From the NCBI RefSeq assembly GCF_003697845.1, contig NZ_RDQE01000003.1, forward strand, positions 87,174 to 151,173: a stretch of DNA of 64,000 nt, in the 5' to 3' direction. The position numbers and the translations under genes were made by a program. Shown piece by piece: positions 1-64,000 of the stretch; position 1 is the first letter of the stretch; each line of letters opens with the position of its first letter. Source of the DNA: Halobellus captivus. GTDB lineage: Archaea; Halobacteriota; Halobacteria; Halobacteriales; Haloferacaceae. Below the pieces are notes generated by a model. The model saw only the letters and a list, made by a program, of their open reading frames with translations, searched no databases and was not told where the DNA came from.

Positions 1-1
1 T

Positions 2-478
2 TTTGACACCTGCGGGAACTCTGTAGAGCATGCATTCTCATGCAACTTTTGCGGGCAGTCGTTCTGTGGAAGCCATCGACTACCGGAAAATCACAAGTGT
101 CCGTCTCAAAAAATAGGTGGTAATTCAACCAGCTTTGCTGGGGACGGGCCACAAATTCGGGATCGGCGGGGAACGGGTCGGAAACGGCGAGAAAGGGTTC
201 GAGATAAAGAAACAAGCCGAATGAATCCACCCGAGAATATCACTCTCCAAAACAAAGAAAATCAGAACAAAGGCAAATCAGAGACAGATATTTTGACTTG
301 TCCAACCTGTGGAAGTAGTACTGATCAAATCCTTGAGTGTGGGAGATGTAGTTAATCAATCTGTCCAAACTGTGAAGGGGTTGACGAACATGAATGTCCT
401 GAAAGTGATGCGGTAGACGATAGTAGCTCATCAGATGAGGTTTCTCTTTTCGATAAAATATATAACCTATTCAGATGA
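2..478 (+). pseudogene. Decayed AN1-type zinc-finger protein (5' end outside window)
   Basis: Reading from base 2, the frame encodes an AN1 zinc finger: Cys4, Cys14, Cys17, Cys22, His25, His31 and Cys33 fit the C-x2-C...C-x2-C-x4-C-x2-H-x5-H-x-C pattern, except that the expected first Cys (residue 1) is Phe, one base away (ttt for tgt). A linker and a second zinc ribbon (CPTC...CGRC) follow and are cut by an in-frame TAA at 353-355. Beyond it the same frame continues with CPNC...HEC to a TGA at 476-478, as if the second ribbon had been interrupted by a nonsense mutation. Haloarchaeal AN1 proteins of this kind are small or fused to rhomboid domains, and the partner here is unknown. The region is much more AT-rich than the rest, suggesting recent acquisition. 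Confidence 0.55.
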
Positions 479-814
479 GACACTCTGTCAGTAGTAGAAC
501 TAAGATGATGTTTGTTTTCTCGTAAATAGTTCGTTCGACCGGTTTATACATCATATTAATGCGGAAACGAATGAGACATCCGTGCCGAATATACTCCCTC
601 TATTCAGCAGTCACGTTATGAAATTTTTCGAATAAACCGGTATCTGATCCGGTATCCGCCTCAGCTGTAGTGAGCATCGCGAGCGGAGCGAGCGATTCAC
701 CGACGGAGCCGTCGGAGACGGCGGAGTCGGCTTTTTCCCTCCAGGTTTTTCGAGGAGTGGTTCCCGAAGCGAACGCAGTGAGCGAAGGGAATCCGACGAG
801 AAAAAGGTGGACCG
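479..814. other. Intergenic region with short repeats and GC-rich palindromic block
   Basis: I see no convincing gene here. An inverted repeat CCGGTTTAT (539-547) / ATAAACCGG (632-640) is followed by a direct repeat CCGGTATC (637-644 and 651-658). From about 670 to 810 comes a GC-rich run built of GAGCG/AGCGAGC-like units and GACGGAGCCGTC-like palindromes. It has the look of intergenic motifs scattered downstream of haloarchaeal genes. A short open frame crosses the block, but its peptide only reflects the repeats. Confidence 0.4.
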
Positions 815-1435
815 TCAGTCGCGACTCACCACCTCGTAGCGCCGCTCGTACTCGATCACGGTCGCGACGCGGTCGGCGACCGCCTCGCCGAACTCCAGTT
901 CCACGACGTACAGCGCCAGGTCGAGCCCCGAGGTGACCCCGCCCGCGGTCAGGAGGTCGCCGTCGTCGACGACGCGGGCGTCGACCACGTTCGCGCCCGA
1001 CTCCCGGAGCTCGTCGACCGCGCCCGCGTGGGTGACCGCGCGGCGGCCGTCCGTGACCCCCGACTCGGCGAGCAGCATCGACCCGGTACAGACGCTCGCG
1101 ATCCGCGTCCCCGCCTCGTGGTGGTCGGCGAGCGCGGCCGGGATCGCCCCGCGGTTCGCCTCGGCCCACGCACTCGCGGTCTCGTCACGCGCGTTCCACC
1201 CCCCGCCAGGAACGACGAGGAGGTCGGGAACGTCGTCGTCGCCCGCCTCGGGGAGCACGCCGTCGATCCCGACCCGGGTACCGTGGCTCGCGGTCACCGT
1301 CTCGCGCTCCTCGAGGGTGACGTAGCGGACGCGTCCCCCTCGGTCGGCGTAGTCGATCGCGTAGTCGAACACCTCGTAGGGCCCGATCCCGTCGAGTTCG
1401 TCGAAGCCGTCGTACAGCAGCACGTCGACGTTCAT
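815..1435 (-). CDS. DJ-1/PfpI family protein (class I glutamine amidotransferase-like fold)
   Basis: 206 residues with the DJ-1/PfpI flavodoxin-like fold. The start DVLLYDGFDELD, the acidic residue in GPYEVF (about Glu21), the nucleophile elbow SVCTGSMLLAESG with Cys116, and the later VTHAG histidine form the usual Glu/Cys/His arrangement. The closest type is the isonitrile hydratase/ThiJ-like branch. Members act as hydratases, glyoxalases or redox-stress proteins, so the substrate cannot be told from sequence. It is a single minus-strand gene, 102 bp beyond the start of the PPOX gene. Confidence 0.85.
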   Translation of the reverse strand: MNVDVLLYDGFDELDGIGPYEVFDYAIDYADRGGRVRYVTLEERETVTASHGTRVGIDGVLPEAGDDDVPDLLVVPGGGWNARDETASAWAEANRGAIPAALADHHEAGTRIASVCTGSMLLAESGVTDGRRAVTHAGAVDELRESGANVVDARVVDDGDLLTAGGVTSGLDLALYVVELEFGEAVADRVATVIEYERRYEVVSRD

Positions 1436-1537
1436 ACGCGGAGGAGAACCTCAGCGAGTATGGGCGTTCCCCCTCCGGCAGGCCGTCCACCGTCGCGCGG
1501 ATGGAAGCGACGGGGCGTCGGACTCACCCGGGAGGGG

Positions 1538-1996
1538 TCACTCCACGGACCCACCCTGCCGGATCCCCGTCCACTCGTCGATCCGGAACCGATAGCCTCG
1601 GACGCCCCGCATCGGCTCGGCGGAGCTGAACAGGTCCGGATGCCAGGCGTTGGCCATCGCCTCCCGGAGGTCGGCCCAGTCGTCCTCCTCGATCGCCTCG
1701 ATCCGTCCCCGGAGGTTCACGCTGCGCCACTCGTGCGGCGATCGGGCCTCGTACACGAGGAACCGTGCTCCGGAGGCACGCTCGCTCAGCGTCTCCTTCC
1801 GACTCTCGGGGCCGAACAGCAGGAACGTGAAGTAGAGCGCCGACGCCCCGTCGTACCCGAACGACATCGGCACGAGGTAGGGGGCGTCGTCGTCGGGGAG
1901 TGCGAGCGTCCCGACGCCCTGCTCGGTCAGGAACTCCCGGATCCGGTCGTCGGTCATCGCCGCCGCGCTCGATTCTAGTAACTCATCTGTTGACAT
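1538..1996 (-). CDS. Pyridoxamine 5'-phosphate oxidase-related flavin-binding protein
   Basis: 152 residues. The N-terminal helix leads into a split-barrel PPOX domain (GVGTLALPDDDAPYLVPMSFGYDG, then RFLVYEARSPHEWRSVNLRGRI), as in small haloarchaeal FMN/F420-binding PPOX proteins. The ATG at 1996 (MSTDELL) is preferred to an upstream TTG because it lies at the family's usual N terminus. The C-terminal region with a FRIDEWTGI-like strand completes the barrel. A role in redox-cofactor chemistry is inferred from the family. No partner gene is obvious. Confidence 0.8.
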   Translation of the reverse strand: MSTDELLESSAAAMTDDRIREFLTEQGVGTLALPDDDAPYLVPMSFGYDGASALYFTFLLFGPESRKETLSERASGARFLVYEARSPHEWRSVNLRGRIEAIEEDDWADLREAMANAWHPDLFSSAEPMRGVRGYRFRIDEWTGIRQGGSVE

Positions 1997-2081
1997 ATCG
2001 CACAATTCCCTCTCAACGATATTAAATCACGAGACGGATCCGGGGGCGTGCTCACCGCCCGAAACGGAGAGTCTCAGCCGA

Positions 2082-2771
2082 TCACTCGGCCGAGAACGAC
2101 TCGACGACCGCAGAGATGTCGTCGGCCACCCGCTCCCGATCGACGCGCTCGCCGCGGTAGGCTCGCTCGACGATCCCGTCCGGGTTGGCGAGCAACGTCA
2201 CCACGGCGTGAGTGAAGTCGTATCCCTCGAGACGGTCGCTCTCCGTTGTCCGCTCGAAGCCGATTCCGAGGCGGTCCTCGACGACGTCCTTGGCCCGACC
2301 GGGCGACGACGGCCGCAGGTAGTGCCAGTTCCCCGCCTCCAGATCCACGCCGAGAGACTCGGCGTTCTCGCGGAGCGCCCGCTCGTCGTCGCGCTCGGGA
2401 TCGAACGTGATCGGGAGGAAGACGGTCGAATCGGTCAGCCCCGACTCGGCGACGCGACGTTGAACCTCGACGAGACGACGAAGCAGTATCCCGCACTCCG
2501 CGGGACACGACGTGAAAATCGCCGTGACGACCGCGGTCCGATCGAGCGATGCGCCGTCGATCGTCTCCCCGGAGAGCGGCGCTCGGAGTTCGAACTCGGG
2601 GAGCGGCTGGCCGTAGGCGGGATACGCGAGGTCGTCGGAGTCGGCGAGTTGGTCCTCCTGAGGATCGAGGACGACTCCCTCGGGTTCGTCGTTCGACAGC
2701 GCCGCCGTACAGCCGGCGACGCCTCCGGTCGCGACCGTTCCGATCCCCCCGAGCAGCGCTCGGCGTCTCAT
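2082..2771 (-). CDS. Sco1/SenC/PrrC family copper-binding lipoprotein
   Basis: 229 residues. A twin-arginine-like MRRR start, a hydrophobic stretch and a lipobox GVAGC (Cys21) predict a lipoprotein facing outward. The thioredoxin-fold core has the Sco copper site: Cys89-Pro-Ala-Glu-Cys93 and distal His188 (YDFTHAVVTLL). Sco proteins insert copper into the CuA site of cytochrome c oxidase or act as thiol reductants. The open frame extends upstream but only overlaps the next gene out of frame, so the ATG at 2771 next to the signal peptide is the start. It follows a UreH/TauE-type membrane gene and a winged-helix gene on the same strand, consistent with a copper-delivery group. Confidence 0.88.
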   Translation of the reverse strand: MRRRALLGGIGTVATGGVAGCTAALSNDEPEGVVLDPQEDQLADSDDLAYPAYGQPLPEFELRAPLSGETIDGASLDRTAVVTAIFTSCPAECGILLRRLVEVQRRVAESGLTDSTVFLPITFDPERDDERALRENAESLGVDLEAGNWHYLRPSSPGRAKDVVEDRLGIGFERTTESDRLEGYDFTHAVVTLLANPDGIVERAYRGERVDRERVADDISAVVESFSAE

Positions 2772-2914
2772 GTCGGATCCGACGGACGGCCGGGGCATAA
2801 CCGGTCTGGTGCGACGTTCGAACGAACCGCGATCGAAGGGATCGGAGCCGAACGAGCCGCAGTCGAACCACTCCGACGCGAACGCACGGACGGTCGCCGC
2901 CGACGGCCGTCGGG

Positions 2915-3778
2915 TCAAAACGGCGTGTAGTACGGGATCGGCGGGTGTGGAAGCGGCACGCCGAGAGTCACCAGTCCATGCTGGAGCGGCACGTAGCCGA
3001 GGACGACGAACGCCACGCCGAGGACCCGGTGGAGTCGAGTCCGAGTCTCGACGCTCACCGACTGAAACACCGTTCCGAAGAGGAACATCGCCGGGATCGT
3101 TCCGATCCCGAGGGTACCGAGCGCGACGACCCCGCCGGCCGCACTTCCCTGAACGAAGGCGTAGAGGAACGCCGGGTACAAAAGCGGGCACGGGAGCGAT
3201 CCGTGAGCGGCGCCGAGTCCGAGTATTCGCCAGTCGCCGACCCACGCGTCGACGCGCGGGACGATCCGTCCGGCGACGATCCCGGAGAGGTGATCGACGC
3301 CGGGCACGGGAAACGAGTGGAGTTCCAACCGGAGCGCGTACCGGACGCCGAGCGCGACGATGACCCCGCCGACGAGGATCCCCGTGAGCGCGTGGACGTC
3401 ATCTGCGAGCGTCGTGACGGTTCGACCGGTGACGAACGCGAGGCCACCGGCGAACCCGAACAGGCCCCCGATCGCGGCGTAGCTCGCCGTTCGACCCACG
3501 TTGAACAGCGCGTGTTGACGGACCTGTCGAACCGTGAGGTCGTCGTCGCGGCGTCCACCCTCCCGCATTCGGTCGGCGTACGTCGTGACGAGCGGCCCGC
3601 ACATGCCGAGGCAGTGTGCCCCGCCGAGTAACCCGATGAGGAGGAACACGGCCAGGCTCAACGGTTCGGTCGAGTGGAGGGACCCGGCCGGTTCACACGT
3701 CGCCGTGGCGGTCGTCGGAACGGTACCGAGCCAGGTTCGGGCCGGCTCGGAACCGAACGCGACCGGGAGCGCGCGCAT
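2915..3778 (-). CDS. Polytopic membrane protein, sulfite exporter TauE/SafE or UreH-like family
   Basis: 287 residues with about six to seven membrane segments. The diagnostic element is LLGGAHCLGMCGP near residues 51-62 (Cys56, Cys60 in the first membrane helix), with a matching second-half motif AHGSLPCPLLYP. This pattern marks the COG2836 branch related to DsbD/CcdA-type membrane domains, often found beside cytochrome oxidase assembly and copper genes. Transport or transmembrane thiol/metal handling is inferred. It lies between a winged-helix regulator and the Sco1 gene on the same strand. Confidence 0.8.
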   Translation of the reverse strand: MRALPVAFGSEPARTWLGTVPTTATATCEPAGSLHSTEPLSLAVFLLIGLLGGAHCLGMCGPLVTTYADRMREGGRRDDDLTVRQVRQHALFNVGRTASYAAIGGLFGFAGGLAFVTGRTVTTLADDVHALTGILVGGVIVALGVRYALRLELHSFPVPGVDHLSGIVAGRIVPRVDAWVGDWRILGLGAAHGSLPCPLLYPAFLYAFVQGSAAGGVVALGTLGIGTIPAMFLFGTVFQSVSVETRTRLHRVLGVAFVVLGYVPLQHGLVTLGVPLPHPPIPYYTPF

Positions 3779-3867
3779 GCCTGACGGTCGGGACGGCCGT
3801 CCCTAACCGATCTGGTGTGATCGACGAACGGGCGGGCCACCCGGGAGAAACTCGGGTGTCCGATGGC

Positions 3868-4371
3868 TCACTCGAAGAGGCTGTCGACGGTCCGGACGAA
3901 GCGGTCGACGATCCGATCCGGCAGCGACGGCGAGACCACGTCCAGCAGCTCGGCGGTCCGGTCGGGACGAGCCAACGCGACCGTCATCGGTCGGTCCGCG
4001 GACTTCTCGACGATCCCCGCGTCGACGAGGTTCGAGACGTGCCAGGCGATCGTGCTCCGGGCGAGATCCAGGTCGTCCGCGAGCGTCGTCGGCCGCGTCG
4101 GCCCCTCGGCGTGGAGCCGGAGGAGGATCCCCCTGGCGGTCTCCCGGCGGAGGAACGCGATCGCCCGGCGCTCCCAGGGATCGAACGCCGGGTCGAAGTA
4201 GTGGGCACGGCCGGCGACGTGCTCGACGGCGATCTCGTCGTCGCGGACGAGCCGACGGAGATGGTACTGCGCCTGTCCCGTGGCGATGTCGAGCTCCCGG
4301 CCGACCCGGTTGAAGTGGACGCCCGGGGTCTCCCGAACGTGGCTCCGTACCCGGGCTCTTGTGTCCGGCAT
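3868..4371 (-). CDS. Winged-helix transcriptional regulator with two HTH domains
   Basis: 167 residues beginning MPDTRARVRSHV. The first winged helix (residues about 1-50: HFNRVGRELDIATGQAQYHLRRLVRDDEIAVE) and the second (about 85-135: TTLADDLDLARSTIAWHVSNLVDAGIVEKS) are both clear. Two MarR/ArsR-like HTH units in tandem are common in haloarchaeal regulators of metal or membrane-protein genes. The ATG at 4371 is chosen because the upstream extension is poor in family-like sequence. It is 89 bp upstream of the TauE/SafE-like gene on the same strand and so may regulate it and the Sco1 gene. The ligand is unknown. Confidence 0.8.
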   Translation of the reverse strand: MPDTRARVRSHVRETPGVHFNRVGRELDIATGQAQYHLRRLVRDDEIAVEHVAGRAHYFDPAFDPWERRAIAFLRRETARGILLRLHAEGPTRPTTLADDLDLARSTIAWHVSNLVDAGIVEKSADRPMTVALARPDRTAELLDVVSPSLPDRIVDRFVRTVDSLFE

Positions 4372-4551
4372 GGTCGTCACCGACGCTACCGGACCTCCGC
4401 GTAAAAACCGCTCGTGTGTTCCCTCTCGCCGGGATCGGTTCCTCGTCGCGAGTGGACGGGGAGCGTGGGCGCGAGGGGTTCCGTTTCGGAGCGTCGTCGC
4501 TGCTCGTTTTGCCGGCGAGTCTATTTGGGTGAGCGTCGCGTGCCGGTCCAC

Positions 4552-4983
4552 ATGGACCACGTCGAGTACGTGTACACCGGCGGAATGGACGAGTCCGAGG
4601 TCGACGACCGATTACGATCGGGCGAACACGGCGTCCTCGGGTTGGCGGACGGGAACGACGCGTACGCGATCCCGCTGAGCTATCACTACGACGGCGATCG
4701 GTTTCTCCTCAGAGTGAGCGAACACGACGCCGACAGCGAAAAGGGACGGTTCTTGGAGACGACCGAGACGGCCACGTTCGTGTGCTACGACGCATCGACG
4801 AACGAGTCGTGGAGCATCCACCTCCGTGGCCCGATCCGTGAGTGGGAGGGAGACGCCGACGAGACGACGCTCAACGAGTGGTTTCAACCGTTTCGTCTCT
4901 TCGACGAAAGGGTCGAGACCGTCGAGTTCGCGCTCTACGAACTCCGGATGCAAACCGTCGTCGGCCGACGGACGATCGAGTAG
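4552..4983 (+). CDS. PPOX-type flavin-binding protein
   Basis: 143 residues starting MDHVEYVYTGGMDESEVDD. The split-barrel signature is LRSGEHGVLGLADGNDAYAIPLSYHYDGDRFLLRV followed by TATFVCYDASTNESWSIHLRGPI. It resembles the PPOX protein near 1.5 kb in fold, not closely in sequence. It is divergent from the winged-helix gene. Function beyond flavin or deazaflavin binding is not visible. Confidence 0.8.
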   Translation: MDHVEYVYTGGMDESEVDDRLRSGEHGVLGLADGNDAYAIPLSYHYDGDRFLLRVSEHDADSEKGRFLETTETATFVCYDASTNESWSIHLRGPIREWEGDADETTLNEWFQPFRLFDERVETVEFALYELRMQTVVGRRTIE

Positions 4984-5066
4984 CTTCGTCACGGACACGT
5001 CCGGCGGGGCTCGAGGGCACGTGGACCGTAGGGTGGCACTCGGAGCGTTCCTTCACCGGACCCGTC

Positions 5067-5276
5067 TCACAATACGAACGTCAGGATCGCGAGCACGACG
5101 AAGAGGATGACGAGCCACTTGGCGATACGCATGCTTAATCCGGCAACCCCGCCGGCACCCGCGATCCCTGCGATCACCGCCAGAACCAGAAAGGCGATCG
5201 CGAGTCCGAGAAGGTCACCTCCGAACTGGAGGGGGATGAGCGTGGCGTAGTCGACGACGGTGCGGACGGGTTCCAT
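5067..5276 (-). CDS. Small membrane protein, DUF1328-like
   Basis: 69 residues with two hydrophobic helices separated by a Gly-rich turn ([18 protein letters not shown], then [18 protein letters not shown]). This helix-GxGG-helix layout is that of the DUF1328/UPF0391 small membrane proteins, which have no known function and are often stress-induced in bacteria. It stands alone between convergent and codirectional neighbours. Confidence 0.7.
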
Positions 5277-5424
5277 GTTCGGTCTTTCGTCTCCAGCCGG
5301 TTAGTTAATGCATGGGTAGCGGACGGGTGAACGGAGCGTCTACGCATAGGGTGACGTTTCCGACGGAGCGCGGTCGACCGTCAGGTGGGAAGACCGGCCC
5401 TCCCGAGAGAGACGCGAGTGAACA

Positions 5425-6417
5425 TCACAGCTCCAGGCCGCGGATCGAAACCGATCCGTCCGCTCCTTCGGCTTCCTCGACCCGCCCTATCACGCGTCCG
5501 CCGGTCGCCGCCGCCAGCGACTCGGCGGCCTCGGGGTCGAGCGCGGCGACGAACCCGGTCCCCATGTTGAAGGTACGATGCATCTCCTCGTCGGAGACGT
5601 TGCCGGCGGACCGGACGAACTCGAAGACGGGCTGGGCCTCGAAGGGATCCTCGATCACGTATCGGTGCGCGCCGAGCCGCGTCAGGTTCGTCCAGCCGCC
5701 GCCGGTGACGTGGGCCGCGGCACGAACCCCGTGATCACGCATCGGGTCGAGCAGGTCGGTGTAGATCCGGGTGGGCTCCAGGAGCGCCTCGCCGAGCACG
5801 TCGTACCCCTCGAACGGGCAGGGATCGTCGTACGCGTGCTCGCGGGTGACCGCCTCGCGTGCGAGCGTCAGTCCGTTCGAGTGGATCCCCGAGGACGCCC
5901 AGCCGACGAGCGCGTCGCCGGGCTCCGCCTCCCCGTCGAACACGCCGTCCTTCGCGGCGAGTCCGGCACAGGTCCCCGCGAGGTCGAGCCCGCGGACGAC
6001 CTCGGGCATCACCGCCGTCTCGCCGCCGACGAGCTCGATGTCGGCGCGCTCCGCGCCCGCGGCGAGCCCCTCGCCGACCTGTTCCGCGAACGTCTCGTTC
6101 GGCTCGTCGACGGCGAGGTAGTCGACGAACGCCACCGGACGTACTCCGGCGGCGACGAGGTCGTTGACGTTCATCGCGATGCAGTCGATCCCGACCGTCG
6201 AGTAGTCGGAGAGCGCCTCCGCGACGAGCAGTTTCGTCCCGACGCCGTCGGTCGCCAACGCGAGGTAGCGGTCGCCGATGTCGAGCAGGCCGGCGTAGTC
6301 GCCCTCGCCCTCGCCAACCATGCCGATCAGCGCGGCGGTCGCCGCCTCGCTCGCGTCGATGTCGACGCCCGCGTCGGCGTACGTGAGTTCGTCGCCGTCA
6401 CCGTCGTTCTCGGCCAT
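5425..6417 (-). CDS. purM: Phosphoribosylformylglycinamidine cyclo-ligase (AIR synthetase)
   Basis: 330 residues, the normal family length. PurM closes formylglycinamidine ribonucleotide to AIR with ATP in purine synthesis. Visible signatures are YADAGVDIDA near the start, LATDGVGTKLLVA, the metal/substrate loop GIDCIAMNVNDLVAAGVRP, LVGGETAVMPEVV, the conserved SSGIHSNGLTL, and AHVTGGG with NMGTGFV later. It is followed on the other side by an M50 protease gene whose stop is 68 bp upstream of the purM start, so co-transcription is possible though functionally unrelated. Confidence 0.95.
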   Translation of the reverse strand: MAENDGDGDELTYADAGVDIDASEAATAALIGMVGEGEGDYAGLLDIGDRYLALATDGVGTKLLVAEALSDYSTVGIDCIAMNVNDLVAAGVRPVAFVDYLAVDEPNETFAEQVGEGLAAGAERADIELVGGETAVMPEVVRGLDLAGTCAGLAAKDGVFDGEAEPGDALVGWASSGIHSNGLTLAREAVTREHAYDDPCPFEGYDVLGEALLEPTRIYTDLLDPMRDHGVRAAAHVTGGGWTNLTRLGAHRYVIEDPFEAQPVFEFVRSAGNVSDEEMHRTFNMGTGFVAALDPEAAESLAAATGGRVIGRVEEAEGADGSVSIRGLEL

Positions 6418-6484
6418 ACCCGTGTCGTGGCGCGCCGGAGCAAAAGGACACCGTTTGCCTCCTCGAAGGGCGGTTCGATCGCAC

Positions 6485-7153
6485 TCAGAACGGCCCGCCG
6501 AAGCCGAGGCCGAGCACGAACACGAGGAGCACCGTGAGCAGGACCGAGGGGACGAACGCGACCACCCACACGACGCGGCTCCACCCCATCACCGTCCTCC
6601 CGTCGAGGGGGCCGTACGGGACCAGGTTGAACGCCGCGAGGAAGACGTTGATCGCGATCCCCCGCTCGCCGACGAGGGCCAGGACCTCGCTGCCGAGGAG
6701 GGTTCCGGCGTACAACACCGGGACGAAGACGAGCACCAGGAGCAGGTTGACGACGGGCCCCGCGAGCGCGATCCGGCCGTGTTCGCCCGGAGTCAGCCGT
6801 CCGCGATGGTGGACCGCGCCCGGTGCGGCGAAGATGAACCCGAGCAGGGAACTCGCCACCGCGAGGAACAACATCCCGTTGTCCGCGCGGAACTCCGCCA
6901 CCTGGTCGTAGCGCACGGCGACGACCTTGTGAGCGATCTCGTGGAGCAGGAATCCCACGCCCGCGGTCAGGAGGCCGACGAGGAGCGGGAGCACCACGCC
7001 GGCGTCCACGATCCGACCGATACCCGCTGTCCCGCCGACGAAGAAGAGCGTGAACGCCACCCCGAGCGCGAGCCACGCGACGAGGAGGTCTCTGAGTTCG
7101 GTACCGCTGAAGTAGAGGCCGCCGATCCGGCGGCCGGTGAGGTTCGTTGACAT
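6485..7153 (-). CDS. M50-family intramembrane metalloprotease (site-2 protease-like)
   Basis: 222 residues with about six membrane helices. The zinc motif HEIAH (His71, Glu72, His75) sits in a helix, and the third ligand motif FNLVPYGPLDG (about residues 175-186) matches the NPxxPLDG element of S2P/SpoIVFB-type enzymes. No PDZ or CBS domain is present, as in minimal haloarchaeal members. Site-2 proteases cut transmembrane segments of regulators. The start is 18 bp from the stop of the upstream TraB/PrgY gene on the same strand, so the two form a likely operon. Confidence 0.85.
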   Translation of the reverse strand: MSTNLTGRRIGGLYFSGTELRDLLVAWLALGVAFTLFFVGGTAGIGRIVDAGVVLPLLVGLLTAGVGFLLHEIAHKVVAVRYDQVAEFRADNGMLFLAVASSLLGFIFAAPGAVHHRGRLTPGEHGRIALAGPVVNLLLVLVFVPVLYAGTLLGSEVLALVGERGIAINVFLAAFNLVPYGPLDGRTVMGWSRVVWVVAFVPSVLLTVLLVFVLGLGFGGPF

Positions 7154-7171
7154 GTCGTGTGTGTGCGTGTA

Positions 7172-8917
7172 TCAGGGGGCGACCAGTCCGCGGATCAACT
7201 CGGCGCTGTTTCGTGCGCCCTGGATCATCAGCCGCGAGACCTCCTCGACGCCCCCGATGTCGCCGAACATCGCGGGCAGGACGTAGACGGCGAAGAGGAA
7301 ACTCGCGACGATGCTGCCGACGTTCGTCATCGCGACCACCACGATGAGCTTGAACAGCGGGACGTCGAGCATCTCCTTGACGAGCTCTCCGGGCGGTCGC
7401 GTCTCGTCGGCCAACAGCTCGTTGAGCGTGCCGATGTCGCCGACGTTCACCGTCAGGTGGCGTAACTCGACGTAGCCGGTGAACCAGCCGGGCGCGAGGA
7501 GCGGGTTGATCGAGGTCATCCACGCCACCGCGCCGCCCACGCCCGCCGAGGACCACCGTGCGCCGGCGAGCTTCGCGAACCCGAACGCGAAGGCGGCGTT
7601 GATCAGGAACCACGCGCCGAACAGCCGGAGCAGGAACCCGTTTCGGACGCCGGCCATCGCGAGCAGGACGAAGAAGCCGACGAACCCGACCGTGATCGCG
7701 TAGCCGATCGCCTTCTTCCAGGGGAATCCCCGTCCCGACTCCTCGCCGACCAGATCCGCCATCGGCGGCAGCGTTCCCGGGTCCGCGAGGTAGCGGTCTA
7801 TCCCCGCCCGGTGGCCCGCGCCGACGACGGCGACCACGTCGCGCCCGGCCTCCCGTAGGGCGACGAGCCGGTGGGCGATGAACGCGTCGCGCTCGTCGAT
7901 GAGCGCCTCCGCGCCGCCCGGGGAGAACTGCCGGAACTCCTCCATCATCATCGTCACCACGTCGGTGTCGGTGAGCTCCTCGATGTCGATGTCGTCGATC
8001 CCGCCGTACTCCGCGTCGTCTCCGGTCCCCGCCCGTCCGAACAGGCCGAGCAGCGTCGCACCGAGGACGCCGACCGACAGTCCGAGCGCGAGCCCGAGAC
8101 CGAGGCTGCCGATCGCGCGGACCGTGAGCCCGCCGAGGTAGGTCGCGACGAGCCCGTCGGCGACGCCCGAGACCGCCACCGCGACCCCCGAGAGCGGCCC
8201 GATCGCGGCCGCGGCGTACAATCTGGCGTCCGGCGAGAGGGCGGCCTTTCCGACCTGGTCGACGACGAGCGCGACCAGGACCGCGGACAGCATCCCCGCG
8301 GTCACGCTCGTCAGGATCGGCATGGTGACGCCGAAGGAGCCGCCGAAGAGCCCGATCGCGGGGCCGGCGATCACCCCGATCAGGATCCCGGCGACCACTC
8401 CGACGACGCGGGAGTCCGTAACCCCGAACGCGAGCCCGCCGACCATCCGGAGCTTCTCGACGAGGGTCATGCGCGCCCAGAACCGCTGGATCGTGGTCTG
8501 GATGTCGCGGTCGACCAACGCGACGTCGATCCCGAGGTCCTCGGCGGCGTCGACGGCGGCTTTCATGTCCGCGCCGGGCTCGATGTCGAACCGCTCGCCG
8601 AGTTGCGTCTGGACGTACGAGAGCATCCAGTAGGCGAGAAACTGGAAGACCGTGTTCCCCTGAAGCAGGTCGCTCGCGTCGAGGTCGTCCGGGGTCTCGC
8701 CCTGCATCTGGCGGTAGCGACCCTCGTCCAGCTCGACCGCGACGACGTCGGGCCGTTCGCGCGCTATCGCCTCCTCGACCTCCTCGACGGAGCGCTCCGA
8801 GACGTGTGCGGTTCCGACGACCGTCACCGACCCCGATCCGCGGGCCTCGGGGGCGACGGGAGTGCTCTCGGAGGGGGCCGACGCGGCGTCGGCCGGTCCC
8901 TCGGGCGTCTCTGTCAT
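7172..8917 (-). CDS. TraB/PrgY-type membrane protein
   Basis: 581 residues. The N-terminal TraB domain starts at about residue 30 (SVTVVGTAHVSERSVEEVEEAI, then RPDVVAVELDEGRYRQM), with DLGIDVALVDRDIQTT and later GAGHRAGIDRYL characteristic of PrgY. It is followed by a multi-helix membrane region from about residue 190 and again after residue 440. PrgY limits pheromone activity in Enterococcus, and the fold belongs to the Tiki/EreA-like putative hydrolase group. The archaeal role is unknown. The ATG at 8917 (MTETPEGPADAAS) precedes the domain by a short acidic leader. A longer open frame upstream lacks domain similarity. Gene order with the M50 protease suggests membrane proteolysis. Confidence 0.85.
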   Translation of the reverse strand: MTETPEGPADAASAPSESTPVAPEARGSGSVTVVGTAHVSERSVEEVEEAIARERPDVVAVELDEGRYRQMQGETPDDLDASDLLQGNTVFQFLAYWMLSYVQTQLGERFDIEPGADMKAAVDAAEDLGIDVALVDRDIQTTIQRFWARMTLVEKLRMVGGLAFGVTDSRVVGVVAGILIGVIAGPAIGLFGGSFGVTMPILTSVTAGMLSAVLVALVVDQVGKAALSPDARLYAAAAIGPLSGVAVAVSGVADGLVATYLGGLTVRAIGSLGLGLALGLSVGVLGATLLGLFGRAGTGDDAEYGGIDDIDIEELTDTDVVTMMMEEFRQFSPGGAEALIDERDAFIAHRLVALREAGRDVVAVVGAGHRAGIDRYLADPGTLPPMADLVGEESGRGFPWKKAIGYAITVGFVGFFVLLAMAGVRNGFLLRLFGAWFLINAAFAFGFAKLAGARWSSAGVGGAVAWMTSINPLLAPGWFTGYVELRHLTVNVGDIGTLNELLADETRPPGELVKEMLDVPLFKLIVVVAMTNVGSIVASFLFAVYVLPAMFGDIGGVEEVSRLMIQGARNSAELIRGLVAP

Positions 8918-9124
8918 CGTCCCGACGTACTGCGTCACGTCGTTTAGGGTTTGTGAGTCGGTATCGAGCGGTCGCGGGCCTCTTTCGCATCGCCGAATCG
9001 ACCGTGGATCCCTTCGAGTTCGCCGAATCGACCGTGACCCGCCGGGAGTTCGACGGGTCGGCCACCGCGAGTTCATCGAGCCCGTCCCAACAGATTTGTA
9101 TTCACACCCCGCGCATACCCGCGT

Positions 9125-9883
9125 ATGTCGCGGCTGTTGCCCTCCCTGCCGGACCCCGAACCCGACGACCGCGAACCGCGCGTCGTCGGCGTCGACGACG
9201 AGGAAGCCGAGGAGCTGCTCGCGGCGCTCGGCTCCGAGACCGCCCGGAACGTCCTCTCGACGCTCCACGAGGAGCCGGCGACGACCTCCGAGCTGGCCGA
9301 CGAACTCGACACGTCCCTCCAGAACGTCCAGTATCACCTCTCGAACCTCACCGACGCGGCGGTCGTCGACGTCATCGACACCACCTACTCGGAGAAGGGT
9401 CGCGAGATGAACGTGTACGCGCCGTCGGACGAGCCGCTCGTGTTGTTCGCGGGAAGCGAGGAGCAGTCCTCCGGGATCAAGACGGCGCTGACGCGGCTCC
9501 TCGGCGGCTACGTCCTCCTCGGACTCGCCGCGTTCGTCGTCCACCGACTCGCGGCGATGGCGGCCCCCGACGCCACGGCGACCGGGGGATCCGTCGAATC
9601 CGCGGGCGGCGACGACGCCGGGACCAACGGTGCCGGTGATGGCGGCGGGGGCGGCGACGTCGGGATCGCGACCGAGGATCAGGACGCTCCCGCGCCGGAG
9701 CCGACCGTGGACGCGGAGGCGAACGACGGCGTTCTCGACGTCGTCACCGACCTGGCGACCGACCTGCTCGCCGATCTCGCCGCGGCGCTCTCGGAGCCGG
9801 GCGTCGTGTTCTTCCTGGGGGCCGCCCTCGTGTTCTCGATCGCCTGGCTCTACTGGTACCGCCGGGGGCGGACCGCGGCCTGA
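9125..9883 (+). CDS. ArsR-like winged-helix protein with two C-terminal membrane segments
   Basis: 252 residues. An HTH domain spans about residues 20-105 (LLAALGSETARNVLSTLHEEPATTSELADELDTSLQNVQYHLSNL). One membrane helix follows (LLGGYVLLGLAAFVVHRLAA, about 130-150), then an acidic Gly-rich linker and a second helix at the C terminus (VVFFLGAALVFSIAWLYWY) ending in a basic cap. A DNA-binding domain tethered to the membrane is a recurrent haloarchaeal design. It is divergent from the TraB/M50 pair, and control by regulated proteolysis is an inference from that neighbourhood. A TATA-like AGATTTGTATTC lies just upstream of the start, suggesting a nearly leaderless message. Confidence 0.75.
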   Translation: MSRLLPSLPDPEPDDREPRVVGVDDEEAEELLAALGSETARNVLSTLHEEPATTSELADELDTSLQNVQYHLSNLTDAAVVDVIDTTYSEKGREMNVYAPSDEPLVLFAGSEEQSSGIKTALTRLLGGYVLLGLAAFVVHRLAAMAAPDATATGGSVESAGGDDAGTNGAGDGGGGGDVGIATEDQDAPAPEPTVDAEANDGVLDVVTDLATDLLADLAAALSEPGVVFFLGAALVFSIAWLYWYRRGRTAA

Positions 9884-9956
9884 AGGGTCTGAAGGGTCCA
9901 CCCGATCGCTCCGAGAGCGGGGACAGCTATTCATGCGGGTGTACCCATCTACCCGT

Positions 9957-10409
9957 ATGGAACACGAAGCCGAGGTCGTCGGGGTCGGAGCCGGCTCGGC
10001 ACCCGGCGGGGACGTCCCGGCGGTGATCCTGAGCGTCCGCGGCGAGTACGTCCCCATCTTCGTCAGCGGCGACCAGGCGCGGTCGATCGCGACCGTCCTC
10101 GAGAACGAACCGTTCGACCGGCCGCTCACGCACGACCTCCTCGTCGAGATCCTCACCGAGTTCGGCGGCGCGATAGACCGGGTACGGATCGACGACCTCT
10201 CCGACGGGACGTTCTACGCGAAGGTCGACGCCGAACGCTACGAGTCCGGCGAGCCGGAGCGGTTCGTCTTCGACGCGCGACCCTCCGACGCGCTGGCGCT
10301 TGCCGTCCGGATCGAGTGCCCCATCATCGTCTCCGAGGAGGTGATCGACGAGGCGGGTCGGCCGCCCGACTCGATCCGCTTCGGCGACGGTCGACGTGAC
10401 GGCCCGTAG
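9957..10409 (+). CDS. Bifunctional nuclease family (DUF151) protein
   Basis: 150 residues from the ATG at 9957. The DUF151 fold is seen in PAVILSVRGEYVPIFVSGDQARSIATVLENEPFDRPLTHDLLVEIL, RVRIDDLSDGTFYAKV and RPSDALALAVRIECPIIVSEEVI, the last being the family's conserved RPSDAxALAxR motif. Plant and bacterial relatives have RNase/DNase activity; the archaeal function is not established. It is 73 bp downstream of the membrane HTH gene on the same strand. Confidence 0.85.
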   Translation: MEHEAEVVGVGAGSAPGGDVPAVILSVRGEYVPIFVSGDQARSIATVLENEPFDRPLTHDLLVEILTEFGGAIDRVRIDDLSDGTFYAKVDAERYESGEPERFVFDARPSDALALAVRIECPIIVSEEVIDEAGRPPDSIRFGDGRRDGP

Positions 10410-10445
10410 CCGCGGATTCAAGTGATCGCTCGACAGACCGGGGGC

Positions 10446-10985
10446 ATGAGCGATCCAGACGCCGGATCGACGGACGAACCGGACTCGGCCGTCGACGCGA
10501 GCGACGCGGACCACGCGACCCTCGCCGACTCCCACACCGAGATGACCGAGATGCTCCTGCCGAACGACACCAACAACCTCGGGCGGGCGCTCGGGGGCGC
10601 GGTGTTGCACTGGATGGACGTCTGCGGTGCGATAGCCGGAATGCGATTCTCGAGCCGGCAGGTCGTCACCGCCTCGATGGACCACGTCGACTTCATCGCC
10701 CCCATCGAGATGGGCGAGGTCGTCGTGATCGAGGGATACGTGTTCAACACCGGACGGACGAGCCTCGACGTGAAAGTCGAGGTCCACGCGGAGAACCCGC
10801 GAACCGGCGAGGAGCGCCGCACCACCGCGTCGTACTTCACGTTCGTCGCGCTCGACGAGGAGGGCCGACCGACTGCGGTCCCGGACCTCGCGTGTCCGAC
10901 GGACGCGGAGCAGGCACTCCGGACGCGGGCCGTCGAGGGACGCCGCGAACAGCTCCGTGAGGTCGTTGACCGATACGACCTCTAA
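10446..10985 (+). CDS. Acyl-CoA thioesterase, hotdog fold
   Basis: 179 residues. After an acidic N-terminal leader, the hotdog domain starts near residue 30 (EMTEMLLPNDTNNLGRALGGAVLHWMDVCGAIAG) and contains VVTASMDHVDFIAPIEMGEVVVIEGYVFNTGRTSLDVKVEV, the YciA/BFIT/ACOT-type signature with the catalytic Asn/Asp region. It hydrolyses acyl-CoA; chain-length preference is unknown. Its last 4 bp overlap the convergent DUF123 gene. Confidence 0.87.
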   Translation: MSDPDAGSTDEPDSAVDASDADHATLADSHTEMTEMLLPNDTNNLGRALGGAVLHWMDVCGAIAGMRFSSRQVVTASMDHVDFIAPIEMGEVVVIEGYVFNTGRTSLDVKVEVHAENPRTGEERRTTASYFTFVALDEEGRPTAVPDLACPTDAEQALRTRAVEGRREQLREVVDRYDL

Positions 10986-11479
10986 CGGTCGGAACCCTCC
11001 GTCCGGACGGTCGCCCCCTCAGCGTCGTAGGCGCGGGTCACGCGCTCGCTCAGATCGCCGAGGCCCTCGGCCGCCGAGAGGTGGCTCGAACACCCGCAGT
11101 CGGACGCGCCGAACCCGTCGAGCGGCCCCGCCGGGAGCCGATCGGAGACCGCGCACTCCGCGTCGACGCCGGGCGCGTGGACGACGCGGTCGATCCGGGC
11201 GTCCGTCTCGCCGAGCAGGTAGTCGACGTGCCAGTGGCGCACGTCGTGGTCGCCGCGGGCGGTCCGTCGGTGACGTCGGACCCGCGAGAACCCGCCGGAC
11301 CCGAGCGCGCTACCCGTGTAGGCGTACGCGCCGGCGGGGAATCGGCACTCGCCGAGCGCGCCGACGGACAGGGTGGTCGCGGTCGGGAGCTCGACGACGA
11401 GCGTGTACGTGCCGCCGACGGCGCCGTCGGGCAGATCACGGTCGCCTTCCGGCCGGCCGTCCGCGTTCGGTCCGGGCAC
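10982..11479 (-). CDS. DUF123 / Uri-superfamily endonuclease-like protein
   Basis: 165 residues from a GTG at 11479, which lies 4 bp after the stop of the DCC gene. The core GTYTLVVELPTATTLSVGALGECRFPAGAYAYTGSALG matches the COG1833 family, related to the GIY-YIG/Uri nuclease group, and is followed by RVRRHRRTARGDHDVRHWHVDYLL and a Cys-rich segment (DAECAVSDRL, FGASDCGCSSHL). Nuclease activity is inferred only. The upstream in-frame sequence belongs to another gene in a different frame, so the short form is preferred. Confidence 0.75.
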   Translation of the reverse strand: MPGPNADGRPEGDRDLPDGAVGGTYTLVVELPTATTLSVGALGECRFPAGAYAYTGSALGSGGFSRVRRHRRTARGDHDVRHWHVDYLLGETDARIDRVVHAPGVDAECAVSDRLPAGPLDGFGASDCGCSSHLSAAEGLGDLSERVTRAYDAEGATVRTEGSDR

Positions 11480-11483
11480 CGTC

Positions 11484-11918
11484 TCAGGCCGCCGGCTCCG
11501 GCGGCTCGCTCGCGGCCGGCCGCAGCGTCTCGACCAGGCCGGCGGCCTCCTCGGTGAGGTCGTACGCGTCGTGGAAGTCGGCGGGGTCGCGGTCGCGTCC
11601 GGACAGCGCGCCGACGACGCCGGCGATCCGGTCGTAGTTGTCACGGACGAGCCCGCCGACGATCCCGGGCGTCCCCGCCCGTTCGGCGAGCTCCTCGGCG
11701 GCCGACCGACCCGCGTACACCCGCCGCTCCTCGGGGTCGACGAGCACCATCGCGAACGGCCGCGCGCCGAACTGCGCGTCGAGGAACGGGCCGACGGGAT
11801 CGGCCTCCCACGGCACCGCCTCCACGTCGTCGAGCCGACGGAGCGCGACCGCCGCGATCGAGCAGTACGGACAGTCACCGTCGAAGATCAACACCGGTGA
11901 ACCCGCCGTGTCACTCAT
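11484..11918 (-). CDS. DCC family thiol-disulfide oxidoreductase-like protein
   Basis: 144 residues beginning with SPVLIFDGDCPYCSIAAVAL, the DxDCxxC motif (Cys16, Cys19) that names the DUF393/DCC family. These have a thioredoxin-like active site and are assumed to act in disulfide chemistry, though substrates are unknown. RVYAGRSAAEELAERAGTPGIVGGL follows. It is the first gene of a pair with DUF123. Confidence 0.85.
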   Translation of the reverse strand: MSDTAGSPVLIFDGDCPYCSIAAVALRRLDDVEAVPWEADPVGPFLDAQFGARPFAMVLVDPEERRVYAGRSAAEELAERAGTPGIVGGLVRDNYDRIAGVVGALSGRDRDPADFHDAYDLTEEAAGLVETLRPAASEPPEPAA

Positions 11919-11991
11919 GAGTGAACGTACGCTCCGTTCCGACTTAAGCGGTCGGCCGCGTCGCCGAACGCCCTTCTCCCGGCCGATACGA

Positions 11992-12276
11992 CTAGTGCGA
12001 GTGGCCGAGAGCGTCCTGGAGCGACTGGCCGAACCGCTCCTCGAAGAGCTCCTCCGCGGTCTCGTTCATCTCGGCGATGTCGTCGGGGACGCCGCCCTCG
12101 CTGTGGTGGGCGATGACGTGCGCCTGCTGGGCCATCGCCTGGACGATCACGTCGGTGACGACCCGGGTCGACGGCTCGCCCTGCTCGCTGAGCACGTCGA
12201 CGAGGCCGGCGGGCAGTTCGAACGACTCCTCCTCGCCGTCGGGACCGGTGAGGGTGTAGGTTTCCGTGTCTCCCAT
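11992..12276 (-). CDS. Conserved small haloarchaeal protein of unknown function
   Basis: 94 residues, starting MGDTETYTLTGPDGEEESFELPAGLVDVL. The chain is acidic with a predicted helical body and a His-rich C terminus (HVIAHHSEGG and LGHSH). I recognise it as a family common in haloarchaea but without assigned activity. The start at 12276 gives the compact acidic protein. The reading frame could be extended upstream, but that sequence is unlike the family. Confidence 0.65.
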   Translation of the reverse strand: MGDTETYTLTGPDGEEESFELPAGLVDVLSEQGEPSTRVVTDVIVQAMAQQAHVIAHHSEGGVPDDIAEMNETAEELFEERFGQSLQDALGHSH

Positions 12277-12418
12277 ACCGGCCACTCGCGGTCGGGACAT
12301 AAGGGTCTGTGGAAACCGGGTTCGGCGCGCGCACGAACGAGGAAGAGCGAGGGGAAACGAGAGAAAACCAGGGGAACACGCGGTTCGTCCGTGAACGTCG
12401 CTCGTTCGGGGACGGCGT

Positions 12419-13480
12419 TCATCCGTGGGCCGAGATCGCCCGCACGGAGAATCCGGAGGCGGCGACGGTGAGGAGGTAGATCGCGATCGCGACGACGACG
12501 ATCGACCCGCCGGAGGGCAGTTCTCCACCGATCGCGACCGCGAACCCCCCGATCACCGACAGCTGGCCGAAGATCACGGACAGGTACGTCGTCTCCCGGA
12601 AGCTCCGGGCGATCTGCGAGGCCGCGGCGACGGGCACGACGAGCATCGCGGCGACGAGGATCACGCCCAACACCTGCATCGCGCCGACGACGACCACCGC
12701 GGTCAACACCACGAGCAGCGTGTTGTAGCCCGTCACGTTCAACTGCGCGACCCGCGCGGCCTGTTCGTCGAAGGTGATGAAGAGCATCTGCTTGTAGGTG
12801 GCCGCGACCGCGACGACGACGACGACGGAGAGTCCGGCCATCAGCCGCGCCCCCTCGACGGTCACCACGCCGAGGTTGCCGAAGAGATATCCCTCGATGG
12901 CGATCCCGGTGAGGCCGCGGCCGTAACTGACGATCAGGGTCCCGACCGCGAAGCTCCCCGAGAGCATGATCGCGATGGGCACGTCGCCGTAGGCGTCGGT
13001 CCGCTCCGTGAGCCACTGGACGCCGATCGCCCCCACGATCCCGACGACCAGCGCGATCAGGAGCAGCGGGCCGTCCCAGCCGGTGACCGCGTTCACGAGG
13101 AAGCCGAGCGCGACCCCCGCGAACGCCGTGTGCGCGAGGGTCTCCCCGATGAGCGCCATCTCGCGGTGAACCAGGAAGACCCCGACGAGCGGGGCGACGA
13201 CGCCGATCAGCACGCCGGTCGCCATCGACTGCCACATGAACGGATGCCTGAACACGTTGGTGCCGAACGCGGCGTCCATCCCGCGTCCGAGCGAGCGGAA
13301 GCCGGCGTACAGGCCGCCCGCGACCGGCAGGTCCTGTGCCCAGTAGAGGAGCACGAACCCGATCATCGCGGCCGCGAGGAGGGCCGTAACGGCCACGCCC
13401 GAGAGCTCGACGATCCGGCGGCGATCGCGGGTGGAGCCGGTCGCGTCCCCGCTCGCCGCGGCTGATTCCCCGCCGTTCAT
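12419..13480 (-). CDS. znuB: Metal (zinc/manganese) ABC transporter permease
   Basis: 353 residues with eight to nine membrane helices of the ABC-3 (ZnuB/MntB) family. Typical segments are GVLIGVVAPLVGVFLVHREMALIGETLAHTAFAGVALG, and KQMLFITFDEQAARVAQLNVTGYN, the latter with the EAA-like loop. The start ATG overlaps the stop of the ATPase gene (ATGA at 13477-13480), showing translational coupling. Substrate is most likely zinc, judging by the His-rich binding protein, but manganese cannot be excluded. Confidence 0.87.
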   Translation of the reverse strand: MNGGESAAASGDATGSTRDRRRIVELSGVAVTALLAAAMIGFVLLYWAQDLPVAGGLYAGFRSLGRGMDAAFGTNVFRHPFMWQSMATGVLIGVVAPLVGVFLVHREMALIGETLAHTAFAGVALGFLVNAVTGWDGPLLLIALVVGIVGAIGVQWLTERTDAYGDVPIAIMLSGSFAVGTLIVSYGRGLTGIAIEGYLFGNLGVVTVEGARLMAGLSVVVVVAVAATYKQMLFITFDEQAARVAQLNVTGYNTLLVVLTAVVVVGAMQVLGVILVAAMLVVPVAAASQIARSFRETTYLSVIFGQLSVIGGFAVAIGGELPSGGSIVVVAIAIYLLTVAASGFSVRAISAHG

Positions 13481-14292
13481 GGGTGGTGGTGGTGGACGAC
13501 CTGTCCGGTTGCCCCATAGGCGTCCGCCAGGGCGTCGCTCTCGACGAACGACTCGGTGTCGCCGTGGTGGTATAGCTCGGTGTTGATACACGCGACGTGG
13601 TCGGCGCGGTCGGTGACGACGCCGATGTCGTGTTCGATCAACACGATCGTGATCCCGTCGTCGTTGAGCCGGTCTAAGAGCGCGTAGAAGGCGTCCCGGG
13701 ACTCGGCGTCGACGCCGACCGTCGGCTCGTCGAGCGCGAGCAGATCCGCCTCGCTCGCCAGCGCCCGGGCGATGTACGCGCGCTGGCGCTGTCCGCCGGA
13801 GAGCTCGTTCATCAGCCGGTCCGCGAGGTCGACGATGCCGACCGTCTCCATCGCGTTCGCGATCGCCCTCCGGTCGGCCTCGCCGAGCCGACCGTGGCCG
13901 ACGTGGGCGAACCGACCCATGGTGACGCACTCCCGAACGGTGACCGGCATCGCCCCGCCCCGGTTCGTCGCCTGCTGGGAGACGTACCCGATCCGGCTCC
14001 CGTCGTCGACCTCGTCTATCGGCCGGTCGAACAGCCTGACGGTTCCCTCGTCGGGGGTGTGAAGCCCCAACATGAGGTGGAGGAGCGTGGTCTTCCCCGA
14101 GCCGTTCGGGCCGACGAGCCCCAGAAAGTCGCCCGCCTCCACCGTCAGCGAGACGTCTCTCACGGCGACGGTGTCACCGTACGCGAACGTCACGTCCTCT
14201 AGCTCGATGACCGGCTCCACGGTGTGTGGCGACCATCCGTCCTCCGGACGTTTAGCTCTTCCATTCGATGCGGCGATCCGGTCGACGTCCAT
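13477..14292 (-). CDS. znuC: Metal ABC transporter ATP-binding protein
   Basis: 271 residues. Walker A GPNGSGKT (after about residue 60), Q-loop YVSQQ, signature LSGGQRQR, Walker B LLALDEP and the switch His in LIEHD are all intact, so it should be an active ATPase. A His-rich C terminus (VVHHHHP) is notable. The ATG at 14292 overlaps the stop of znuA, and the upstream 40-residue leader is short, so an internal start before TVEPVIELEDVTF is also possible. Confidence 0.87.
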   Translation of the reverse strand: MDVDRIAASNGRAKRPEDGWSPHTVEPVIELEDVTFAYGDTVAVRDVSLTVEAGDFLGLVGPNGSGKTTLLHLMLGLHTPDEGTVRLFDRPIDEVDDGSRIGYVSQQATNRGGAMPVTVRECVTMGRFAHVGHGRLGEADRRAIANAMETVGIVDLADRLMNELSGGQRQRAYIARALASEADLLALDEPTVGVDAESRDAFYALLDRLNDDGITIVLIEHDIGVVTDRADHVACINTELYHHGDTESFVESDALADAYGATGQVVHHHHP

Positions 14293-15371
14293 CACTCCGC
14301 GCCGAGCGCGCGTCCGAACGCGGGGACGTTGACCTCGAGCATCTGCTCGCGGTAGCCGTAGCCCGCCTCGTTCCACTCTCGGGTCGACCCGCCCACGGCC
14401 GTCACCGCCATCGTCTCGCTCGCGCCGCTGTCCTCGACGATCGTTTCGGCGAGGTTCGACGACTCGAACCGGTCGTGCAACACCACGTCGATCCCGTTCT
14501 CGTCGACGACCTCTATCGTGTCGGCGATGTCGCTCCCGCTCGGTTCGTTCTGCGGCGACACGCCCACCGGCGAATGGATCTCGAAGCCGTACCGTTCCGA
14601 GAGGTACTGAAAGGAGTCGTGGCCGGCGAGCACGACGACGTCTCGTTCGGCATCGTCGACCAGCGAGGAGAACGCCTCGTCGACCTCATCGAGGTCCGAC
14701 TTGTACGCCTCGGCGTTCTCGACGTAGTCGTCGGCGTTGTCCGGGTCGACGTCGCCCAGCCCGCCCGCGATGGTGTCGACGACCTCCGTCGCGAGAACCG
14801 GATCGACCCAGACGTGCGGGTCGATCTCGCTGCCGTGGTCATGTTCGTCCTCACCGTCGTGGTCGTCCTCCTCCTCGTGGTCGTGATCGTCCCCTCCGCC
14901 CTCCTCATCGTGGCCCTCCTCCTCGTGTGACTCCCGTCCGTGATCCCACGCGAGCAACTGTTCGTCGAGGTCGCTCAGTCCGTCGATGACCGCCACGTCC
15001 TCGTAATCGGACTCGAGCGTCGACGCGAGGTCCTGCGCCCAGGTGAACTCGGCACTGTCGAAGTACACGAACGCGTCGGTCGAGGCGACGTCGGCGGCGA
15101 GCGTCCCGCTCGGCTCCCAGCCGTGGCCGAGCTGTCCCACGTCGACCGGGTTCGTGAACGTCGCGTGGTCGCCGGCGACGCGGTTCGCCCAGTCGTGGAG
15201 GGGAAAGAACATCGCGTAGCCGGAGTCGAGCCCGTCGGCCGCCTCGCCATCTCCTCCGTCGCCGGCATCCGATCCGCCGCCCGTACCGGCACAGCCGGCG
15301 AGGGACCCGGCAGCGCCGACGCCGAGGAGTCCGGCGCTTCGACGCAACACCGACCTGCGTGTGTCGTCCAT
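14292..15371 (-). CDS. znuA: Zinc-type ABC transporter substrate-binding lipoprotein
   Basis: 359 residues. A Tat-like RRSVLRRS start, hydrophobic core and lipobox SLAGC predict an anchored lipoprotein. It has the cluster A-1 fold, with metal ligands spread over HDW (HxxxxH-type), DPHVWVDPV and HDSFQYLSERYGFE. Between them lies a His/Asp/Glu-rich loop (about residues 160-200, many DH/HE repeats) typical of zinc scavengers. First gene of the operon, followed by overlapping ATPase and permease genes. Regulation by a metalloregulator is suggested by the AT-rich dyad just upstream. Confidence 0.88.
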   Translation of the reverse strand: MDDTRRSVLRRSAGLLGVGAAGSLAGCAGTGGGSDAGDGGDGEAADGLDSGYAMFFPLHDWANRVAGDHATFTNPVDVGQLGHGWEPSGTLAADVASTDAFVYFDSAEFTWAQDLASTLESDYEDVAVIDGLSDLDEQLLAWDHGRESHEEEGHDEEGGGDDHDHEEEDDHDGEDEHDHGSEIDPHVWVDPVLATEVVDTIAGGLGDVDPDNADDYVENAEAYKSDLDEVDEAFSSLVDDAERDVVVLAGHDSFQYLSERYGFEIHSPVGVSPQNEPSGSDIADTIEVVDENGIDVVLHDRFESSNLAETIVEDSGASETMAVTAVGGSTREWNEAGYGYREQMLEVNVPAFGRALGAE

Positions 15372-15402
15372 ACCGATCGATGGGTTCGATTAACACAAAA
15401 AG

Positions 15403-15432
15403 GTTATTATTTCATAAACAGAATTTAATAAC
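15403..15432. promoter_or_regulatory. Candidate operator: inverted repeat upstream of znuABC-like operon
   Basis: GTTATTA (15403-15409) and TAATAAC (15426-15432) form an exact 7-bp inverted repeat with 16 bp between arms, lying 32-61 bp before the znuA ATG in an AT-rich patch (15380-15432) within GC-rich DNA. Its position over or next to the expected TATA box suits binding by a DtxR/MntR-, SirR- or Zur-like repressor; which one is not known. Confidence 0.45.
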
Positions 15433-15492
15433 TCAGGACAGATACGGTCGGTCGAGTTAACAACGGCCGACGGATCGGGTCGCCACTCCCCG

Positions 15493-16479
15493 TCACTCCT
15501 CGCCGAACGCCCGATCGAGGGCGTTCACGCGCGCGTCCCACGTCTCCCGCGAGAGCCGGGCCTCGGGGGCGAACGTCTCGTAGGCGTGGTACGCGCCGGG
15601 CCAGAGGTGGAACTCGGTCTCGACGCCGCCGCCGAGCAGCCGCTCGGCGTAGGTGCTCGTCTCGTCCCGGAAGACGTCGTGGGTCCCGACGTCGAGGTAC
15701 GTCGGCGGCAGCTCCGAGAGGTCCCCGACCCGCCCGGGCGCGGCGTACGGCGGGAGGTCGTCCGCACCGCTCGACTCGCCGAGGTACGCCTCCCAGGCCC
15801 GGACGTTCATCCCGCGGTCCCAGATCCCGATATCGGTGACCTGCTCGCTCGACTCGGAGACGTTCCGGTCGTCCAACATCGGGTAGATCAGGTGCTGGTG
15901 GCACAGTTCGGGTCCGTTCTCGTCACGCGCACGAAGCGCCACGGCGGCCGAGAGCCCCCCGCCGGCGCTCTGCCCGCCGATCGCGACCCGGGAGGCGTCC
16001 ACGCCGAGGTCAGCGGCGTTCGCCGCGACCCACTCCAGCCCGGCGTAGCAGTCGTCGACGGGTGCGGGATAGGGGTGTTCGGGCGCGAGCCGGTAGTCGA
16101 CCGAGACCACGACGCACCCGACCTCGTCGACGATCCGCTCACAGGTGGGGTCGTCCCGGTCCAGGTCGCCCAACACCATGCCGCCGCCGTGGATCCAGTA
16201 GAGACACGGCAGGGGGCCGTCGCCGTCGGCGTCGACCGGACGATACGCCCGGAGCGGGAGGTCCCGGTCGTCCGTCGGACCGGGGACGGCCACGTCCTCG
16301 GACTCGACGCCGGGACGATCGGGCACCTCGGCCAGCATCGCCTCCAACAGCTCGGTCATCCGCTCGCGCGTCGCGGGCAGGTCGTCGAAGTCGACGACGT
16401 TCGCGAGGAGGAACTCGTCCGGGATCTCCTCGAGGACGGCCGATAGCTCCGGATCCATCGGGGGTAAGTCTCGTGCCAT
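15493..16479 (-). CDS. Alpha/beta hydrolase, hormone-sensitive lipase-type
   Basis: 328 residues. The HSL oxyanion motif HGGGMVLGDLDRDD, nucleophile elbow IGGQSAGGGLSAA (GxSAGG), acid region LDVGTHDVFRDE and catalytic His in GAYHAYETFAPE are all present, with a cap domain at the N terminus. It should hydrolyse small carboxyl esters. Length is standard. Single gene. Confidence 0.9.
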   Translation of the reverse strand: MARDLPPMDPELSAVLEEIPDEFLLANVVDFDDLPATRERMTELLEAMLAEVPDRPGVESEDVAVPGPTDDRDLPLRAYRPVDADGDGPLPCLYWIHGGGMVLGDLDRDDPTCERIVDEVGCVVVSVDYRLAPEHPYPAPVDDCYAGLEWVAANAADLGVDASRVAIGGQSAGGGLSAAVALRARDENGPELCHQHLIYPMLDDRNVSESSEQVTDIGIWDRGMNVRAWEAYLGESSGADDLPPYAAPGRVGDLSELPPTYLDVGTHDVFRDETSTYAERLLGGGVETEFHLWPGAYHAYETFAPEARLSRETWDARVNALDRAFGEE

Positions 16480-16551
16480 GCTACCGCTTGGGCTTCCTGA
16501 CGCGATAAACGTCAGGATCGATCGAGTGAGTTTCCGCTACGCTCTCCTCGG

Positions 16552-17073
16552 TTACGACTCCGTCAGGTCCACGACCGTCGCGTCCGCCAGGTCGGCCAGC
16601 CGGTCGGGCTCGATCGGGAAGACCGCGCTCGGGGTTCCCGCGGCCCCGTACACCGTCTCGAACGTCCGGAGGGTCGGGTCCATCACCGTCGGGACCGCCT
16701 CGTCGTGACAGATCGGGGGAACGCCGCCGATGCTCCAGCCGACGACCTCGCGGATCCGTTCGGGATCGCCCATGGTGGCGGACGTGGCGTCGAAGTGCTC
16801 GGCGACGGCGTCCAGATCGAGACGGTTCGCCCCGCTCGTGATCGCGGCGACGAGGTCGTCGGACGAACCTCGACTGCCGGAGGCCCGTCGCGCCTCGCCG
16901 TCGCCGCCCGACAGCTCGACGACGATGGTCGAGGCGATGGCCGCGGTCTCACAGCCGACCGCGTCCGCCGCGGCCGCCGCCGTCTTCGTTCCGGCGTCGA
17001 ACTCCAGGACCTCGAGGTCGACGTCGTAGCGGTCGTGCGCGCGCTCCGCGAACTCCGAGGCTCGCTGGTGCAT
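16552..17073 (-). CDS. YbaK/EbsC family aminoacyl-tRNA deacylase-like protein
   Basis: 173 residues. The fold signature is LDLDAVAEHFDATSATMGDPERIREVVGWSIGGVPPICHD, matching the YbaK trans-editing domain that clears misacylated Cys-tRNA(Pro) or related tRNAs. The start at 17073 (MHQRASEFAERAHDRY) matches family length. The open frame extends upstream but loses similarity. Substrate specificity is not predictable. Confidence 0.83.
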   Translation of the reverse strand: MHQRASEFAERAHDRYDVDLEVLEFDAGTKTAAAAADAVGCETAAIASTIVVELSGGDGEARRASGSRGSSDDLVAAITSGANRLDLDAVAEHFDATSATMGDPERIREVVGWSIGGVPPICHDEAVPTVMDPTLRTFETVYGAAGTPSAVFPIEPDRLADLADATVVDLTES

Positions 17074-17273
17074 GACCGATCCGGCGCGGTCGTGCGGCAT
17101 CAAGCCTCGGAATGCGGTAGACCCCGACGCATCCGGAAGCCGGAGCGACCGTCCCGCGGAAACAGCTGATGGAGTCGTCCGGCCCCTCGACGGAGTCCCG
17201 CCACGGATGTCATTCGCGACGGCCTGCCCCGCCCGGCCGATCAACGTATATCCCCTCACGGCCTGTCTGTTGC

Positions 17274-17921
17274 ATGACATCGACACGACGACGCTACCTC
17301 CGTGGCGTCTGTGGGTCCGCGTCCGTCGGCCTCGCGGGGCTCGCCGGCTGTGCGATCCGCGCGCCCACCGCCCCCGGTGACGGAGGGCTCGACGGCGACG
17401 ACGACACGGACGGGAACGGATCGGGCGGCACGCGCCCCTCCGGAACCGGCGGGCCGGGCGTCACCGTCGTCGCCGTCGACGACGGGCCGGATCTCCCGAT
17501 CCGCCCGGCGATCGAGGTCGTCCGCGAGGCCGCCACGCCGGAGGCCCCGCCGCAGCTCCGGACGACGCTGACCAACGCGGGCGACGAACGCGTCAGGATC
17601 GGCGAGGGACGAGCGGCCCATTTCGAGTACGTCGCCGACGACTCCGGGCTGTTGATCCTCCTTCCGCCCGCCGACGAGTATCCCGCGGAGCCCGACTGCT
17701 GGCGGCTCGACGAGGGGATCGCCGTCACCGAGGAGTACCGAACGTTCGAGGTCGCCGCCGGCGGGTCGAGCGACCGCGTCGTCGACCTCTACGCGACCTC
17801 CGAGGCGGACGGCTGTCTCCCGGTCGGGGAGTTCCGGTTCGAGACGACCGTCGCGGTCGTGTCGGCCGACGCCGAACCGCTGTCGTCGGGGCAGTGGGGG
17901 TTCACGGTCCTGTTGGAGTAG
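17274..17921 (+). CDS. Secreted Tat lipoprotein of unknown function
   Basis: 215 residues. RRRYLRGVCGSASVGLAGLAGC is a Tat signal with a lipobox, so the mature protein starts at Cys near residue 27. A long Gly/Asp linker (about 35-65) leads to a beta-rich domain (TPEAPPQLRTTLTNAGDERVRIGEG...) resembling intracellular-protease-inhibitor-like or Ig-like domains found in haloarchaeal lipoproteins. No catalytic motif is visible. ATG at 17274 is fixed by the signal peptide. Confidence 0.75.
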   Translation: MTSTRRRYLRGVCGSASVGLAGLAGCAIRAPTAPGDGGLDGDDDTDGNGSGGTRPSGTGGPGVTVVAVDDGPDLPIRPAIEVVREAATPEAPPQLRTTLTNAGDERVRIGEGRAAHFEYVADDSGLLILLPPADEYPAEPDCWRLDEGIAVTEEYRTFEVAAGGSSDRVVDLYATSEADGCLPVGEFRFETTVAVVSADAEPLSSGQWGFTVLLE

Positions 17922-17960
17922 GCGACCGGCACGGCGACGACCTGCCGCCCGACCCCGGCT

Positions 17961-18686
17961 TCACCGCGTCCGAAGCTCGTCCTTGTCCTTGATCACGCGG
18001 GCGTCGCCCTCCCCGGAGGTGACCTCGTTGACGAGTTCGTAGAGGTCGTTCTGTAACCCGGCCGGGAAGGTGAGCACGCCGACCCACGAGCCGTCGTTCT
18101 GCCACTCCTCGCGCTCGAGGTCGCCGAACTCCCTGACCCGTGCCTGTCCGGATCCCGCGTAGTCCGCGGGGAGTTGAACCGCCATCGTCACCTCCTCGAA
18201 CCGGATCGGGATGACGGGTCGCAGCGCCTCGAGCGCGTCGTCGACCTGGTTCTCGACCGGCTCCATCGGATCGATCTGGAACCCGGCCTCCTCCAACGCA
18301 CGCTCGATCCGCTCCGGCGGATGCGGCGAGTCGTCCATCTGCGGGTTCACGGCGTTGCGCGTGATCGTGTTCACGAGCCCTCTGTGCTTCCGCTCCTGCA
18401 TCTCCTCGCGCTGTTCGGCGGTGATCTGGATCTCGCCCCGCTCGACCACCTGTGGAATGATCTCCAGGGGGTCCGTCGTCCCGAAGACGGTCTCTAAGTC
18501 CTCCTCGGCGGGTCGATCGCCTCGAGAGGCGTTCTCGAAGACGTCCTCGGCGGCGATCACGTCCTCCAGCTCGCCCTCGAACTCCCCGCGTTTCATCGCC
18601 AACGCGGCGTCCGGGTCGATGAGCACCTCGAATCGCTCCCCGTGTGACTCCAGCCTGGCGGTCACCGCCTCGTCGAGTGATATCAT
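17961..18686 (-). CDS. Ribosome assembly factor SBDS (Sdo1)
   Basis: 241 residues, the archaeal SBDS length. The N-terminal FYSH domain (RLESHGERFEVLIDPDAALAMKRGE) and the central motif ITAEQREEMQERKHRGLVNTITRNAVNPQMDDSPHPPERIERALEEAGF are diagnostic, followed by the C-terminal RRM-like domain (LRPVIPIRFEEVTMAVQLP). SBDS works with elongation-factor-2-like GTPases to release aIF6 during large-subunit maturation. ATG at 18686. Confidence 0.95.
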   Translation of the reverse strand: MISLDEAVTARLESHGERFEVLIDPDAALAMKRGEFEGELEDVIAAEDVFENASRGDRPAEEDLETVFGTTDPLEIIPQVVERGEIQITAEQREEMQERKHRGLVNTITRNAVNPQMDDSPHPPERIERALEEAGFQIDPMEPVENQVDDALEALRPVIPIRFEEVTMAVQLPADYAGSGQARVREFGDLEREEWQNDGSWVGVLTFPAGLQNDLYELVNEVTSGEGDARVIKDKDELRTR

Positions 18687-18916
18687 ACGTGTGGATACCA
18701 CCCCTGCGATAAAAAGCCTCCCGCGCCGCGGCGAACCGCGCTCCTCCGTCCCGAGAGCCCGAGAACCGTTTCGACAACGACCACTGATCATTAAATTACC
18801 ATATATATTTATTACAAATTGAGGCCATTATCGGGAATGGTTCCGGAAGCGCACCGTCGGGGATCGGAAGAAAGGAACGCTGAACGGGTAGGTATACGGA
18901 TGCCGGCGGTGTGTCG

Positions 18917-19792
18917 ATGAGCGAACCGTCGCTCGAATCGCTCGACGGCGTCGGTGAGAAACGAGCCGAACTCCTTCGACGACACGGGTACACGAGCGTC
19001 GAGTCACTGGCGAAGGTCGACCCGAAGGAGCTCGTCGGGATCCAGGGGATCGGTCCGGCCACGGCGACGGATCTCCTCGCGTCCGTGGTGCGAGTGTTGG
19101 ACGACGCCGATACCGCGGTAAGGACGTCGGACGCCAGCGATCCCGTAATGACGACGCCGCGTTTCGGAACGCCGTTCTCCGCGGTCGATCGAGTCGCTCG
19201 GTCGCCGGCATGGAGACGATCGAAACCGGGTGCGGGCGCAGCGGCGGACTCGACCGCGGAATCGGATCGATCCGAAGCCCCGGATGTCGGGATCGCTCCC
19301 GGCCGAAGGAAGACGCGGTCGGACGACGCGCCGACACACGAGTCGGGCGGGGACGTCGCGGCCACGGTCGCGCTCGCCCACGAACTGCTGAGCCGGGAGG
19401 CGGACGGGACGGGTCGTATCGGCCGCACGCCGATCGACACCTCGAACGTCGACGCGAACATCACCCTCCGATTCACACGCGCCTCGCGCTTCGACGCCGA
19501 TCCCGCCGCGGTGCTCGCGAACGCCCGCCTACCGAAGCGAACGCTCGATTCGCTCCCGGAGTTCGAGGACCGCGTCCTCGATCGGCTCGCGACGGATTCG
19601 GGATTCGCCGCGGATCTAGTGGCGTCGCCGGAGACCGCGATCCGCTCGCTCGACGCCGACGATCCGATCTCCGAGCTGTTCGCGCTGCCACCCGCGTCGC
19701 CGGGGCGGTGCGCGGGACGCACGCTTGCGCCGGTCGGCCTCGCCTCGCTCCGGATCGAGACGGACGACGCCTCGTCCGCCGGGGGTGACTGA
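18917..19792 (+). CDS. Helix-hairpin-helix protein with unidentified C-terminal half
   Basis: 291 residues. The N terminus carries a tandem HhH: LDGVGEKRAELLRRHGYTSVESLAKVDPKELVGIQGIGPATATDLLASVVRVL (residues about 6-60), the non-specific DNA/RNA-binding element. The linker (about 65-150) is Ser/Asp/Arg-rich and disordered. The C-terminal part (about 155-290) has ATVALAHELLSREADGTGRIG and NVDANITLRFTRASRFDADPAAVLANA. I do not recognise its fold. The stop is 3 bp before the ATG of the 899-residue gene, so the two are almost certainly one operon. The ATG at 18917 is preceded by GTATAC about 25 bp upstream, suggesting a leaderless transcript. Confidence 0.6.
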   Translation: MSEPSLESLDGVGEKRAELLRRHGYTSVESLAKVDPKELVGIQGIGPATATDLLASVVRVLDDADTAVRTSDASDPVMTTPRFGTPFSAVDRVARSPAWRRSKPGAGAAADSTAESDRSEAPDVGIAPGRRKTRSDDAPTHESGGDVAATVALAHELLSREADGTGRIGRTPIDTSNVDANITLRFTRASRFDADPAAVLANARLPKRTLDSLPEFEDRVLDRLATDSGFAADLVASPETAIRSLDADDPISELFALPPASPGRCAGRTLAPVGLASLRIETDDASSAGGD

Positions 19793-19795
19793 CGG

Positions 19796-22495
19796 ATGCG
19801 AACGCCGTACGAGACCGGCGACTACGATCTGGTCGTTCAGATCGCCGAGCGGGAGTACAACGACCAGCTGGCCGCGTTGTACGCCGCGGGGTCCGACGTG
19901 TTCCCCGCACAGATCCGCCGGCCGTTCGACACCCTCGTCTCGGGCGAGGTGAACTTCCTCTTCGACACCCCGTGGATGGCCTTCGAGCGGGACCCACAGG
20001 TGCGCCGCGAGGTCGCGCGATACGACTGGGGCGTCTCGGACGCGCAACTCTCCACGAGCGGCGAGCAGATCACGCTGTGTCTCCCGTTCAGCGAGGCGTT
20101 CGTCGCGCTCGACGGCGGGGCGACCCTTAGCGACCTCGACGGCGCGATACTCGTTCAGGAGACAGTCGCCGTCGGAACGCCCGCGACCGACGGGAACGCC
20201 CGGGTGGTGGGGCTCGACTTCGAGGACGGCATCGACCGGATCGAGGTCGGGTTCACCCCGGAGACGGTCGACCGACTGAACGACGTCCACGCCGCCTTCC
20301 CGGGGCTCCTTCGTGGGACCGTTCAGGGCGAAGTCGAGGACCTGTTGGTCGACGACGTCGAGTGGATCCCGCTCTCGCCGCGACCCATCCCGATCGGCGG
20401 GGACGACGACCCGACCACGCCGATCGACGTCGAAACCACCCTCGTTCGGAACGGCGAGGACGCGCTCGCCTTCCTCCTGCCGACTCGGGAGGGAGCCGAC
20501 GAGGACGGGATCGAGAGGGACGCGGCCGATCTCACGACGGCGAGCACCGCGCCGGGATCTCCCGTGGTCGTCCTCGTCGACGCCGAGACGCTGCTCGCCG
20601 ACATCGTCCGTCCCTCGCTTTCGGACTCGCTCGACGCGCCTCCGGAGGCGTTCGCCCGACCGTGTCGGCTCACGACTCCGGTTCCGCTGGACGTCTCGGA
20701 CGAGGGGACCATCGACACCCTCGTCGTCACGCGGCTGGAGGCCCGCATCGCGAACGGCCGCATCGACGTGACCGGGGCGTTCGAGGGCAACGGCTCGGCG
20801 GAGGGTGCCCCCTTCGACGTCACCGGCGACTTCCGTGTCCGGGTGTATCTGGAGATCGAGGACGGAGCGATCGACGTCCGCGTCGAGATGGACGACCCGA
20901 ACGTGGACGTGAGTTTTCCCTGGTACGTCGTGCTCGCGGGGATCGCGCTGGGGGCGATCACGGGCGGCATCGCGGGCGTCGTCCTCGCCGCGGTCGCCGT
21001 CGTCGTCGCCGACGCGGTCGCCGACGGCGTCGCGAAGGGGATCGCGAAGGACGTCTTCGCGGATCGGCTCAGCGACGTGGACGACCTCTCGATCCCGCTC
21101 GGACCGGCCGCCGAGGGGTTCGAGCTCACCGAACTCGACCTGACGGCCGACGCCCTCGCGATCGGGGGGCGACCGGTGACGGACGCGTCCCTCCCGGTGG
21201 TCTCGTCGTCGACGCGACGCTCGCTTGCCCCCGGCCGATCGATCGACCTCGACGCGGGGACGGTCCGGTCGGGCGTCTTCGACGGTGCCGACCTCTCCTG
21301 GAGAAGCGGTCCCGACGGACCGGGACTGTACGCCCGGTCCGCCGCCGTGATGGCACCGCTCGCCGGGTCCGCCTTCGACGGTCTCACCGTGGTGGACCTC
21401 GAACAGGCCGAGTACGAATCCACGGCGTTCCGCCGACACCTCCCGGCGTCACGGGTGCCGACGCGGGTTCAGTTCCTCGGCGTCGAGTTCGGCGGAACGA
21501 TCGTAGTGGCCGTCCAGACGAGCGAGAACCGCTACGCGAAGGTCCGCTGCTCGCAACGCGACGGCCGGCTTCGGCTGGAGTACGTCACCTACGGTCGGCC
21601 GACGCCGCAGGTCGCGATCGACGCTCGGTCGCGGGTGACCGACGCGGTCGAAATCGAGAGCGGGACCGAGTCGTGGCCCGTCGTGGGTTGTTTCCCGTCG
21701 TTCGGGTTCGACGGAGGACGGGTCGGCGGCGGCCTCGAGGTGGAGAACCGGTCGGCGGAGTATACCGTCGAGGAGGTCAGTTATCGAATCGTCGCCACGG
21801 CACGAACCCGGCTGCTCGCCTGGCCGCTCGACGGCTACATTTGGACGTTCGACGGCCGAACCGTCGACGGTCAGGGGACGCTCGTCCACGACGGGAACAC
21901 CGTCACCTACGACGTGAACGGATCGACCTGCGTCCTCGAGACCGAGCGAGGCGCGGGTCTCTCGGGACGCCTCTCGGTGAGCGTCACCGACGATCGCGGG
22001 ATCACGGTCACCGATCGCGACCGACTCTCCTACGCCGATACCCGGAAGACCGGCGGGCTCCCGTCAGGGGCCATCCGGGAGGCGAACGACGAGATCACGC
22101 GATGTCTGGCGGACCGCCATCGACGGTTCCCGCCGGACGGACCGGGCGGACACTGGTCCGGCGGACCGGGCAGTGCCGAACCCGACCCACTCCCGCCATG
22201 GGCCCTGGACGAGCACGTCCAACCGCCAGCGATCGGAGGGCTTCCGGCGACCGATCCCGGCGCGTTCGAGCGACTCCTCGACGGGGTGATCGCGACCGGC
22301 GACTCGACCACACGGCCGACGGGAGTCGACGCGTCGAACGCTCCGGCGAAGAGGGTCGATCCGCTTCGGCTCGACCCCGATCGACTCGCCTCGTTCCGGA
22401 TCGACCCCGTCCGGTCCGATCGTCCCGCTCTCGACGAGCGTTCGGTACGGGCCGCGCTCGAACGAGGGATGGTGACCGATCCCGACCGGATGTGA
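19796..22495 (+). CDS. Large beta-rich protein of unknown function, possible TULIP/P47-like fold
   Basis: 899 residues with no signal peptide. From residue about 5 (YDLVVQIAEREYNDQLAALY) it looks like a chain of beta-strand repeats. One hydrophobic, Gly/Ala-rich patch at about residues 380-420 (VVLAGIALGAITGGIAGVVLAAVAVVV...) sits inside soluble sequence and resembles the hydrophobic loop of bacterial P47/OrfX TULIP lipid-binding proteins; this comparison is a weak inference. The C terminus (about 800-899) is basic and proline-rich. It is translated 3 bp after the HhH gene. I assign no function. Confidence 0.5.
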   Translation: MRTPYETGDYDLVVQIAEREYNDQLAALYAAGSDVFPAQIRRPFDTLVSGEVNFLFDTPWMAFERDPQVRREVARYDWGVSDAQLSTSGEQITLCLPFSEAFVALDGGATLSDLDGAILVQETVAVGTPATDGNARVVGLDFEDGIDRIEVGFTPETVDRLNDVHAAFPGLLRGTVQGEVEDLLVDDVEWIPLSPRPIPIGGDDDPTTPIDVETTLVRNGEDALAFLLPTREGADEDGIERDAADLTTASTAPGSPVVVLVDAETLLADIVRPSLSDSLDAPPEAFARPCRLTTPVPLDVSDEGTIDTLVVTRLEARIANGRIDVTGAFEGNGSAEGAPFDVTGDFRVRVYLEIEDGAIDVRVEMDDPNVDVSFPWYVVLAGIALGAITGGIAGVVLAAVAVVVADAVADGVAKGIAKDVFADRLSDVDDLSIPLGPAAEGFELTELDLTADALAIGGRPVTDASLPVVSSSTRRSLAPGRSIDLDAGTVRSGVFDGADLSWRSGPDGPGLYARSAAVMAPLAGSAFDGLTVVDLEQAEYESTAFRRHLPASRVPTRVQFLGVEFGGTIVVAVQTSENRYAKVRCSQRDGRLRLEYVTYGRPTPQVAIDARSRVTDAVEIESGTESWPVVGCFPSFGFDGGRVGGGLEVENRSAEYTVEEVSYRIVATARTRLLAWPLDGYIWTFDGRTVDGQGTLVHDGNTVTYDVNGSTCVLETERGAGLSGRLSVSVTDDRGITVTDRDRLSYADTRKTGGLPSGAIREANDEITRCLADRHRRFPPDGPGGHWSGGPGSAEPDPLPPWALDEHVQPPAIGGLPATDPGAFERLLDGVIATGDSTTRPTGVDASNAPAKRVDPLRLDPDRLASFRIDPVRSDRPALDERSVRAALERGMVTDPDRM

Positions 22496-22587
22496 ACCGG
22501 TTGCGATCCAGGCTCGGTAGCAACGATCCACGCTCGGCCGCGATCGCATAAGGGAGCCCCGGATCGACGGAGCGCCGCTCTATCCGG

Positions 22588-22764
22588 CTACTCGGTCACC
22601 GCCTCGCGACACGCGTCCCCGCAGAAGTGCCGTCGTTCTACCGCGCCGTTCTCCACCCACGTGGTCGTCCGTCGGCCGACGCCGAACGCCGGCTCCCCGC
22701 AGTTCTCACACCGCGGCGCGGACGCCTCGTCGTCCTCGCCGAGGTCGGATGTCGGGTCCACCAT
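22588..22764 (-). CDS. Small zinc-ribbon protein (CxxC...CxxxC)
   Basis: 58 residues, MVDPTSDLGEDDEAS..., with CENCGEPAFGVGRRTT and FCGDACREAV: two Cys pairs (CxxC and CxxxC) about 26 residues apart, enough for one zinc. It belongs to the haloarchaeal small zinc-ribbon families, possibly involved in protein-protein or nucleic-acid contacts. ATG at 22764, stop at 22588-22590. It is convergent with the 899-residue gene and codirectional with the ASPIC gene, which ends 79 bp before its start in coding order. Confidence 0.65.
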   Translation of the reverse strand: MVDPTSDLGEDDEASAPRCENCGEPAFGVGRRTTTWVENGAVERRHFCGDACREAVTE

Positions 22765-22842
22765 ACGACCCCCCTCGGGCCGCGCACACTTGAACCCGGC
22801 AAGCCCGGCAGTTCTGGCCGGCCGGAGGACGACCGGCCCGCC

Positions 22843-24246
22843 TCACTCGTCTCGGTCGGTCGGGTGGGCCACGTCGAGTTCGCCGTCGGGCTCCGGGTCG
22901 CGGATCGTCCGCTCGCGTCCGTCGGGCCAGCGCACGACGACGCGGTCCGGATCCGCCCCGCCCAGCCCGAAGTGTGCGACCGGCTCGGTCTGACAGAGGT
23001 AGCCGCCGCCGGCGTCGATCACGCGCCGCTGGGTCCTCCCGTCGGCGTGGAGCCGGACGGTCGCGCCACGGGCAGGCGCACCCTGTGGGGTCGTCGGCCG
23101 GACGCGAAGCCACCCGTTCTCGGCCGCGTCCGGGACGGCGAACACCGATATCGGCTGAGCGGCCACCTCGCCGTGGACGACGAGGAGTTCGAGAGCCCCG
23201 TCCCCGTCGAGGTCGGCGGCGACCGCCCCCGTCCCGAACCCCGTCCGTTCGGCGGCCGCCCCGACGTCGCCGGGGCCCCACCGCGGTCCGCGCTCAGCGG
23301 GATTCCCGCCGAGCGGGTCGACCCGCTCGAACAGCCGGCTCGGTTCGCCGAACCCGTTACAGAACAGCTCCTGTCTGCCGTCGTTGTCGAAGTCGGCTGC
23401 GACGACCGAGCGGACGCTCTCGGCGGCGCTCAGCTCCGGCGGGGCGACGTCGCGGTACACCCCGGACGCGTCGGGCCTGAGCAGCCGGCTCCGACCCTCC
23501 CAGTTGCCGACCGCGAGCGCGAACGTCCCGTCCTCGTCGACCAGCGCGACCCCGCGGGCGTCCCCTTCCGGATCCGCGAGCGCCCGGCCGCCGTCGACCG
23601 CCTCGTAGTGGCCGCCCTCGTTGCGGAACAGCCGGTTCGGCCCCCGCTCGACGCCGACGAACAGGTCGGTGCCGGGCGAGCAGAGCGGGCCGGGGAGCAG
23701 CGACCGACAGCCGTCGTCGACGGCGAGCCCGACCGCGTCGGCCATGTCGGACGCCTCGCCGTCGTCGCCCAGCTCGTAGAAGGCCAGCGGCGCGCCGTAG
23801 CTGGCGACCGCGACCCCGTACCGGCCGGTCCCGAACCGGTCGAGCGCGGCGACGGACCGGCCCGCGCGGAAGTTGAGCCGGTCGGCGTTGATCGGGAGCG
23901 CGAACGCGTCGGTCCAGCGGTACCGGTCGGCCTCCAGCCGATCCAGGAGGAGGTCGGAGTCGCCGGCGACCCCGGCGCTGTTGGCGCAGTTGTGGACGTA
24001 GATCTCCTCGCAGCCGTCGGCGTCGACGTCGGCCGCGCAGACCCCCATCGCGTGCCTGTCGCCGTCGGCGACGATCCCGCAGGCGGTGTCGGCGAAGCGG
24101 CCGTCCCCCTCACGGGCGTACAGCCGGTTCGGCTCCCCGTATCCGGCCACGAACACGAGCGGCCCGTCCCGTCCCGGAGTCACGGCGACCCCGTACCCAC
24201 GAACGGGATCGGCGTCGACGAGCAGGTCGGAACGGTCCGCGAACAT
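22843..24246 (-). CDS. FG-GAP/VCBS repeat protein with C-terminal ASPIC/UnbV domain
   Basis: 467 residues. Several beta-propeller repeats (DVDADGCEEIYVHN, DFDNDGRQELFCNG, DLDGDGALELLVVHG) carry calcium-binding DxDxDG loops. The ASPIC/UnbV tail is GAPARGATVRLHADGRTQRRVIDAGGGYLCQTEPVAHFGLGGADPDRVVVRWPDG. Despite the propeller, no signal peptide is seen, so it is probably cytoplasmic or exported by another path. Bacterial relatives are secreted (CRTAC1-like). Function unknown. Confidence 0.8.
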   Translation of the reverse strand: MFADRSDLLVDADPVRGYGVAVTPGRDGPLVFVAGYGEPNRLYAREGDGRFADTACGIVADGDRHAMGVCAADVDADGCEEIYVHNCANSAGVAGDSDLLLDRLEADRYRWTDAFALPINADRLNFRAGRSVAALDRFGTGRYGVAVASYGAPLAFYELGDDGEASDMADAVGLAVDDGCRSLLPGPLCSPGTDLFVGVERGPNRLFRNEGGHYEAVDGGRALADPEGDARGVALVDEDGTFALAVGNWEGRSRLLRPDASGVYRDVAPPELSAAESVRSVVAADFDNDGRQELFCNGFGEPSRLFERVDPLGGNPAERGPRWGPGDVGAAAERTGFGTGAVAADLDGDGALELLVVHGEVAAQPISVFAVPDAAENGWLRVRPTTPQGAPARGATVRLHADGRTQRRVIDAGGGYLCQTEPVAHFGLGGADPDRVVVRWPDGRERTIRDPEPDGELDVAHPTDRDE

Positions 24247-24373
24247 GGCCGTCCGTCACCGCCCGGGGGTTATGAACTCACGGGTTGGGATACCCCCGAA
24301 CCGCCGGGGGTCGATCCACTTCGAAGCGATCCGCCCCGTCCTCCCCGGCGCTCGAGGGGACTATCCGGGCGGT

Positions 24374-25945
24374 TCAGGCGACGACGGTTTCTTCGAGCAG
24401 CTGGAGCGGATGTTCGATCTCGTAGCCGGTGCCGTGTTCCATCTGCATCGCGCAGGTGGGACACTCCGTCATCCCCACCTCGCCCTCGGCGTCTTCCATG
24501 TGATCGAACATCTCCTCGCCGATCTGCATCGACTTCTCGTACTTCTCGCTCTTCCAGCCGTAGGTGCCGGAGATCCCCGAACAGGAGTCGCCGACGTCCT
24601 CCATCTCGACGCCGTCGACGTCGCGGAACGTCTCGACCGCCTGCCGCGCGAGCCCCTGGTTGCGGGCGTGACACGGCGCGTGGTACGCGAGTTCGCGGTC
24701 GTCCTCGGGGCCGCCGCTCTCGGCGAGCGCGCCGTCCAGGTCCTCGTGGATCCGGAGGTACTCCAGCGCCTCGAAGGTGTGATCGGAGACGTCCTCGATC
24801 CCGTGGATGTCGAACAGCTCGGGGTACTCCTGGCGGAGCGACATCGAACAGGAGGTACACGACGCGATCACGTCCGCCCCGTCGCCGATCGCGGCGACCA
24901 GGTTCTCGACGTTCGTCTCGGCGTGCCGGCGGGCGTCCTTCAACATCCCGTTCGCGAACATCGGCGTTCCCGAGCACTTCTGCGGGGGAACCATCACCTC
25001 GTAGCCGAAGTGCTCGTAGACGCGCACCATCGCCTTCCCGACCTCCGGCGTGTTGTAGTTGGAGTAACAGCCGTGGAAGTACGCCACGCGCTTGTCGGGG
25101 TTCTCGACCTGCGCGCCGCCGCGGTCGCGCCACCACTCGCGGAACGTCCGGGTCGCGAACTCGGGGAACTCCCGCTCCTTCGGGATCCCCAGCACCTTGT
25201 CCATCGCCCAGCGGGCGGGACCGAAGTTCATCGCGAACGTGGAGAGCCGCGGGACCACGCTGGCCAGCCGCGCGGAGGTCCGGTAGTTCGCGAGGATCCG
25301 GTTGCGGACGTACTCCAGGGAGAGCTTCTCCATCTGCTCCTCGACGAACTGGCCGCGCGCCTCGTTGTGCATCTGCGAGAGGGGGACCGAGGAGGGACAC
25401 GCGTCGTCACACCGCATACAGTTCGAACAGGAGGTGATCGACTCGTCGATGTCGTGGTCGTCCTTCCGCTTGAGCCGCCACTGCTCGGGCCCCTGGAACT
25501 TCGGTCCGGGGAACTCGTCGTCGACCTCCGCGACCGGACACGAGGTGTCACAGGAGGTGCATTTGTAACAGGAGTCGGCTCCGTCGCGCAGGTCGAGGTC
25601 GCCCTCGGGGAACACGTCGATCGGGTCGTAGGCGTCGGGGTCGAGCTCGGCCGAGTCGCTGCCGCCCGTTGCGCTCTCGACGCCGCCGTCGGTCGCGGTT
25701 CGTTGGTCGGTCGCGGTCCGCGGATCCGTCGAGGTTCGCGGGTCCATCGCTTCCCCGGCCCCGCTTCCGGCAGCCTCGTCCCCCTCGCCCTCCTCGTCGT
25801 CCGGCACGAAGATCGCCGGCTGCTCGTCGCGGCCGAGCTCCGGAACCCCCGGCCGTGAGCGCGTCCCGTCGTCCGCGTCGCCGTGCCGTTCGGAAGCCCC
25901 GGTTCCACTCGCCTCGTCGCCGTCGTCCCCTGTGTGTCGTGTCAT
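24374..25945 (-). CDS. glpC: Anaerobic-type glycerol-3-phosphate dehydrogenase subunit C
   Basis: 523 residues, third gene of glpABC. Residues 1-110 form an acidic low-complexity leader containing short repeats (TSTDPRT/TATDQRT/TATDGG). Two ferredoxin-type 4Fe-4S motifs follow (CYKCTSCDTSCP and CSNCMRCDDACP), then two CCG (heterodisulfide reductase-like) domains (FHGCYSNYN...KCSGTP and YHAPCHARNQG...DSCSGISGTYG...CPTCAMQ). GlpC anchors the GlpAB flavoenzyme and passes electrons to menaquinone. The start overlaps the glpB stop by 4 bp. The long acidic extension is unlike E. coli GlpC. Confidence 0.9.
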   Translation of the reverse strand: MTRHTGDDGDEASGTGASERHGDADDGTRSRPGVPELGRDEQPAIFVPDDEEGEGDEAAGSGAGEAMDPRTSTDPRTATDQRTATDGGVESATGGSDSAELDPDAYDPIDVFPEGDLDLRDGADSCYKCTSCDTSCPVAEVDDEFPGPKFQGPEQWRLKRKDDHDIDESITSCSNCMRCDDACPSSVPLSQMHNEARGQFVEEQMEKLSLEYVRNRILANYRTSARLASVVPRLSTFAMNFGPARWAMDKVLGIPKEREFPEFATRTFREWWRDRGGAQVENPDKRVAYFHGCYSNYNTPEVGKAMVRVYEHFGYEVMVPPQKCSGTPMFANGMLKDARRHAETNVENLVAAIGDGADVIASCTSCSMSLRQEYPELFDIHGIEDVSDHTFEALEYLRIHEDLDGALAESGGPEDDRELAYHAPCHARNQGLARQAVETFRDVDGVEMEDVGDSCSGISGTYGWKSEKYEKSMQIGEEMFDHMEDAEGEVGMTECPTCAMQMEHGTGYEIEHPLQLLEETVVA

Positions 25946-27321
25946 TGCTGAACCTCCCGTGCCGCCTCCCGACCGGCCACGAGGCCGGTCGCGAGCGAGA
26001 CGCCGCTCGCCGATTTCTCCCGTGCCACGTCCGCGCCGCCGACGACGCCGCCGGCGACCCGGACGTCGTCGTACGCCACCTCTCCCGCCGCGTCGAGCGG
26101 GCGGAGCCGCTCGTCCGGTCGCACGCCGAACCGCGCGTACGGCTGCTCGCCGAACGCGTCGTCGACGAACCACTCGTACCGGTCCGCCGGCTGCGGGACG
26201 TGGAGGTCGAGGACGGGCTCCCGGACGCCCTCGCGGTCCGAGTCGAGCCCCTTCCCGACCAGCCCGCCCGTCGCGAGCACGACCGCCTCCGCGCCGTACG
26301 GCACCTCGCTTCCCTTCCGGTCCATCACGAGGTGGTCGATCCGGTCGTCGCCGTCGACCTCGTACCCCACCGCGGGCGTCCCCGTCTCGAACCGAACCCC
26401 CGCGTCGTCGAGCGCGTCGTACAGCAGGTCCTCGAGCCGGAGCCCCGGCAGGCTCGGCGGGCCCATCGGTATCTCGAAGACGTCCGCGCCGAGCCGGTCC
26501 GCGAGGTCGGCCCGGACCTCCGCCGCGTGGTCGTCGCCGAGGAACGCCGGAAACCCGACCCGCTCCACGCGGTCGACGCCGCCCTCGTCGTCGACGACGT
26601 CGTGGAGGTGCGGCCCGACCGCCTTCGCCAGCGCCTCGCGGGCCGGCGTTCCGTCGATCGGCTCGTCGCGGTCGAGCGCCTTCGCGAGGCGCGTTATCTT
26701 CGCGTCCGCGCGGAACGCCTCCGCGAACTCCACCTCCGTTCCCGCGACGTCGAACGGGACGCCCGCCGCCGCGAGCCGGTCGGCGAACGCCCGCGCGTCG
26801 TACTCGGTGAGCGAGCGGAACCCCACGATCAGCGTCGGGCGGTCGTCGCTCGCGAGCGCCGCCGCCGCCGACGCGGGATAGCGGGCGGTGGGCTTCACGC
26901 TCCCGCCGAAAGTGGGGACCAGGGCGTTCCGGTCGGTGTGTCCGCCCAGGTACGCGTCGCCGACGAGGTCGTCGAACAGTTCGAGGCCCTCCCGCAGCGC
27001 GTCCGCGCCGACGAGCCGATACGGGTGGTCGTCGGGGAGCCGGTCCATCGCCTCGAACGGGTCCGCGAGCGGCCCCTCGGGGTCGGGCCACTCGTCGGGA
27101 TCGAGGTTCCGGCCCGCGGTCGGCGGCCCCTCCCGGAGGGGTTTCGACGGCTCGGTCGCCGGGACGTAGCCGAGCGCGTCGATCAGCCCCGACGCCTGCC
27201 GGAGCGTGCTCGCCTTGTGGGAGACGAGCCGGACGTCGGCCCCCTCCCGTGCGGCCGCGACCGCGGCCGTGATCCCCGCGAGCCCGCCGCCGACGACGAG
27301 GACCTCGCTATCGATCGCCAT
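25942..27321 (-). CDS. glpB: Glycerol-3-phosphate dehydrogenase subunit B
   Basis: 459 residues. The N-terminal dinucleotide fold [25 protein letters not shown] binds FAD. Motifs such as [21 protein letters not shown] and the C-terminal [27 protein letters not shown] match GlpB, the flavin-carrying second subunit. It overlaps glpA by 14 bp and glpC by 4 bp. Confidence 0.92.
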
Positions 27322-29110
27322 GCTGGCCCCCGTTCCTCTCGTCGCCGTCGGCCGTCTCGAGCCCGCCGTCCGTCGCCGTGACGCCGGCCGGGGAGTCGTC
27401 CGAGCCGGACCCGCCCGTCCCGGAGCCCTCGGCGTCCGGGTCGACCCCGGCGTCGAACGCCCCGAAGTCGACGTCGGCGTCGGTCGTCGCGGGGTCGCCG
27501 TCGCGGTTCATCGTGGTGGCGTGGAGCAGGTGGTTCAACATCGCCTGCGAGAGCTGTCGTCCCCACAGCGCGTGCCGCTGGCCCTTCCAGCGCTCCTGGT
27601 AGAGTTCGTCCTCCGCGTCGCGGACCACCCTCCCGGGGTACTCCTGTGCCAGCTCCGACGCGATCCGGTGGGTACAGAAGCCGCCCTGACAGTTGCCCAT
27701 CGAGGCGCGGGTGCGGAGCCGGACCGCGTTCAGATCGGAGCCCGCGTCGTCGATCGCGTCGCGGACCTCCGCGCGGGTGACGCCCTCGCACTCGCAGACG
27801 ACGGGGTTCGGATCGGTACCCGAGAGCACGTCGTCGGTCCGGGAGCCGAGCCGCTGGGCGGACCGGCGGCCGATCGGCGACCGGATCCCGAACTCCTCCA
27901 TGTAGTCGCGCAGGACGCTGAAGTCCTCGGAGCCGGGCAGCGGCGCGTCGGCGGTGTCGCAGTCGGCGTCGTGGTCCAGCTTCTCACAGACGTGGTCGGT
28001 GATCGACTCGGCCATCATCCGGTAGGTCGTGAGCTTCCCGCCGACGATGCTCGTCATGCCGGGGAGCTCGTCGCGCTCGCCGTGGTCGAGCAGGAAGTAG
28101 TCACGGGTGATGTCGGTGGGGTCGTCGGTGCCGGTTCCGGGCGGCTCATACAGGGGTCTGACGCCCCAGAACGACCGGAGCGTGCGGGCGTCCTTCAGGG
28201 CGGGTACGAGCTCCGAAAGGGTCTCGATCATGAGGTCGACCTCCCACTCCTCCTCGGGGTAGTCCTCGGGGTCGTCGACCTCCTCGTCCGTCGTCCCCAG
28301 GATGCAGGCGGTCTCGTGGGGGACGACGATGTCCGCGTCGCCCTTCGGTCGGCAGCGGTTGATCACGGTGTCGACCTGTCTGGTGTTCATCACGGTCATC
28401 ACGCCCTTCGAGGGACGGACCTCCACGTCGACGCCGGCCATCTCACCGATCTGCCCGGCCCACGCGCCCGTCGCGTTGACGACGTAGCGCGCGTGGATCT
28501 CCTCGGTCGTCCCCGGCTGGCGGTGGACGCGCTTGCCCGGACCGCTGTCGTGTTCGATCTCGACGCCGACGACCTCGTCGTCCTCGACGAGCACGTCGGT
28601 CACCGCCGCGTGGGTCTCGACGCGCGCGCCGTGCTCCCGGGCGTCGGCGGCGTTGGCGACGCAGAGCCGGAAGGGGTCGACGGCCCCGTCGGGGATGACG
28701 ATGGCCTTCTCCACGTCCCGTGCGAGGTAGGGCTCGCGGCGGCGCGCCTCCTCGCCGTCGATCACCTCCGCGGGGATGTCGCACGCGCGACACCCCTCCA
28801 GCTTCTCCTGGAAGTACTCCTCGGAGTCCTCGGGGCGCTTGACGAACATCCCGCCGGTCTCCTCGACGCAGTGGGCGGCGATGTCGCGCAACACCCGGTT
28901 CTCCTCGATACACTCGCGCGCGCTCTTCTGGTCGGAGACGGCGTAGCGACCCCCGCTGTGGAGGAGCCCGTGCATCCGCCCGGTCGTCCCGTGCGTGAGG
29001 TTCCCCTTCTCGACGAGGACCGCGTCGAGCCCCCGCCGCGCGAGGTCCCGTATCACGCCGCAGCCGGTCGACCCCCCACCGACGACGACGACGTCCACTT
29101 GATCGTCCAT
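27308..29110 (-). CDS. glpA: Glycerol-3-phosphate dehydrogenase subunit A
   Basis: 600 residues. FAD-binding start [32 protein letters not shown], active-site region [18 protein letters not shown], and the C-terminal BFD-like [2Fe-2S] domain ([15 protein letters not shown]...GNCQGGFC). It oxidises glycerol 3-phosphate to DHAP. It diverges from glpK across a 384-bp spacer that holds a palindrome and the promoters, consistent with joint induction by glycerol. Confidence 0.93.
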
Positions 29111-29192
29111 GTCATACCGCTTGGACCGGGATCACTTTACTTTACCTCCTGCACGGACCCGATCATAACTATCAGGGATATTCATACACTGA

Positions 29193-29212
29193 CATCGGCG
29201 GTACCTCCGATG
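29193..29212. promoter_or_regulatory. 20-bp near-palindrome in the glpA-glpK divergent promoter
   Basis: CATCGG-CGGTACCT-CCGATG reads the same on both strands at 18 of 20 positions, centred on GGTACC. It sits directly before a TATA-like GATATATATAC (29213-29223) that fits the glpK-direction promoter. A glycerol-responsive regulator is the likely binder; none is encoded in this window. Confidence 0.5.
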
Positions 29213-29285
29213 GATATATATACTACCCTTTTTTATGCTGGCTCCCTCCCGGATTTTAACAGGAAGATTATTATGGTAGTACATT

Positions 29286-29498
29286 ATGTTCACGAATGGC
29301 GTGGTAGCTTCCGTGAAGATATGCCGTGGCGGCGACGACAGCGACCCCGCGTCCCCGGCCTTCGGGCCGGACGGCGGCCCGAAGACGACGTTTCGGGGCG
29401 GGGAGGATGACGAGTTGGGTCCCGGATCGGACCGGGACACGGACGGTGGCGTCGTCGTTGCGGCCGGACCAGCGCCGCAGGAGGGATCCAAAACATGA
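29286..29498 (+). other. Possible 70-codon leader ORF overlapping the glpK start
   Basis: A 70-codon frame (MFTNGVVASVKICRGG...) fills the glpK leader and its TGA overlaps the glpK ATG (ATGA, 29495-29498), allowing translational coupling. I do not recognise the peptide; it is Gly/Asp/Pro-rich and may be only by-product of the leader. A ribosome-binding-like GGAGGG lies 8 bp before glpK. Confidence 0.3.
29355..29438 (+). promoter_or_regulatory. Two strong hairpins in the glpK 5' leader
   Basis: CCGGCC-TTCG-GGCCGG (29355-29370) forms a 6-bp stem with a UUCG tetraloop closed by C-G, a very stable RNA hairpin. GTCCCGG-ATCGGA-CCGGGAC (29419-29438) forms a perfect 7-bp stem. Both lie in the transcribed leader between the likely TATA box near 29215 and the glpK ATG. 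They could control stability or attenuation; no known riboswitch is recognised. Confidence 0.4.
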
Positions 29499-31036
29499 CA
29501 CAGTACGTCGGTGCGATAGACCAGGGGACGACCGGAACCCGCTTCATGGTGTTCGACCACGGCGGGCAGGTCGTCGCGAACGCCTACGAACAGCACGAAC
29601 AGATCTACCCCAACCCGGGATGGGTCGAACACGACCCGATCGAGATCTGGGAGAACACCCAGGAGGTCGTCCTCGACGGGCTCGAGGACGCGGGCCTGGA
29701 GGCGGGCCAGCTCGACGCGATCGGGATCACGAACCAGCGCGAGACGACGATCGTGTGGGACCGCGAGACCGGCAAGCCGGTCCACAACGCGCTGGTCTGG
29801 CAGGACCGCCGGACGACCGACCGCGTCGAGGAGCTTCAGGACGCCGGCATGGTCGAGGAGGTCCGCGAGAAGACCGGCCTCGAGGCCGACGCGTACTTCT
29901 CCGCGACCAAGACCGAGTGGATCCTCGACAACGCCGAGCCGCTCAAGATGCAGAGCTCCCGCGGCGGCGACCTCCGCGACCGGGCTCGCGAGGGAGAACT
30001 GGTGATGGGCACGATCGACTCGTGGCTCATCTACAACCTCACGGGCAACCACATCACGGACGTGACGAACGCGTCCCGGACGATGCTGTACAACATCCGG
30101 GACCTGGAGTGGGACGACGAGCTCTTGGCGGAGTTCGGCGTGCCGAAGGAGATGGTTCCGGAGGTACGGCCCTCCTCCGACGAGGACTACTACGGCCACA
30201 CCGACGCCGACGGCTTCCTCGGCGAGGAGATCCCCGTCGCGGGCGCGCTCGGCGACCAGCAGGCCGCGCTGTTCGGGCAGACCTGCTTCGACGAGGGGGA
30301 CGCGAAGAACACCTACGGCACCGGCTCGTTCTACCTGATGAACACGGGCACCGAGGCCGTCGAGTCCGACCACGGACTCCTGACGACCATCGGCTTCCAG
30401 ATGTCCGGCGAGCCCGTCCAGTACGCGCTCGAGGGCTCGATCTTCATCACCGGCGCGGCGATCGAGTGGCTCGAGGACGTCGACCTGATCAACAACGCCG
30501 CCCAGACCGCCGAACTGGCGCGGTCGGTCGAGTCGACCGACGGCGTCTACATGGTCCCGGCGTTCACGGGCCTCGGCGCGCCCCACTGGGACGGTCGAGC
30601 CCGCGGCACCATCGTCGGGATGACCCGGGGGACGAGCAAGGAGCACATCGTCCGCGCGACGCTCGAGTCGATCGCCTACCAGACCCGCGACGTGGCGGAG
30701 GCGATGGAGGCCGACTCCGGCGTGGAGACGACGAGCCTCCGCGTCGACGGCGGCGCGGTCAAGAACAACTTCCTCTGTCAGCTCCAGTCCGACATCATCC
30801 AGACGGAGATCGCGCGCCCGGAGGTCGACGAGACCACCGCGCTCGGTTCCGCGTACGCGGCCGGCCTCGCGGTCGGTTACTGGGACACGGTCGACGAGCT
30901 CCGCGACAACTGGCAGGTCGACCGGGAGTTCACCCCGGAGAAGGAGCAGGCCGAGGTCGACAAGCTGTACGACCGGTGGGGCGACGCGGTCGAGAAGTCG
31001 CTCGACTGGGCGAAGGACGACGAGGGGGACGAGTAG
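29495..31036 (+). CDS. glpK: Glycerol kinase
   Basis: 513 residues, full length. FGGY-type kinase: N-terminal YVGAIDQGTTGTRFMVFDHGGQVV binds ATP phosphate. Further motifs are GITNQRETTIVWDRETGKPVHNALVWQDRRT, and the C-terminal LRVDGGAVKNNFLCQLQSDI. It phosphorylates glycerol to glycerol 3-phosphate for GlpABC. The glpX-like membrane gene starts directly after the stop, so they are one operon. Confidence 0.97.
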   Translation: MTQYVGAIDQGTTGTRFMVFDHGGQVVANAYEQHEQIYPNPGWVEHDPIEIWENTQEVVLDGLEDAGLEAGQLDAIGITNQRETTIVWDRETGKPVHNALVWQDRRTTDRVEELQDAGMVEEVREKTGLEADAYFSATKTEWILDNAEPLKMQSSRGGDLRDRAREGELVMGTIDSWLIYNLTGNHITDVTNASRTMLYNIRDLEWDDELLAEFGVPKEMVPEVRPSSDEDYYGHTDADGFLGEEIPVAGALGDQQAALFGQTCFDEGDAKNTYGTGSFYLMNTGTEAVESDHGLLTTIGFQMSGEPVQYALEGSIFITGAAIEWLEDVDLINNAAQTAELARSVESTDGVYMVPAFTGLGAPHWDGRARGTIVGMTRGTSKEHIVRATLESIAYQTRDVAEAMEADSGVETTSLRVDGGAVKNNFLCQLQSDIIQTEIARPEVDETTALGSAYAAGLAVGYWDTVDELRDNWQVDREFTPEKEQAEVDKLYDRWGDAVEKSLDWAKDDEGDE

Positions 31037-32122
31037 ATGAACTCCGCAGTCGCGACCGGAGTGCTCGCGCAGGCCAGCGGCTGGAGCGCGGGCTCCGTCG
31101 ACGCGGTGCTCGAGATCCTGCTCGACCCGACCATCTGGCTCGGCGCGGCCGCGGGCGGCGCGTTCGGTGCCGCCCTGGGCGCGCTCCCGGCGTTCATCTT
31201 CACCGGGTTCCTCGTCATCGCCGGCGTCTTCGGCGGCGACGCGGCCAGCGGAGCCGGCGTCGGCGTCGGCTTCGGCCCCGTCTTCGGTCCGCACATCTCC
31301 TTCGCCGGCGGCGCGGCCGCGTCGGCGTACGCCGCCAAGAACGGTCTGATGGAGTCCGGCTTCGACTACCACAACGCGAAGGACATCGGCTTCGCGCTCG
31401 GGAGCAAGCCGGACATCCTCGCCGTCGGTGCGGCCTTCGGCGTGTTCGGGATCGTGCTCGAACAGGTCTTTCGGAACCTCGCCGTTCCGACGGACCCGAT
31501 CGCGTTCACCGTCGTCGCGAGCGCGCTGCTCCACCGGGCGGTGTTCGGCTACTCCGTGATCGGCACCGTCAGCGACAAGGCGAACGGGTTCATGGACATG
31601 GGCCCGTTCGAGCGCGGGGAGATGCGTGAGGCCGGCGAGGTGCCGGGCGACGGCGAGAAGGAGAGCGGAGATCGGCTCGCCGTCGAGCCGTGGCTGCCGA
31701 ACATGTACAAGTGGTCGCACGTCGCGGCGATCGGGCTGACCGCGGGACTGGCGGCCGCCTACGCCGCGATCCAGACCGGGAGCCCGTTCCTCGGCTTCGG
31801 GATCAGCGCGGCGACGCTGCTGTTCTTGAACCTCGGCGTCGAGCGGATCCCGGTCACCCACCACATGACCCTGCCGGGGGCGACGGCGTACCTCGCCACG
31901 GCGGGGACCGGATACAGCCCGATCGTGGCGCTGCTTATCGCCGGACTCTTCGGGTTGCTCGGCGCGGTCGTCGGCGAGGCGTTCCAGCGCGTCTTCTACG
32001 CGCACGGGGACACGCACGTCGACCCGCCGGCCGCCTCGATCGCGATCACGCACACGTTCATCGCGATCCTCTCGATCGCCGGCATCCTGGGATCCGCCGT
32101 GTGGGTTCCCGGGGCCGTCTGA
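31037..32122 (+). CDS. GlpX-type membrane protein of the glycerol operon
   Basis: 361 residues and about nine to ten hydrophobic helices, with an N-terminal segment GAAAGGAFGAALGALPAFIFTGFLVIAGVFGG. It corresponds to the membrane protein called GlpX after glpK in Haloferax volcanii, proposed to be a glycerol facilitator; it is unrelated to bacterial GlpX phosphatase. The start codon is adjacent to the glpK stop. Confidence 0.75.
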   Translation: MNSAVATGVLAQASGWSAGSVDAVLEILLDPTIWLGAAAGGAFGAALGALPAFIFTGFLVIAGVFGGDAASGAGVGVGFGPVFGPHISFAGGAAASAYAAKNGLMESGFDYHNAKDIGFALGSKPDILAVGAAFGVFGIVLEQVFRNLAVPTDPIAFTVVASALLHRAVFGYSVIGTVSDKANGFMDMGPFERGEMREAGEVPGDGEKESGDRLAVEPWLPNMYKWSHVAAIGLTAGLAAAYAAIQTGSPFLGFGISAATLLFLNLGVERIPVTHHMTLPGATAYLATAGTGYSPIVALLIAGLFGLLGAVVGEAFQRVFYAHGDTHVDPPAASIAITHTFIAILSIAGILGSAVWVPGAV

Positions 32123-32145
32123 ACGCCGCGTTCACGGCCGGTTTT

Positions 32146-32547
32146 TCACGCGGTCGGAAGCGCCGACGAAGACACTACGTACGCGACACCTCCGGACATG
32201 ACTCCGACACCAATCGCGGTGATGAACCCGTGACCGAGACCGAACACGCCGGTTACTGCGAGCGAGGCGACGACCAACGCGATCCCCGCCGCGCCGTGGT
32301 GATAGGTTCCGGCGGTCGGATGCTCGGCCAACGGCTTCCGCTCCGACTCGGGAACTCTGACGCTGGCGTGATACGGCACGTACAGCCGAACGCCGATCCC
32401 GGCGATCGCCGCCACGATGGAGGCGACCTGGACGTCGACGACGACCTCCCGAACCGCCAGGAAGGCGAGGATCGCGACGACCAGCGCGAGCGCCTTGCTC
32501 CACCGGTCGGCGGCGACCACCGACTCGTGGAACGATCCTTCGGACAT
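32146..32547 (-). CDS. Predicted membrane protein, unknown function
   Basis: 133 residues with four hydrophobic segments (ALALVVAILAFLAVREVVVDV; VASIVAAIAGIGVRLYV; GAAGIALVVASLAVTGVF; FITAIGVGVMSGGVAYVV). ATG at 32547. It is convergent with the GlpX-type gene. No recognisable family motif. Confidence 0.6.
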   Translation of the reverse strand: MSEGSFHESVVAADRWSKALALVVAILAFLAVREVVVDVQVASIVAAIAGIGVRLYVPYHASVRVPESERKPLAEHPTAGTYHHGAAGIALVVASLAVTGVFGLGHGFITAIGVGVMSGGVAYVVSSSALPTA

Positions 32548-32659
32548 GCTCGCCGGAAAGCGGCCGGCCGGGTTAAGTGTGTGGTCGACGCGGGCCGCGT
32601 CGTCGGAACGAACCACGCGACCGGGGTGGATTTAACCCGGAGCGGGGCGAGCGGACGAC

Positions 32660-32860
32660 ATGAACACGTTGGGTCTCGAGAAGCGCGACGGACGGAACAT
32701 GCTCGCGGTCGCGGCCGTCGTGACGCTCCTCATTGCCTGGACGGCCGAGGGAGCGCTCGGCGTCCGGATCGTGGCCGGCGCGATAGCCGGCCTCGTCAGC
32801 GCCGCAGTCTTCGTCGTCTCGACGCTTCTCATCAACCGATACAAGCCGGACCACTGGTAG
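32660..32860 (+). CDS. Small two-helix membrane protein
   Basis: 66 residues: a short hydrophilic start (MNTLGLEKRDGRNM), then LAVAAVVTLLIAWTAEGALG and IVAGAIAGLVSAAVFVVSTLLI, then RYKPDHW. Small double-span proteins like this are common in haloarchaea. No function is known. It is 64 bp upstream of the Cdc6-like gene. Confidence 0.55.
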   Translation: MNTLGLEKRDGRNMLAVAAVVTLLIAWTAEGALGVRIVAGAIAGLVSAAVFVVSTLLINRYKPDHW

Positions 32861-32924
32861 GGAAGCGGCATCGACCCGACCGCGGTTCGCATCGGTTTTA
32901 TTCCCGTATCCAGGAGGGGGTAGC

Positions 32925-34094
32925 GTGAACATCGACGACCGGATCGAGCGGCGCCTTGGATACGACACCGGGGCGGGCGTCTTCGTCGACTTCGACGCCG
33001 TCTCCCCGGTGTTCCACCTCGAGGCGCCGATCGGGCGCGGACCGGCGCTCGAGCGCCTGCTCGACGCGTTCAGTCCGGCCTTCTCCGGTGCGCTTCCCCC
33101 GAGCACCTACGTCCACGGTCCGAAGGGCAGCGGCAAGTCCGCCGTCGTCTCCGCGCTGTTCTCCCGTCTCACGACCCACAGCGGGCCGCCGCAGGCCATC
33201 CAGACGTCGACGCGGGCGGTCGAGCCGACGCTTCCGGGGTTCGTCTACGTGGACGCCAGGCGGGCCTCGACCCGGTTTCGGCTCTATCACGACACGCTCG
33301 CGGCCGTCGGCGACGAGACGGTGCCCGACCACGGCATCGGGACCGACGACCTCGCGGAGTCGCTCCGGAACGCGATCCGTACCGGACCCGACGTCGTGGT
33401 CGCGGTCGACCACACGAACGAACCGGAGACGCCGAGCGCGGCGACCGTCGTCGAGTGGCTCACCGACGTGAGCGGACACATCGTCCCGGTGTGTCTCGGC
33501 CGCGAGCCGCCCGAGGAGATCGAGTGGAGCCCCGACGAGTCGGTGCCGTTCTCGCGGTATCGCCGGCACGTGCTCGTCGAGTTGCTGACGAGCCGGTGTT
33601 CGACGGGGCTCGGCCGCGACGCGCTCACTCACGACCAGGTCCGGGAGATCGGCGAGTGGGCCTCCGGCGACGCTCACGACGCGCTCGCCGCGATCGCGGG
33701 CGCCGCCATCCGTGCCGAGCGCGCGGGCGTCTCGACGATCCGGCCCGAGGACGTCGACGCCGGGATAGACGAGGTCCCGAAGCCGTGCGTCTCCCTGGGA
33801 CGCGTCCTCTCGCTCTCCGACAGTCGCCGCCGACTCCTCTACGAACTCGCGACGCTGCCCGAGTCGGATCGGTCCTCGGTGAGCGCCGCGACGGAGACGA
33901 TCGCCTCGCGGCGGCGCGTCGACCTGTCGGCCTCGACGGTGCGTCGAGTGCTCTACGAGCTCGCGGACGCCGGACTGCTCGACCGGGTGACCGTGCAACG
34001 AAGCGACGGCAAGGGACGACCGCCGAGCCGACTCGTCCCGCGATTTCCGACGCTCGTCTACCGCGAGCTGTTCGATCGATCGGCGCATACCTGA
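32925..34094 (+). CDS. Cdc6/Orc1-family AAA+ ATPase
   Basis: 389 residues from a GTG at 32925, with an upstream ribosome-binding-like AGGAGGGGG (32912-32920). AAA+ core: Walker A VHGPKGSGKSAVV (about residues 65-77), Walker B DVVVAVDH, and the C-terminal winged helix (ASTVRRVLYELADAGLLDRVTVQ) end near residue 370. It is a divergent paralogue rather than the canonical OriC initiator; haloarchaea carry many such Orc-like proteins. I see no ORB-like repeats next to it. Confidence 0.75.
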   Translation: MNIDDRIERRLGYDTGAGVFVDFDAVSPVFHLEAPIGRGPALERLLDAFSPAFSGALPPSTYVHGPKGSGKSAVVSALFSRLTTHSGPPQAIQTSTRAVEPTLPGFVYVDARRASTRFRLYHDTLAAVGDETVPDHGIGTDDLAESLRNAIRTGPDVVVAVDHTNEPETPSAATVVEWLTDVSGHIVPVCLGREPPEEIEWSPDESVPFSRYRRHVLVELLTSRCSTGLGRDALTHDQVREIGEWASGDAHDALAAIAGAAIRAERAGVSTIRPEDVDAGIDEVPKPCVSLGRVLSLSDSRRRLLYELATLPESDRSSVSAATETIASRRRVDLSASTVRRVLYELADAGLLDRVTVQRSDGKGRPPSRLVPRFPTLVYRELFDRSAHT

Positions 34095-34151
34095 TCGGAA
34101 CGCTCCGAACCGAACGGAAGACAGTTGTCGACGGCCCTCCGGACTTTCCGT

Positions 34152-34853
34152 ATGGTTCCGCCCCTCGCGTTGGACATCGACGGGACGCTGACGACGGCCG
34201 ACGGCCGGCTCGACTCCCGCGTCCTCGAGTTGCTCCCCGACTGGGAGGCGCACGTGGTGCTCGCGACCGGCAAGGCGTTTCCGTATCCGGTGGCGCTCGC
34301 GGGCTTCCTCGGCCGTGACGCGACCGTGATCGCCGAGAACGGCGGGGTCGTCCACGTCGACGACGAGACGAGCGTTCTCGCGGACCCCGCCGTCCCGCGC
34401 GCCGTGATCGAGGCGTTCCTCGATCGCGGCGGCGACCTGGGATGGGACGACGACGAGACGGTGAACCGGTGGCGCGAGACGGAGGTGGCGGTCGCCTCCG
34501 ACGCCGACGAGGCGCTCCTCCGTGAGGTCGTCGCGGCCGCCGGCGACGACGTGACGGTCGTCGACACCGGCTACGCCTTCCACGTCAAGTCGCCGGGCGT
34601 GAACAAGGGGGACGGGTTGGCACGGGTCGCCGATGCGCTCGGCGTCGATCCGGCCGAGTTCGTCGCGGTCGGCGACAGCGAGAACGACGTCTCGACGTTC
34701 GAGACCGCCGGGACGGCCTACGCCGTCGCCAACGCGGACCCGGCGGCGACCGCGGCGGCCGACGTCGTCCTCGAGGCCGCGTACATGGACGGCACGGCGG
34801 CGGTTCTCGAGGCGCTCTCCGCGGGCGAGACTCCCCCCGGTCGCCGTCGTTGA
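34152..34853 (+). CDS. pgp: Phosphoglycolate phosphatase-type HAD phosphatase
   Basis: 233 residues. HAD motif I LALDIDGTLTTADG (Asp nucleophile), LATGKAFPYP, Lys in VKSPGVNKGDGLARVADALGV, and motif IV VGDSENDVSTFETA. It is the archaeal COG0561/TA0175-like type that dephosphorylates phosphoglycolate or related sugar phosphates. ATG at 34152. Confidence 0.88.
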   Translation: MVPPLALDIDGTLTTADGRLDSRVLELLPDWEAHVVLATGKAFPYPVALAGFLGRDATVIAENGGVVHVDDETSVLADPAVPRAVIEAFLDRGGDLGWDDDETVNRWRETEVAVASDADEALLREVVAAAGDDVTVVDTGYAFHVKSPGVNKGDGLARVADALGVDPAEFVAVGDSENDVSTFETAGTAYAVANADPAATAAADVVLEAAYMDGTAAVLEALSAGETPPGRRR

Positions 34854-34900
34854 TCTCGATCGGCGTGCCCGCTGATCGCGGCCCGCGTCGGCACGTCCTC

Positions 34901-35179
34901 TCAGGCGTACGGGTACCGACCGGTCTCGCCGCACTCGCGACATCGAACGACCACGCGGCCGGGGCCGAGCCGGACCCGGCTCGTCTTTCCCGGCCGGAGG
35001 TACACGTCGCAGTCGTCGCAGGTCTTCCGCTCGAACTCGCGGGGGACGCCACAGCGGTTCCGTTCGGCGATCCGTCGCGCCAAACGGACGTACTCCCGCG
35101 CGCGGTCGTACTCGTCGTCGACGACCGCCTCCCGGGCGAGCCCGAACAGCCGCTCGATCCGTTCCTCGGGGATCCCCAT
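34901..35179 (-). CDS. rnp4: RNase P protein component 4 (Rpp21/Rpr2)
   Basis: 92 residues. Four zinc-binding cysteines are in RKTCDDCDVYLRPG and VVRCRECGETGRYPYA, and the N-terminal helices (ERLFGLAREAVVDDEYDRAREYVRLARRIAERNR) bind Rnp1/Pop-like partners. The protein is part of archaeal RNase P, maturing tRNA 5' ends. ATG at 35179 gives the usual archaeal length. Confidence 0.9.
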   Translation of the reverse strand: MGIPEERIERLFGLAREAVVDDEYDRAREYVRLARRIAERNRCGVPREFERKTCDDCDVYLRPGKTSRVRLGPGRVVVRCRECGETGRYPYA

Positions 35180-35295
35180 ACGCGTTCGGGGCGACCGCGG
35201 CACAAAGGCGTTGTCGTCGGGACCGGGACCGGCTCTCGAGTCCGAAACCCGGCCGACCCGCATCCTTTTTGAACGGTCCACGCCAACCGGGCGGC

Positions 35296-35490
35296 ATGAA
35301 GGAATCCCTGATGGACGTGATCTGCTGTCCGCTCGACAAGGCCGACCTCGACCTCGACGTCGACGAGCGGGACGACGAGGAGATCCTCGAGGGGACGCTG
35401 GCGTGTACCGAGTGCGGCGAGGTCTACCCGATAGAGGACGGGATCCCGAACCTCCTCCCGCCGGACATGCGCGAGGAAGCCGCAGCGTAG
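35296..35490 (+). CDS. Trm112-family methyltransferase activator
   Basis: 64 residues. The fold is recognised by MDVICCPLDKADLDLDV, then GTLACTECGEVYPIEDGIPNLLPPDM, the YcaR/Trm112 zinc-binding signature. Trm112 stabilises several SAM-dependent methyltransferases. It is divergent from rnp4, with 116 bp between starts. Confidence 0.85.
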   Translation: MKESLMDVICCPLDKADLDLDVDERDDEEILEGTLACTECGEVYPIEDGIPNLLPPDMREEAAA

Positions 35491-35559
35491 ACCGCCGTCA
35501 CCGCGATCGAGACGGTCCCCTCGTCGTTCGCCCGAGCCGTCGCCGCCCGCTCTTTCGTT

Positions 35560-36453
35560 TCACTCTCGAACAGTGATCACCGGCACCGGCGCGGTGCGGA
35601 CCGTCCGCTCCGCGACGCTCCCGAGCAGGACGCGATCGTCGCCGTGGTCGCCGGTCGCGCCCATCACGACCGCGTGGGCGTCGAGTTCGGAGACGGCGTC
35701 GACGATCGTCTCGACGGGATCACCGCGCTCGACGTGCCGACCGAACTCCGTGACCCCGTGACGCTCGGCCGCGGCGGCCAGGTCGTCGAGGGCGGCGGTC
35801 GCGGCGGCCGTCCCGTCGACGACGCTGTCGGGGGCGTCCGCGCCGTCCGCGCCGTCTCCGAGGAGTCCCGAGAGCGGGTCGAATCCCTCGTCGTCGACGA
35901 CCGCCAGGCCGTGGACGGTGGCGTCGAGCGCGGCCGCGAGCGCGAGACCGTGTTCGACTCCGACCGCCGCGCCGGCGCTCCCGTCCGTCGGGATCAGGAC
36001 CCGTTCGTACGGAAACACGCGACGCTCGTCCGGGCGCATCCGTGTCGTGAGCACCGGGACCGTCGAGTGCCGGACCACCTTCTCCGCCACGCTCCCGAGG
36101 AGGTGTCGCGGGATCCCCTCGCGGCCGCGCGTCGGCATCACGATCAGGTCGTGCCCCTCCCGTTCCGCGTGATCGATGATCGTCGGCGCGGGGTTTCCTT
36201 GGCGGACCGTGGCGTCGTGGTCGACGCCCGCGGCCTCGAGCGCCTCGGTCGCCTCCGAGACGACGCGGTCGCCCCGCCGTTCGAGGGCGTCGACGGTCTC
36301 GCCGCCGATCACGGTGACGCTGTCGCGGGCGGTGTCCGCGACGAACAGTACGTGAACCGTCGCGTCGGTACCGCTCGAGATGTCGGCGGCGTGGCCGAGA
36401 ACGTCGGCGGCTCCGTCGCTCCCGTCGAACGGCAGCAGGAGGTCGTCGTACAT
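35560..36453 (-). CDS. Tandem universal stress protein (two UspA domains)
   Basis: 297 residues. Each half has the UspA fold: DLLLPFDGSDGAADVLGHAADI with a GREGIPRHLLGSVAEKVVRHSTVPVL end, and RVLIPTDGSAGAAVGVEHGLAL with MGATGDHGDDRVLLGSVAERTVRTAPVPVI. The second-half GxxG-x9-GS ATP-binding elements are retained. Start at 36453 gives the first domain at the N terminus. Confidence 0.88.
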   Translation of the reverse strand: MYDDLLLPFDGSDGAADVLGHAADISSGTDATVHVLFVADTARDSVTVIGGETVDALERRGDRVVSEATEALEAAGVDHDATVRQGNPAPTIIDHAEREGHDLIVMPTRGREGIPRHLLGSVAEKVVRHSTVPVLTTRMRPDERRVFPYERVLIPTDGSAGAAVGVEHGLALAAALDATVHGLAVVDDEGFDPLSGLLGDGADGADAPDSVVDGTAAATAALDDLAAAAERHGVTEFGRHVERGDPVETIVDAVSELDAHAVVMGATGDHGDDRVLLGSVAERTVRTAPVPVITVRE

Positions 36454-36557
36454 GGGTCTCCTCGAGGTAGGACCTCCGGTGGCTAATGGGTTCGCATCGG
36501 TCAGATCCGGTCTCAATTAACTGAATCTTTTTTTGACCGCGGCGTGAGGTACCATCC

Positions 36558-37139
36558 GTGTCGACCCTCGCCGTCGAACTGAACGGGGACGAAGTCCACT
36601 CCATCAGCGCCCCGGACCGGTTCACTACGACCGCCCCGTTCTCGATCGAACTCGCGAACCGCGGCCGATCGACCCACGTCCACCTCCACCTCGACGACGA
36701 CCTCGACCGGGTCGCGTCGATCGCCACCGTGAATCACTACGTCGAGGACGACGCGGTCAAACGCGTCCACGTCTCGGCCGTCGAGGTCGACGAACCCGTC
36801 CGCGGAAAGCTGAAGGTCGTGACGGGATACGGCTCGAACACGGCGTACGTCGACGTGCGGATCGAGCCGCCGCCGGAGGTGGCTCCCGACGAGGTGGTCG
36901 TCGACGAGCGGTTCGCGAAACCGCCCGAAGAGAGTCCCCCACAGCCGTGGCCGAGCCGGCTCGTGGCGGGGATCGAACGGGCGATAGAACGGGGCGGCGT
37001 GCCGGCGCTTCTCGTCTCGTTTCTCGCGGTCGCACTCGGCGTCGTCGCCGCGTTCGCCATCGACAGCGTGCTCGTCTTCCTCGCCGTCGGCTTCGTCCTC
37101 GCGGTGACGCTCGCGGCCACGCTGTACCTGTTGTCGTGA
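36558..37139 (+). CDS. Conserved haloarchaeal membrane-anchored protein
   Basis: 193 residues from a GTG. A beta-rich soluble N-terminal domain (LAVELNGDEVHSISAPDRF...VRGKLKVVTGYGSNTAYVDVRIEPPPE) is followed by two C-terminal membrane helices (VPALLVSFLAVALGVVAAFAI and VFLAVGFVLAVTLAATLYLL). The family is haloarchaeal and uncharacterised. The soluble domain probably faces the cytoplasm or outside, which I cannot tell. Confidence 0.6.
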   Translation: MSTLAVELNGDEVHSISAPDRFTTTAPFSIELANRGRSTHVHLHLDDDLDRVASIATVNHYVEDDAVKRVHVSAVEVDEPVRGKLKVVTGYGSNTAYVDVRIEPPPEVAPDEVVVDERFAKPPEESPPQPWPSRLVAGIERAIERGGVPALLVSFLAVALGVVAAFAIDSVLVFLAVGFVLAVTLAATLYLLS

Positions 37140-37244
37140 GGATTCGAATCCGCCACCGCGACCCTCCGGAACCGGGTCCGCGTCCGCTCCCGTCGTTCGG
37201 AGCGGATCCGCGCGCTTTTAAGCGTCCCGGCGGAACTGAGTGAC

Positions 37245-37433
37245 ATGAGCTTCGAGAAGGAAGACGAGGTCGTCCTCCACGACAAACACAGCGAGTACGA
37301 CGGCGACACCGGGAAGATCACGCAGGTGATGGAGACCATGTTCGGCGACGCGACCTACACCGTGAGCTTCGAGGACGGCCAGGAGACGGGCGTTCCCGAG
37401 GAGTCGCTCGAAGCCGTCGAGAGCGAGGAGTAA
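37245..37433 (+). CDS. Small conserved haloarchaeal protein, SH3-like
   Basis: 62 residues: KEDEVVLHDKHSEYDGDTGKITQVMETMFGDATYTVSFEDGQETGVPEESL. The DEVVLHD...G..GKI pattern is that of a small KOW/SH3-like barrel. Very conserved in haloarchaea and acidic; a nucleic-acid or protein-binding role is guessed. It is 14 bp upstream of the COG1325 gene. Confidence 0.65.
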   Translation: MSFEKEDEVVLHDKHSEYDGDTGKITQVMETMFGDATYTVSFEDGQETGVPEESLEAVESEE

Positions 37434-37447
37434 CCCCTTCTACCGCC

Positions 37448-37885
37448 GTGCCCGCAGTACCGTTCCACTACGTCGACCTCCGGGCGTTCTCGTACGCGAC
37501 CGAGGACGAGAAGCGCGTCGAGCAGGCGCTCCGCTCGCTTCTGCCCGAGGACGCCGAGCTCGACCGCGTCGAGAACGTGGGCCACCACGGCGACCGGATC
37601 GTCGTCCTCTCCGCGCGGATCGAGCGAGCCGACGGGATGCGCCACGTGCTCGACCGGATCGCCGAGCTCGACGACCTCGACCGCGTGCTCGACGAGCTCG
37701 ACCAGCGCGTCGACGACAACTGTGCGCTCTTCATGCGGCTGGACAAACAGGCGGCGTTCCGCGACGAGGTCCGGCTCGGCCCCGGGATCACCGTCAGGGC
37801 GAAGGTCGAGGCGTACCCGGCGAAGAAGGAGGCGGCCGTCGAGAACGCCCGCGACACCCTCTCGCGGCTCGCTGACGCGTCGTAG
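37448..37885 (+). CDS. RNA-binding protein, COG1325 (exosome-associated)
   Basis: 145 residues from a GTG. HYVDLRAFSYATEDEKRVEQALRSLLP...HHGDRIVVLSARIERADGMRHVLDRIAEL...LFMRLDKQAAFRDEVRLGPGITVRAKVEAYPAKKEAAVENA matches archaeal COG1325, annotated as exosome subunit or RNA-binding protein. Proposed role is RNA processing or degradation. Confidence 0.8.
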   Translation: MPAVPFHYVDLRAFSYATEDEKRVEQALRSLLPEDAELDRVENVGHHGDRIVVLSARIERADGMRHVLDRIAELDDLDRVLDELDQRVDDNCALFMRLDKQAAFRDEVRLGPGITVRAKVEAYPAKKEAAVENARDTLSRLADAS

Positions 37886-37922
37886 CGCGTCGTGGCGACG
37901 GTTCTCCGGCCGCCCGTTCCGT

Positions 37923-38216
37923 CTACTTCAGCCGCTCCGTGTCGATGCCGGTCCCGGGGGGCGAGACGATCAGGAAGCCCCGAAAGTGCATCAGCTCGCC
38001 GCCCATGTCCTTGACCTCGCGGGCGAAGCCCGCCGCGAGCTCGTTGAGGTCGCCCTCGACCGACAACACGAGCGTGTTGCCGTAATCGACGGTGCGGATC
38101 CACGTCTCCGGATCGGTCGTCCCGTCGAGGACGCCGAGGACGACGTCGCCGGCGTCGGCGAACGCCTCGTCCATCTGCTCTTCGGCGTCACGGAGGTCGA
38201 GGTCCCAGTCGCTCAT
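37923..38216 (-). CDS. Conserved haloarchaeal protein (DUF5779-like)
   Basis: 97 residues: MSDWDLDLRDAEEQMDEAFADAGDVVLGVLDGTTDPETWIRTVDYG...DMGGELMHFRGFLIVSPPG. The assignment rests on overall similarity to a haloarchaeal family. No catalytic motif is visible. It is convergent with the COG1325 gene. Confidence 0.65.
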   Translation of the reverse strand: MSDWDLDLRDAEEQMDEAFADAGDVVLGVLDGTTDPETWIRTVDYGNTLVLSVEGDLNELAAGFAREVKDMGGELMHFRGFLIVSPPGTGIDTERLK

Positions 38217-38289
38217 ACTCGAGCGTCGACTCACGCCGGCAAAAGCGTTCGGGCGCGTCCCCAGGCTCGGAACGCGCACGGATAAAAGC

Positions 38290-39306
38290 TCAATCGTCCG
38301 ACTCGACATGTGCGAGGACGTCGAGGTTGTGTGCCCCGAAGGTCAGCTGACCGTTCGTGATCGCGCAATGTCTCGCGTCGGCCCACTCCCCGACCATTCC
38401 CGGCGAGAGCCGGTCGACGGTGTCCTCGTCGGCAACTGCCGGGGATCCGTCCGCGAGTGCCCCGCCGACCGCCTCCTCGATCCCGTCGACGAGGTGGTGG
38501 AGGAAGTACGCCTCCTCGCCCGGGTAGGGGGGCGTCACGAGCCAGTCCGATCCGCCGCCGGCGACGACCTCGGCGTCCGCGGCGGGCAGCGCCGGGAACA
38601 GTTCACGCCCCGTTCGGCTCCCGCCCGCCCGGTCCGGCGCGTCCATCGTCGCGTGGTAGACGTCGAGGACGGCCCGCTCTGTCGCCTCGTCCACGGTCCC
38701 GTCCCCCTCGAGCGACGGGACGAGGAACGTCTCCCCGTCGTAGGTGATCGGGAAGTACGCGAATCCGTCCGGAACCAGCCCGAGGAGCGGGTCGAGCGCT
38801 CGGTCGATGTCGACGAGGTCGAGGAACGCACAGCCGACGAGCAGGTCGTACGCCGCGTCGGTCCGACGAGCGACCTCGACCGCGTCGGCCGCGGCGAACG
38901 TCGCGGTCACGGACGAGCCGTCGGGGCCGTCGAGGCGGACCGTCCGCGTCGCTTCGGGATCGTTGCGGACCTCGCCGAGAGCGTATCCTGTCCCCTCGGC
39001 GTCTTTCACTCCCTCGGCCCACGCTTTCAGCTCCTCGACGGCCCGGTCGACCGACTCCTCGCGGAGGTCGTACCCGCGGTAGACGACCTCGTCGGGGAGG
39101 ACCCCCCACTCGAGGAGCCGACGGAGCATCGATCCGGTCCCGCAGCCGACCTCGACGACGCGGAGAGGAGCGTCACGAGCGTCGGCGGATCGCACCGCGA
39201 GGGCCTCCCGCAACCGGTCGAGCGTCGGGCGGTGGAGCGCGCGGTCGTCGACGGTGCGTTTGGCCTCCAGGTATCGGGAGTGTTCGTACGTCGACGGTCG
39301 GGTCAC
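38290..39306 (-). CDS. SAM-dependent methyltransferase-like protein
   Basis: 338 residues from a GTG at 39306 (VTRPSTYEHSRYLEAKRTVDDRALHRPT). Motif I is RVVEVGCGTGSMLRRLLEWG and post-motif residues follow (YRGYDLREESVDRAV, DLLVGCAFLDLVDIDRAL). The long C-terminal part (VYHATMDAPDRAGG...YPGEEAYFLHHLVDGIEEA) is family-specific, and the target is unknown. The GTG is chosen because the next gene diverges only 55 bp away. Confidence 0.75.
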   Translation of the reverse strand: MTRPSTYEHSRYLEAKRTVDDRALHRPTLDRLREALAVRSADARDAPLRVVEVGCGTGSMLRRLLEWGVLPDEVVYRGYDLREESVDRAVEELKAWAEGVKDAEGTGYALGEVRNDPEATRTVRLDGPDGSSVTATFAAADAVEVARRTDAAYDLLVGCAFLDLVDIDRALDPLLGLVPDGFAYFPITYDGETFLVPSLEGDGTVDEATERAVLDVYHATMDAPDRAGGSRTGRELFPALPAADAEVVAGGGSDWLVTPPYPGEEAYFLHHLVDGIEEAVGGALADGSPAVADEDTVDRLSPGMVGEWADARHCAITNGQLTFGAHNLDVLAHVESDD

Positions 39307-39360
39307 GTCCGGTTCGAGGCTCTCGGAGTGGTTAAGTGCGTCCCACCCCGAACCGGGGAC

Positions 39361-40026
39361 ATGGAACACACGCGGCGGGTGCTGCTCTCCGGCGTCGCGG
39401 CGGGCGGTGCCATCGGCGTGACGGGTTGTCTCGGCGGAGGCGGCGGAAGCGGCGGGAACACGCTCGACACGGGCGAGTACGACTGTGACCTGACCGAGCC
39501 GAGCGCCCCGGACCTCGAGTACCGCCCGACTCTCGGCGATCCCGATGCGGACGTGGTCGTCCGGGCGTTCGAGGACTTCACCTGCGGGCACTGTGCGACC
39601 TACAAGCTCGAGCACTTCCCGGCCGTCCGGGAGGAGTTCATCGAGCCGGGCGAGATCCGGTACGAACACTGGGACTTCCCGATCCCGGTGAACGAGACCT
39701 GGGCGGTTCCCGTCGCCAGCGCGGCCCGCGGCGTCGGCGAGCACGGCGGCGACGAGGCGTTCTTCGAGTTCGCCACGGCGGCCTACGAGTCGCAGGGCGA
39801 CTACAGCGGCGAGGCGGTCGGCGCGGCCGCGGAGACGGCGGGCGCGGATCCCTGTGCCGCCATCGCCGACGCCCAGTTCTCGACGTACGAGGACGCGTCG
39901 ATGAGCGATCGCGACGAGGGTGAATCGATGGGCGTGAGCGGGACGCCGGCGATCTTCGTGAACGGCGAGCCGGTCGACGGCTACGACTCGGGAACGATCA
40001 TCGACGCGATCGAGTCGGCGCTTTGA
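39361..40026 (+). CDS. Secreted DsbA-like thiol-disulfide oxidoreductase lipoprotein
   Basis: 221 residues. A Tat-like RRVLLSG start and lipobox GVTGC precede a Gly-rich linker and the thioredoxin-fold domain (DVVVRAFEDFTCGHCATYKLEHFPAVREEF) with active-site CGHC. The cis-Pro region is GVSGTPAIFVNGEPVDGY. It introduces or isomerises disulfides in exported proteins; the ATG at 39361 fits the signal. Confidence 0.88.
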   Translation: MEHTRRVLLSGVAAGGAIGVTGCLGGGGGSGGNTLDTGEYDCDLTEPSAPDLEYRPTLGDPDADVVVRAFEDFTCGHCATYKLEHFPAVREEFIEPGEIRYEHWDFPIPVNETWAVPVASAARGVGEHGGDEAFFEFATAAYESQGDYSGEAVGAAAETAGADPCAAIADAQFSTYEDASMSDRDEGESMGVSGTPAIFVNGEPVDGYDSGTIIDAIESAL

Positions 40027-40103
40027 GCGGCCGACCCCGACCGGGTCGAGACGGCGACCCCCGAACGTCGGCCTTTTGACGGTTCGACGCGTTTTATAAA
40101 CCA

Positions 40104-41345
40104 ATGACGAGCGACGACCGCGAGGACCGCCGGCGGCTCGGCGCGGTCGTGCTCGCGGTGTTGGTCTCGCAGGTCCTCCTCTACCCCGGCGTTCCCGACC
40201 TCGTGGTCGAACTCGGCGCGCCCGCGGGCATCGACGCGGGGATGTGGTTCCTCGTCGCGGAGTTCGCGGCGTTCGTGACGTTCGCCGTGGTCTGGGGGGC
40301 CGCGAGCGACGCGCTCGGCCGGCGGGTCCCGCTCGTCGTCGCCGGCGCGCTCGGCGGGGCCGCCTCCTACGCCGCGCTCGCCGCGGTCCCGCGGCTCGGC
40401 CTCGGATTTTCGGCGGCCCTCGTCGTCCGCGTCGTCGGCGGATCGCTCACGATCGGGGCGTTCTCGCTCGCGATCACGATGCTGATGGACCTCGGCGGCG
40501 GCAACGGCCGCAACATGGGCGCCGCCGGGCTCGCGATCGGGCTCGGCGCGGCGGTCGGCTCCGTCGTCGGCGGGGCGCTCGCCGACGTCGGGCCGTTCTA
40601 CCCCGTCTACGCCGGCGCGGTCGTGCTGGCGGGCGCGGGGCTGCTCGCGACGACCGTCGACGACCGCACGACGGGAGGGACTTCCGCGAGTTCGGGGGAC
40701 GGCGATGCCGACGACGAGCCCGGATTCCGGGAGGTGATCGCACGCGCTCGCGAGACGCCCGGCCTCCTCGTCCCCTTCGCGTTCGGCTTCGTCGACCGCC
40801 TGACCGCCGGTTTCTTCGCGCTGGTCGGGGTGTACTACTTCCAGGACCCGGCCACTTTCGGGCTCTCGGCGACCGGAGCGGGCGCGACGCTCGCGCTCTT
40901 TTTCGTCCCGTTCGCGCTGTTACAGTCGCCGTTCGGGTCGCTCTCGGACCGGATCGGTCGGTTCGTGCCGGTCGTGCTCGGATCGATCGCGTACGGGATC
41001 GTCACGATCGGCGTCGGCGTCGCCCCCGTCTACCCGGTCGCGGCGGGGTTGATGACCCTCGTCGGCGTCTGTGGCGCGCTCATGGCCCCGGCGACGATGG
41101 CGCTCGTCACCGACCTCGTCGACCCGGCCGCGCGCGGGGCGGCGATGGGGGCGTTCAACGTGTTCGGCTCGCTCGGGTTCCTGACGGGGTTTCTCGTCGG
41201 CGGCGGCGCGACCGGCGCGTTCGGCTACCGGGCCGCCTTCCTCGCCGTGGGCGGGCTCGAGCTCGCCATCGCGCTGGCGCTTCTCCCGGCCGTACGCGCG
41301 GTCGCACCGCGGGTCGGTTCCGCCTCGTCGACCGGAGACGACTGA
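40104..41345 (+). CDS. Major facilitator superfamily transporter
   Basis: 413 residues with about twelve membrane helices. MFS signature loop between helices 2 and 3 reads WGAASDALGRRVPLVVAGALGG, repeated in the second half as GSLSDRIGRFVPVVLG. It is a drug/solute exporter or sugar-type porter; substrate unknown. Confidence 0.9.
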   Translation: MTSDDREDRRRLGAVVLAVLVSQVLLYPGVPDLVVELGAPAGIDAGMWFLVAEFAAFVTFAVVWGAASDALGRRVPLVVAGALGGAASYAALAAVPRLGLGFSAALVVRVVGGSLTIGAFSLAITMLMDLGGGNGRNMGAAGLAIGLGAAVGSVVGGALADVGPFYPVYAGAVVLAGAGLLATTVDDRTTGGTSASSGDGDADDEPGFREVIARARETPGLLVPFAFGFVDRLTAGFFALVGVYYFQDPATFGLSATGAGATLALFFVPFALLQSPFGSLSDRIGRFVPVVLGSIAYGIVTIGVGVAPVYPVAAGLMTLVGVCGALMAPATMALVTDLVDPAARGAAMGAFNVFGSLGFLTGFLVGGGATGAFGYRAAFLAVGGLELAIALALLPAVRAVAPRVGSASSTGDD

Positions 41346-41445
41346 CTCGGATCGCGACTCCTCGAGACGCTCGACGACGACCGTCGAACCCGACGGGTCG
41401 AGTCGAGCCTTTTTACCGCTCGCACGTCCTGGGATCGGACGACGA

Positions 41446-42219
41446 ATGGACCTGCTCGTCGTCGGCGCGGGGGAGATCGGCCGATGGGTGGCGGACACCC
41501 TCACAGCCGAGGGCTCGCCCGTCGACGCGAGCGTGGCCTTCACCGACCGCGACGCCGACGTGGCGGCCGACGCCGCCGACGGCCGGGACGCCACGGCGGT
41601 TCCGGCCGACGCGGAGACGACACACGACGCCGTCTGTCTCTCCGTCCCGATGTCGGCGGTGCCCGACGCGGTCGCGGCGTACGCGCCGCGGGCCGAACGG
41701 GCGATGTTCGACGTCTCCGGCGAGATGACCGCGTCGATCGCGGCGATGCGCGAGCACGCGCCCGGCCTCGAGCGCGCGAGCTATCACCCGCTCTTCGCGC
41801 CGCCGCGGGTCCCCGGCAACGTCGCCGCCGTCGTCGACGAGCCGGGGCCGGCGATACGCTCGGTCTCCGCGGCGATCGAGGCCGGCGGCAACGAGGTCTT
41901 CGAGACGACCGCGTCCGAACACGACCGCGCGATGGAGACGATCCAGGCGGGCGCACACGCCGCGGTGCTCGCGTGGCGGCTCGCCGGCGAGGAGGTCCGC
42001 GAGGAGTTTCATACCCCCGTCTCCGCGGCGCTCGACGACGTCGCCGACACGGTCACGGAGGGCGCTCCCGGAGTGTACGCCGAGATACAGCGCGCCTTCG
42101 GCGGCGCCGACGAGGTCGCCGAGGCGGCCCGCGAGATCGCCGACGCCGACCCGGAACGGTTCGCCGAACTCTACGAGCGTGCCCGCGGCGACCGGGACCC
42201 GCGCGAGCGACACGAGTGA
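41446..42219 (+). CDS. tyrA: Prephenate dehydrogenase
   Basis: 257 residues. Rossmann start MDLLVVGAGEIGRWVADTLTAEG binds NAD(P), then CLSVPMSAVPDAV, DVSGEMTASIAAM and SYHPLFAPP with the catalytic His region as in archaeal TyrA. It oxidises prephenate to 4-hydroxyphenylpyruvate for tyrosine. Size is that of the short archaeal form. Confidence 0.85.
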   Translation: MDLLVVGAGEIGRWVADTLTAEGSPVDASVAFTDRDADVAADAADGRDATAVPADAETTHDAVCLSVPMSAVPDAVAAYAPRAERAMFDVSGEMTASIAAMREHAPGLERASYHPLFAPPRVPGNVAAVVDEPGPAIRSVSAAIEAGGNEVFETTASEHDRAMETIQAGAHAAVLAWRLAGEEVREEFHTPVSAALDDVADTVTEGAPGVYAEIQRAFGGADEVAEAAREIADADPERFAELYERARGDRDPRERHE

Positions 42220-42270
42220 CCCACCTCTGAACCGATCCGATCTCCATCCCCGAACCGACCGATACCCACC

Positions 42271-43719
42271 ATGATCGACAGAACGGCGGTCCGCGACACT
42301 GCCAACTACCTGCGCCAGGTCCGCCCCATCGACCCCGAGGAGATAACCGAGTACATCGAGGGGACGCCGCATCCCGCGGTCGTCCGCGAGACGCTTCGCG
42401 AGGAGGCGTTCGACCTCCGGCTTCGCGAACGCGGGGACGGCAGCTTCGTCCCCGTCGACGACGACCCGGTCCGCCCGGCGGGGTGGGCACCGGACGCGTT
42501 CCCCGAGGCGTACGCGTTCGCCCTGGAGGACCTCCTGATCTCCGAGTTCGGCGCGAACTGGCACGTCGGCGACTCCGGCGACGAACTCCGGGAGACGATC
42601 CGCCGGCTCAAGGCCGACTACCTCTACGGCAACGACGTTCGATACGACCGGATCGCCGCCCTCGGCTACGCGATCTATCACATCTCTGACTACTACGCGG
42701 CGATCGGCTACGTCCTCGACGACCTCGCCGAGAACGGGCTGCTGGACCGGACGCTCCGCGTCCTCGACGTCGGCGCGGGCGTCGGCGGCCCGGCGCTGGG
42801 GCTCCACGACTACCTCCCCGAGGACGCGGTCGTGGAGTACCACGCGGTCGAGCCCAGCGCCGCCGCGGACGTCCTCGACCGCCTGCTCGAGGAGACCGGC
42901 CGGAACTTCCGCGCGACGGTCCACCGGACGACCGCCGAGTCGACGTTCGGGCTCGAAGATACGGGGAGCGACGCCGGCTCGATCCTGGACGACCCTTTCG
43001 ATCTGGTGCTGTTCGGGAACGTCCTCTCCGAACTCTCGGACCCGGCGGCCGTCCTCGAGGCCTCTCTGGACGCGCTCGCCGCGGACGGGAGCGTGATCGC
43101 GCTCGCGCCGGCGGACCGCGAGACCGCGATCGGGCTCCGCCGAGCCGAGCGGGCGGTCGCGACCCCCGACGGCGGCGTCGAGATCTACTCGCCGACCCTC
43201 CGGCTCTGGCCCGACGCGAGCGCGACCGACCGGGGATGGTCCTTCGACGTGCGGGCGGACCTCGCGGTCCCGCCGTTCCAGCGCCGGCTCGACGAGGCGG
43301 CCGTCCGCGAGGCGACCGACGAGCCGGGCGAGTTCCACAACGTCGACGTCCAGTTCGCCTACTCGATCCTCCGAACCGACGGGAAACGTCGAGTGGACGT
43401 CCAAGCGAGCGACGACCGCTGTGCGAGAATGGCCGACTCCGAGGAACACGTCACCGACCGCGTGAACCTCCTCGCGGTGAAACTCAGCCACGACCTCAGC
43501 GACGGGAAAAACGCGGTGTACCGCGTCGGCGACGGCTCACAGTCCGTCGACCACTACCTCGTCTGTACGCGCGAGACGGTCCTCAACGACGGCCTTCGGG
43601 AGGCCGACTACGGCGCGGTCCTCTTCGTCGAGAACGGACTCGTGCTCTGGAACGACGACGAGGCCGCGTACAACGTCGTCGTGGACGACGAGACCGTCGT
43701 CGACGTCGTCGCGCGCTGA
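42271..43719 (+). CDS. Rsm22-like small-ribosomal-subunit methyltransferase
   Basis: 482 residues. LRVLDVGAGVGGPALGLHDYLP is the SAM-binding loop; AIGYVLDDLAENGLLD precedes it. VLFGNVLSELSDPAAVLEASLDAL and LIALAPADRE-type strands complete the methyltransferase. The C terminus (DVQASDDRCARMADSEEHVTDRVNLLAVKLSHDLSDGKNAVYRVGDGSQS...) resembles the Rsm22 extension. Mitochondrial Rsm22 methylates small-subunit rRNA, while the archaeal role is inferred. Confidence 0.75.
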   Translation: MIDRTAVRDTANYLRQVRPIDPEEITEYIEGTPHPAVVRETLREEAFDLRLRERGDGSFVPVDDDPVRPAGWAPDAFPEAYAFALEDLLISEFGANWHVGDSGDELRETIRRLKADYLYGNDVRYDRIAALGYAIYHISDYYAAIGYVLDDLAENGLLDRTLRVLDVGAGVGGPALGLHDYLPEDAVVEYHAVEPSAAADVLDRLLEETGRNFRATVHRTTAESTFGLEDTGSDAGSILDDPFDLVLFGNVLSELSDPAAVLEASLDALAADGSVIALAPADRETAIGLRRAERAVATPDGGVEIYSPTLRLWPDASATDRGWSFDVRADLAVPPFQRRLDEAAVREATDEPGEFHNVDVQFAYSILRTDGKRRVDVQASDDRCARMADSEEHVTDRVNLLAVKLSHDLSDGKNAVYRVGDGSQSVDHYLVCTRETVLNDGLREADYGAVLFVENGLVLWNDDEAAYNVVVDDETVVDVVAR

Positions 43720-43834
43720 CGACCGCTCGGAGGACGCGGCCGGACCCGGGAAGTCGGGACCCGGTCGGTCGAACGCCCCGGTGGAAAACCGATCGGATCG
43801 ACATCTCCATCAGCCCGCTCCACCTCCTTCGGAC

Positions 43835-44686
43835 ATGGACTCTCCGACCGACGACGACTGGACGATCCCCGAAGAGACGCACCTCGGCCGGGTCGCCCTT
43901 CGCGTCGGCGACCTCGAACCGATGACCGCGTTCTATCGGGACGTGATCGGACTCTCGGTGCTCGATCGGAACGGAACGACCGCGACGCTCGGTACGGGCT
44001 GGACTCCGCTCCTCGAACTGACCGCCGACCCCGACGCGGCCGGGCGCGCCCGGACCGAGGCGGGACTGTTCCACACCGCGTTCCGGGTCCCGTCCCGTGC
44101 CGCGCTCGGCGACGCCCTGGAACGGATCCGGAACCGATGGGAACTGGACGGTGCCTCCGACCACGACGTGAGCGAGGCGCTGTACCTCGACGACCCGGAG
44201 GGAAACGGGGTCGAGGTGTACCGCGACCGCCCCCGTGAGACGTGGTCGACGGTCGGCGACGATCGGGTTCACATGGTGACCGAACCGCTCGACTTCGAGG
44301 GCGTCGCCGCGGCCGCGACCGGCGAGGAGCGAGCGCCGGCCGACACCGACGTCGGTCACGTCCACCTCGAGGTCGCGTCGCTCGAGGCGTTCGAGCGGTT
44401 CTATATAGCGGCATTCGGTTTCGACCTCCGAGCCACCTACCCCGACGCGCGGTTCGTCGCCGCCGGCGGCTACCACCACCACGTCGGGGCGAACACGTGG
44501 AGCGGGCGCACGGAGCCCGCAGGGGACGGACGCGGACTCGACTGGTTCGAGGTCGTCGTGTCGGACGACGCGCTCCGTCGAGAGCTCCGGGACCGTCTCC
44601 CCGCGAACCTCGAATCGACGATCGAAAACGGGTTCGCGGTCGCCGATCCGGACGGGATCGAGATCCGGGTGGTCGACGGATCGTAG
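43835..44686 (+). CDS. Two-domain VOC (glyoxalase/extradiol dioxygenase-like) protein
   Basis: 283 residues, two VOC halves: LGRVALRVGDLEPMTAFYRDVIGLSVL with a metal-ligand-type HTAFRV and Glu in GNGVEVYRDRP, then VGHVHLEVASLEAFERFYIAAFGF with YHHHVGANTW and ADPDGIEIRVV. Both halves keep His and Glu metal positions, as in catechol 2,3-dioxygenase-like proteins. Substrate unknown. Confidence 0.85.
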   Translation: MDSPTDDDWTIPEETHLGRVALRVGDLEPMTAFYRDVIGLSVLDRNGTTATLGTGWTPLLELTADPDAAGRARTEAGLFHTAFRVPSRAALGDALERIRNRWELDGASDHDVSEALYLDDPEGNGVEVYRDRPRETWSTVGDDRVHMVTEPLDFEGVAAAATGEERAPADTDVGHVHLEVASLEAFERFYIAAFGFDLRATYPDARFVAAGGYHHHVGANTWSGRTEPAGDGRGLDWFEVVVSDDALRRELRDRLPANLESTIENGFAVADPDGIEIRVVDGS

Positions 44687-44737
44687 CGGGCCGTCGCCGA
44701 GGAAAGAGACGACCGACTCCACGTCGATGAGGCGTCG

Positions 44738-45670
44738 TCACTCCTCGCCGTCCGACCGTGAAAGCCGGCGACGGACGGCGAGTCCGACGCCGAGAAGCGG
44801 CAGCCCGGCCGCGAGGACGTATGGGGCTGCGTAGGCGGCGGCGACGACGGCGGCCCGGAGGACCGTTCCGAGGCCCCGAACCGACTCGAGGAACGCGGTC
44901 ACCACGCCGGTGGCGTACCACGCCGTCGAGACGGCGGACGGTTCGGGCGGCTCCTCGCGGAGTTCGACCCGGATCGTCGACAGCGCGACGCGCTCCTCCA
45001 GAGCGGCCCGTTCGGCCTCCATCCGCTCGATCTCCTCCTGGACGTCGGCGAGTTCCCGCTGGACCGCCAGCACGTCCTCAGTCGTGTTGGCGCCCTCGTA
45101 GAGTTCCCTGAGGCGGTCGCGTTCGGCCCGCTTGTTCTCCAAGCGTGCCTCGAGGTCCGCGATCCGATCCGTGACGTCCCGGCTCTCGGTCGTCGAGCGC
45201 TCGACGTCCCCCAGCGACTCGAGGTCGGTCATCGCGGCGTCGAAGTCCTCGCTCGGGACGCGGAGCGTGAGTTCGCCGACGGTGAACTCCTCGTCGCCCC
45301 GCTCGTGGGTCTCCCGGGTGGAATCGCTCACGAACCCGCCGTACCCCTCGGCGATCGTGCGCGCCTCCGCGTCCGCCTCCGCGAAGGTATCGACGGTGAG
45401 ACGGAGGTCTCCGGTCCGTATCAGTCGTCGATCTGCGGCCGCCGCGGCGGTTTGGCCCTCCCCGTCGGCCATCGCGTACGATCCGTCACCCGAACCGTCT
45501 CCGGCCTCCTCCGTGACCGATCCCGCCCCGTCGGCCCCGCCACCGTCCACGGATCGTGTGACGTCGGCGTCGCCCGCGCCGCCGGCGTCCCCGCCGCCCG
45601 CACCGGCACAGCCGGCGAGCGCCACGAGGCCCGCGAGCGCCACGACACACAGCAGTCGTCTCGTGTCCAT
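44738..45670 (-). CDS. DUF4349 secreted lipoprotein with coiled coil
   Basis: 310 residues. Tat-like RRLLCVVALAGLVALAGC lipobox, a Gly-rich linker, then the DUF4349 core (LIRTGDLRLTVDTFAEADAEARTIAEGYGGFVSDSTRETH...VPSEDFDAAMTDLESLG) and a coiled coil (RIADLEARLENKRAERDRLRELYEGANTTEDVLAVQRELADVQEEIERMEAERAAL). One C-terminal membrane helix ends in RRRLSRSDGEE. Function unknown; start at 45670 fixed by the signal peptide. Confidence 0.8.
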   Translation of the reverse strand: MDTRRLLCVVALAGLVALAGCAGAGGGDAGGAGDADVTRSVDGGGADGAGSVTEEAGDGSGDGSYAMADGEGQTAAAAADRRLIRTGDLRLTVDTFAEADAEARTIAEGYGGFVSDSTRETHERGDEEFTVGELTLRVPSEDFDAAMTDLESLGDVERSTTESRDVTDRIADLEARLENKRAERDRLRELYEGANTTEDVLAVQRELADVQEEIERMEAERAALEERVALSTIRVELREEPPEPSAVSTAWYATGVVTAFLESVRGLGTVLRAAVVAAAYAAPYVLAAGLPLLGVGLAVRRRLSRSDGEE

Positions 45671-45789
45671 ATCGGAGACGTCGACGCCGATCGTGGTAAA
45701 GGATTTCAAGGGACAAACGTCGGTTTGTCCCTCGATCGCGCCGATCGGCGGCCGCGATCGTGGTCGACGGGCGGACGACGTCGCGTTCC

Positions 45790-46518
45790 TCAGCCGGCGT
45801 CGACCGGTTCGATCAGCTCCGAGCCGTCCGTTCCCGTGGCGTTCACGCGCGTCGAGACCGGATACGCCTTCATCTCCGTCGCCGGATGCGGGTCCATGAT
45901 CGCCGCCGCCTCGTCCGGGTCGCCGTGGAGCCAGCGCTCTTCCTCGTCGGGCGCGAGGATCACCGCCATCCGATGATGGAGGTCCGCAACCAGATCGTTC
46001 GGCTCGGTCGTCACGACGGTGAACGTCTCGCGGACCCGGCCTTCGTCACCGGGGTCGGCGTCCCCGTTCGCACCCGTCCCGCCGCCGAACGCGCCGAGTC
46101 CGGTCTGGGTCGTCTCCGGTTTCGGCGGTTTCCATCGCTCGTACAGGCCGGCCATCGCGAACGGACGGTCGTCCTCGAAGGCGACGCGGTACGGCCGTTT
46201 TCCGGTCCCGTCGTCGACCCACTCGTAGAACCCGTCCGCGGGAACGAGACATCGACGGGACTCGTATGCGTCCGCGAAGCTCCGCTTGTCTCGAACCGTC
46301 TCCGCTCGGGCGTTGATCAGATCGAACGGTTCCTCGGCCCACGACGGGGTCAATCCCCACGTCATTCGGGTCGCTCGATCCGGGTCCTCGACCGTCACGA
46401 CAGGGAGGTCCTCGCCGGGTGCGCAGTTATAACTGGGTTCGAGGCCGTCCCCGAACGTCGCGTCGAACCGCGACTCGAGTTCCCCGACGGGCGTGAACAG
46501 CGTGTACCGGCCACACAT
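45790..46518 (-). CDS. SRAP domain protein (HMCES/YedK-like)
   Basis: 242 residues. Catalytic Cys2 is exposed after Met removal (MCGRYTLF). SRAP motifs NARAETVRDKRSF, CLVPADGFYEWVDDG and the active-site His in HHRMAVILAP are intact. These proteins cross-link to abasic sites in single-stranded DNA to protect forks. Placed between the DUF4349 and Usp genes. Confidence 0.9.
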   Translation of the reverse strand: MCGRYTLFTPVGELESRFDATFGDGLEPSYNCAPGEDLPVVTVEDPDRATRMTWGLTPSWAEEPFDLINARAETVRDKRSFADAYESRRCLVPADGFYEWVDDGTGKRPYRVAFEDDRPFAMAGLYERWKPPKPETTQTGLGAFGGGTGANGDADPGDEGRVRETFTVVTTEPNDLVADLHHRMAVILAPDEEERWLHGDPDEAAAIMDPHPATEMKAYPVSTRVNATGTDGSELIEPVDAG

Positions 46519-46623
46519 TCTCTGTCGACCTTTCGGTCGAGTGGTCTTAAATGGAGAACCCTGTCGCCGATCGGGGGGTGTAGCCGGGGGAGAATTATCC
46601 GGGTCCGCTTGGAAGACGTCCGC

Positions 46624-47046
46624 ATGGAACACCTCGTCGCGATGGATGACTCGCCGTTGGCCCGTGAATCGCTCGTGTACGCGCTCGAGGTCTTCACGGA
46701 CGCCCGGGTGACGATCGTCCACGTCGCGTACCCTGAACTGGACATGCTCTCGACCGATATCGAAGAGGTGTACGGCGCGGATCCGGCGGAGTTGGACGGA
46801 GTGGGTGACGAGACCGCCCGGAACGTCTTCGAGACGATCCGTGACGTCGTGGACGACCGATCGGTCGCCGTGACGTATCTGCTGGGCGAGGCGGATCGGC
46901 GACTGGTCGAATACGTCCAGGAGGGAAGTTTCGATCACGTCGTGATGGGGACCCACGGTCGCGACGGTCTCTCACGCCTCTTGATCGGAAGCGTTGCCGA
47001 GGCAGTCGTCCGTCGGACCGACGTTCCGACGACGCTCGTCAAATAG
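46624..47046 (+). CDS. Universal stress protein (UspA family)
   Basis: 140 residues. LVAMDDSPLARESLVYALEVFTDARVTIVHVAYPE and MGTHGRDGLSRLLIGSVAEAVVRRTDVPTTLV give one UspA domain with the G-x2-G-x9-GS ATP loop. It begins about 25 bp after a TATA-like AATTATCC, so it is likely leaderless. Confidence 0.87.
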   Translation: MEHLVAMDDSPLARESLVYALEVFTDARVTIVHVAYPELDMLSTDIEEVYGADPAELDGVGDETARNVFETIRDVVDDRSVAVTYLLGEADRRLVEYVQEGSFDHVVMGTHGRDGLSRLLIGSVAEAVVRRTDVPTTLVK

Positions 47047-47345
47047 CCTCGGAGATCGACTCGAACGACGTCAGCGTCGCCGTTCCGGAACGTCGCGCCG
47101 TTCGCGGGTGCCGCAACCTCGGAGGACGGATTTGAGGCGTACCTTCTATTCAAACCAGTGTTCACTAATATATGATTAGTCACATTGATGTACAACGGCT
47201 GTATCATAGCTCTAAGCCTTCGATCGCTGTACTACTAACTACACACTGCCAAGGGTCTACGCTGTATCTTTATGCTCATAAGCGTCGATCATTCGATAGA
47301 GCTGCCAGTAGTACAGGTCAAGTACCAGTCAAAAGAGACCGACCG
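47047..47345 (+). other. AT-rich intergenic region before the truncated hydrolase
   Basis: The DNA becomes markedly AT-rich from about 47150, in contrast with the preceding gene. An in-frame ATG at 47172 exists, but the 58 codons before the Tat-signal start look like non-coding sequence. I see no gene. This drop in GC marks the left edge of the accessory stretch running to about 51.3 kb. Confidence 0.4.
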
Positions 47346-48371
47346 ATGTCCCGATCACAGACAGCAACCGATACCATCGCTGGTCACGACCAGCCCACCA
47401 CGCACTCTCGACGTACTGTACTTCGGGGTCTCGCGGCGACAGGGTCCGCGGCGTTCGCTCTCCAACGTGGAGCCGGCAGCGCGAGTGCAGCCGAACCCAG
47501 CCAGCAGGGACGGCCCAACGGACCGCTCTCCGATCCGGAGTCCTTCGAGACGTTCCTCGACGGCGTGATGAACGCCCAGCTCGAGGCCCACGACATCCCC
47601 GGTGCAACGGTCGCGGTCGTCGACGGTGATTCGACGTTCACGAAGGGATACGGCGTCCGAGACGTCCGCACTGATGCGCCAGTCGAGGCGGGCGATACGC
47701 TCTTTCGCATCGGATCGACGTCGAAACTCTTCGCGTGGACGGCAGTCATGCAGAGGGTCGAGGCTGGCCGGCTCGATCTCGAGACTGACGTGAACGACTA
47801 CCTCGACGGTGTCACGATACCGGACACGTACGACCAGCCCATCACGCTCGACCACCTCGCGACGCATACTGCGGGATTCGAGGAGCGCGCTCGTGGAACG
47901 TTTGTCCTGAACGAAGCGGATCTGCGCCCGCTCTCGACGATGCTCCAGAACGAACGACCGGCGAGAGTTCGGCCGCCGGGTGAGTTCACCGCCTACTCGA
48001 ACTACGGGGCCGCGCTCGCTGGCCATATCGCCGCCGCGACTGCCGACTCGTCGTTCGGTGAGTACGTCGAAGGCGACATCTTCGAACCGCTGGGGATGGA
48101 TCAGAGCACGTTCGACCAGCCTGTTCCCGATGCTATCGACGGGACACTTTCGAAGGATAGTACTATCCGACTCTATTGGGGCGATATCAGCACCCTCATG
48201 ACTACCAGAGAATCGTCGAGTGAGGATCAGACAGACGATGCCCTAGTTACGGAGTATGGAATGTCTCGGCCGCTCGTCCTCCAGTGGACCGTCGTCAGTA
48301 TCTCGAATCCTCCGGGGTGTCCGGGGCGACGCCGAGGCGGCCTTCGACGAACGCGGAGACGTCCGCTGTGA
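47346..48371 (+). pseudogene. 3'-truncated serine beta-lactamase-type hydrolase
   Basis: The N terminus is a Tat signal (SRRTVLRGLAATGSAAFALQRG, Ala-rich cleavage near 50). The class C beta-lactamase-like domain contains SxxK in GSTSKLF, the YxN-type YSNYG, and DLATHTAGF-like sequence. At about residue 265 (DAIDGTLSKDS) similarity stops and unrelated sequence runs to a TGA at 48371, whose last part is antisense to the flavodoxin gene. Intact relatives are longer and have the third active-site motif, so the enzyme is probably inactive. Confidence 0.6.
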
Positions 48372-48876
48372 ACGCGTCGACCGCGTCCCAGTCGGTGAAC
48401 TCGACGTCTCCGTTCGGCGCCCGTTCCTCGGTGAGTAGGTCCTTCGCGATCCGCTTCATCATCAGGCGTTTGAGGAACCCGTACTCGGAGAACCGAAGCG
48501 CGCCGCCGAACTGCCCGATTCGATCCGGGTGCCACCCGGTTTCCGTGAGAAACGACTCGACGTATCCCGCAGCTTCTTCGCGTTTCTCCTCGTTCGCCGA
48601 GGACAGCGAAACCTGGAAGAACGCGGTCGGCATCTCTGAGAGGATGTCTCGATTGTCGGTGATGAAGTCGTGAACCTCCTTCTGGTGTTTCCCGACGTGG
48701 ATCGAGGCACCCACGACGACGGCGTCGTAGACTTCCAGGGTGAACGAGTCCGGTCGGTCACGCACGTCGATCGCGCTCGCCTCGTGGCCGCGCTTGCTGA
48801 TTGTGGCCGTGATCCGTTCTGCGATCTTCGCCGTCTGGCCTTCGCCCGTCCCGTAGAGTACCAGGAAAGAGCTCAC
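48295..48876 (-). CDS. Flavodoxin-domain protein (HemG-like)
   Basis: 193 residues from GTG at 48876; a GTG at 48888 is an alternative. SSFLVLYGTGEGQTAKIAERITATISKRGH is the FMN-phosphate loop, followed by DAVVVGASIHVGKHQKEVHDFI, as in menaquinone-dependent protoporphyrinogen IX oxidase HemG-type flavodoxins. Activity in heme synthesis is possible. Its start abuts the remnant of a CPBP protease gene on the same strand. Confidence 0.72.
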   Translation of the reverse strand: MSSFLVLYGTGEGQTAKIAERITATISKRGHEASAIDVRDRPDSFTLEVYDAVVVGASIHVGKHQKEVHDFITDNRDILSEMPTAFFQVSLSSANEEKREEAAGYVESFLTETGWHPDRIGQFGGALRFSEYGFLKRLMMKRIAKDLLTEERAPNGDVEFTDWDAVDAFTADVSAFVEGRLGVAPDTPEDSRY

Positions 48877-49932
48877 GTGTTCACACACCTCTGTACGTGC
48901 GTTCGCCGCGTCAGCAGATAAATTCCGGTAGATCCTGTGATTCCATCCGATTCACGGCTCGACGCAGGCATTGATTCGCGCCGGAGCAACTCGGTACTTG
49001 CAATGGATGTCCATCGTCGGTGGGTTTCATTCTGCGGCGTCTGATTCAGTCTCCGCTGGGAGGCCGGCGTCTTGGGGGTCGGTGGATCGCGGTTCGCGAG
49101 GCGGTCAGCGCCGTAGACGACGACTAGGAGGATCGCGACCAACACGAGGGGAACGGCGCCGGTGACTTCGGCGAGCAGGTTCAGCCAGGGATCCGGCGCA
49201 CCGTTCGGGATGAGCGCCTCTTGGTCGGCGGGGTGGAAGATCCCCATGACGTTAATGCCGGCGTGGAACACTGCGACGGCGAGGACGCTCCCGACAGTGC
49301 TGTTGTACATCCACGTCCAGAGGGTGGATCCAGCAAGGATGGAGACCATCCGGAGGAGTTGCTGGGAGAGCGGCCAGCCGCCGTGGGTTGTGGTAGCGTT
49401 CAGGAACAGCGGGAGGTGCCAAGCCGCCCACGTGACGCCCACGACGGCACTCGACACCAGCGCGCTGTAGGATCCTGGAGGATGGGCAGCATGAAGCCAC
49501 GCCACCCGAGGTCCTCTTGACCGCCATCCCACACGGTTCCCCACGCCATCGCGAACAGGTAGATGAACGGCGATTCGAACTCGGTAAGGTCGATCGGGCC
49601 ACCGGCGACGACGAACAGCAGAACGCCGAGCGAGAGGATGATGAACTGAAATCCGAGTGCGAGCGCCACCATTTCGCGCCGATCCGCCATTTGAACGTCT
49701 GGCCGACCCAGGTGCGGAGGCTCCCACCGGAGGCCCAGATGACGACCGCCGCGCCGATGGGCGGGCCGAACCCGCCGAAGCCGATCAGGATCGAGTGCGT
49801 CCAGGAGGCTTCCATACCTGAATAGGCGAGGGTGCCCTGGATCGTCCAGGTGAACGCGTACGCGATTGCGACGAAACTCAGGGGGCGATGCCGATCGATC
49901 CACGCACGGATCCCGGAGTTCATCAACAACAT
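48873..49932 (-). pseudogene. CPBP (CAAX protease) intramembrane metalloprotease broken by two frameshifts
   Basis: Three adjacent minus-strand frames carry one CPBP protein. From the ATG at 49932, MLLMNSGIRAWIDRHRPLSF... to FKWRIGAKWW lies in one frame. Near 49670 the sequence moves to a second frame (VALALGFQFIILSLGVLLFVV...GGQEDLGWRGFMLPILQ, with the EDxxWRG catalytic-type motif), and near 49470 to a third (YSALVSSAVVGVTWAAWHLPLFLNA...FHAGINVMG, with the second His motif). Each change needs one inserted or lost base. All active-site motifs survive, but the gene is not expressed as a full protein as sequenced. Confidence 0.7.
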
Positions 49933-50104
49933 TTGTACTAGAGATCGGGCTTGATCATACTCCTTCAGTATCCGGACGAAATTCGTGTATGAGTCACTGA
50001 GGTCAGTAGTATCCCTAGAGGATAGTTCGGTGGAGAGCGCCGTATATTCCGGCTTGGTCGCTCGTAGAGACGTTTCTGAGGACGGTGACCGTGTATTCGA
50101 GGTA

Positions 50105-50794
50105 GTGTTCAGATAAGCAGATTCCATGCGAAGCCGAACGATCTGAGCCATTCGTCGGCAGTTTCTGCTTCGGCGTTGCTGAAAGAGTTTGAGAAGATGA
50201 TAGTTCTACGTTTTATCCCACGAGAGACACGTTCGACACTGTTCCGGTTTCCATGTCGTTCGTATCTGAAACCGAGGCCGTGTTTGCGACAGGATCGCTG
50301 AAGTGGAGCCGCGCCATCGACGAGAACGGTCGCGTCATCGACATCGTGTTTGTCGAGGAGTTCCGCGAAGAATTGATCGGCGATCGCGTTATTTCTCGTC
50401 GGCTCGAGCCGTGTATGTAGCGGATCGTTTGATTGAGGATCGACAGCAGCGTACAGCCAATAGTGTTCATCGTCGAGTTGAATCACGGTCCCGTCAACCG
50501 CAACGTGATTCGGGCACCGACCAGTTTCTGGCTGTAGATCCGCTTTGTGAACCCAGTTATGAACGGTCGATCGAACTCGATCAACACCGGATATCTCAAG
50601 AAACGAAACAGTATTTGAGAGCGATAGTTCAGACGAATAGAGCCGAATACTGAGCTTCATCAACAGCCTCGGTGTTGCCTCTCGCTCCACAAACTCTACC
50701 GTGATCTCGTCTAAACAGCCACTGAGGCGATCGTTTTCGGGCATAGATCACTTTGAAAACGCACCGCCTCTCCTTTCCATCCTTATCTGAACAC
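50105..50794. mobile_element. IS6-family insertion sequence with 13-bp terminal inverted repeats
   Basis: Left repeat GTGTTCAGATAAG (50105-50117) and right repeat CTTATCTGAACAC (50782-50794) are exact reverse complements, bounding a 690-bp element with one transposase. The 8 bp outside each end (left TCGAGGTA, right CGCCACAC) are not duplicated, which may mean replicon-fusion or adjacent deletion rather than simple insertion. The right end cuts into a Usp-domain remnant. Confidence 0.85.
50109..50744 (-). CDS. IS6-family transposase
   Basis: 211 residues, apparently intact. DDE residues are Asp84 (VAVDGTVIQL), Asp143 (TVLVDGAAP) and Glu171 (NSVERV); VHKADLQPETGRCPNHVAVDG and FRYERHGNRNSVERVSRGIKRR are typical of haloarchaeal IS6 (ISH14/15-like) enzymes. 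The N-terminal HTH is short. Start at 50744 (MPENDRLSGC). Confidence 0.87.
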   Translation of the reverse strand: MPENDRLSGCLDEITVEFVEREATPRLLMKLSIRLYSSELSLSNTVSFLEISGVDRVRSTVHNWVHKADLQPETGRCPNHVAVDGTVIQLDDEHYWLYAAVDPQSNDPLHTRLEPTRNNAIADQFFAELLDKHDVDDATVLVDGAAPLQRSCRKHGLGFRYERHGNRNSVERVSRGIKRRTIIFSNSFSNAEAETADEWLRSFGFAWNLLI

Positions 50795-51251
50795 CGCCAC
50801 ACTCTAATCATTGAGCGCTCGACTGGGTCAGAGGCACTCTTAGACACCGATGCGGAGTGGATCGAAGATCACGCACCCTGTGACGTTATCGAGGTATCGA
50901 ATCTCGATCACGACACGACCAGACACATCGGCGTCGTTACCGACGAGGGACCATTCGATCCAACAAAGGTTGCACTGGCCGACGCGCTGGCTACTGCGGT
51001 CGGTGCCACGATCACATGTTACTCCCCTACCAGTACCGAGTCGCCCGAAAGCCGCCGGAACACTATCGAAGATTACCTCTCAGAGTTGGAAGCACTCTGT
51101 GAATCCCCGGTTGAAACGCAGATCCTCCAGTCGGGAACTGACTCGAGGGAGAGATCCAGTGACAGCCGGAACGGAACACGGTACACCCGTCGTTTATGTA
51201 GTGAGCCAGCCCGGACGACTCCGTCAGGCAGTCGAACGGCGATTATTCTAA
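50795..51251 (+). pseudogene. Remnant of a Usp-domain protein, probably from an APC-type transporter
   Basis: Immediately after the IS end, HTLIIERSTGSEALLDTDAEWIEDHAPCDVIEVSNLD and HIGVVTDEGPFDPTKVALADALATAVGATITCYSP give the C-terminal Usp-like region found in haloarchaeal amino-acid permeases. The 5' part is missing. Near 51130-51170 the frame shifts; the end (GTPVVYVVSQPGRLRQAVERRLF) is read in another frame. It overlaps the CinA gene by 4 bp at its end. Confidence 0.55.
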
Positions 51252-51967
51252 CTGCTTTCGGATATCTCCGGGTGTTCCATTAGCCACCGTGCGGCCGCTT
51301 CCACCACGCTAGAGTTGGTTGATCTGACCTTGATACGTTTGTTTTCTCTCCCCTCCTCAGGGTAACAACCGACCGTCACGTCGAATTCCGTCCGGACGCC
51401 GTCGAGTATCTCGTTGAGGTGGCTCTCGGTCTCAGTCGAGCGGAGCGTCTTCGTGAACACGTCCCCTTCGAACTTGGAGACGATCTGCTCGAAGGTGGAT
51501 CGCATCTCGGATGGCATACCCGGGATCACAAACACGTTTTCACAAACGAACCCGGGAGCGATCCCCACATCGTTCTCGAGCACTTCGCTTCCCCTGGGTC
51601 GAAGGGCAGCTCGTTCGAGATCGAACTCGAATTCCGGAGCGTCGTTTCGGATCTCCTTGACGGCAGTCGATATCTGCTGATATGTCCGATGATCCCTTTC
51701 GATATCTAGGTTAAGTCCTTTGGCCACGCCCTCGACCGTGACGTCGTCCGGGGTTGACCCGAGTCCGCCCGTGACGACGACTGAATCGTAGCGTTCGCTG
51801 TGGTCGGCAATGGTCTCTGCGATCCGGTCGACTACGTCCGGGATGACGGTGATCTCCGTCACGTTGACGCCGCGTTCGGTAAGTCGCCTCGCGAGCCAGC
51901 TGGCATTGGTGTTCTCGATGTCCCCCGCGAGTAATTCGTCTCCCACGGTTATGATGGCGACGCGCAT
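51248..51967 (-). CDS. CinA N-terminal/MoaB-type molybdopterin-binding domain protein
   Basis: 239 residues. MRVAIITVGDELLAGDIENTNASWLARRLTERGVNV, then VVTGGLGSTPDDVTVEGVAKGL and GIAPGFVCENVFVIPGMPSEMRSTFEQIV are the molybdopterin/CinA N-terminal motifs. No C-terminal deamidase is present, as in archaeal CinA-N proteins, which may bind MPT or hydrolyse ADP-ribose-like compounds. It lies downstream of mftE on the same strand. Confidence 0.8.
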   Translation of the reverse strand: MRVAIITVGDELLAGDIENTNASWLARRLTERGVNVTEITVIPDVVDRIAETIADHSERYDSVVVTGGLGSTPDDVTVEGVAKGLNLDIERDHRTYQQISTAVKEIRNDAPEFEFDLERAALRPRGSEVLENDVGIAPGFVCENVFVIPGMPSEMRSTFEQIVSKFEGDVFTKTLRSTETESHLNEILDGVRTEFDVTVGCYPEEGRENKRIKVRSTNSSVVEAAARWLMEHPEISESS

Positions 51968-52084
51968 ACCGGAGAGTATAGCGGGAGATCGAAGATAGTT
52001 TCGCAGACAAATCGTATCAGCGTGTCGTACCACGGGTTCGCTCGAGTCATGGTGATCGGTCCCGAAATGACCCGTGAGCGTCCT

Positions 52085-52870
52085 TCACGGGTTCGCGGCA
52101 GTCCGTTCGCTGTGGATCCAGTCGGAGAATTCCTCGGTCAGCACCGATAGGAGGTGTTCTCCGGCCTCTGTAGTCGCCACCGTCGGGTCGCCGAGAACGC
52201 CTGACTCGGTTACCGCCTCGAATCCATGATTGAGGATACGGGCGTACGATACGTCACCCTCGTGGCCGGGGTCGGCATCCTCCATCGAGACGAGGTCGGG
52301 TTCGATCGCCAGCATCGCCGCGGTTTCGGTTGCCCCCGCGTGAATCACTGGTTCGTCGATCTCAATACCCACCTCGGAGAGGGCTCGGTTCATCGCCTTC
52401 GTGTATCGATCCAGATCAGCGATGGGGACTACGGTCGTCTCGGGTAGTTCGTCGGCGAGTTCGGGGGCGATCGTTCGCACCGGCGGGATATTCCCGCCGT
52501 GTGTCGGGAGTAACACGACAGTTTCGACTCCGTGAGTGGCAACCGATCGAACGTGTCCGCGGATGGTTTCGAACAGCGCGTCGATCCCGACGCTTATCGT
52601 ACCGGAGAACGAGGTGTGTTCCTCAGAGACGCCAACTCGAATGACCGGTGCCACCAGCGCATCGCCCAATTCCGCCGCGAGACGACACCCGAGAGACTCA
52701 CCGATGAACGAGTCAGTACCAAGCGGCAAGTGCGGTCCGTGTTGTTCAACGGCGCCGATCGGGAGGATAACTGTACGGGACCCGTTTTCGATACGTCTCT
52801 GGATATCGGGCCACGAGAGTCGTTCAAGCAGATACTGGTTGCGGCGTTGTCGACGTTTCTCCTGGCTCAT
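52085..52870 (-). CDS. mftE: Creatininase-family peptidase, MftE-like
   Basis: 261 residues. Metal-binding motifs: PIGAVEQHGPHLPLGTDS with Glu42, His44 and Asp53, THGGN with His124, and HAGATETAAM with Glu182. In mycobacteria MftE removes the modified C-terminal Val-Tyr unit of MftA to give the AHDP core of mycofactocin. The assignment rests on the family plus its place opposite mftABC. Plain creatininase-family hydrolases look alike, so specificity is inferred. ATG at 52870. Confidence 0.75.
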   Translation of the reverse strand: MSQEKRRQRRNQYLLERLSWPDIQRRIENGSRTVILPIGAVEQHGPHLPLGTDSFIGESLGCRLAAELGDALVAPVIRVGVSEEHTSFSGTISVGIDALFETIRGHVRSVATHGVETVVLLPTHGGNIPPVRTIAPELADELPETTVVPIADLDRYTKAMNRALSEVGIEIDEPVIHAGATETAAMLAIEPDLVSMEDADPGHEGDVSYARILNHGFEAVTESGVLGDPTVATTEAGEHLLSVLTEEFSDWIHSERTAANP

Positions 52871-53107
52871 AGACCGAAATTCGCTCGTGCCCGCGAATAA
52901 TCTTTGCGCCGACCCCTGACCCTGAGGAGAATGGATATGATCTCGAAGTCGAAACCTGTTGACCCCCCTTCGTCGAGCCGTCTGTTTATCACTGCCGAAC
53001 CAGAAACAGGTGGGTTTTGGTTGCGTGTAATCGGAGTTGGTTGCCCTACCTGAATCGAGGGTCGCCTATCCAAACGTATTTGTGGATCGGATACACAACG
53101 CTACCAT
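52871..53107. promoter_or_regulatory. Divergent promoter region between mftE and mftA
   Basis: 237 bp with no gene. On the mftE side an AATAATCTTT (52897-52906) is positioned about 30 bp before its ATG. On the mftA side AAACGTATTTG (53072-53082) is about 30 bp before the mftA ATG. Both fit TATA boxes of leaderless archaeal messages. No clear operator palindrome is seen. Confidence 0.4.
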
Positions 53108-53248
53108 ATGTCACGGAGAGTATCAGAAACGGATCCGGAGGAATCAGCCACCGACAAGACGGCTTCTCGGTCCGACGACGATCCGGATATTGAGGAGGAC
53201 CTGTTCGAGGAGGAACTCCGGATCGACGGAATTTGTGGCGTGTACTGA
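53108..53248 (+). CDS. mftA: Mycofactocin precursor peptide MftA
   Basis: 46 residues: MSRRVSETDPEE... ending in ELRIDGICGVY. The conserved MftA tail is IDGxCGVY, here exact, and the last two residues Val45 and Tyr46 are the ones that MftC converts to the AHDP lactam. The N-terminal half is acidic and variable, including a Ser/Asp/Glu linker. The stop is one base before the mftB ATG. Its small size explains why it is easily missed. Confidence 0.9.
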   Translation: MSRRVSETDPEESATDKTASRSDDDPDIEEDLFEEELRIDGICGVY

Positions 53249-53249
53249 G

Positions 53250-53489
53250 ATGGCGACCCTTGCCAGACCTGACCACATCAAGTTCCGTCGGGAGGCGGAC
53301 GGGGGACTGGTGTACGACCACGAAAACTACGGTTACGAGGATGCATCGATGTACGAGGTGAGCGACACCGTCATCGACGTCCTAGAGTTCGTCGAAAACG
53401 AGAACGACCGAGAGGCCGTCGAGAGCCAGTTCTCTCCGGCCGTGGTAGCGACGCTGATCGACCGGGGGGTGCTCGCGGATGTCGAGTGA
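53250..53489 (+). CDS. mftB: Mycofactocin peptide chaperone MftB
   Basis: 79 residues, RRE (PqqD-like) fold: RPDHIKFRREADGGLVYDHENYGYEDASMYEVSDTVIDVLEFVEN. It binds the MftA leader and presents it to MftC. Start 1 bp after mftA, and the end overlaps mftC by 11 bp, showing coupling. Confidence 0.85.
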   Translation: MATLARPDHIKFRREADGGLVYDHENYGYEDASMYEVSDTVIDVLEFVENENDREAVESQFSPAVVATLIDRGVLADVE

Positions 53490-54456
53490 GTCCCGTGCGT
53501 CGAGTGAGCCCCTGTCAGCACCGGTCACGATCACGTGGGAGGTGACGCTTGGTTGTAACCTTCATTGCGATCACTGTCTCTCAGGTAGTGGTCCGGGCCA
53601 CCAACTCCCGAACGAGCTCACGACTGAGCAGGCCCACGCCTTCATCGGCGAACTAGATGAGATGGACGTGTTCCAAGTCAACATCGGCGGCGGTGAGCCG
53701 TTCGTCCGCCCCGATATGTTGGAACTACTCGAAGACCTCACTAACCGGAACATCTCCACCTGCGTGAGCACGAACGGTACCCAACTCGATGAGGCTACGC
53801 TGGATCGGATCGAGGCGATGGATCCGCTATTCCTCCAAGTTAGTATGGATGGCCTCCAGCCCGAGAACGACGCGATCCGCGGCGAGGGCGTGTACGACCA
53901 AGTCGTCGATACGCTGGAACGGCTGGAGGACCGTGACATCGGGACGACCGTCAACACCGTCGTCACGCGGCGGAACGTCGAAGACCTGCCGGAGATCTAC
54001 GATCTCGCAGAAGCCCACGGTGCCGGCCTGCGCCTGAACCGCTTCCGCCCCAGTGGTCGGGGCGAGGACACTTGGGACGAGTTCCGGCTGACTGAGGAGC
54101 AGATCCGATTCCTCCACGGGTGGATCGAGGACTATCCCGACGTCCGGACTGGGGACTCCTTCTTCTACCTCAACGCGCTGGGCGAGGTACGAAACAATAC
54201 GCTCAAACAGTGTGGCGCGGGCTCGATGACCTGTCTGGTTGACCCCGCAGGCGACGTGTTCCCGTGTGCGTTCACGCAATGGGACCACCTCGCATCAGGC
54301 AACGTCGTCGAGGACGGCTTCCAGACCGCATGGGACGAGATCGCCAACCTTCGGAGCCAGATCGACGACCACGAGGGCTGTCCCGCGGTCGCAATGGGGA
54401 GTTCGGACCCCGACGGGGAGGACCCACAGCTGCGGGCGATCCTCTCTGGCGATTGA
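53479..54456 (+). CDS. mftC: Mycofactocin radical SAM maturase MftC
   Basis: 325 residues. Radical SAM cluster CNLHCDHC (Cys26, Cys30, Cys33), then the GGEP motif (residues 71-74) and the SAM barrel. The C-terminal SPASM region keeps CGAGSMTC (Cys245, Cys252) and Cys263, plus Cys301 in DHEGCPAV. The expected Cys-rich part before and after it (the CGxC...CRGGC-type stretch of actinobacterial MftC) is missing, so the auxiliary cluster is reduced. It performs decarboxylation of Tyr46 and the Val-Tyr cross-link. Shorter than the roughly 390-residue mycobacterial enzyme. Confidence 0.87.
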   Translation: MSSESRASSEPLSAPVTITWEVTLGCNLHCDHCLSGSGPGHQLPNELTTEQAHAFIGELDEMDVFQVNIGGGEPFVRPDMLELLEDLTNRNISTCVSTNGTQLDEATLDRIEAMDPLFLQVSMDGLQPENDAIRGEGVYDQVVDTLERLEDRDIGTTVNTVVTRRNVEDLPEIYDLAEAHGAGLRLNRFRPSGRGEDTWDEFRLTEEQIRFLHGWIEDYPDVRTGDSFFYLNALGEVRNNTLKQCGAGSMTCLVDPAGDVFPCAFTQWDHLASGNVVEDGFQTAWDEIANLRSQIDDHEGCPAVAMGSSDPDGEDPQLRAILSGD

Positions 54457-54459
54457 ATC

Positions 54460-56820
54460 GTGCCGACCTCCGCCGCCGCTTCCGCCGTTCACGGCAACGA
54501 TCGAACCACCCACGGCGTCGGCGAGTACCGTCGACGCGACACTGTTTCGATCGTCGACAACGTGGTCGTTTCACGGCGCCCGTTGACCGCAACCCGGATC
54601 AACGATGCCGCCATCTCGCTGCTCCACGAACTCGACGACGACAATTTCCGAACACCTGCCAGCGTCGCCGCTGAGACGAATCACGACCTCGAGACTATCC
54701 ACCGCCTGTTCGAGCGTCTCGCAGCACGGGACTTCTTGGAGTGGCAGCCCTCACGAGATCCCGATCACCAGCCACCAGTGTCGATCGTCATTACGGTTCG
54801 AAACGACCGCGATCATCTCGCACGCTGTCTCGACACGCTGGCCGAACTGGACTATATCGACTACGAGGTGCTCATCGTCGACGACGGCTCGACTGACGGT
54901 ACGAGGGAGACGGTCACGGGTCATCCGCTTGCCCTCGACGGACGGGTACGGTACATCGAGGTCGGGACTCCCGACGAACCGCTCGGTATCGGCGCCGCGC
55001 GGAATCGTGGCGTCGAGGAGGCGAACCACGAGGTGATCGCGTTCACTGACGCAGATTGTCGCCCGCGATCGACGTGGCTCTCCGAACTCGTACCGTATCT
55101 CGCCACGAACGACGTGGTCGGGGGGCGGATCCGTCCGGCTGGCGAGAGCGCCGCGAGCGTGTACGAAGGGATCAACTCGTCGCTCGACATGGGACGATAC
55201 GCATCACGCGTCGATCCCGACGGCTCCACGCCGTACCTCGCGACCGCGAACCTCGTGGGACGGCGTCGCGTCTTCGAATCGATCCCGTTCCCCGATCGGA
55301 ACATCGCGGAGGACGTCGACGTCTGCTGGCGGGCTCTCGACGCCGGATTCGATGTCGTCTACACGCCCACGGGTATCGTCGAGCACGAGTACCGTGAGAG
55401 CCTGGGTGCGTTCGCCACACGTCGGTCGACGTACGCCGCTTCGGAAGCGCTGCTGGCGTGTGAGTACGGGCGCGACCGCGGCGACCGAGTGGACATCCCG
55501 ATACACCTCCTCCTTTTATTCGCGGGTGTGGCCGTCGCGCTCCTCGGTGACGGTCCGGTCGCGACTGTAGGACTCGTCGGCGCCGGCGTTTTTACCCTCG
55601 CAGCCGTCGGTTACGACGGGTCGCGTGTGAGACGCCGATACAGACGCCTTCCGGGACCGGTGTCTCGTTCCGACGTGCTTCGAAGTCGAATACGAGAGTG
55701 GTTGTCGACGACGTACGCGACGACACGTGAGATAACTCGGTACTATGTGGTTCCGATCCTCCTCGTCGGCGTTGGTATCTGGATCGCCGGCGAGCCTGTA
55801 CTCGCGGTCGGCGTCCTCTGTGGGACAGCAGTAGCAGTCGCGCTCCCGTTTGCCGTCGAATACCGTGTTCACGACCCGGACACGTCGATCACGGAATACG
55901 GCCTGTATTACCTCGCGGATCACTTCGGATACCAGCACGGTGCCTATCGTGGGACGTTCGAACACCGTACTGCCGCCCACCTCGATCCGCGAGGGCGCTT
56001 CCGTCTCGTCGGACCTGGCACTGGAATGCTCACTCGTTTCCGATCGATCCGGAAAGAGGACGGAGACCCGTTCCGCTCAGTGACTGTGGGCGACGTCACG
56101 GCACGCTTTCACGTCCAATCGAGCGCGGAGCGGTGGTGGTTCGAGTCGACATCGCTCCGCGGAGAACGGTTGGTGCTCCGAGATCTGCTCGAACGGATCG
56201 ATTCCGACGACGTGTTCCTCGACATCGGCGCGAACATCGGCCTGTACAGTTGTCTCGTCGGCTGTACGCTCGACGACGGCACCGTCGTTCCCGTCGAGCC
56301 GCATCCAGAGAATGCAGCACGGCTAGCCGAGAACCTCGTGGCGAACGATATCGATACGGACGTCGTTCGGCGTGCCCTCGGTGGTGCGGCCCGAAACGGG
56401 ACACTCTCGGCGGCGGACGAGCCACCGGGAACAGGGACTCCTGCCCTCGTCGGCAACACGCCGTTACCGGACGGTGCGACCGTGGACACCGATGAGAACA
56501 CCGTCGAGACGCCAGTCGTCACTGGCGACTCTTTGGTCTCGGCAGGCGAGATACCACGGCCATCGATCGTCAAGATTGACGTGGAAGGAGCGGAGGCGGC
56601 TGTCATCGAGGGTCTCTCGGTAACTCTGTCGACACCGGCTTGTCGGCTCGTCTACTGCGAGGTACATCCGGAAGGATTGAAGCAACGAAACCGCGAGCCT
56701 GACGATATCCGCGAAGCGCTCCGTAATCGGGGCTACGATGTCGAGACGGTACAGGAGCTATCGGACGGTCGGACGATTCTCAGAGCCAAGGTGGTAACAC
56801 CCGCCAAGGGCTTGCAGTAG
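54460..56820 (+). CDS. mftF: MftF glycosyltransferase fused to FkbM-type methyltransferase
   Basis: 786 residues from a GTG 3 bp after mftC. Residues about 25-98 form a small PqqD-like helical domain. The GT2 domain (about 106-330) begins VSIVITVRND, with Asp-Asp 141-142, TDADC 196-200 and the AEDVD motif 283-287. Four hydrophobic helices occupy about 347-466. After a linker, residues about 540-775 form an FkbM methyltransferase: DDVFLDIGANIGLYS (SAM loop, about 583-597), VPVEPHPENAARL and IVKIDVEGAEAAVIEGL. MftF adds glucose units to mycofactocin. The methyltransferase probably caps a glycan, comparable to mycobacterial MftM, which is separate. Confidence 0.85.
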   Translation: MPTSAAASAVHGNDRTTHGVGEYRRRDTVSIVDNVVVSRRPLTATRINDAAISLLHELDDDNFRTPASVAAETNHDLETIHRLFERLAARDFLEWQPSRDPDHQPPVSIVITVRNDRDHLARCLDTLAELDYIDYEVLIVDDGSTDGTRETVTGHPLALDGRVRYIEVGTPDEPLGIGAARNRGVEEANHEVIAFTDADCRPRSTWLSELVPYLATNDVVGGRIRPAGESAASVYEGINSSLDMGRYASRVDPDGSTPYLATANLVGRRRVFESIPFPDRNIAEDVDVCWRALDAGFDVVYTPTGIVEHEYRESLGAFATRRSTYAASEALLACEYGRDRGDRVDIPIHLLLLFAGVAVALLGDGPVATVGLVGAGVFTLAAVGYDGSRVRRRYRRLPGPVSRSDVLRSRIREWLSTTYATTREITRYYVVPILLVGVGIWIAGEPVLAVGVLCGTAVAVALPFAVEYRVHDPDTSITEYGLYYLADHFGYQHGAYRGTFEHRTAAHLDPRGRFRLVGPGTGMLTRFRSIRKEDGDPFRSVTVGDVTARFHVQSSAERWWFESTSLRGERLVLRDLLERIDSDDVFLDIGANIGLYSCLVGCTLDDGTVVPVEPHPENAARLAENLVANDIDTDVVRRALGGAARNGTLSAADEPPGTGTPALVGNTPLPDGATVDTDENTVETPVVTGDSLVSAGEIPRPSIVKIDVEGAEAAVIEGLSVTLSTPACRLVYCEVHPEGLKQRNREPDDIREALRNRGYDVETVQELSDGRTILRAKVVTPAKGLQ

Positions 56821-57046
56821 TTCAGGAGGTGCGAACGCTCGCTTTCGATGGTGGGAGAAACGCCAGCGTGCGTACGGGGATATATTGAACCTCTTTGTCG
56901 TCGGATAGGGCCGTGCCAAAAGTCATTGATAGAATATATAACGGTCAATAGGGAATTTTCCCAAATAGTTAAAAGAGATGGTTGGTATCATTCTTGTGGG
57001 GACAGATAGCATGGACCACTCGAACATCTGTCTCCGGTGAATGCCA
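56821..57046. promoter_or_regulatory. Promoter region of the tandem dehydrogenases
   Basis: 226 bp between mftF and the first dehydrogenase. AGAATATATAAC (about 56931-56942) is a strong TATA-like box. An inverted repeat GGGAA-TT-TTCCC (56951-56962) lies just downstream and an AT-rich run follows. The ATG is about 100 bp beyond the TATA, giving a leader of roughly 80 nt. Regulator unknown. Confidence 0.45.
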
Positions 57047-57868
57047 ATGCCAACGTACGATTTTAGCGGGAAGGTCGCGTTCGTCACCGGTGGCGGACGG
57101 GGTCAGGGACGCTCACACGCACAGCACTACGCGAAACACGGCGCCGACGTCGTCGTCACCGATATCTGCGAAAACATCGGAACGAACCCCTACGAACTCA
57201 GCACGAGCGACGATCTCGCCGAGACGGCGAGCCTCGTCGAGGACGAGGGGCAGGAGGCGCTGGCGATCGAGATGGACGTTCGAGACGAGAGCGACGTCGA
57301 AGCCGCCGTCGACGAGGCGCTCGACGAGTTCGGCCGGATCGATATCCTCGCCAACAACGCCGGAATCTTCAACGCATCGGAGGCGACGGAAATGGACGAG
57401 GCGATGTGGGACGAGATGATCGACACGAACCTGAAGGGCGTGTGGCTCTGTAGTAAGCATGTCGGCCAGCATTTCATCGACCGCGGCGACGGCGGTAAGA
57501 TCGTCACGACCTCTTCGACTGCGGGCTTCGTTGGAACACCGGCGAACGGCCACTACGTTGCGACCAAACACGGAGTACGCGGCCTGACGAAGACGCTGGC
57601 GCTGGAACTCGCCGAGTACGACGTCAACGTCAACGCCGTCGCACCGACCGGTATCGACACGCCGATGATCTCCGGTTACGTCGAGTCGTACGGCGAGGAG
57701 ATGCTCAATCAGATCGCTGAGCTGACCGGACCCTTCAACGTTTTCGGTGACGGGGGAATGATCGAGGCGAAAGACATCAGCGAGGCATACATGTGGCTCT
57801 CCAGCGACGCCGCACGCTACGTCACCGGGATCACGCTCCCGGTCGACGCCGGAATGCTCGCGAAGTGA
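57047..57868 (+). CDS. Mycofactocin-coupled SDR nicotinoprotein dehydrogenase 1
   Basis: 273 residues. The SDR motif TGGGRGQG (residues 14-21), NNAG, Ser156/157, Tyr170 and Lys174 (YVATK) are complete. The extra segment between the Rossmann Asp (DI-CENIG...) and MDVRD (about residues 41-78) is the insertion typical of mycofactocin-associated SDRs, thought to hold NAD so tightly that an external acceptor is needed. ATG 57047 is chosen over 57041 because it aligns with the next gene (MPEYDFSGKV). Substrate alcohol unknown. Confidence 0.85.
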   Translation: MPTYDFSGKVAFVTGGGRGQGRSHAQHYAKHGADVVVTDICENIGTNPYELSTSDDLAETASLVEDEGQEALAIEMDVRDESDVEAAVDEALDEFGRIDILANNAGIFNASEATEMDEAMWDEMIDTNLKGVWLCSKHVGQHFIDRGDGGKIVTTSSTAGFVGTPANGHYVATKHGVRGLTKTLALELAEYDVNVNAVAPTGIDTPMISGYVESYGEEMLNQIAELTGPFNVFGDGGMIEAKDISEAYMWLSSDAARYVTGITLPVDAGMLAK

Positions 57869-57890
57869 CCGACCAGTTAAGCTACAGACG

Positions 57891-58712
57891 ATGCCAGAGT
57901 ACGACTTCAGCGGCAAGGTGGCGTTCGTCACCGGCGCCGCACACGGCCAAGGACGATCGCACGCACAGCACTACGCGAGACACGGTGCCGACGTCGTCGT
58001 CACCGATATCGCCGAGAACATGGAGACTGTTCCATACGATCTCGGCACCCAGGACGAGTTGACGGAGACGGCGAGCCTCGTCGAGGACGAGGGGCAGGAG
58101 GCGCTGGCGATCGAGATGGACGTCCGTGACGAGGCCAAGGTCGAGGCCGCCGTCAACGAGGCGCTCGACGAGTTCGGCCGGATCGACATCCTCGCCAACA
58201 ACGCCGGGATCGCTCATTTCTGTGAGCTCGTCGAGATGGACGAGGCGATGTGGGACGAGATGCTTGACACGAACCTGAAGGGCGTGTGGCTCTGTGCGAA
58301 ACACGTCGGCCAGCACTTCATTGACCGTGGCGACGGCGGCAAGATCGTCTCCACGTCGTCCATCTACGGGAAGGTAGCAGGACCCGGTTCCGGTCACTAC
58401 ATCGCCGCGAAACACGGCGTATTGGGGTTGACGAAGACGTTAGCGCTTGAGCTGGCCGAGTACGACGTCAACGTCAACGCCGTCTGCCCGACCGGCGTCG
58501 ACACGCCGATGATCACCGGAGTGACGGAAGCGTACGGAGCGGAGCCACTGGAGGCCGCAACGGACATGACCGGTCCCTGGAACATCTTCAGTGACGGGGG
58601 AATGATCGAGGCGAAAGACATCAGCGAAGCGTACATGTGGCTCTCCAGCGAAGCCGCACGCTACGTCACCGGGATCGGACTCCCCGTCGACGCGGGAATG
58701 CTCGCAAAGTGA
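57891..58712 (+). CDS. Mycofactocin-coupled SDR nicotinoprotein dehydrogenase 2
   Basis: 273 residues, same length as its neighbour and very similar throughout, except near the active site (SSIYGKVAGPGSGHYIAAK with Tyr170, Lys174) and 205-240. TGAAHGQG forms the dinucleotide loop. The insertion after DIAENME is retained. It is 22 bp downstream of the first copy, indicating tandem duplication; differences around the substrate pocket suggest different alcohols. Confidence 0.85.
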   Translation: MPEYDFSGKVAFVTGAAHGQGRSHAQHYARHGADVVVTDIAENMETVPYDLGTQDELTETASLVEDEGQEALAIEMDVRDEAKVEAAVNEALDEFGRIDILANNAGIAHFCELVEMDEAMWDEMLDTNLKGVWLCAKHVGQHFIDRGDGGKIVSTSSIYGKVAGPGSGHYIAAKHGVLGLTKTLALELAEYDVNVNAVCPTGVDTPMITGVTEAYGAEPLEAATDMTGPWNIFSDGGMIEAKDISEAYMWLSSEAARYVTGIGLPVDAGMLAK

Positions 58713-58734
58713 GCCCTAACGGCTTCGAGCAATC

Positions 58735-58758
58735 GATTTTTTCGGTGTGGTTATTTTT
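58735..58758 (+). terminator. T-rich transcription terminator
   Basis: Two T-runs (GATTTTTT and TTATTTTTG) lie 22 bp and 40 bp after the second dehydrogenase stop, between convergent operons. T-tracts such as these terminate archaeal transcription. Confidence 0.5.
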
Positions 58759-58816
58759 GGACGCTCGTCTATCGGGTGCTCGAATACCACCGGCCGAGTG
58801 CTCGGTTCCGTCTCAC

Positions 58817-59674
58817 CTAGAGCAGGCCGTTCCGCTGGAGGTACGCTACGACCTGCTCCGCCGCCTCCTCGGGTGACGCGTCGATCCGCTCGCCGGCGCT
58901 TGTACCGTCCTCGGTCCCGCGACCGAGCATCCGGTAGATCCGCTCCTCGACGGTCCCCGTTCGCGGCGGGCGCCCCCGCCCCCAGCGCTCGTTTGGTGTC
59001 ACGTCTTCCACCGTCGCGGCACCGACGCTCATTGAAAACCGGGACTCGCCCGGCGCGACGTCCGACAGCGCCACGGTCTCGATGTCGGCCTGCTGCCCGT
59101 CGATGACGGTCGACAGGGGCGCTCGGTCGGGATCGGTGTAGCCGGCATCGACCCCGAACACGGCAGGGGGTTCGACGGCGACTGCCTCCTGCCGGCCGAT
59201 CGCTAGCTTCCGCTGAACGGCGAGTTCGTCCTGCTCGACAACGACGTCCGCGTCGAGGTTCGACGCCCCGAGTTGCGTCATCCGGGTTGCGGTCGGCCAG
59301 TCCAGATGCTCCCCGACGAACGTCGCGATCTCGGAACCGACGAACGACGACGACTGCCCGACTACGACGAGGTCCGGGGACTCGCGAGCAACGACGCGGG
59401 CCAGCACGGTCGCGTACTTGTCGCCGGCGGCGTCCTCGATCGGATCGTACTCGACGTGCAGTCCCGAATCGGCCCCGCGTTCGAGCGCGGTCCGGACGCA
59501 GCCCCGGGCGGGCTCACCGCCGATCCCGACGGCCGTTACCTCGTCGGCGACGTCGCGAGCAGCCGCGAGCGCGACATGGTCGTCGATGCTCAGCTGGTGC
59601 CGATACGGCTCCGCGTTCCCGTCCCGGTCGACCACGCGGTGTGGCTCCGGTCGGGTAGTGACGATCGCCTTCAT
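58817..59674 (-). CDS. etfB: Electron transfer flavoprotein beta subunit (FixA-like)
   Basis: 285 residues. KAIVTTRPEPHRVVDRDGNAEPYRHQLSIDDHVALAAARDVAD, ARVVARESPDLVVVGQSSSFVGSEIATFVGEHLDWPTATRM and the recognition-loop type ELAVQRKLAIGRQEAVAVEPPAVFGVD match EtfB. It pairs with EtfA (62138-63142) to carry FAD-bound electrons. Last gene of the minus-strand operon; start overlaps the upstream dehydrogenase stop by 4 bp. Confidence 0.85.
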   Translation of the reverse strand: MKAIVTTRPEPHRVVDRDGNAEPYRHQLSIDDHVALAAARDVADEVTAVGIGGEPARGCVRTALERGADSGLHVEYDPIEDAAGDKYATVLARVVARESPDLVVVGQSSSFVGSEIATFVGEHLDWPTATRMTQLGASNLDADVVVEQDELAVQRKLAIGRQEAVAVEPPAVFGVDAGYTDPDRAPLSTVIDGQQADIETVALSDVAPGESRFSMSVGAATVEDVTPNERWGRGRPPRTGTVEERIYRMLGRGTEDGTSAGERIDASPEEAAEQVVAYLQRNGLL

Positions 59675-60450
59675 CGCGCCGTGTACCCCCCGTCGACCGG
59701 GATCGTCGCCCCGGTGACGAACGCCGCGTCCTCCGACGCCAAAAACGCGATCGCACGGCCAACGTCCGCCGGGTCGGCGATCCCCAGCGGCGTCTCCTCG
59801 ATCATCTCCTCGGTCGTGGTGGGGAGGTCCTCGTCGCTCTCCTCGGCCAGCGCCTGCTCCAGCATCGGCGTCTCCACGATTCCGGGGCAGATCGTGTTGG
59901 CCCGGATCTCGGGGGCGTACTCGACGGCGATGGAACGGGTCAGCGAAACCAGCGCCCCCTTCGTCGCCGTGTAGATGTCCATCCCCGGCTCCGCGATCAG
60001 CGCCGCGATCGAGGCGTTGTTCACCACGACGCCTGTGCCGTCGCCGGTGTCGAGCATCGCGGGAATCGCGTGCTTGCAGGCGTACATCGGCCCCTTGAGG
60101 TTCACACCCGTCAGGAACTCGTAGGCCTCGTCCTCGAACTCGGCGATCGGTCCGTCGGCCTCCTGCGAGGCGACGGCGGCGTTGTTCACCAGTATGTCGA
60201 CGCTTCCGAACGCCTCCTCTGCGTGTCCGACCATCGCCGCCACGGCATCCTCGTCACTGACGTCGGTCTCGACGAATGAGGCGTCCCCATCCTCCTCTGC
60301 AGTGATGACTGCCGCCAAGGCTTCGCCGTCCTCGACTGCGAGGTCCGCGACGACGACGTCCGCACCGCGCTTGGCGAGGGTTTCGCACGTCGCCGCGCCG
60401 ATGCCACTCGCGCCGCCAGTCACGATCGCCGTCCGGTCGTTTAGGTACAT
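59671..60450 (-). CDS. Short-chain dehydrogenase/reductase
   Basis: 259 residues. TGGASGIGAA (12-21), NNAA, catalytic Ser in NASIAALIAEPGMDIYTATK with Tyr/Lys. It lacks the mycofactocin-type insertion, so it is a classical NAD(P)-exchanging SDR, such as a 3-hydroxyacyl/alcohol dehydrogenase. Embedded in the ETF operon, it may act on the same substrates. Confidence 0.87.
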   Translation of the reverse strand: MYLNDRTAIVTGGASGIGAATCETLAKRGADVVVADLAVEDGEALAAVITAEEDGDASFVETDVSDEDAVAAMVGHAEEAFGSVDILVNNAAVASQEADGPIAEFEDEAYEFLTGVNLKGPMYACKHAIPAMLDTGDGTGVVVNNASIAALIAEPGMDIYTATKGALVSLTRSIAVEYAPEIRANTICPGIVETPMLEQALAEESDEDLPTTTEEMIEETPLGIADPADVGRAIAFLASEDAAFVTGATIPVDGGYTAR

Positions 60451-60452
60451 AG

Positions 60453-60743
60453 TCAGCCGAAGTCGAACTCGACTCCCTTTCCGCCCTCAGCCTTCGACCA
60501 AGAGACTGCGCCCTTGTCGGGATCGTTCGCACAGAACACCATGCAAGCGCCACACTCCACACATGGCTCGTACGCGAAGTAGATCCCACCCTCCTGATCC
60601 TCTTGATAGTCGAAGCACTGCGCGGGACAGAGGTGTAGGCAGGGCTTGTCTTCACAGGTGATACACTGCTCGTTGTCGACGGTGATGTGGGCGTCCTCGC
60701 TCACGTCCCAGTTCACCGTCTCCAGGTCGTCCTGAACACTCAT
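60453..60743 (-). CDS. fixX: FixX-type ferredoxin
   Basis: 96 residues. Two Cys groups: CITCEDKPCLHLCPAQCF and CVECGACMVFCANDP. The FixX/ETF-QO iron-sulfur domain holds one 4Fe-4S cluster and accompanies FixC. The gene precedes the SDR by 2 bp. Confidence 0.9.
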   Translation of the reverse strand: MSVQDDLETVNWDVSEDAHITVDNEQCITCEDKPCLHLCPAQCFDYQEDQEGGIYFAYEPCVECGACMVFCANDPDKGAVSWSKAEGGKGVEFDFG

Positions 60744-60827
60744 CGCGCGATACCCCCACTGGCCGTACTCCGTGTTGTGTGTGAATTCATAGCTATGTAT
60801 TCGTGTCTACAGGTATTGCTTTTTGGG

Positions 60828-62141
60828 TCACAGCGATCTGAACCCCCGGTAGCCGTCCTTGACGAGATCGAGGAGTCCCGCGTCACTTCGCCGGAACGCG
60901 CGATACGCCTGTCGCCACGTTAGTCCCGTGGCGTCGGTCTCCGCGGAGTACATCGCCCTGAGCGTCTCGGTCGCGATCCCCGGGTACGCGTCGTACATCC
61001 GCTCGTTCTTCAGGAACTTCGGAAGGTGACGGTGCTGTTTCATGTCCTGCAGCACGTACGAGTTCTCGAGCCGGTCATCGTACCGCCGACCGAACGCGTC
61101 CCAGTTCCCGTCGGCCTCGCACTCGATCGCGGCCTCGGCCGCGACGAGACCGCTCTTGATGCCGTAGTCGAGCCCGCGGAACGTGTACCCCTTGTTGAGC
61201 ACGAGGCCCGCGGCGTCGCCGACGAGTGCGACCCGCCGGTCCTGTCGGTCCGGAAGGGTGTCGTAGGAGTGTTCCGGCACCAGAATGCCCTGGTACTCCT
61301 CGACGGCGTCACCCTGGACGTACGGTCGGACGGTGTCCAGTTCCATGAACTCCTCCAGCAGTCCGTACAGGGGTGTCCCGGAGTCGCCGTACCCCTCGTC
61401 GCCCAGCCAGCGGAGCGTCTCGAGGCCGCCGACCGCGCCGACGGAGATGTACTCGTCGAACGTGTAGATGAAGTAGCCGATCGTCGGCGCGCCCTCGGGG
61501 AAGCCGGTGTAGATGTACGCGGCCCCCTCATCGCTGTCGAGGTTGAACCGCCGGTCAATCTCGTTGCGGCCGACGTCGACGACCTTCTTCACCGACAGCG
61601 CCATGTCCTCGTTGCGCATCGTGCGCTGGATCCCGGTCCTCCGACCGACCGTAGTGTTCACGCCGTCGGCGCCGATGACCGCGTCACAGACGATGTCGCC
61701 GTCCAGGCGGTCGGTGTGGACGATCGCCCGATCGTCCTCCTGGGTTACGTCCTGCACCGACGTCTCAGAGACGAACGTCACCCCGTGCTCGACCGCGCGG
61801 TCGACGAACCACCGGTCGAACTTCCCAAGCATCAGCGTGTAGTTTGGCTCTTCACGGAGTTCGAGGTCGCGGTAGCCGATCGACACCTCAGCGTCGCCGT
61901 GGAGAAGCTTGATGTTGTGTTCGACCACGTGGCGCTCCAGCGGCGCCTCCTCGGGGAACCCCGGCAGCAGGTCGTCGAGGATACTGCCGTAGAGCACGCC
62001 ACCGGTCACGTTCTTCATCCCGGGCTGTTTGGCCCGTTCGACCAGCGCGACGTCGAACTCCTCGTCGGCGAGCTTGTACGCGGCCGCGACGCCGGCACGG
62101 CCCGCGCCGACGACCACCACGTCGAAGGCGGCGTCGGTCAT
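60828..62141 (-). CDS. fixC: FixC-type electron transfer flavoprotein:quinone oxidoreductase
   Basis: 437 residues. DVVVVGAGRAGVAAAYKLADEEFDVALVERAKQPGMKNVTGGVLY binds FAD. GDAAGLVLNKGYTFRGLDYGIKSGLVAAEAA is the FixC/ETF-QO membrane/quinone-facing motif, as in the FixABCX complex. With FixX it takes electrons from the ETF to quinone. The start overlaps the EtfA stop by 4 bp. Confidence 0.9.
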   Translation of the reverse strand: MTDAAFDVVVVGAGRAGVAAAYKLADEEFDVALVERAKQPGMKNVTGGVLYGSILDDLLPGFPEEAPLERHVVEHNIKLLHGDAEVSIGYRDLELREEPNYTLMLGKFDRWFVDRAVEHGVTFVSETSVQDVTQEDDRAIVHTDRLDGDIVCDAVIGADGVNTTVGRRTGIQRTMRNEDMALSVKKVVDVGRNEIDRRFNLDSDEGAAYIYTGFPEGAPTIGYFIYTFDEYISVGAVGGLETLRWLGDEGYGDSGTPLYGLLEEFMELDTVRPYVQGDAVEEYQGILVPEHSYDTLPDRQDRRVALVGDAAGLVLNKGYTFRGLDYGIKSGLVAAEAAIECEADGNWDAFGRRYDDRLENSYVLQDMKQHRHLPKFLKNERMYDAYPGIATETLRAMYSAETDATGLTWRQAYRAFRRSDAGLLDLVKDGYRGFRSL

Positions 62142-63142
62142 TCGGCCACCCCCTCGGCCGTCGCCGACTCGTCGTCGGCTCTGGCGCGGCGGACCGCCTC
62201 GGCCAGCGCGGGGCCGTACTCGTAGGCGTCGCCGACGATACCGATATCGGCGAAGTTGAAGATCCGCGCGTCGGGATCGGTGTTGATCGGGATCAGGTGG
62301 TCGGCGTTCACCGAGCGCATGTGGTACGAGTCACCCGAGATCGCGCAGGGGACGTACAGCTCCACGTCGATCTCCTTGCCCGTCACGCCGATCTGCCGGT
62401 CGTAGGGGACCCACCCTTCGTCCGACGGCGGGCGGGAGGCCCCGACGGCGGCACCGAACGCGTCGGCGAGCTCATCGATCAGCTCGAACCCGTCCGCGCC
62501 GCCGAGGCCGAACCCGCCGGCGACGATGCGCCGCGCCTTCGAGAGGTCGTCCTCCGGGACTTCGAGCGTCTCGACGTGTCGGAGCCGGTCGTCGTCGGTC
62601 ACGTCGACCTCGACCGTTCGGCCCGTGGGATCGCCCTCGGGCGGCTGGTCGGGCGTCCCCAGCGCTTCGGTGTTCAGCGTCACGACGGGTGGCTCCCGCT
62701 CGAAGGCGAACTCCGCGTACGCACGGCCGCCGTAGGCGGGTCGCCCCCCGAGCAGTTCGCCATCCCGCACGCGGAGCAGACAGTCGGTGACGCAGACCCC
62801 TCGCTGACGGCGCGCCGTCGCCGCCGCGAGGTCGGCGCCATCGGCAGTGTCGGGCAACAGGACGGCACGGGCATCCTCGGTGAGTTCGGCCAGCGCTTGC
62901 GACCGTGCGTGGACACCCGCCGCGCCCGAGGCAAACGTGCCGGCCGGCCGGGTCACGTGCAGTACCTCGTCAGGGGACCCTGCCGCCACGTCGTCCGGCG
63001 CGACGATGCCGTCGAAGGCGACGGCGAAGACATCGGGCGGCTCGGAGACCGAGTCCGCGTCACCGAGCGCCTCGGCGAGTCGGTGCGCTTCGTCCAGCAG
63101 TGCGATATCGTCCGCGTCGGGAACCGCAACGATCTGGCTCAT
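62138..63142 (-). CDS. etfA: Electron transfer flavoprotein alpha subunit (FixB-like)
   Basis: 334 residues. The N-terminal half has VAVPDADDIALLDEAHRLAEALGD; the C-terminal FAD domain reads RRIVAGGFGLGGADGFELIDELADAFGAAVGASRPPSDEGWVPYDRQIGVTGKEIDVELYVPCAISGDSYHMRSVNADHLIPINTDPDARIFNFADIGIVGD, diagnostic of EtfA. Unlike usual EtfA, the sequence is HMRSV-type at the conserved HLAGM position; still EtfA-like. Confidence 0.88.
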   Translation of the reverse strand: MSQIVAVPDADDIALLDEAHRLAEALGDADSVSEPPDVFAVAFDGIVAPDDVAAGSPDEVLHVTRPAGTFASGAAGVHARSQALAELTEDARAVLLPDTADGADLAAATARRQRGVCVTDCLLRVRDGELLGGRPAYGGRAYAEFAFEREPPVVTLNTEALGTPDQPPEGDPTGRTVEVDVTDDDRLRHVETLEVPEDDLSKARRIVAGGFGLGGADGFELIDELADAFGAAVGASRPPSDEGWVPYDRQIGVTGKEIDVELYVPCAISGDSYHMRSVNADHLIPINTDPDARIFNFADIGIVGDAYEYGPALAEAVRRARADDESATAEGVAE

Positions 63143-63158
63143 AGTTGATCCCTCGAAG

Positions 63159-64000
63159 TCATGTCGATAGCTCCCGGGCGAGCATCTCGCCGTCGTAGAT
63201 CGCCTTGTCGATCAGTCGCGGTGCGACACAGTCGCCGATGCGGTGGACCGAACCGGCCGCGAACCCCTGTTCCTCCAGCGCGCCGGCGAGGCCGGTCCGA
63301 GCCTCCCGGCGCTCGGCTACGACGAGCGAATCGGCGGACACAGTGTCTACGTCCTCGGAGTAGACGTTGAGCAACTGCGCGGTGTTGTCCTCGAAGCCAA
63401 TGACGGTGGCGTGGGTCTCGATGTCGACGTCGTGTTCGTACAACGTCTCCATGAACGGCGGGACGTTCGTGCCCTCCAGTTGGTCGCCCGGGTGGTAGGA
63501 GGTCGTCACGAACGTCACGTCGTGGTCGGCCGCGAGGTACTCTGCGACGCCGACCCCCGCGGCGTGTTTGTTGTTGTCGAAAACGATCACCGAGCCGCCG
63601 ACTGCCTCGCCCTGTAACACGTCCCACGAGCGGTGGACGTCCGGCCCCTGGAGATCCGGCTGGCTCTCACTGGCTCCGATGGCGACGATGACGTCGTCCC
63701 ACGCGTTGGGATCGACGTCCTCCGGGACGACCTCGGTGTCGGTCTCGACGGTTACGTCGCGGTTGCCGAGTTGGTTTTTGAGGTTTCGGACCGCGTCGCC
63801 GAACTCCTGTCTGGAGTCGACCCGTGTCGCGATGTTCGACTGCCCGCCGAGCTCGGTCTCACGCTCACGGATGGTGACCTGATGGCCGAGATCTGCGGCC
63901 GTCACCGCGAACGAGAGCCCTGCCGGCCCTCCACCGACGACGAGTACGTCCCGCGGCGTCGATGCTGGTTCGCGGTCCTCGATGTGGGGGATCCTCGTCT
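63159..64000 (-). CDS. FadH/old-yellow-enzyme-type oxidoreductase, C-terminal part (runs off window)
   Basis: At least 280 residues, 5' end outside the window. A Rossmann FAD/NAD fold is seen: DVLVVGGGPAGLSFAVTAADLGHQVTIRERETELGGQ, later VGGSVIVFDNNKHAAGVGVAEYLA and a C-terminal HRIGDCVAPRLIDKAIYDGEMLARE, typical of the 2,4-dienoyl-CoA reductase/OYE second half. Relatives accompany mycofactocin loci. The stop is 16 bp from the etfA start. Confidence 0.8.
   Translation of the reverse strand, partial: TRIPHIEDREPASTPRDVLVVGGGPAGLSFAVTAADLGHQVTIRERETELGGQSNIATRVDSRQEFGDAVRNLKNQLGNRDVTVETDTEVVPEDVDPNAWDDVIVAIGASESQPDLQGPDVHRSWDVLQGEAVGGSVIVFDNNKHAAGVGVAEYLAADHDVTFVTTSYHPGDQLEGTNVPPFMETLYEHDVDIETHATVIGFEDNTAQLLNVYSEDVDTVSADSLVVAERREARTGLAGALEEQGFAAGSVHRIGDCVAPRLIDKAIYDGEMLARELST

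Follow-up and report, generated by a model that had tools for sequence, protein, structure and literature searches.

A mycofactocin locus of the haloarchaeon Halobellus captivus lacks mftD and adjoins a candidate OYE/ETF/Fix replacement module

The window analyzed here is a 64,000-nucleotide stretch of the Halobellus captivus genome, and positions 52085–58712 of it carry a mycofactocin (mft) locus (Table 1). All the named genes are intact and stand in the order first described by an earlier sequence-only reading: mftE divergent from mftA-mftB-mftC-mftF, followed by two SDR genes. The divergent arrangement of mftE recurs in Haloterrigena turkmenica. The precursor MftA has the CGVY end containing the Val-Tyr core, and the MftA core is conserved across the other haloarchaeal loci. 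When compared with the curated mycofactocin models, as that reading had proposed, MftB2, MftC and the SDRs scored over their cut-offs; MftE and MftF stayed just under theirs. For MftE, TIGR03964 is by far the best model, and for MftF the TIGR03965 match covers nearly the full model length, with the H. turkmenica homologue being annotated as mftF. Together with the MftA core, the matches of MftB2, MftC and the SDRs support the assignment of the locus to mycofactocin biosynthesis, as had been claimed.

Table 1. Features of the Halobellus captivus mycofactocin region, in window coordinates
Feature	Position	Strand	Description	Evidence
mftE	52085..52870	-	creatininase-family peptidase	TIGR03964 165 bits (cut-off 172); Pfam Creatininase 214 bits
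mftA	53108..53248	+	46-aa precursor, C-terminus RIDGICGVY	translation
mftB2	53250..53489	+	peptide chaperone	NF043018 133.5 bits (cut-off 62)
mftC	53479..54456	+	radical SAM maturase, reduced (twitch-like) C-terminus	TIGR03962 302 bits (cut-off 265)
mftF	54460..56820	+	glycosyltransferase with fused FkbM (PF05050) methyltransferase domain	TIGR03965 275 bits (cut-off 280)
mycofactocin-coupled SDR 1	57041..57868	+		TIGR03971 335 bits (cut-off 300)
mycofactocin-coupled SDR 2	57891..58712	+		TIGR03971 326 bits (cut-off 300)
ETF beta subunit	58817..59674	-		best model TIGR04503 mft_etfB, 84 bits (under cut-off 200)
SDR between ETF and FixX genes	59671..60450	-	ordinary NAD type	NF005559 239 bits
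FixX-like ferredoxin	60453..60743	-	4Fe-4S ferredoxin	Fer4 motifs
FixC-like protein	60828..62141	-	ETF:quinone oxidoreductase	NF007450 266 bits; NF007542 FixC 245 bits
ETF alpha subunit	62138..63142	-		best model NF038209 mft_etfA, 128 bits (under cut-off 240)
OYE-A	63159..64000, past window end	-	FadH/OYE-family FMN/Fe-S/FAD oxidoreductase	TIGR03997 622 bits

Archaeal mft clusters are not new. The cluster of Haloterrigena turkmenica was already reported by Haft et al. 2011 (PMC3023750), and NCBI annotation gives mftA/mftB2/mftC in both H. turkmenica and Halolamina. Thus, the presence of such a locus in a haloarchaeon is by itself no novelty. Its distribution is patchy: mftC was found in 11 of 392 Halobacteriales genomes, spread over 7 genera, and the locus sits on a plasmid in Haloterrigena and Halolamina. 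In the MftC phylogeny, which had been suggested as a check, the haloarchaeal proteins form one well-supported clade. Upstream of the locus, at about 47–51 kb, lie a truncated beta-lactamase, a DDE transposase fragment and frame-broken ORFs, confirming the IS and pseudogene debris noted before. The spread, the plasmid copies and the single clade support the horizontal gain that had been suggested.

A close described counterpart is the locus on H. turkmenica pHTUR01. Its genes and their order match those of the window, and this holds for ETF, FixX, FixC and OYE-A as well as for the chelatase-like genes, the SDR array and OYE-B; its MftC is 86% identical to that of the window. The window differs by two additional SDR genes in the interval between mftF and the ETF genes, and by an SDR inside the ETF module. 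With the mycobacterial mftA-F cluster, the window shares an MftA with the IDG-CGVY core, an MftB-like chaperone, an MftC over cut-off, MftE, MftF and SDRs. However, it has MftB2 rather than MftB, and its MftF is fused to an FkbM methyltransferase domain (residues 585–760; TIGR01444 87 bits versus 37.7, with Pfam in agreement), a family other than MftM. That this domain might be a fused MftM was ruled out (PF05050 versus PF08241; no match to NF041255).

There are two further differences from the mycobacterial cluster, and the description of the locus as complete-looking does not survive them. First, MftD and MftG are missing from the whole genome. The sequence-only reading had correctly placed mftD outside the window; in fact, no TIGR03966 match above 27 bits exists anywhere in this 99.6% complete genome (cut-off 470.85). 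MftD is likewise absent from all 11 mftC-positive haloarchaeal genomes, where the best TIGR03966 match reaches 154 bits, and in 7 of the 11 there is no convincing homologue of FMN 2-hydroxyacid oxidases at all. The genome-wide search therefore rules out an mftD elsewhere in the genome. An ordinary bacterial-type locus with a distant mftD would have a precedent in some bacteria, where mftD and mftC are unlinked; given no near-cut-off match in 11 near-complete genomes, it is contradicted unless a replicon is missing from all 11 assemblies, and we consider it extremely improbable. MftD is not universal among mft species, according to Haft et al. 2011 (PMC3023750). Second, MftC lacks the ligands of its AuxII cluster. 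In the window protein, only model positions 7–286 of 339 in TIGR03962 are aligned; the radical SAM motif CxxxCxxC (Cys26/30/33) and the AuxI ligands (Cys245, 252, 263 and 301) are all conserved, and AuxI is complete in 12/12 haloarchaeal MftC. The four AuxII cysteines (CxxC-x5-C and the last Cys) are lost in the same 12/12, H. turkmenica included, versus none of the bacterial sequences, 96/96 of which keep all eight auxiliary cysteines or all four of AuxII. Overall, the earlier interpretation of the locus is partly supported.

What adjoins every haloarchaeal mft locus (11 genomes) is a module of two FadH/OYE-type flavoenzymes, ETF alpha and beta, and FixC/FixX. In H. captivus it runs from 58817 to beyond the window end; the full OYE-A gene is G000:C23:150332-152293, and past it lie chelatase-like genes, six more SDRs and OYE-B. 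The ETF beta gene adjoins the mftC region in all of these loci, the FixX-like ferredoxin is 68–98% identical across the other loci, and the NAD-type SDR is present in most, not all. OYE-A (at least 73% identity) occurs in exactly the 11 mftC-positive genomes of the 392 Halobacteriales, in all of which OYE-B likewise adjoins mftC; neither was found in the other 381 sampled, where the next best protein has 39% identity. The best models for OYE-A, OYE-B and the ETF subunits are TIGR03997, NF038209 and TIGR04503, families whose association with mycofactocin is already recognized by NCBIfam curators. The haloarchaeal OYE-A and both ETF subunits differ from the curated members in scoring under the cut-offs: with TIGR03997 (cut-off 793 bits), OYE-A reaches 622 and OYE-B 441, the next family giving 338 and 232.

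The same module trades places with MftD in bacteria. In a census of 298 Actinomycetota genomes at least 95% complete (60 mftC-positive, 238 mftC-negative), OYE_2 was present in 13/13 genomes with mftC and without MftD (at least 764 bits; 12/13 over the curated cut-off), in 0/47 with both mftC and MftD (best 562 bits) and in 0/238 without mftC (best 575 bits), an exclusion with a Fisher probability of 2e-13. In a first sample, OYE_2 was present in 9/10 MftD-negative versus 1/27 MftD-positive genomes (p 8e-7). Shared ancestry as the sole cause was ruled out, since at least 7 switches are needed on well-supported branches of the MftC tree; across independent pairs, OYE went opposite to MftD in 6.8/7 on average and the same way never (p about 0.016). 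Where bacterial loci lack MftD, the genes after mftC, in the usual mftD slot, are OYE1-OYE2-EtfA-FixC-FixX. There are exceptions: Speluncibacter has MftD together with an adjacent OYE pair, two further MftD-positive genomes have weaker OYE matches (612–684 bits), and one MAG lacks both MftD and OYE. The co-occurrence and the repeated swap suggest the OYE/ETF/Fix module as a substitute for MftD and perhaps also for MftG. In the open (non-subscription) literature, we found no published function for the mft OYE or ETF proteins and no mention of their mutual exclusion with MftD; nor is a reduced MftC or an MftD replacement mentioned in the abstract or excerpts of Haft et al. 2011 (PMC3023750).

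The active sites were compared with those of characterized relatives. OYE-A shares its fold family and domain order (Oxidored_FMN + Pyr_redox) with 2,4-dienoyl-CoA reductase and with trimethylamine and histamine dehydrogenases, which are among its solved relatives and deaminate their substrates oxidatively. Trimethylamine dehydrogenase hands its electrons to an ETF. At the histidine of the amine dehydrogenases' 'GAH' motif, OYE-A and most OYE_2 proteins keep His. Unlike these relatives, however, OYE-A lacks both the Cys of the covalent 6-S-cysteinyl FMN, whose position is Glu, Arg, Leu or other in OYE-A/OYE_2, and the ene-reductase Tyr166, which is G/S/A in 62/62 aligned mft-linked proteins. 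The OYE His252 is also replaced in nearly all of them, a His aligning only in three OYE-B. Without the covalent-FMN Cys the analogy to amine dehydrogenases is a loose one, and the residues support neither an ordinary ene-reductase nor a canonical trimethylamine dehydrogenase.

MftD has been described as the maker of the mycofactocin redox centre. We lean, with modest confidence, towards reading the locus as functional and as belonging to a second type of mycofactocin locus that does without MftD, in which OYE/ETF/Fix would carry out MftD's oxidation. We infer the following chemical steps. MftA would be presented by MftB2 to MftC, which would decarboxylate and cross-link the C-terminal Val-Tyr using only its radical SAM and AuxI clusters, and MftE would free AHDP or a closely related product. 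OYE-A, with OYE-B, would then convert the amine to the alpha-keto amide, the redox centre, and pass the electrons on to the quinone pool by way of the ETF and FixC/FixX of the locus. The product would be glycosylated by MftF, perhaps methylated by the fused FkbM domain, and used by the eight mycofactocin-coupled SDRs of the cluster. The ETF/Fix chain may also re-oxidize the cofactor.

Re-oxidation of MFTH2 fits ETF plus FixCX as well as biosynthesis does, which raises the question of whether the module replaces MftG rather than MftD, with an unrecognized enzyme making the ketoamide. MftG links mycofactocin oxidation to respiration (PMC11778925), an ETF:quinone oxidoreductase is a standard way into respiration, and MftG is absent from all 11 mftC-positive haloarchaea and all tested MftD-less OYE-type bacteria. 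However, it is MftD with which OYE is mutually exclusive: in the first sample MftG scored over cut-off in only 4 MftD-positive genomes, and most of the others, although without MftG, have no OYE either. Furthermore, the OYE genes occupy the mftD slot, and the loci showed no other common gene that might account for the oxidation. Exclusion with MftG is thus the poorer fit, and we regard replacement of MftG alone as rather unlikely. For the favored replacement of MftD, one may go further and tentatively propose, as a quite possible arrangement, that the OYE pair, ETF and ETF:quinone oxidoreductase of the second type link the quinone pool both to the formation of the redox centre and to its recycling. 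The reciprocal replacement gives the orphan 'mycofactocin system' OYE family a testable function; it also points to another way of making, or of using, mycofactocin, Archaea included.

The reduced MftC bears on what the haloarchaeal product might be. A frameshift or assembly error was ruled out by the identical architecture in 12 genomes. Decay of the locus into a non-functional remnant, with MftC simply truncated, might be suspected from the adjoining debris; yet the neighbouring reading frames are all intact, and 12 genomes keep the new C-terminus (GCPAVAMGS.DP.GEDPQLRAIL) even though identity over the remainder of MftC falls to 74%, which makes decay very improbable. An AlphaFold model (mean pLDDT 75.7; hairpin 250–261, helices 281–293 and 302–307), which contains no clusters, has SkfB as closest PDB match; because confidence is low at the C-terminus and in the auxiliary-cluster region, it adds little. 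In bacterial MftC, AuxII is reported, at second hand, as needed for the final product (PMC10452713). An MftC without it might stop at decarboxylation or cross-link otherwise, yielding a related cofactor to which the downstream enzymes have adapted; the absence of MftD and the divergence of MftE and MftF would fit. However, the CGVY core and the mycofactocin-type SDR family are retained, and AhbD functions without AuxII (PMC10452713), so the requirement is not universal; the role of AuxII in SPASM enzymes has been described as unclear (PMC9012708). In addition, OYE-type bacteria keep AuxII, which makes the losses of MftD and AuxII separate events. A different cofactor therefore appears improbable to us. 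Within the favored reading, we would tentatively distinguish two biosynthetic types, with haloarchaea having only the OYE/ETF type, a single-auxiliary-cluster MftC and possibly a distinct archaeal mycofactocin; the case for this is nearly balanced. Haloarchaeal MftC, a member of the same curated family from which precisely the AuxII cluster has gone, offers a natural experiment on what this cluster does.

The cluster read from sequence alone as a mycofactocin (mft) biosynthesis locus is borne out, since reading frames, family models and raw sequence agree. MftB2, MftC and both SDRs pass the NCBIfam cut-offs, with MftE (165 bits vs 172) and MftF (275 vs 280) narrowly below theirs. Archaeal mft clusters are already known, and presence alone is therefore not new: Haft et al. 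2011 (PMC3023750) place one on a plasmid of H. turkmenica, and Halolamina sp. CBA1230 provides a second plasmid-borne archaeal case. The locus, on a 330-kb contig of a genome 99.6% complete, continues past 58712, up to and beyond the window end. On the minus strand follow ETF (electron transfer flavoprotein) beta, an SDR, a FixX-like ferredoxin, a FixC-like ETF:quinone oxidoreductase, ETF alpha and OYE-A, a FadH/OYE-family flavoenzyme whose gene spans the window end. Further out are two ChlI/ChlD-like chelatase genes, six additional SDRs resembling the mycofactocin-coupled pair, a second flavoenzyme (OYE-B) and an IclR regulator. Gene order is nearly the same in H. turkmenica and Halolamina, whereas other haloarchaeal loci show it with rearrangements. 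The chelatase-like pair keeps its position in most of these loci, but is missing near L038/L039 and L041. The mycofactocin-coupled SDR paralogues stand six to nine in tandem per locus (also in L049, L050 and L051), which suggests diversification over many alcohol substrates.

Features in and beside the mft locus (window positions unless locus contig L042 is named)
Feature	Position	Remark
IS and pseudogene debris	47172-51283	includes truncated beta-lactamase-like gene
Frame-broken ORFs	49.2-50.2 kb	
DDE transposase fragment	50.1-50.7 kb	
MoCF-domain (CinA-like) gene	51248-52033	adjoins the debris
mft cluster	52085-58712	
mftE	52085-52870	nearest to L038/L041 type, 51-53%
mftA	53108-53248	46-aa peptide, C-terminus RIDGICGVY
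mftF	54460-56820	FkbM-family methyltransferase fusion
ChlI/ChlD-like pair (cobaltochelatase/Mg-chelatase ATPase)	L042:1382-4500	just past window end
Tandem SDRs	L042:4683-10071	

The sequence-only reading had noted that mftD, for premycofactocin synthase, is not in the window; in fact it is absent genome-wide. The best match to the MftD model TIGR03966 (which represents Rv0694; cut-off 471 bits) is ≤27 bits in this genome, and ≤154 bits in each of the 11 mftC-positive genomes among 392 Halobacteriales sampled. MftG is likewise absent from these 11. Homologues sharing at least 73% identity with OYE-A are present in each of the 11 and confined to them, the best relative in mftC-negative Halobacteriales reaching 39%, and OYE-B is distributed identically. 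OYE-A scores 622 bits against TIGR03997, 'mycofactocin system FadH/OYE family oxidoreductase 2' (cut-off 793; runner-up model 338).

The same exchange is seen in bacteria. Among 37 mftC-positive bacterial genomes, with one contig-edge MftD fragment scored as present, OYE_2 reached at least 700 bits in 9/10 lacking MftD vs 1/27 holding it (p 8e-7). A second sample comprised 298 Actinomycetota genomes at least 95% complete, 60 of them mftC-positive (G420 and G406 also in the first sample). Here OYE_2 was found in all 13 MftD-less mftC-positive genomes (764-1005 bits, 12 above the curated cut-off), in 0/47 with MftD (best 562) and in 0/238 without mftC (best 575), an exclusion with a Fisher value of 2e-13. 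Where flanks suffice, MftD-less loci read mftC-OYE1-OYE2-EtfA-FixC-FixX, at times with one OYE, across Alphaproteobacteria, Chloroflexota and Actinomycetota; neither FixC nor EtfA was found near mftC in any mftD-holding locus. On an MftC tree the two types are intermingled, and its well-supported branches demand at least seven changes; in independent pairs OYE went opposite to MftD in 6.8/7 on average, and never the same way. Exceptions are two MftD-positive genomes with weaker OYE matches (612-684 bits), one MAG (L066) with neither, and Speluncibacter jeojiensis (L112), where mftD directly adjoins an OYE1-OYE2 pair and ETF/FixCX were not found in the locus. The last is possibly an intermediate of the exchange, or its OYE may have another role.

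What would OYE do? Relatives of known structure include 2,4-dienoyl-CoA reductase, histamine dehydrogenase and trimethylamine dehydrogenase. Neither Tyr166 of the ene-reductases nor the cysteine that binds FMN covalently is present in any of the 62 aligned mft-linked proteins, and His252 is replaced in nearly all, while the histidine matching the 'GAH' of amine dehydrogenases is kept by OYE-A and most OYE_2 proteins. These residues argue against ene reduction and allow, but only allow, an amine-acting dehydrogenase. As the locus also encodes ETF and FixCX, OYE would most simply be read as oxidising AHDP, the MftA-derived product that MftE would release, or reduced mycofactocin, with quinone receiving the electrons. 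The mycofactocin locus is real, of an MftD-less type and probably functional, its chemistry being inferred.

MftC itself differs. Its bacterial C-terminus reads C-x6-C-x9-C ... CxxC-x5-C-x3-C-x17-C, in which, from AhbD and aligned SPASM enzymes (PMC10452713), the CxxC, the next and the last cysteine ligate the auxiliary Fe-S cluster AuxII and the other four AuxI. All 96 bacterial sequences hold the full AuxII set; in 12/12 haloarchaeal genomes exactly these four are missing and the AuxI cysteines kept. The predicted structure is a radical-SAM barrel with a short, low-confidence hairpin/helix tail. Final products of bacterial MftC require AuxII, as the same paper states. OYE-type bacteria retain AuxII, including the divergent L139-141 (MftA C-terminus VDGICGVY); loss of MftD and loss of AuxII are therefore independent. 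As far as the literature searched shows, neither the reciprocal MftD/OYE replacement nor an AuxII-less MftC has been described. Roughly mirroring the haloarchaeal case, one bacterial MftC (L151, G610) lacks one AuxI cysteine (CGAGRVVALID) and keeps AuxII.

On the MftC tree, computed without AuxII columns, haloarchaeal sequences form a single clade (100/98) on a long branch, and together with L139-141 are separated from all remaining bacteria (100/99), a grouping to be read with long-branch caution. Patchy occurrence and plasmid location support horizontal spread, in keeping with the gain suggested earlier. On a plasmid of Streptomyces sp. NBC_00557 (L047) an OYE-type cluster adjoins a type I polyketide synthase, and tblastn located mftC on six other Streptomyces plasmids. 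Divergence from Halolamina is mosaic: MftC (53479-54456) is 95% identical, MftE only ~45% and MftF ~60%. The FkbM fusion of MftF recurs in about half of haloarchaeal loci (L033, L036, L044 and L059 among them), the others being without it; since its Pfam family differs from that of MftM, methylated mycofactocin sugars might also arise by a second route.
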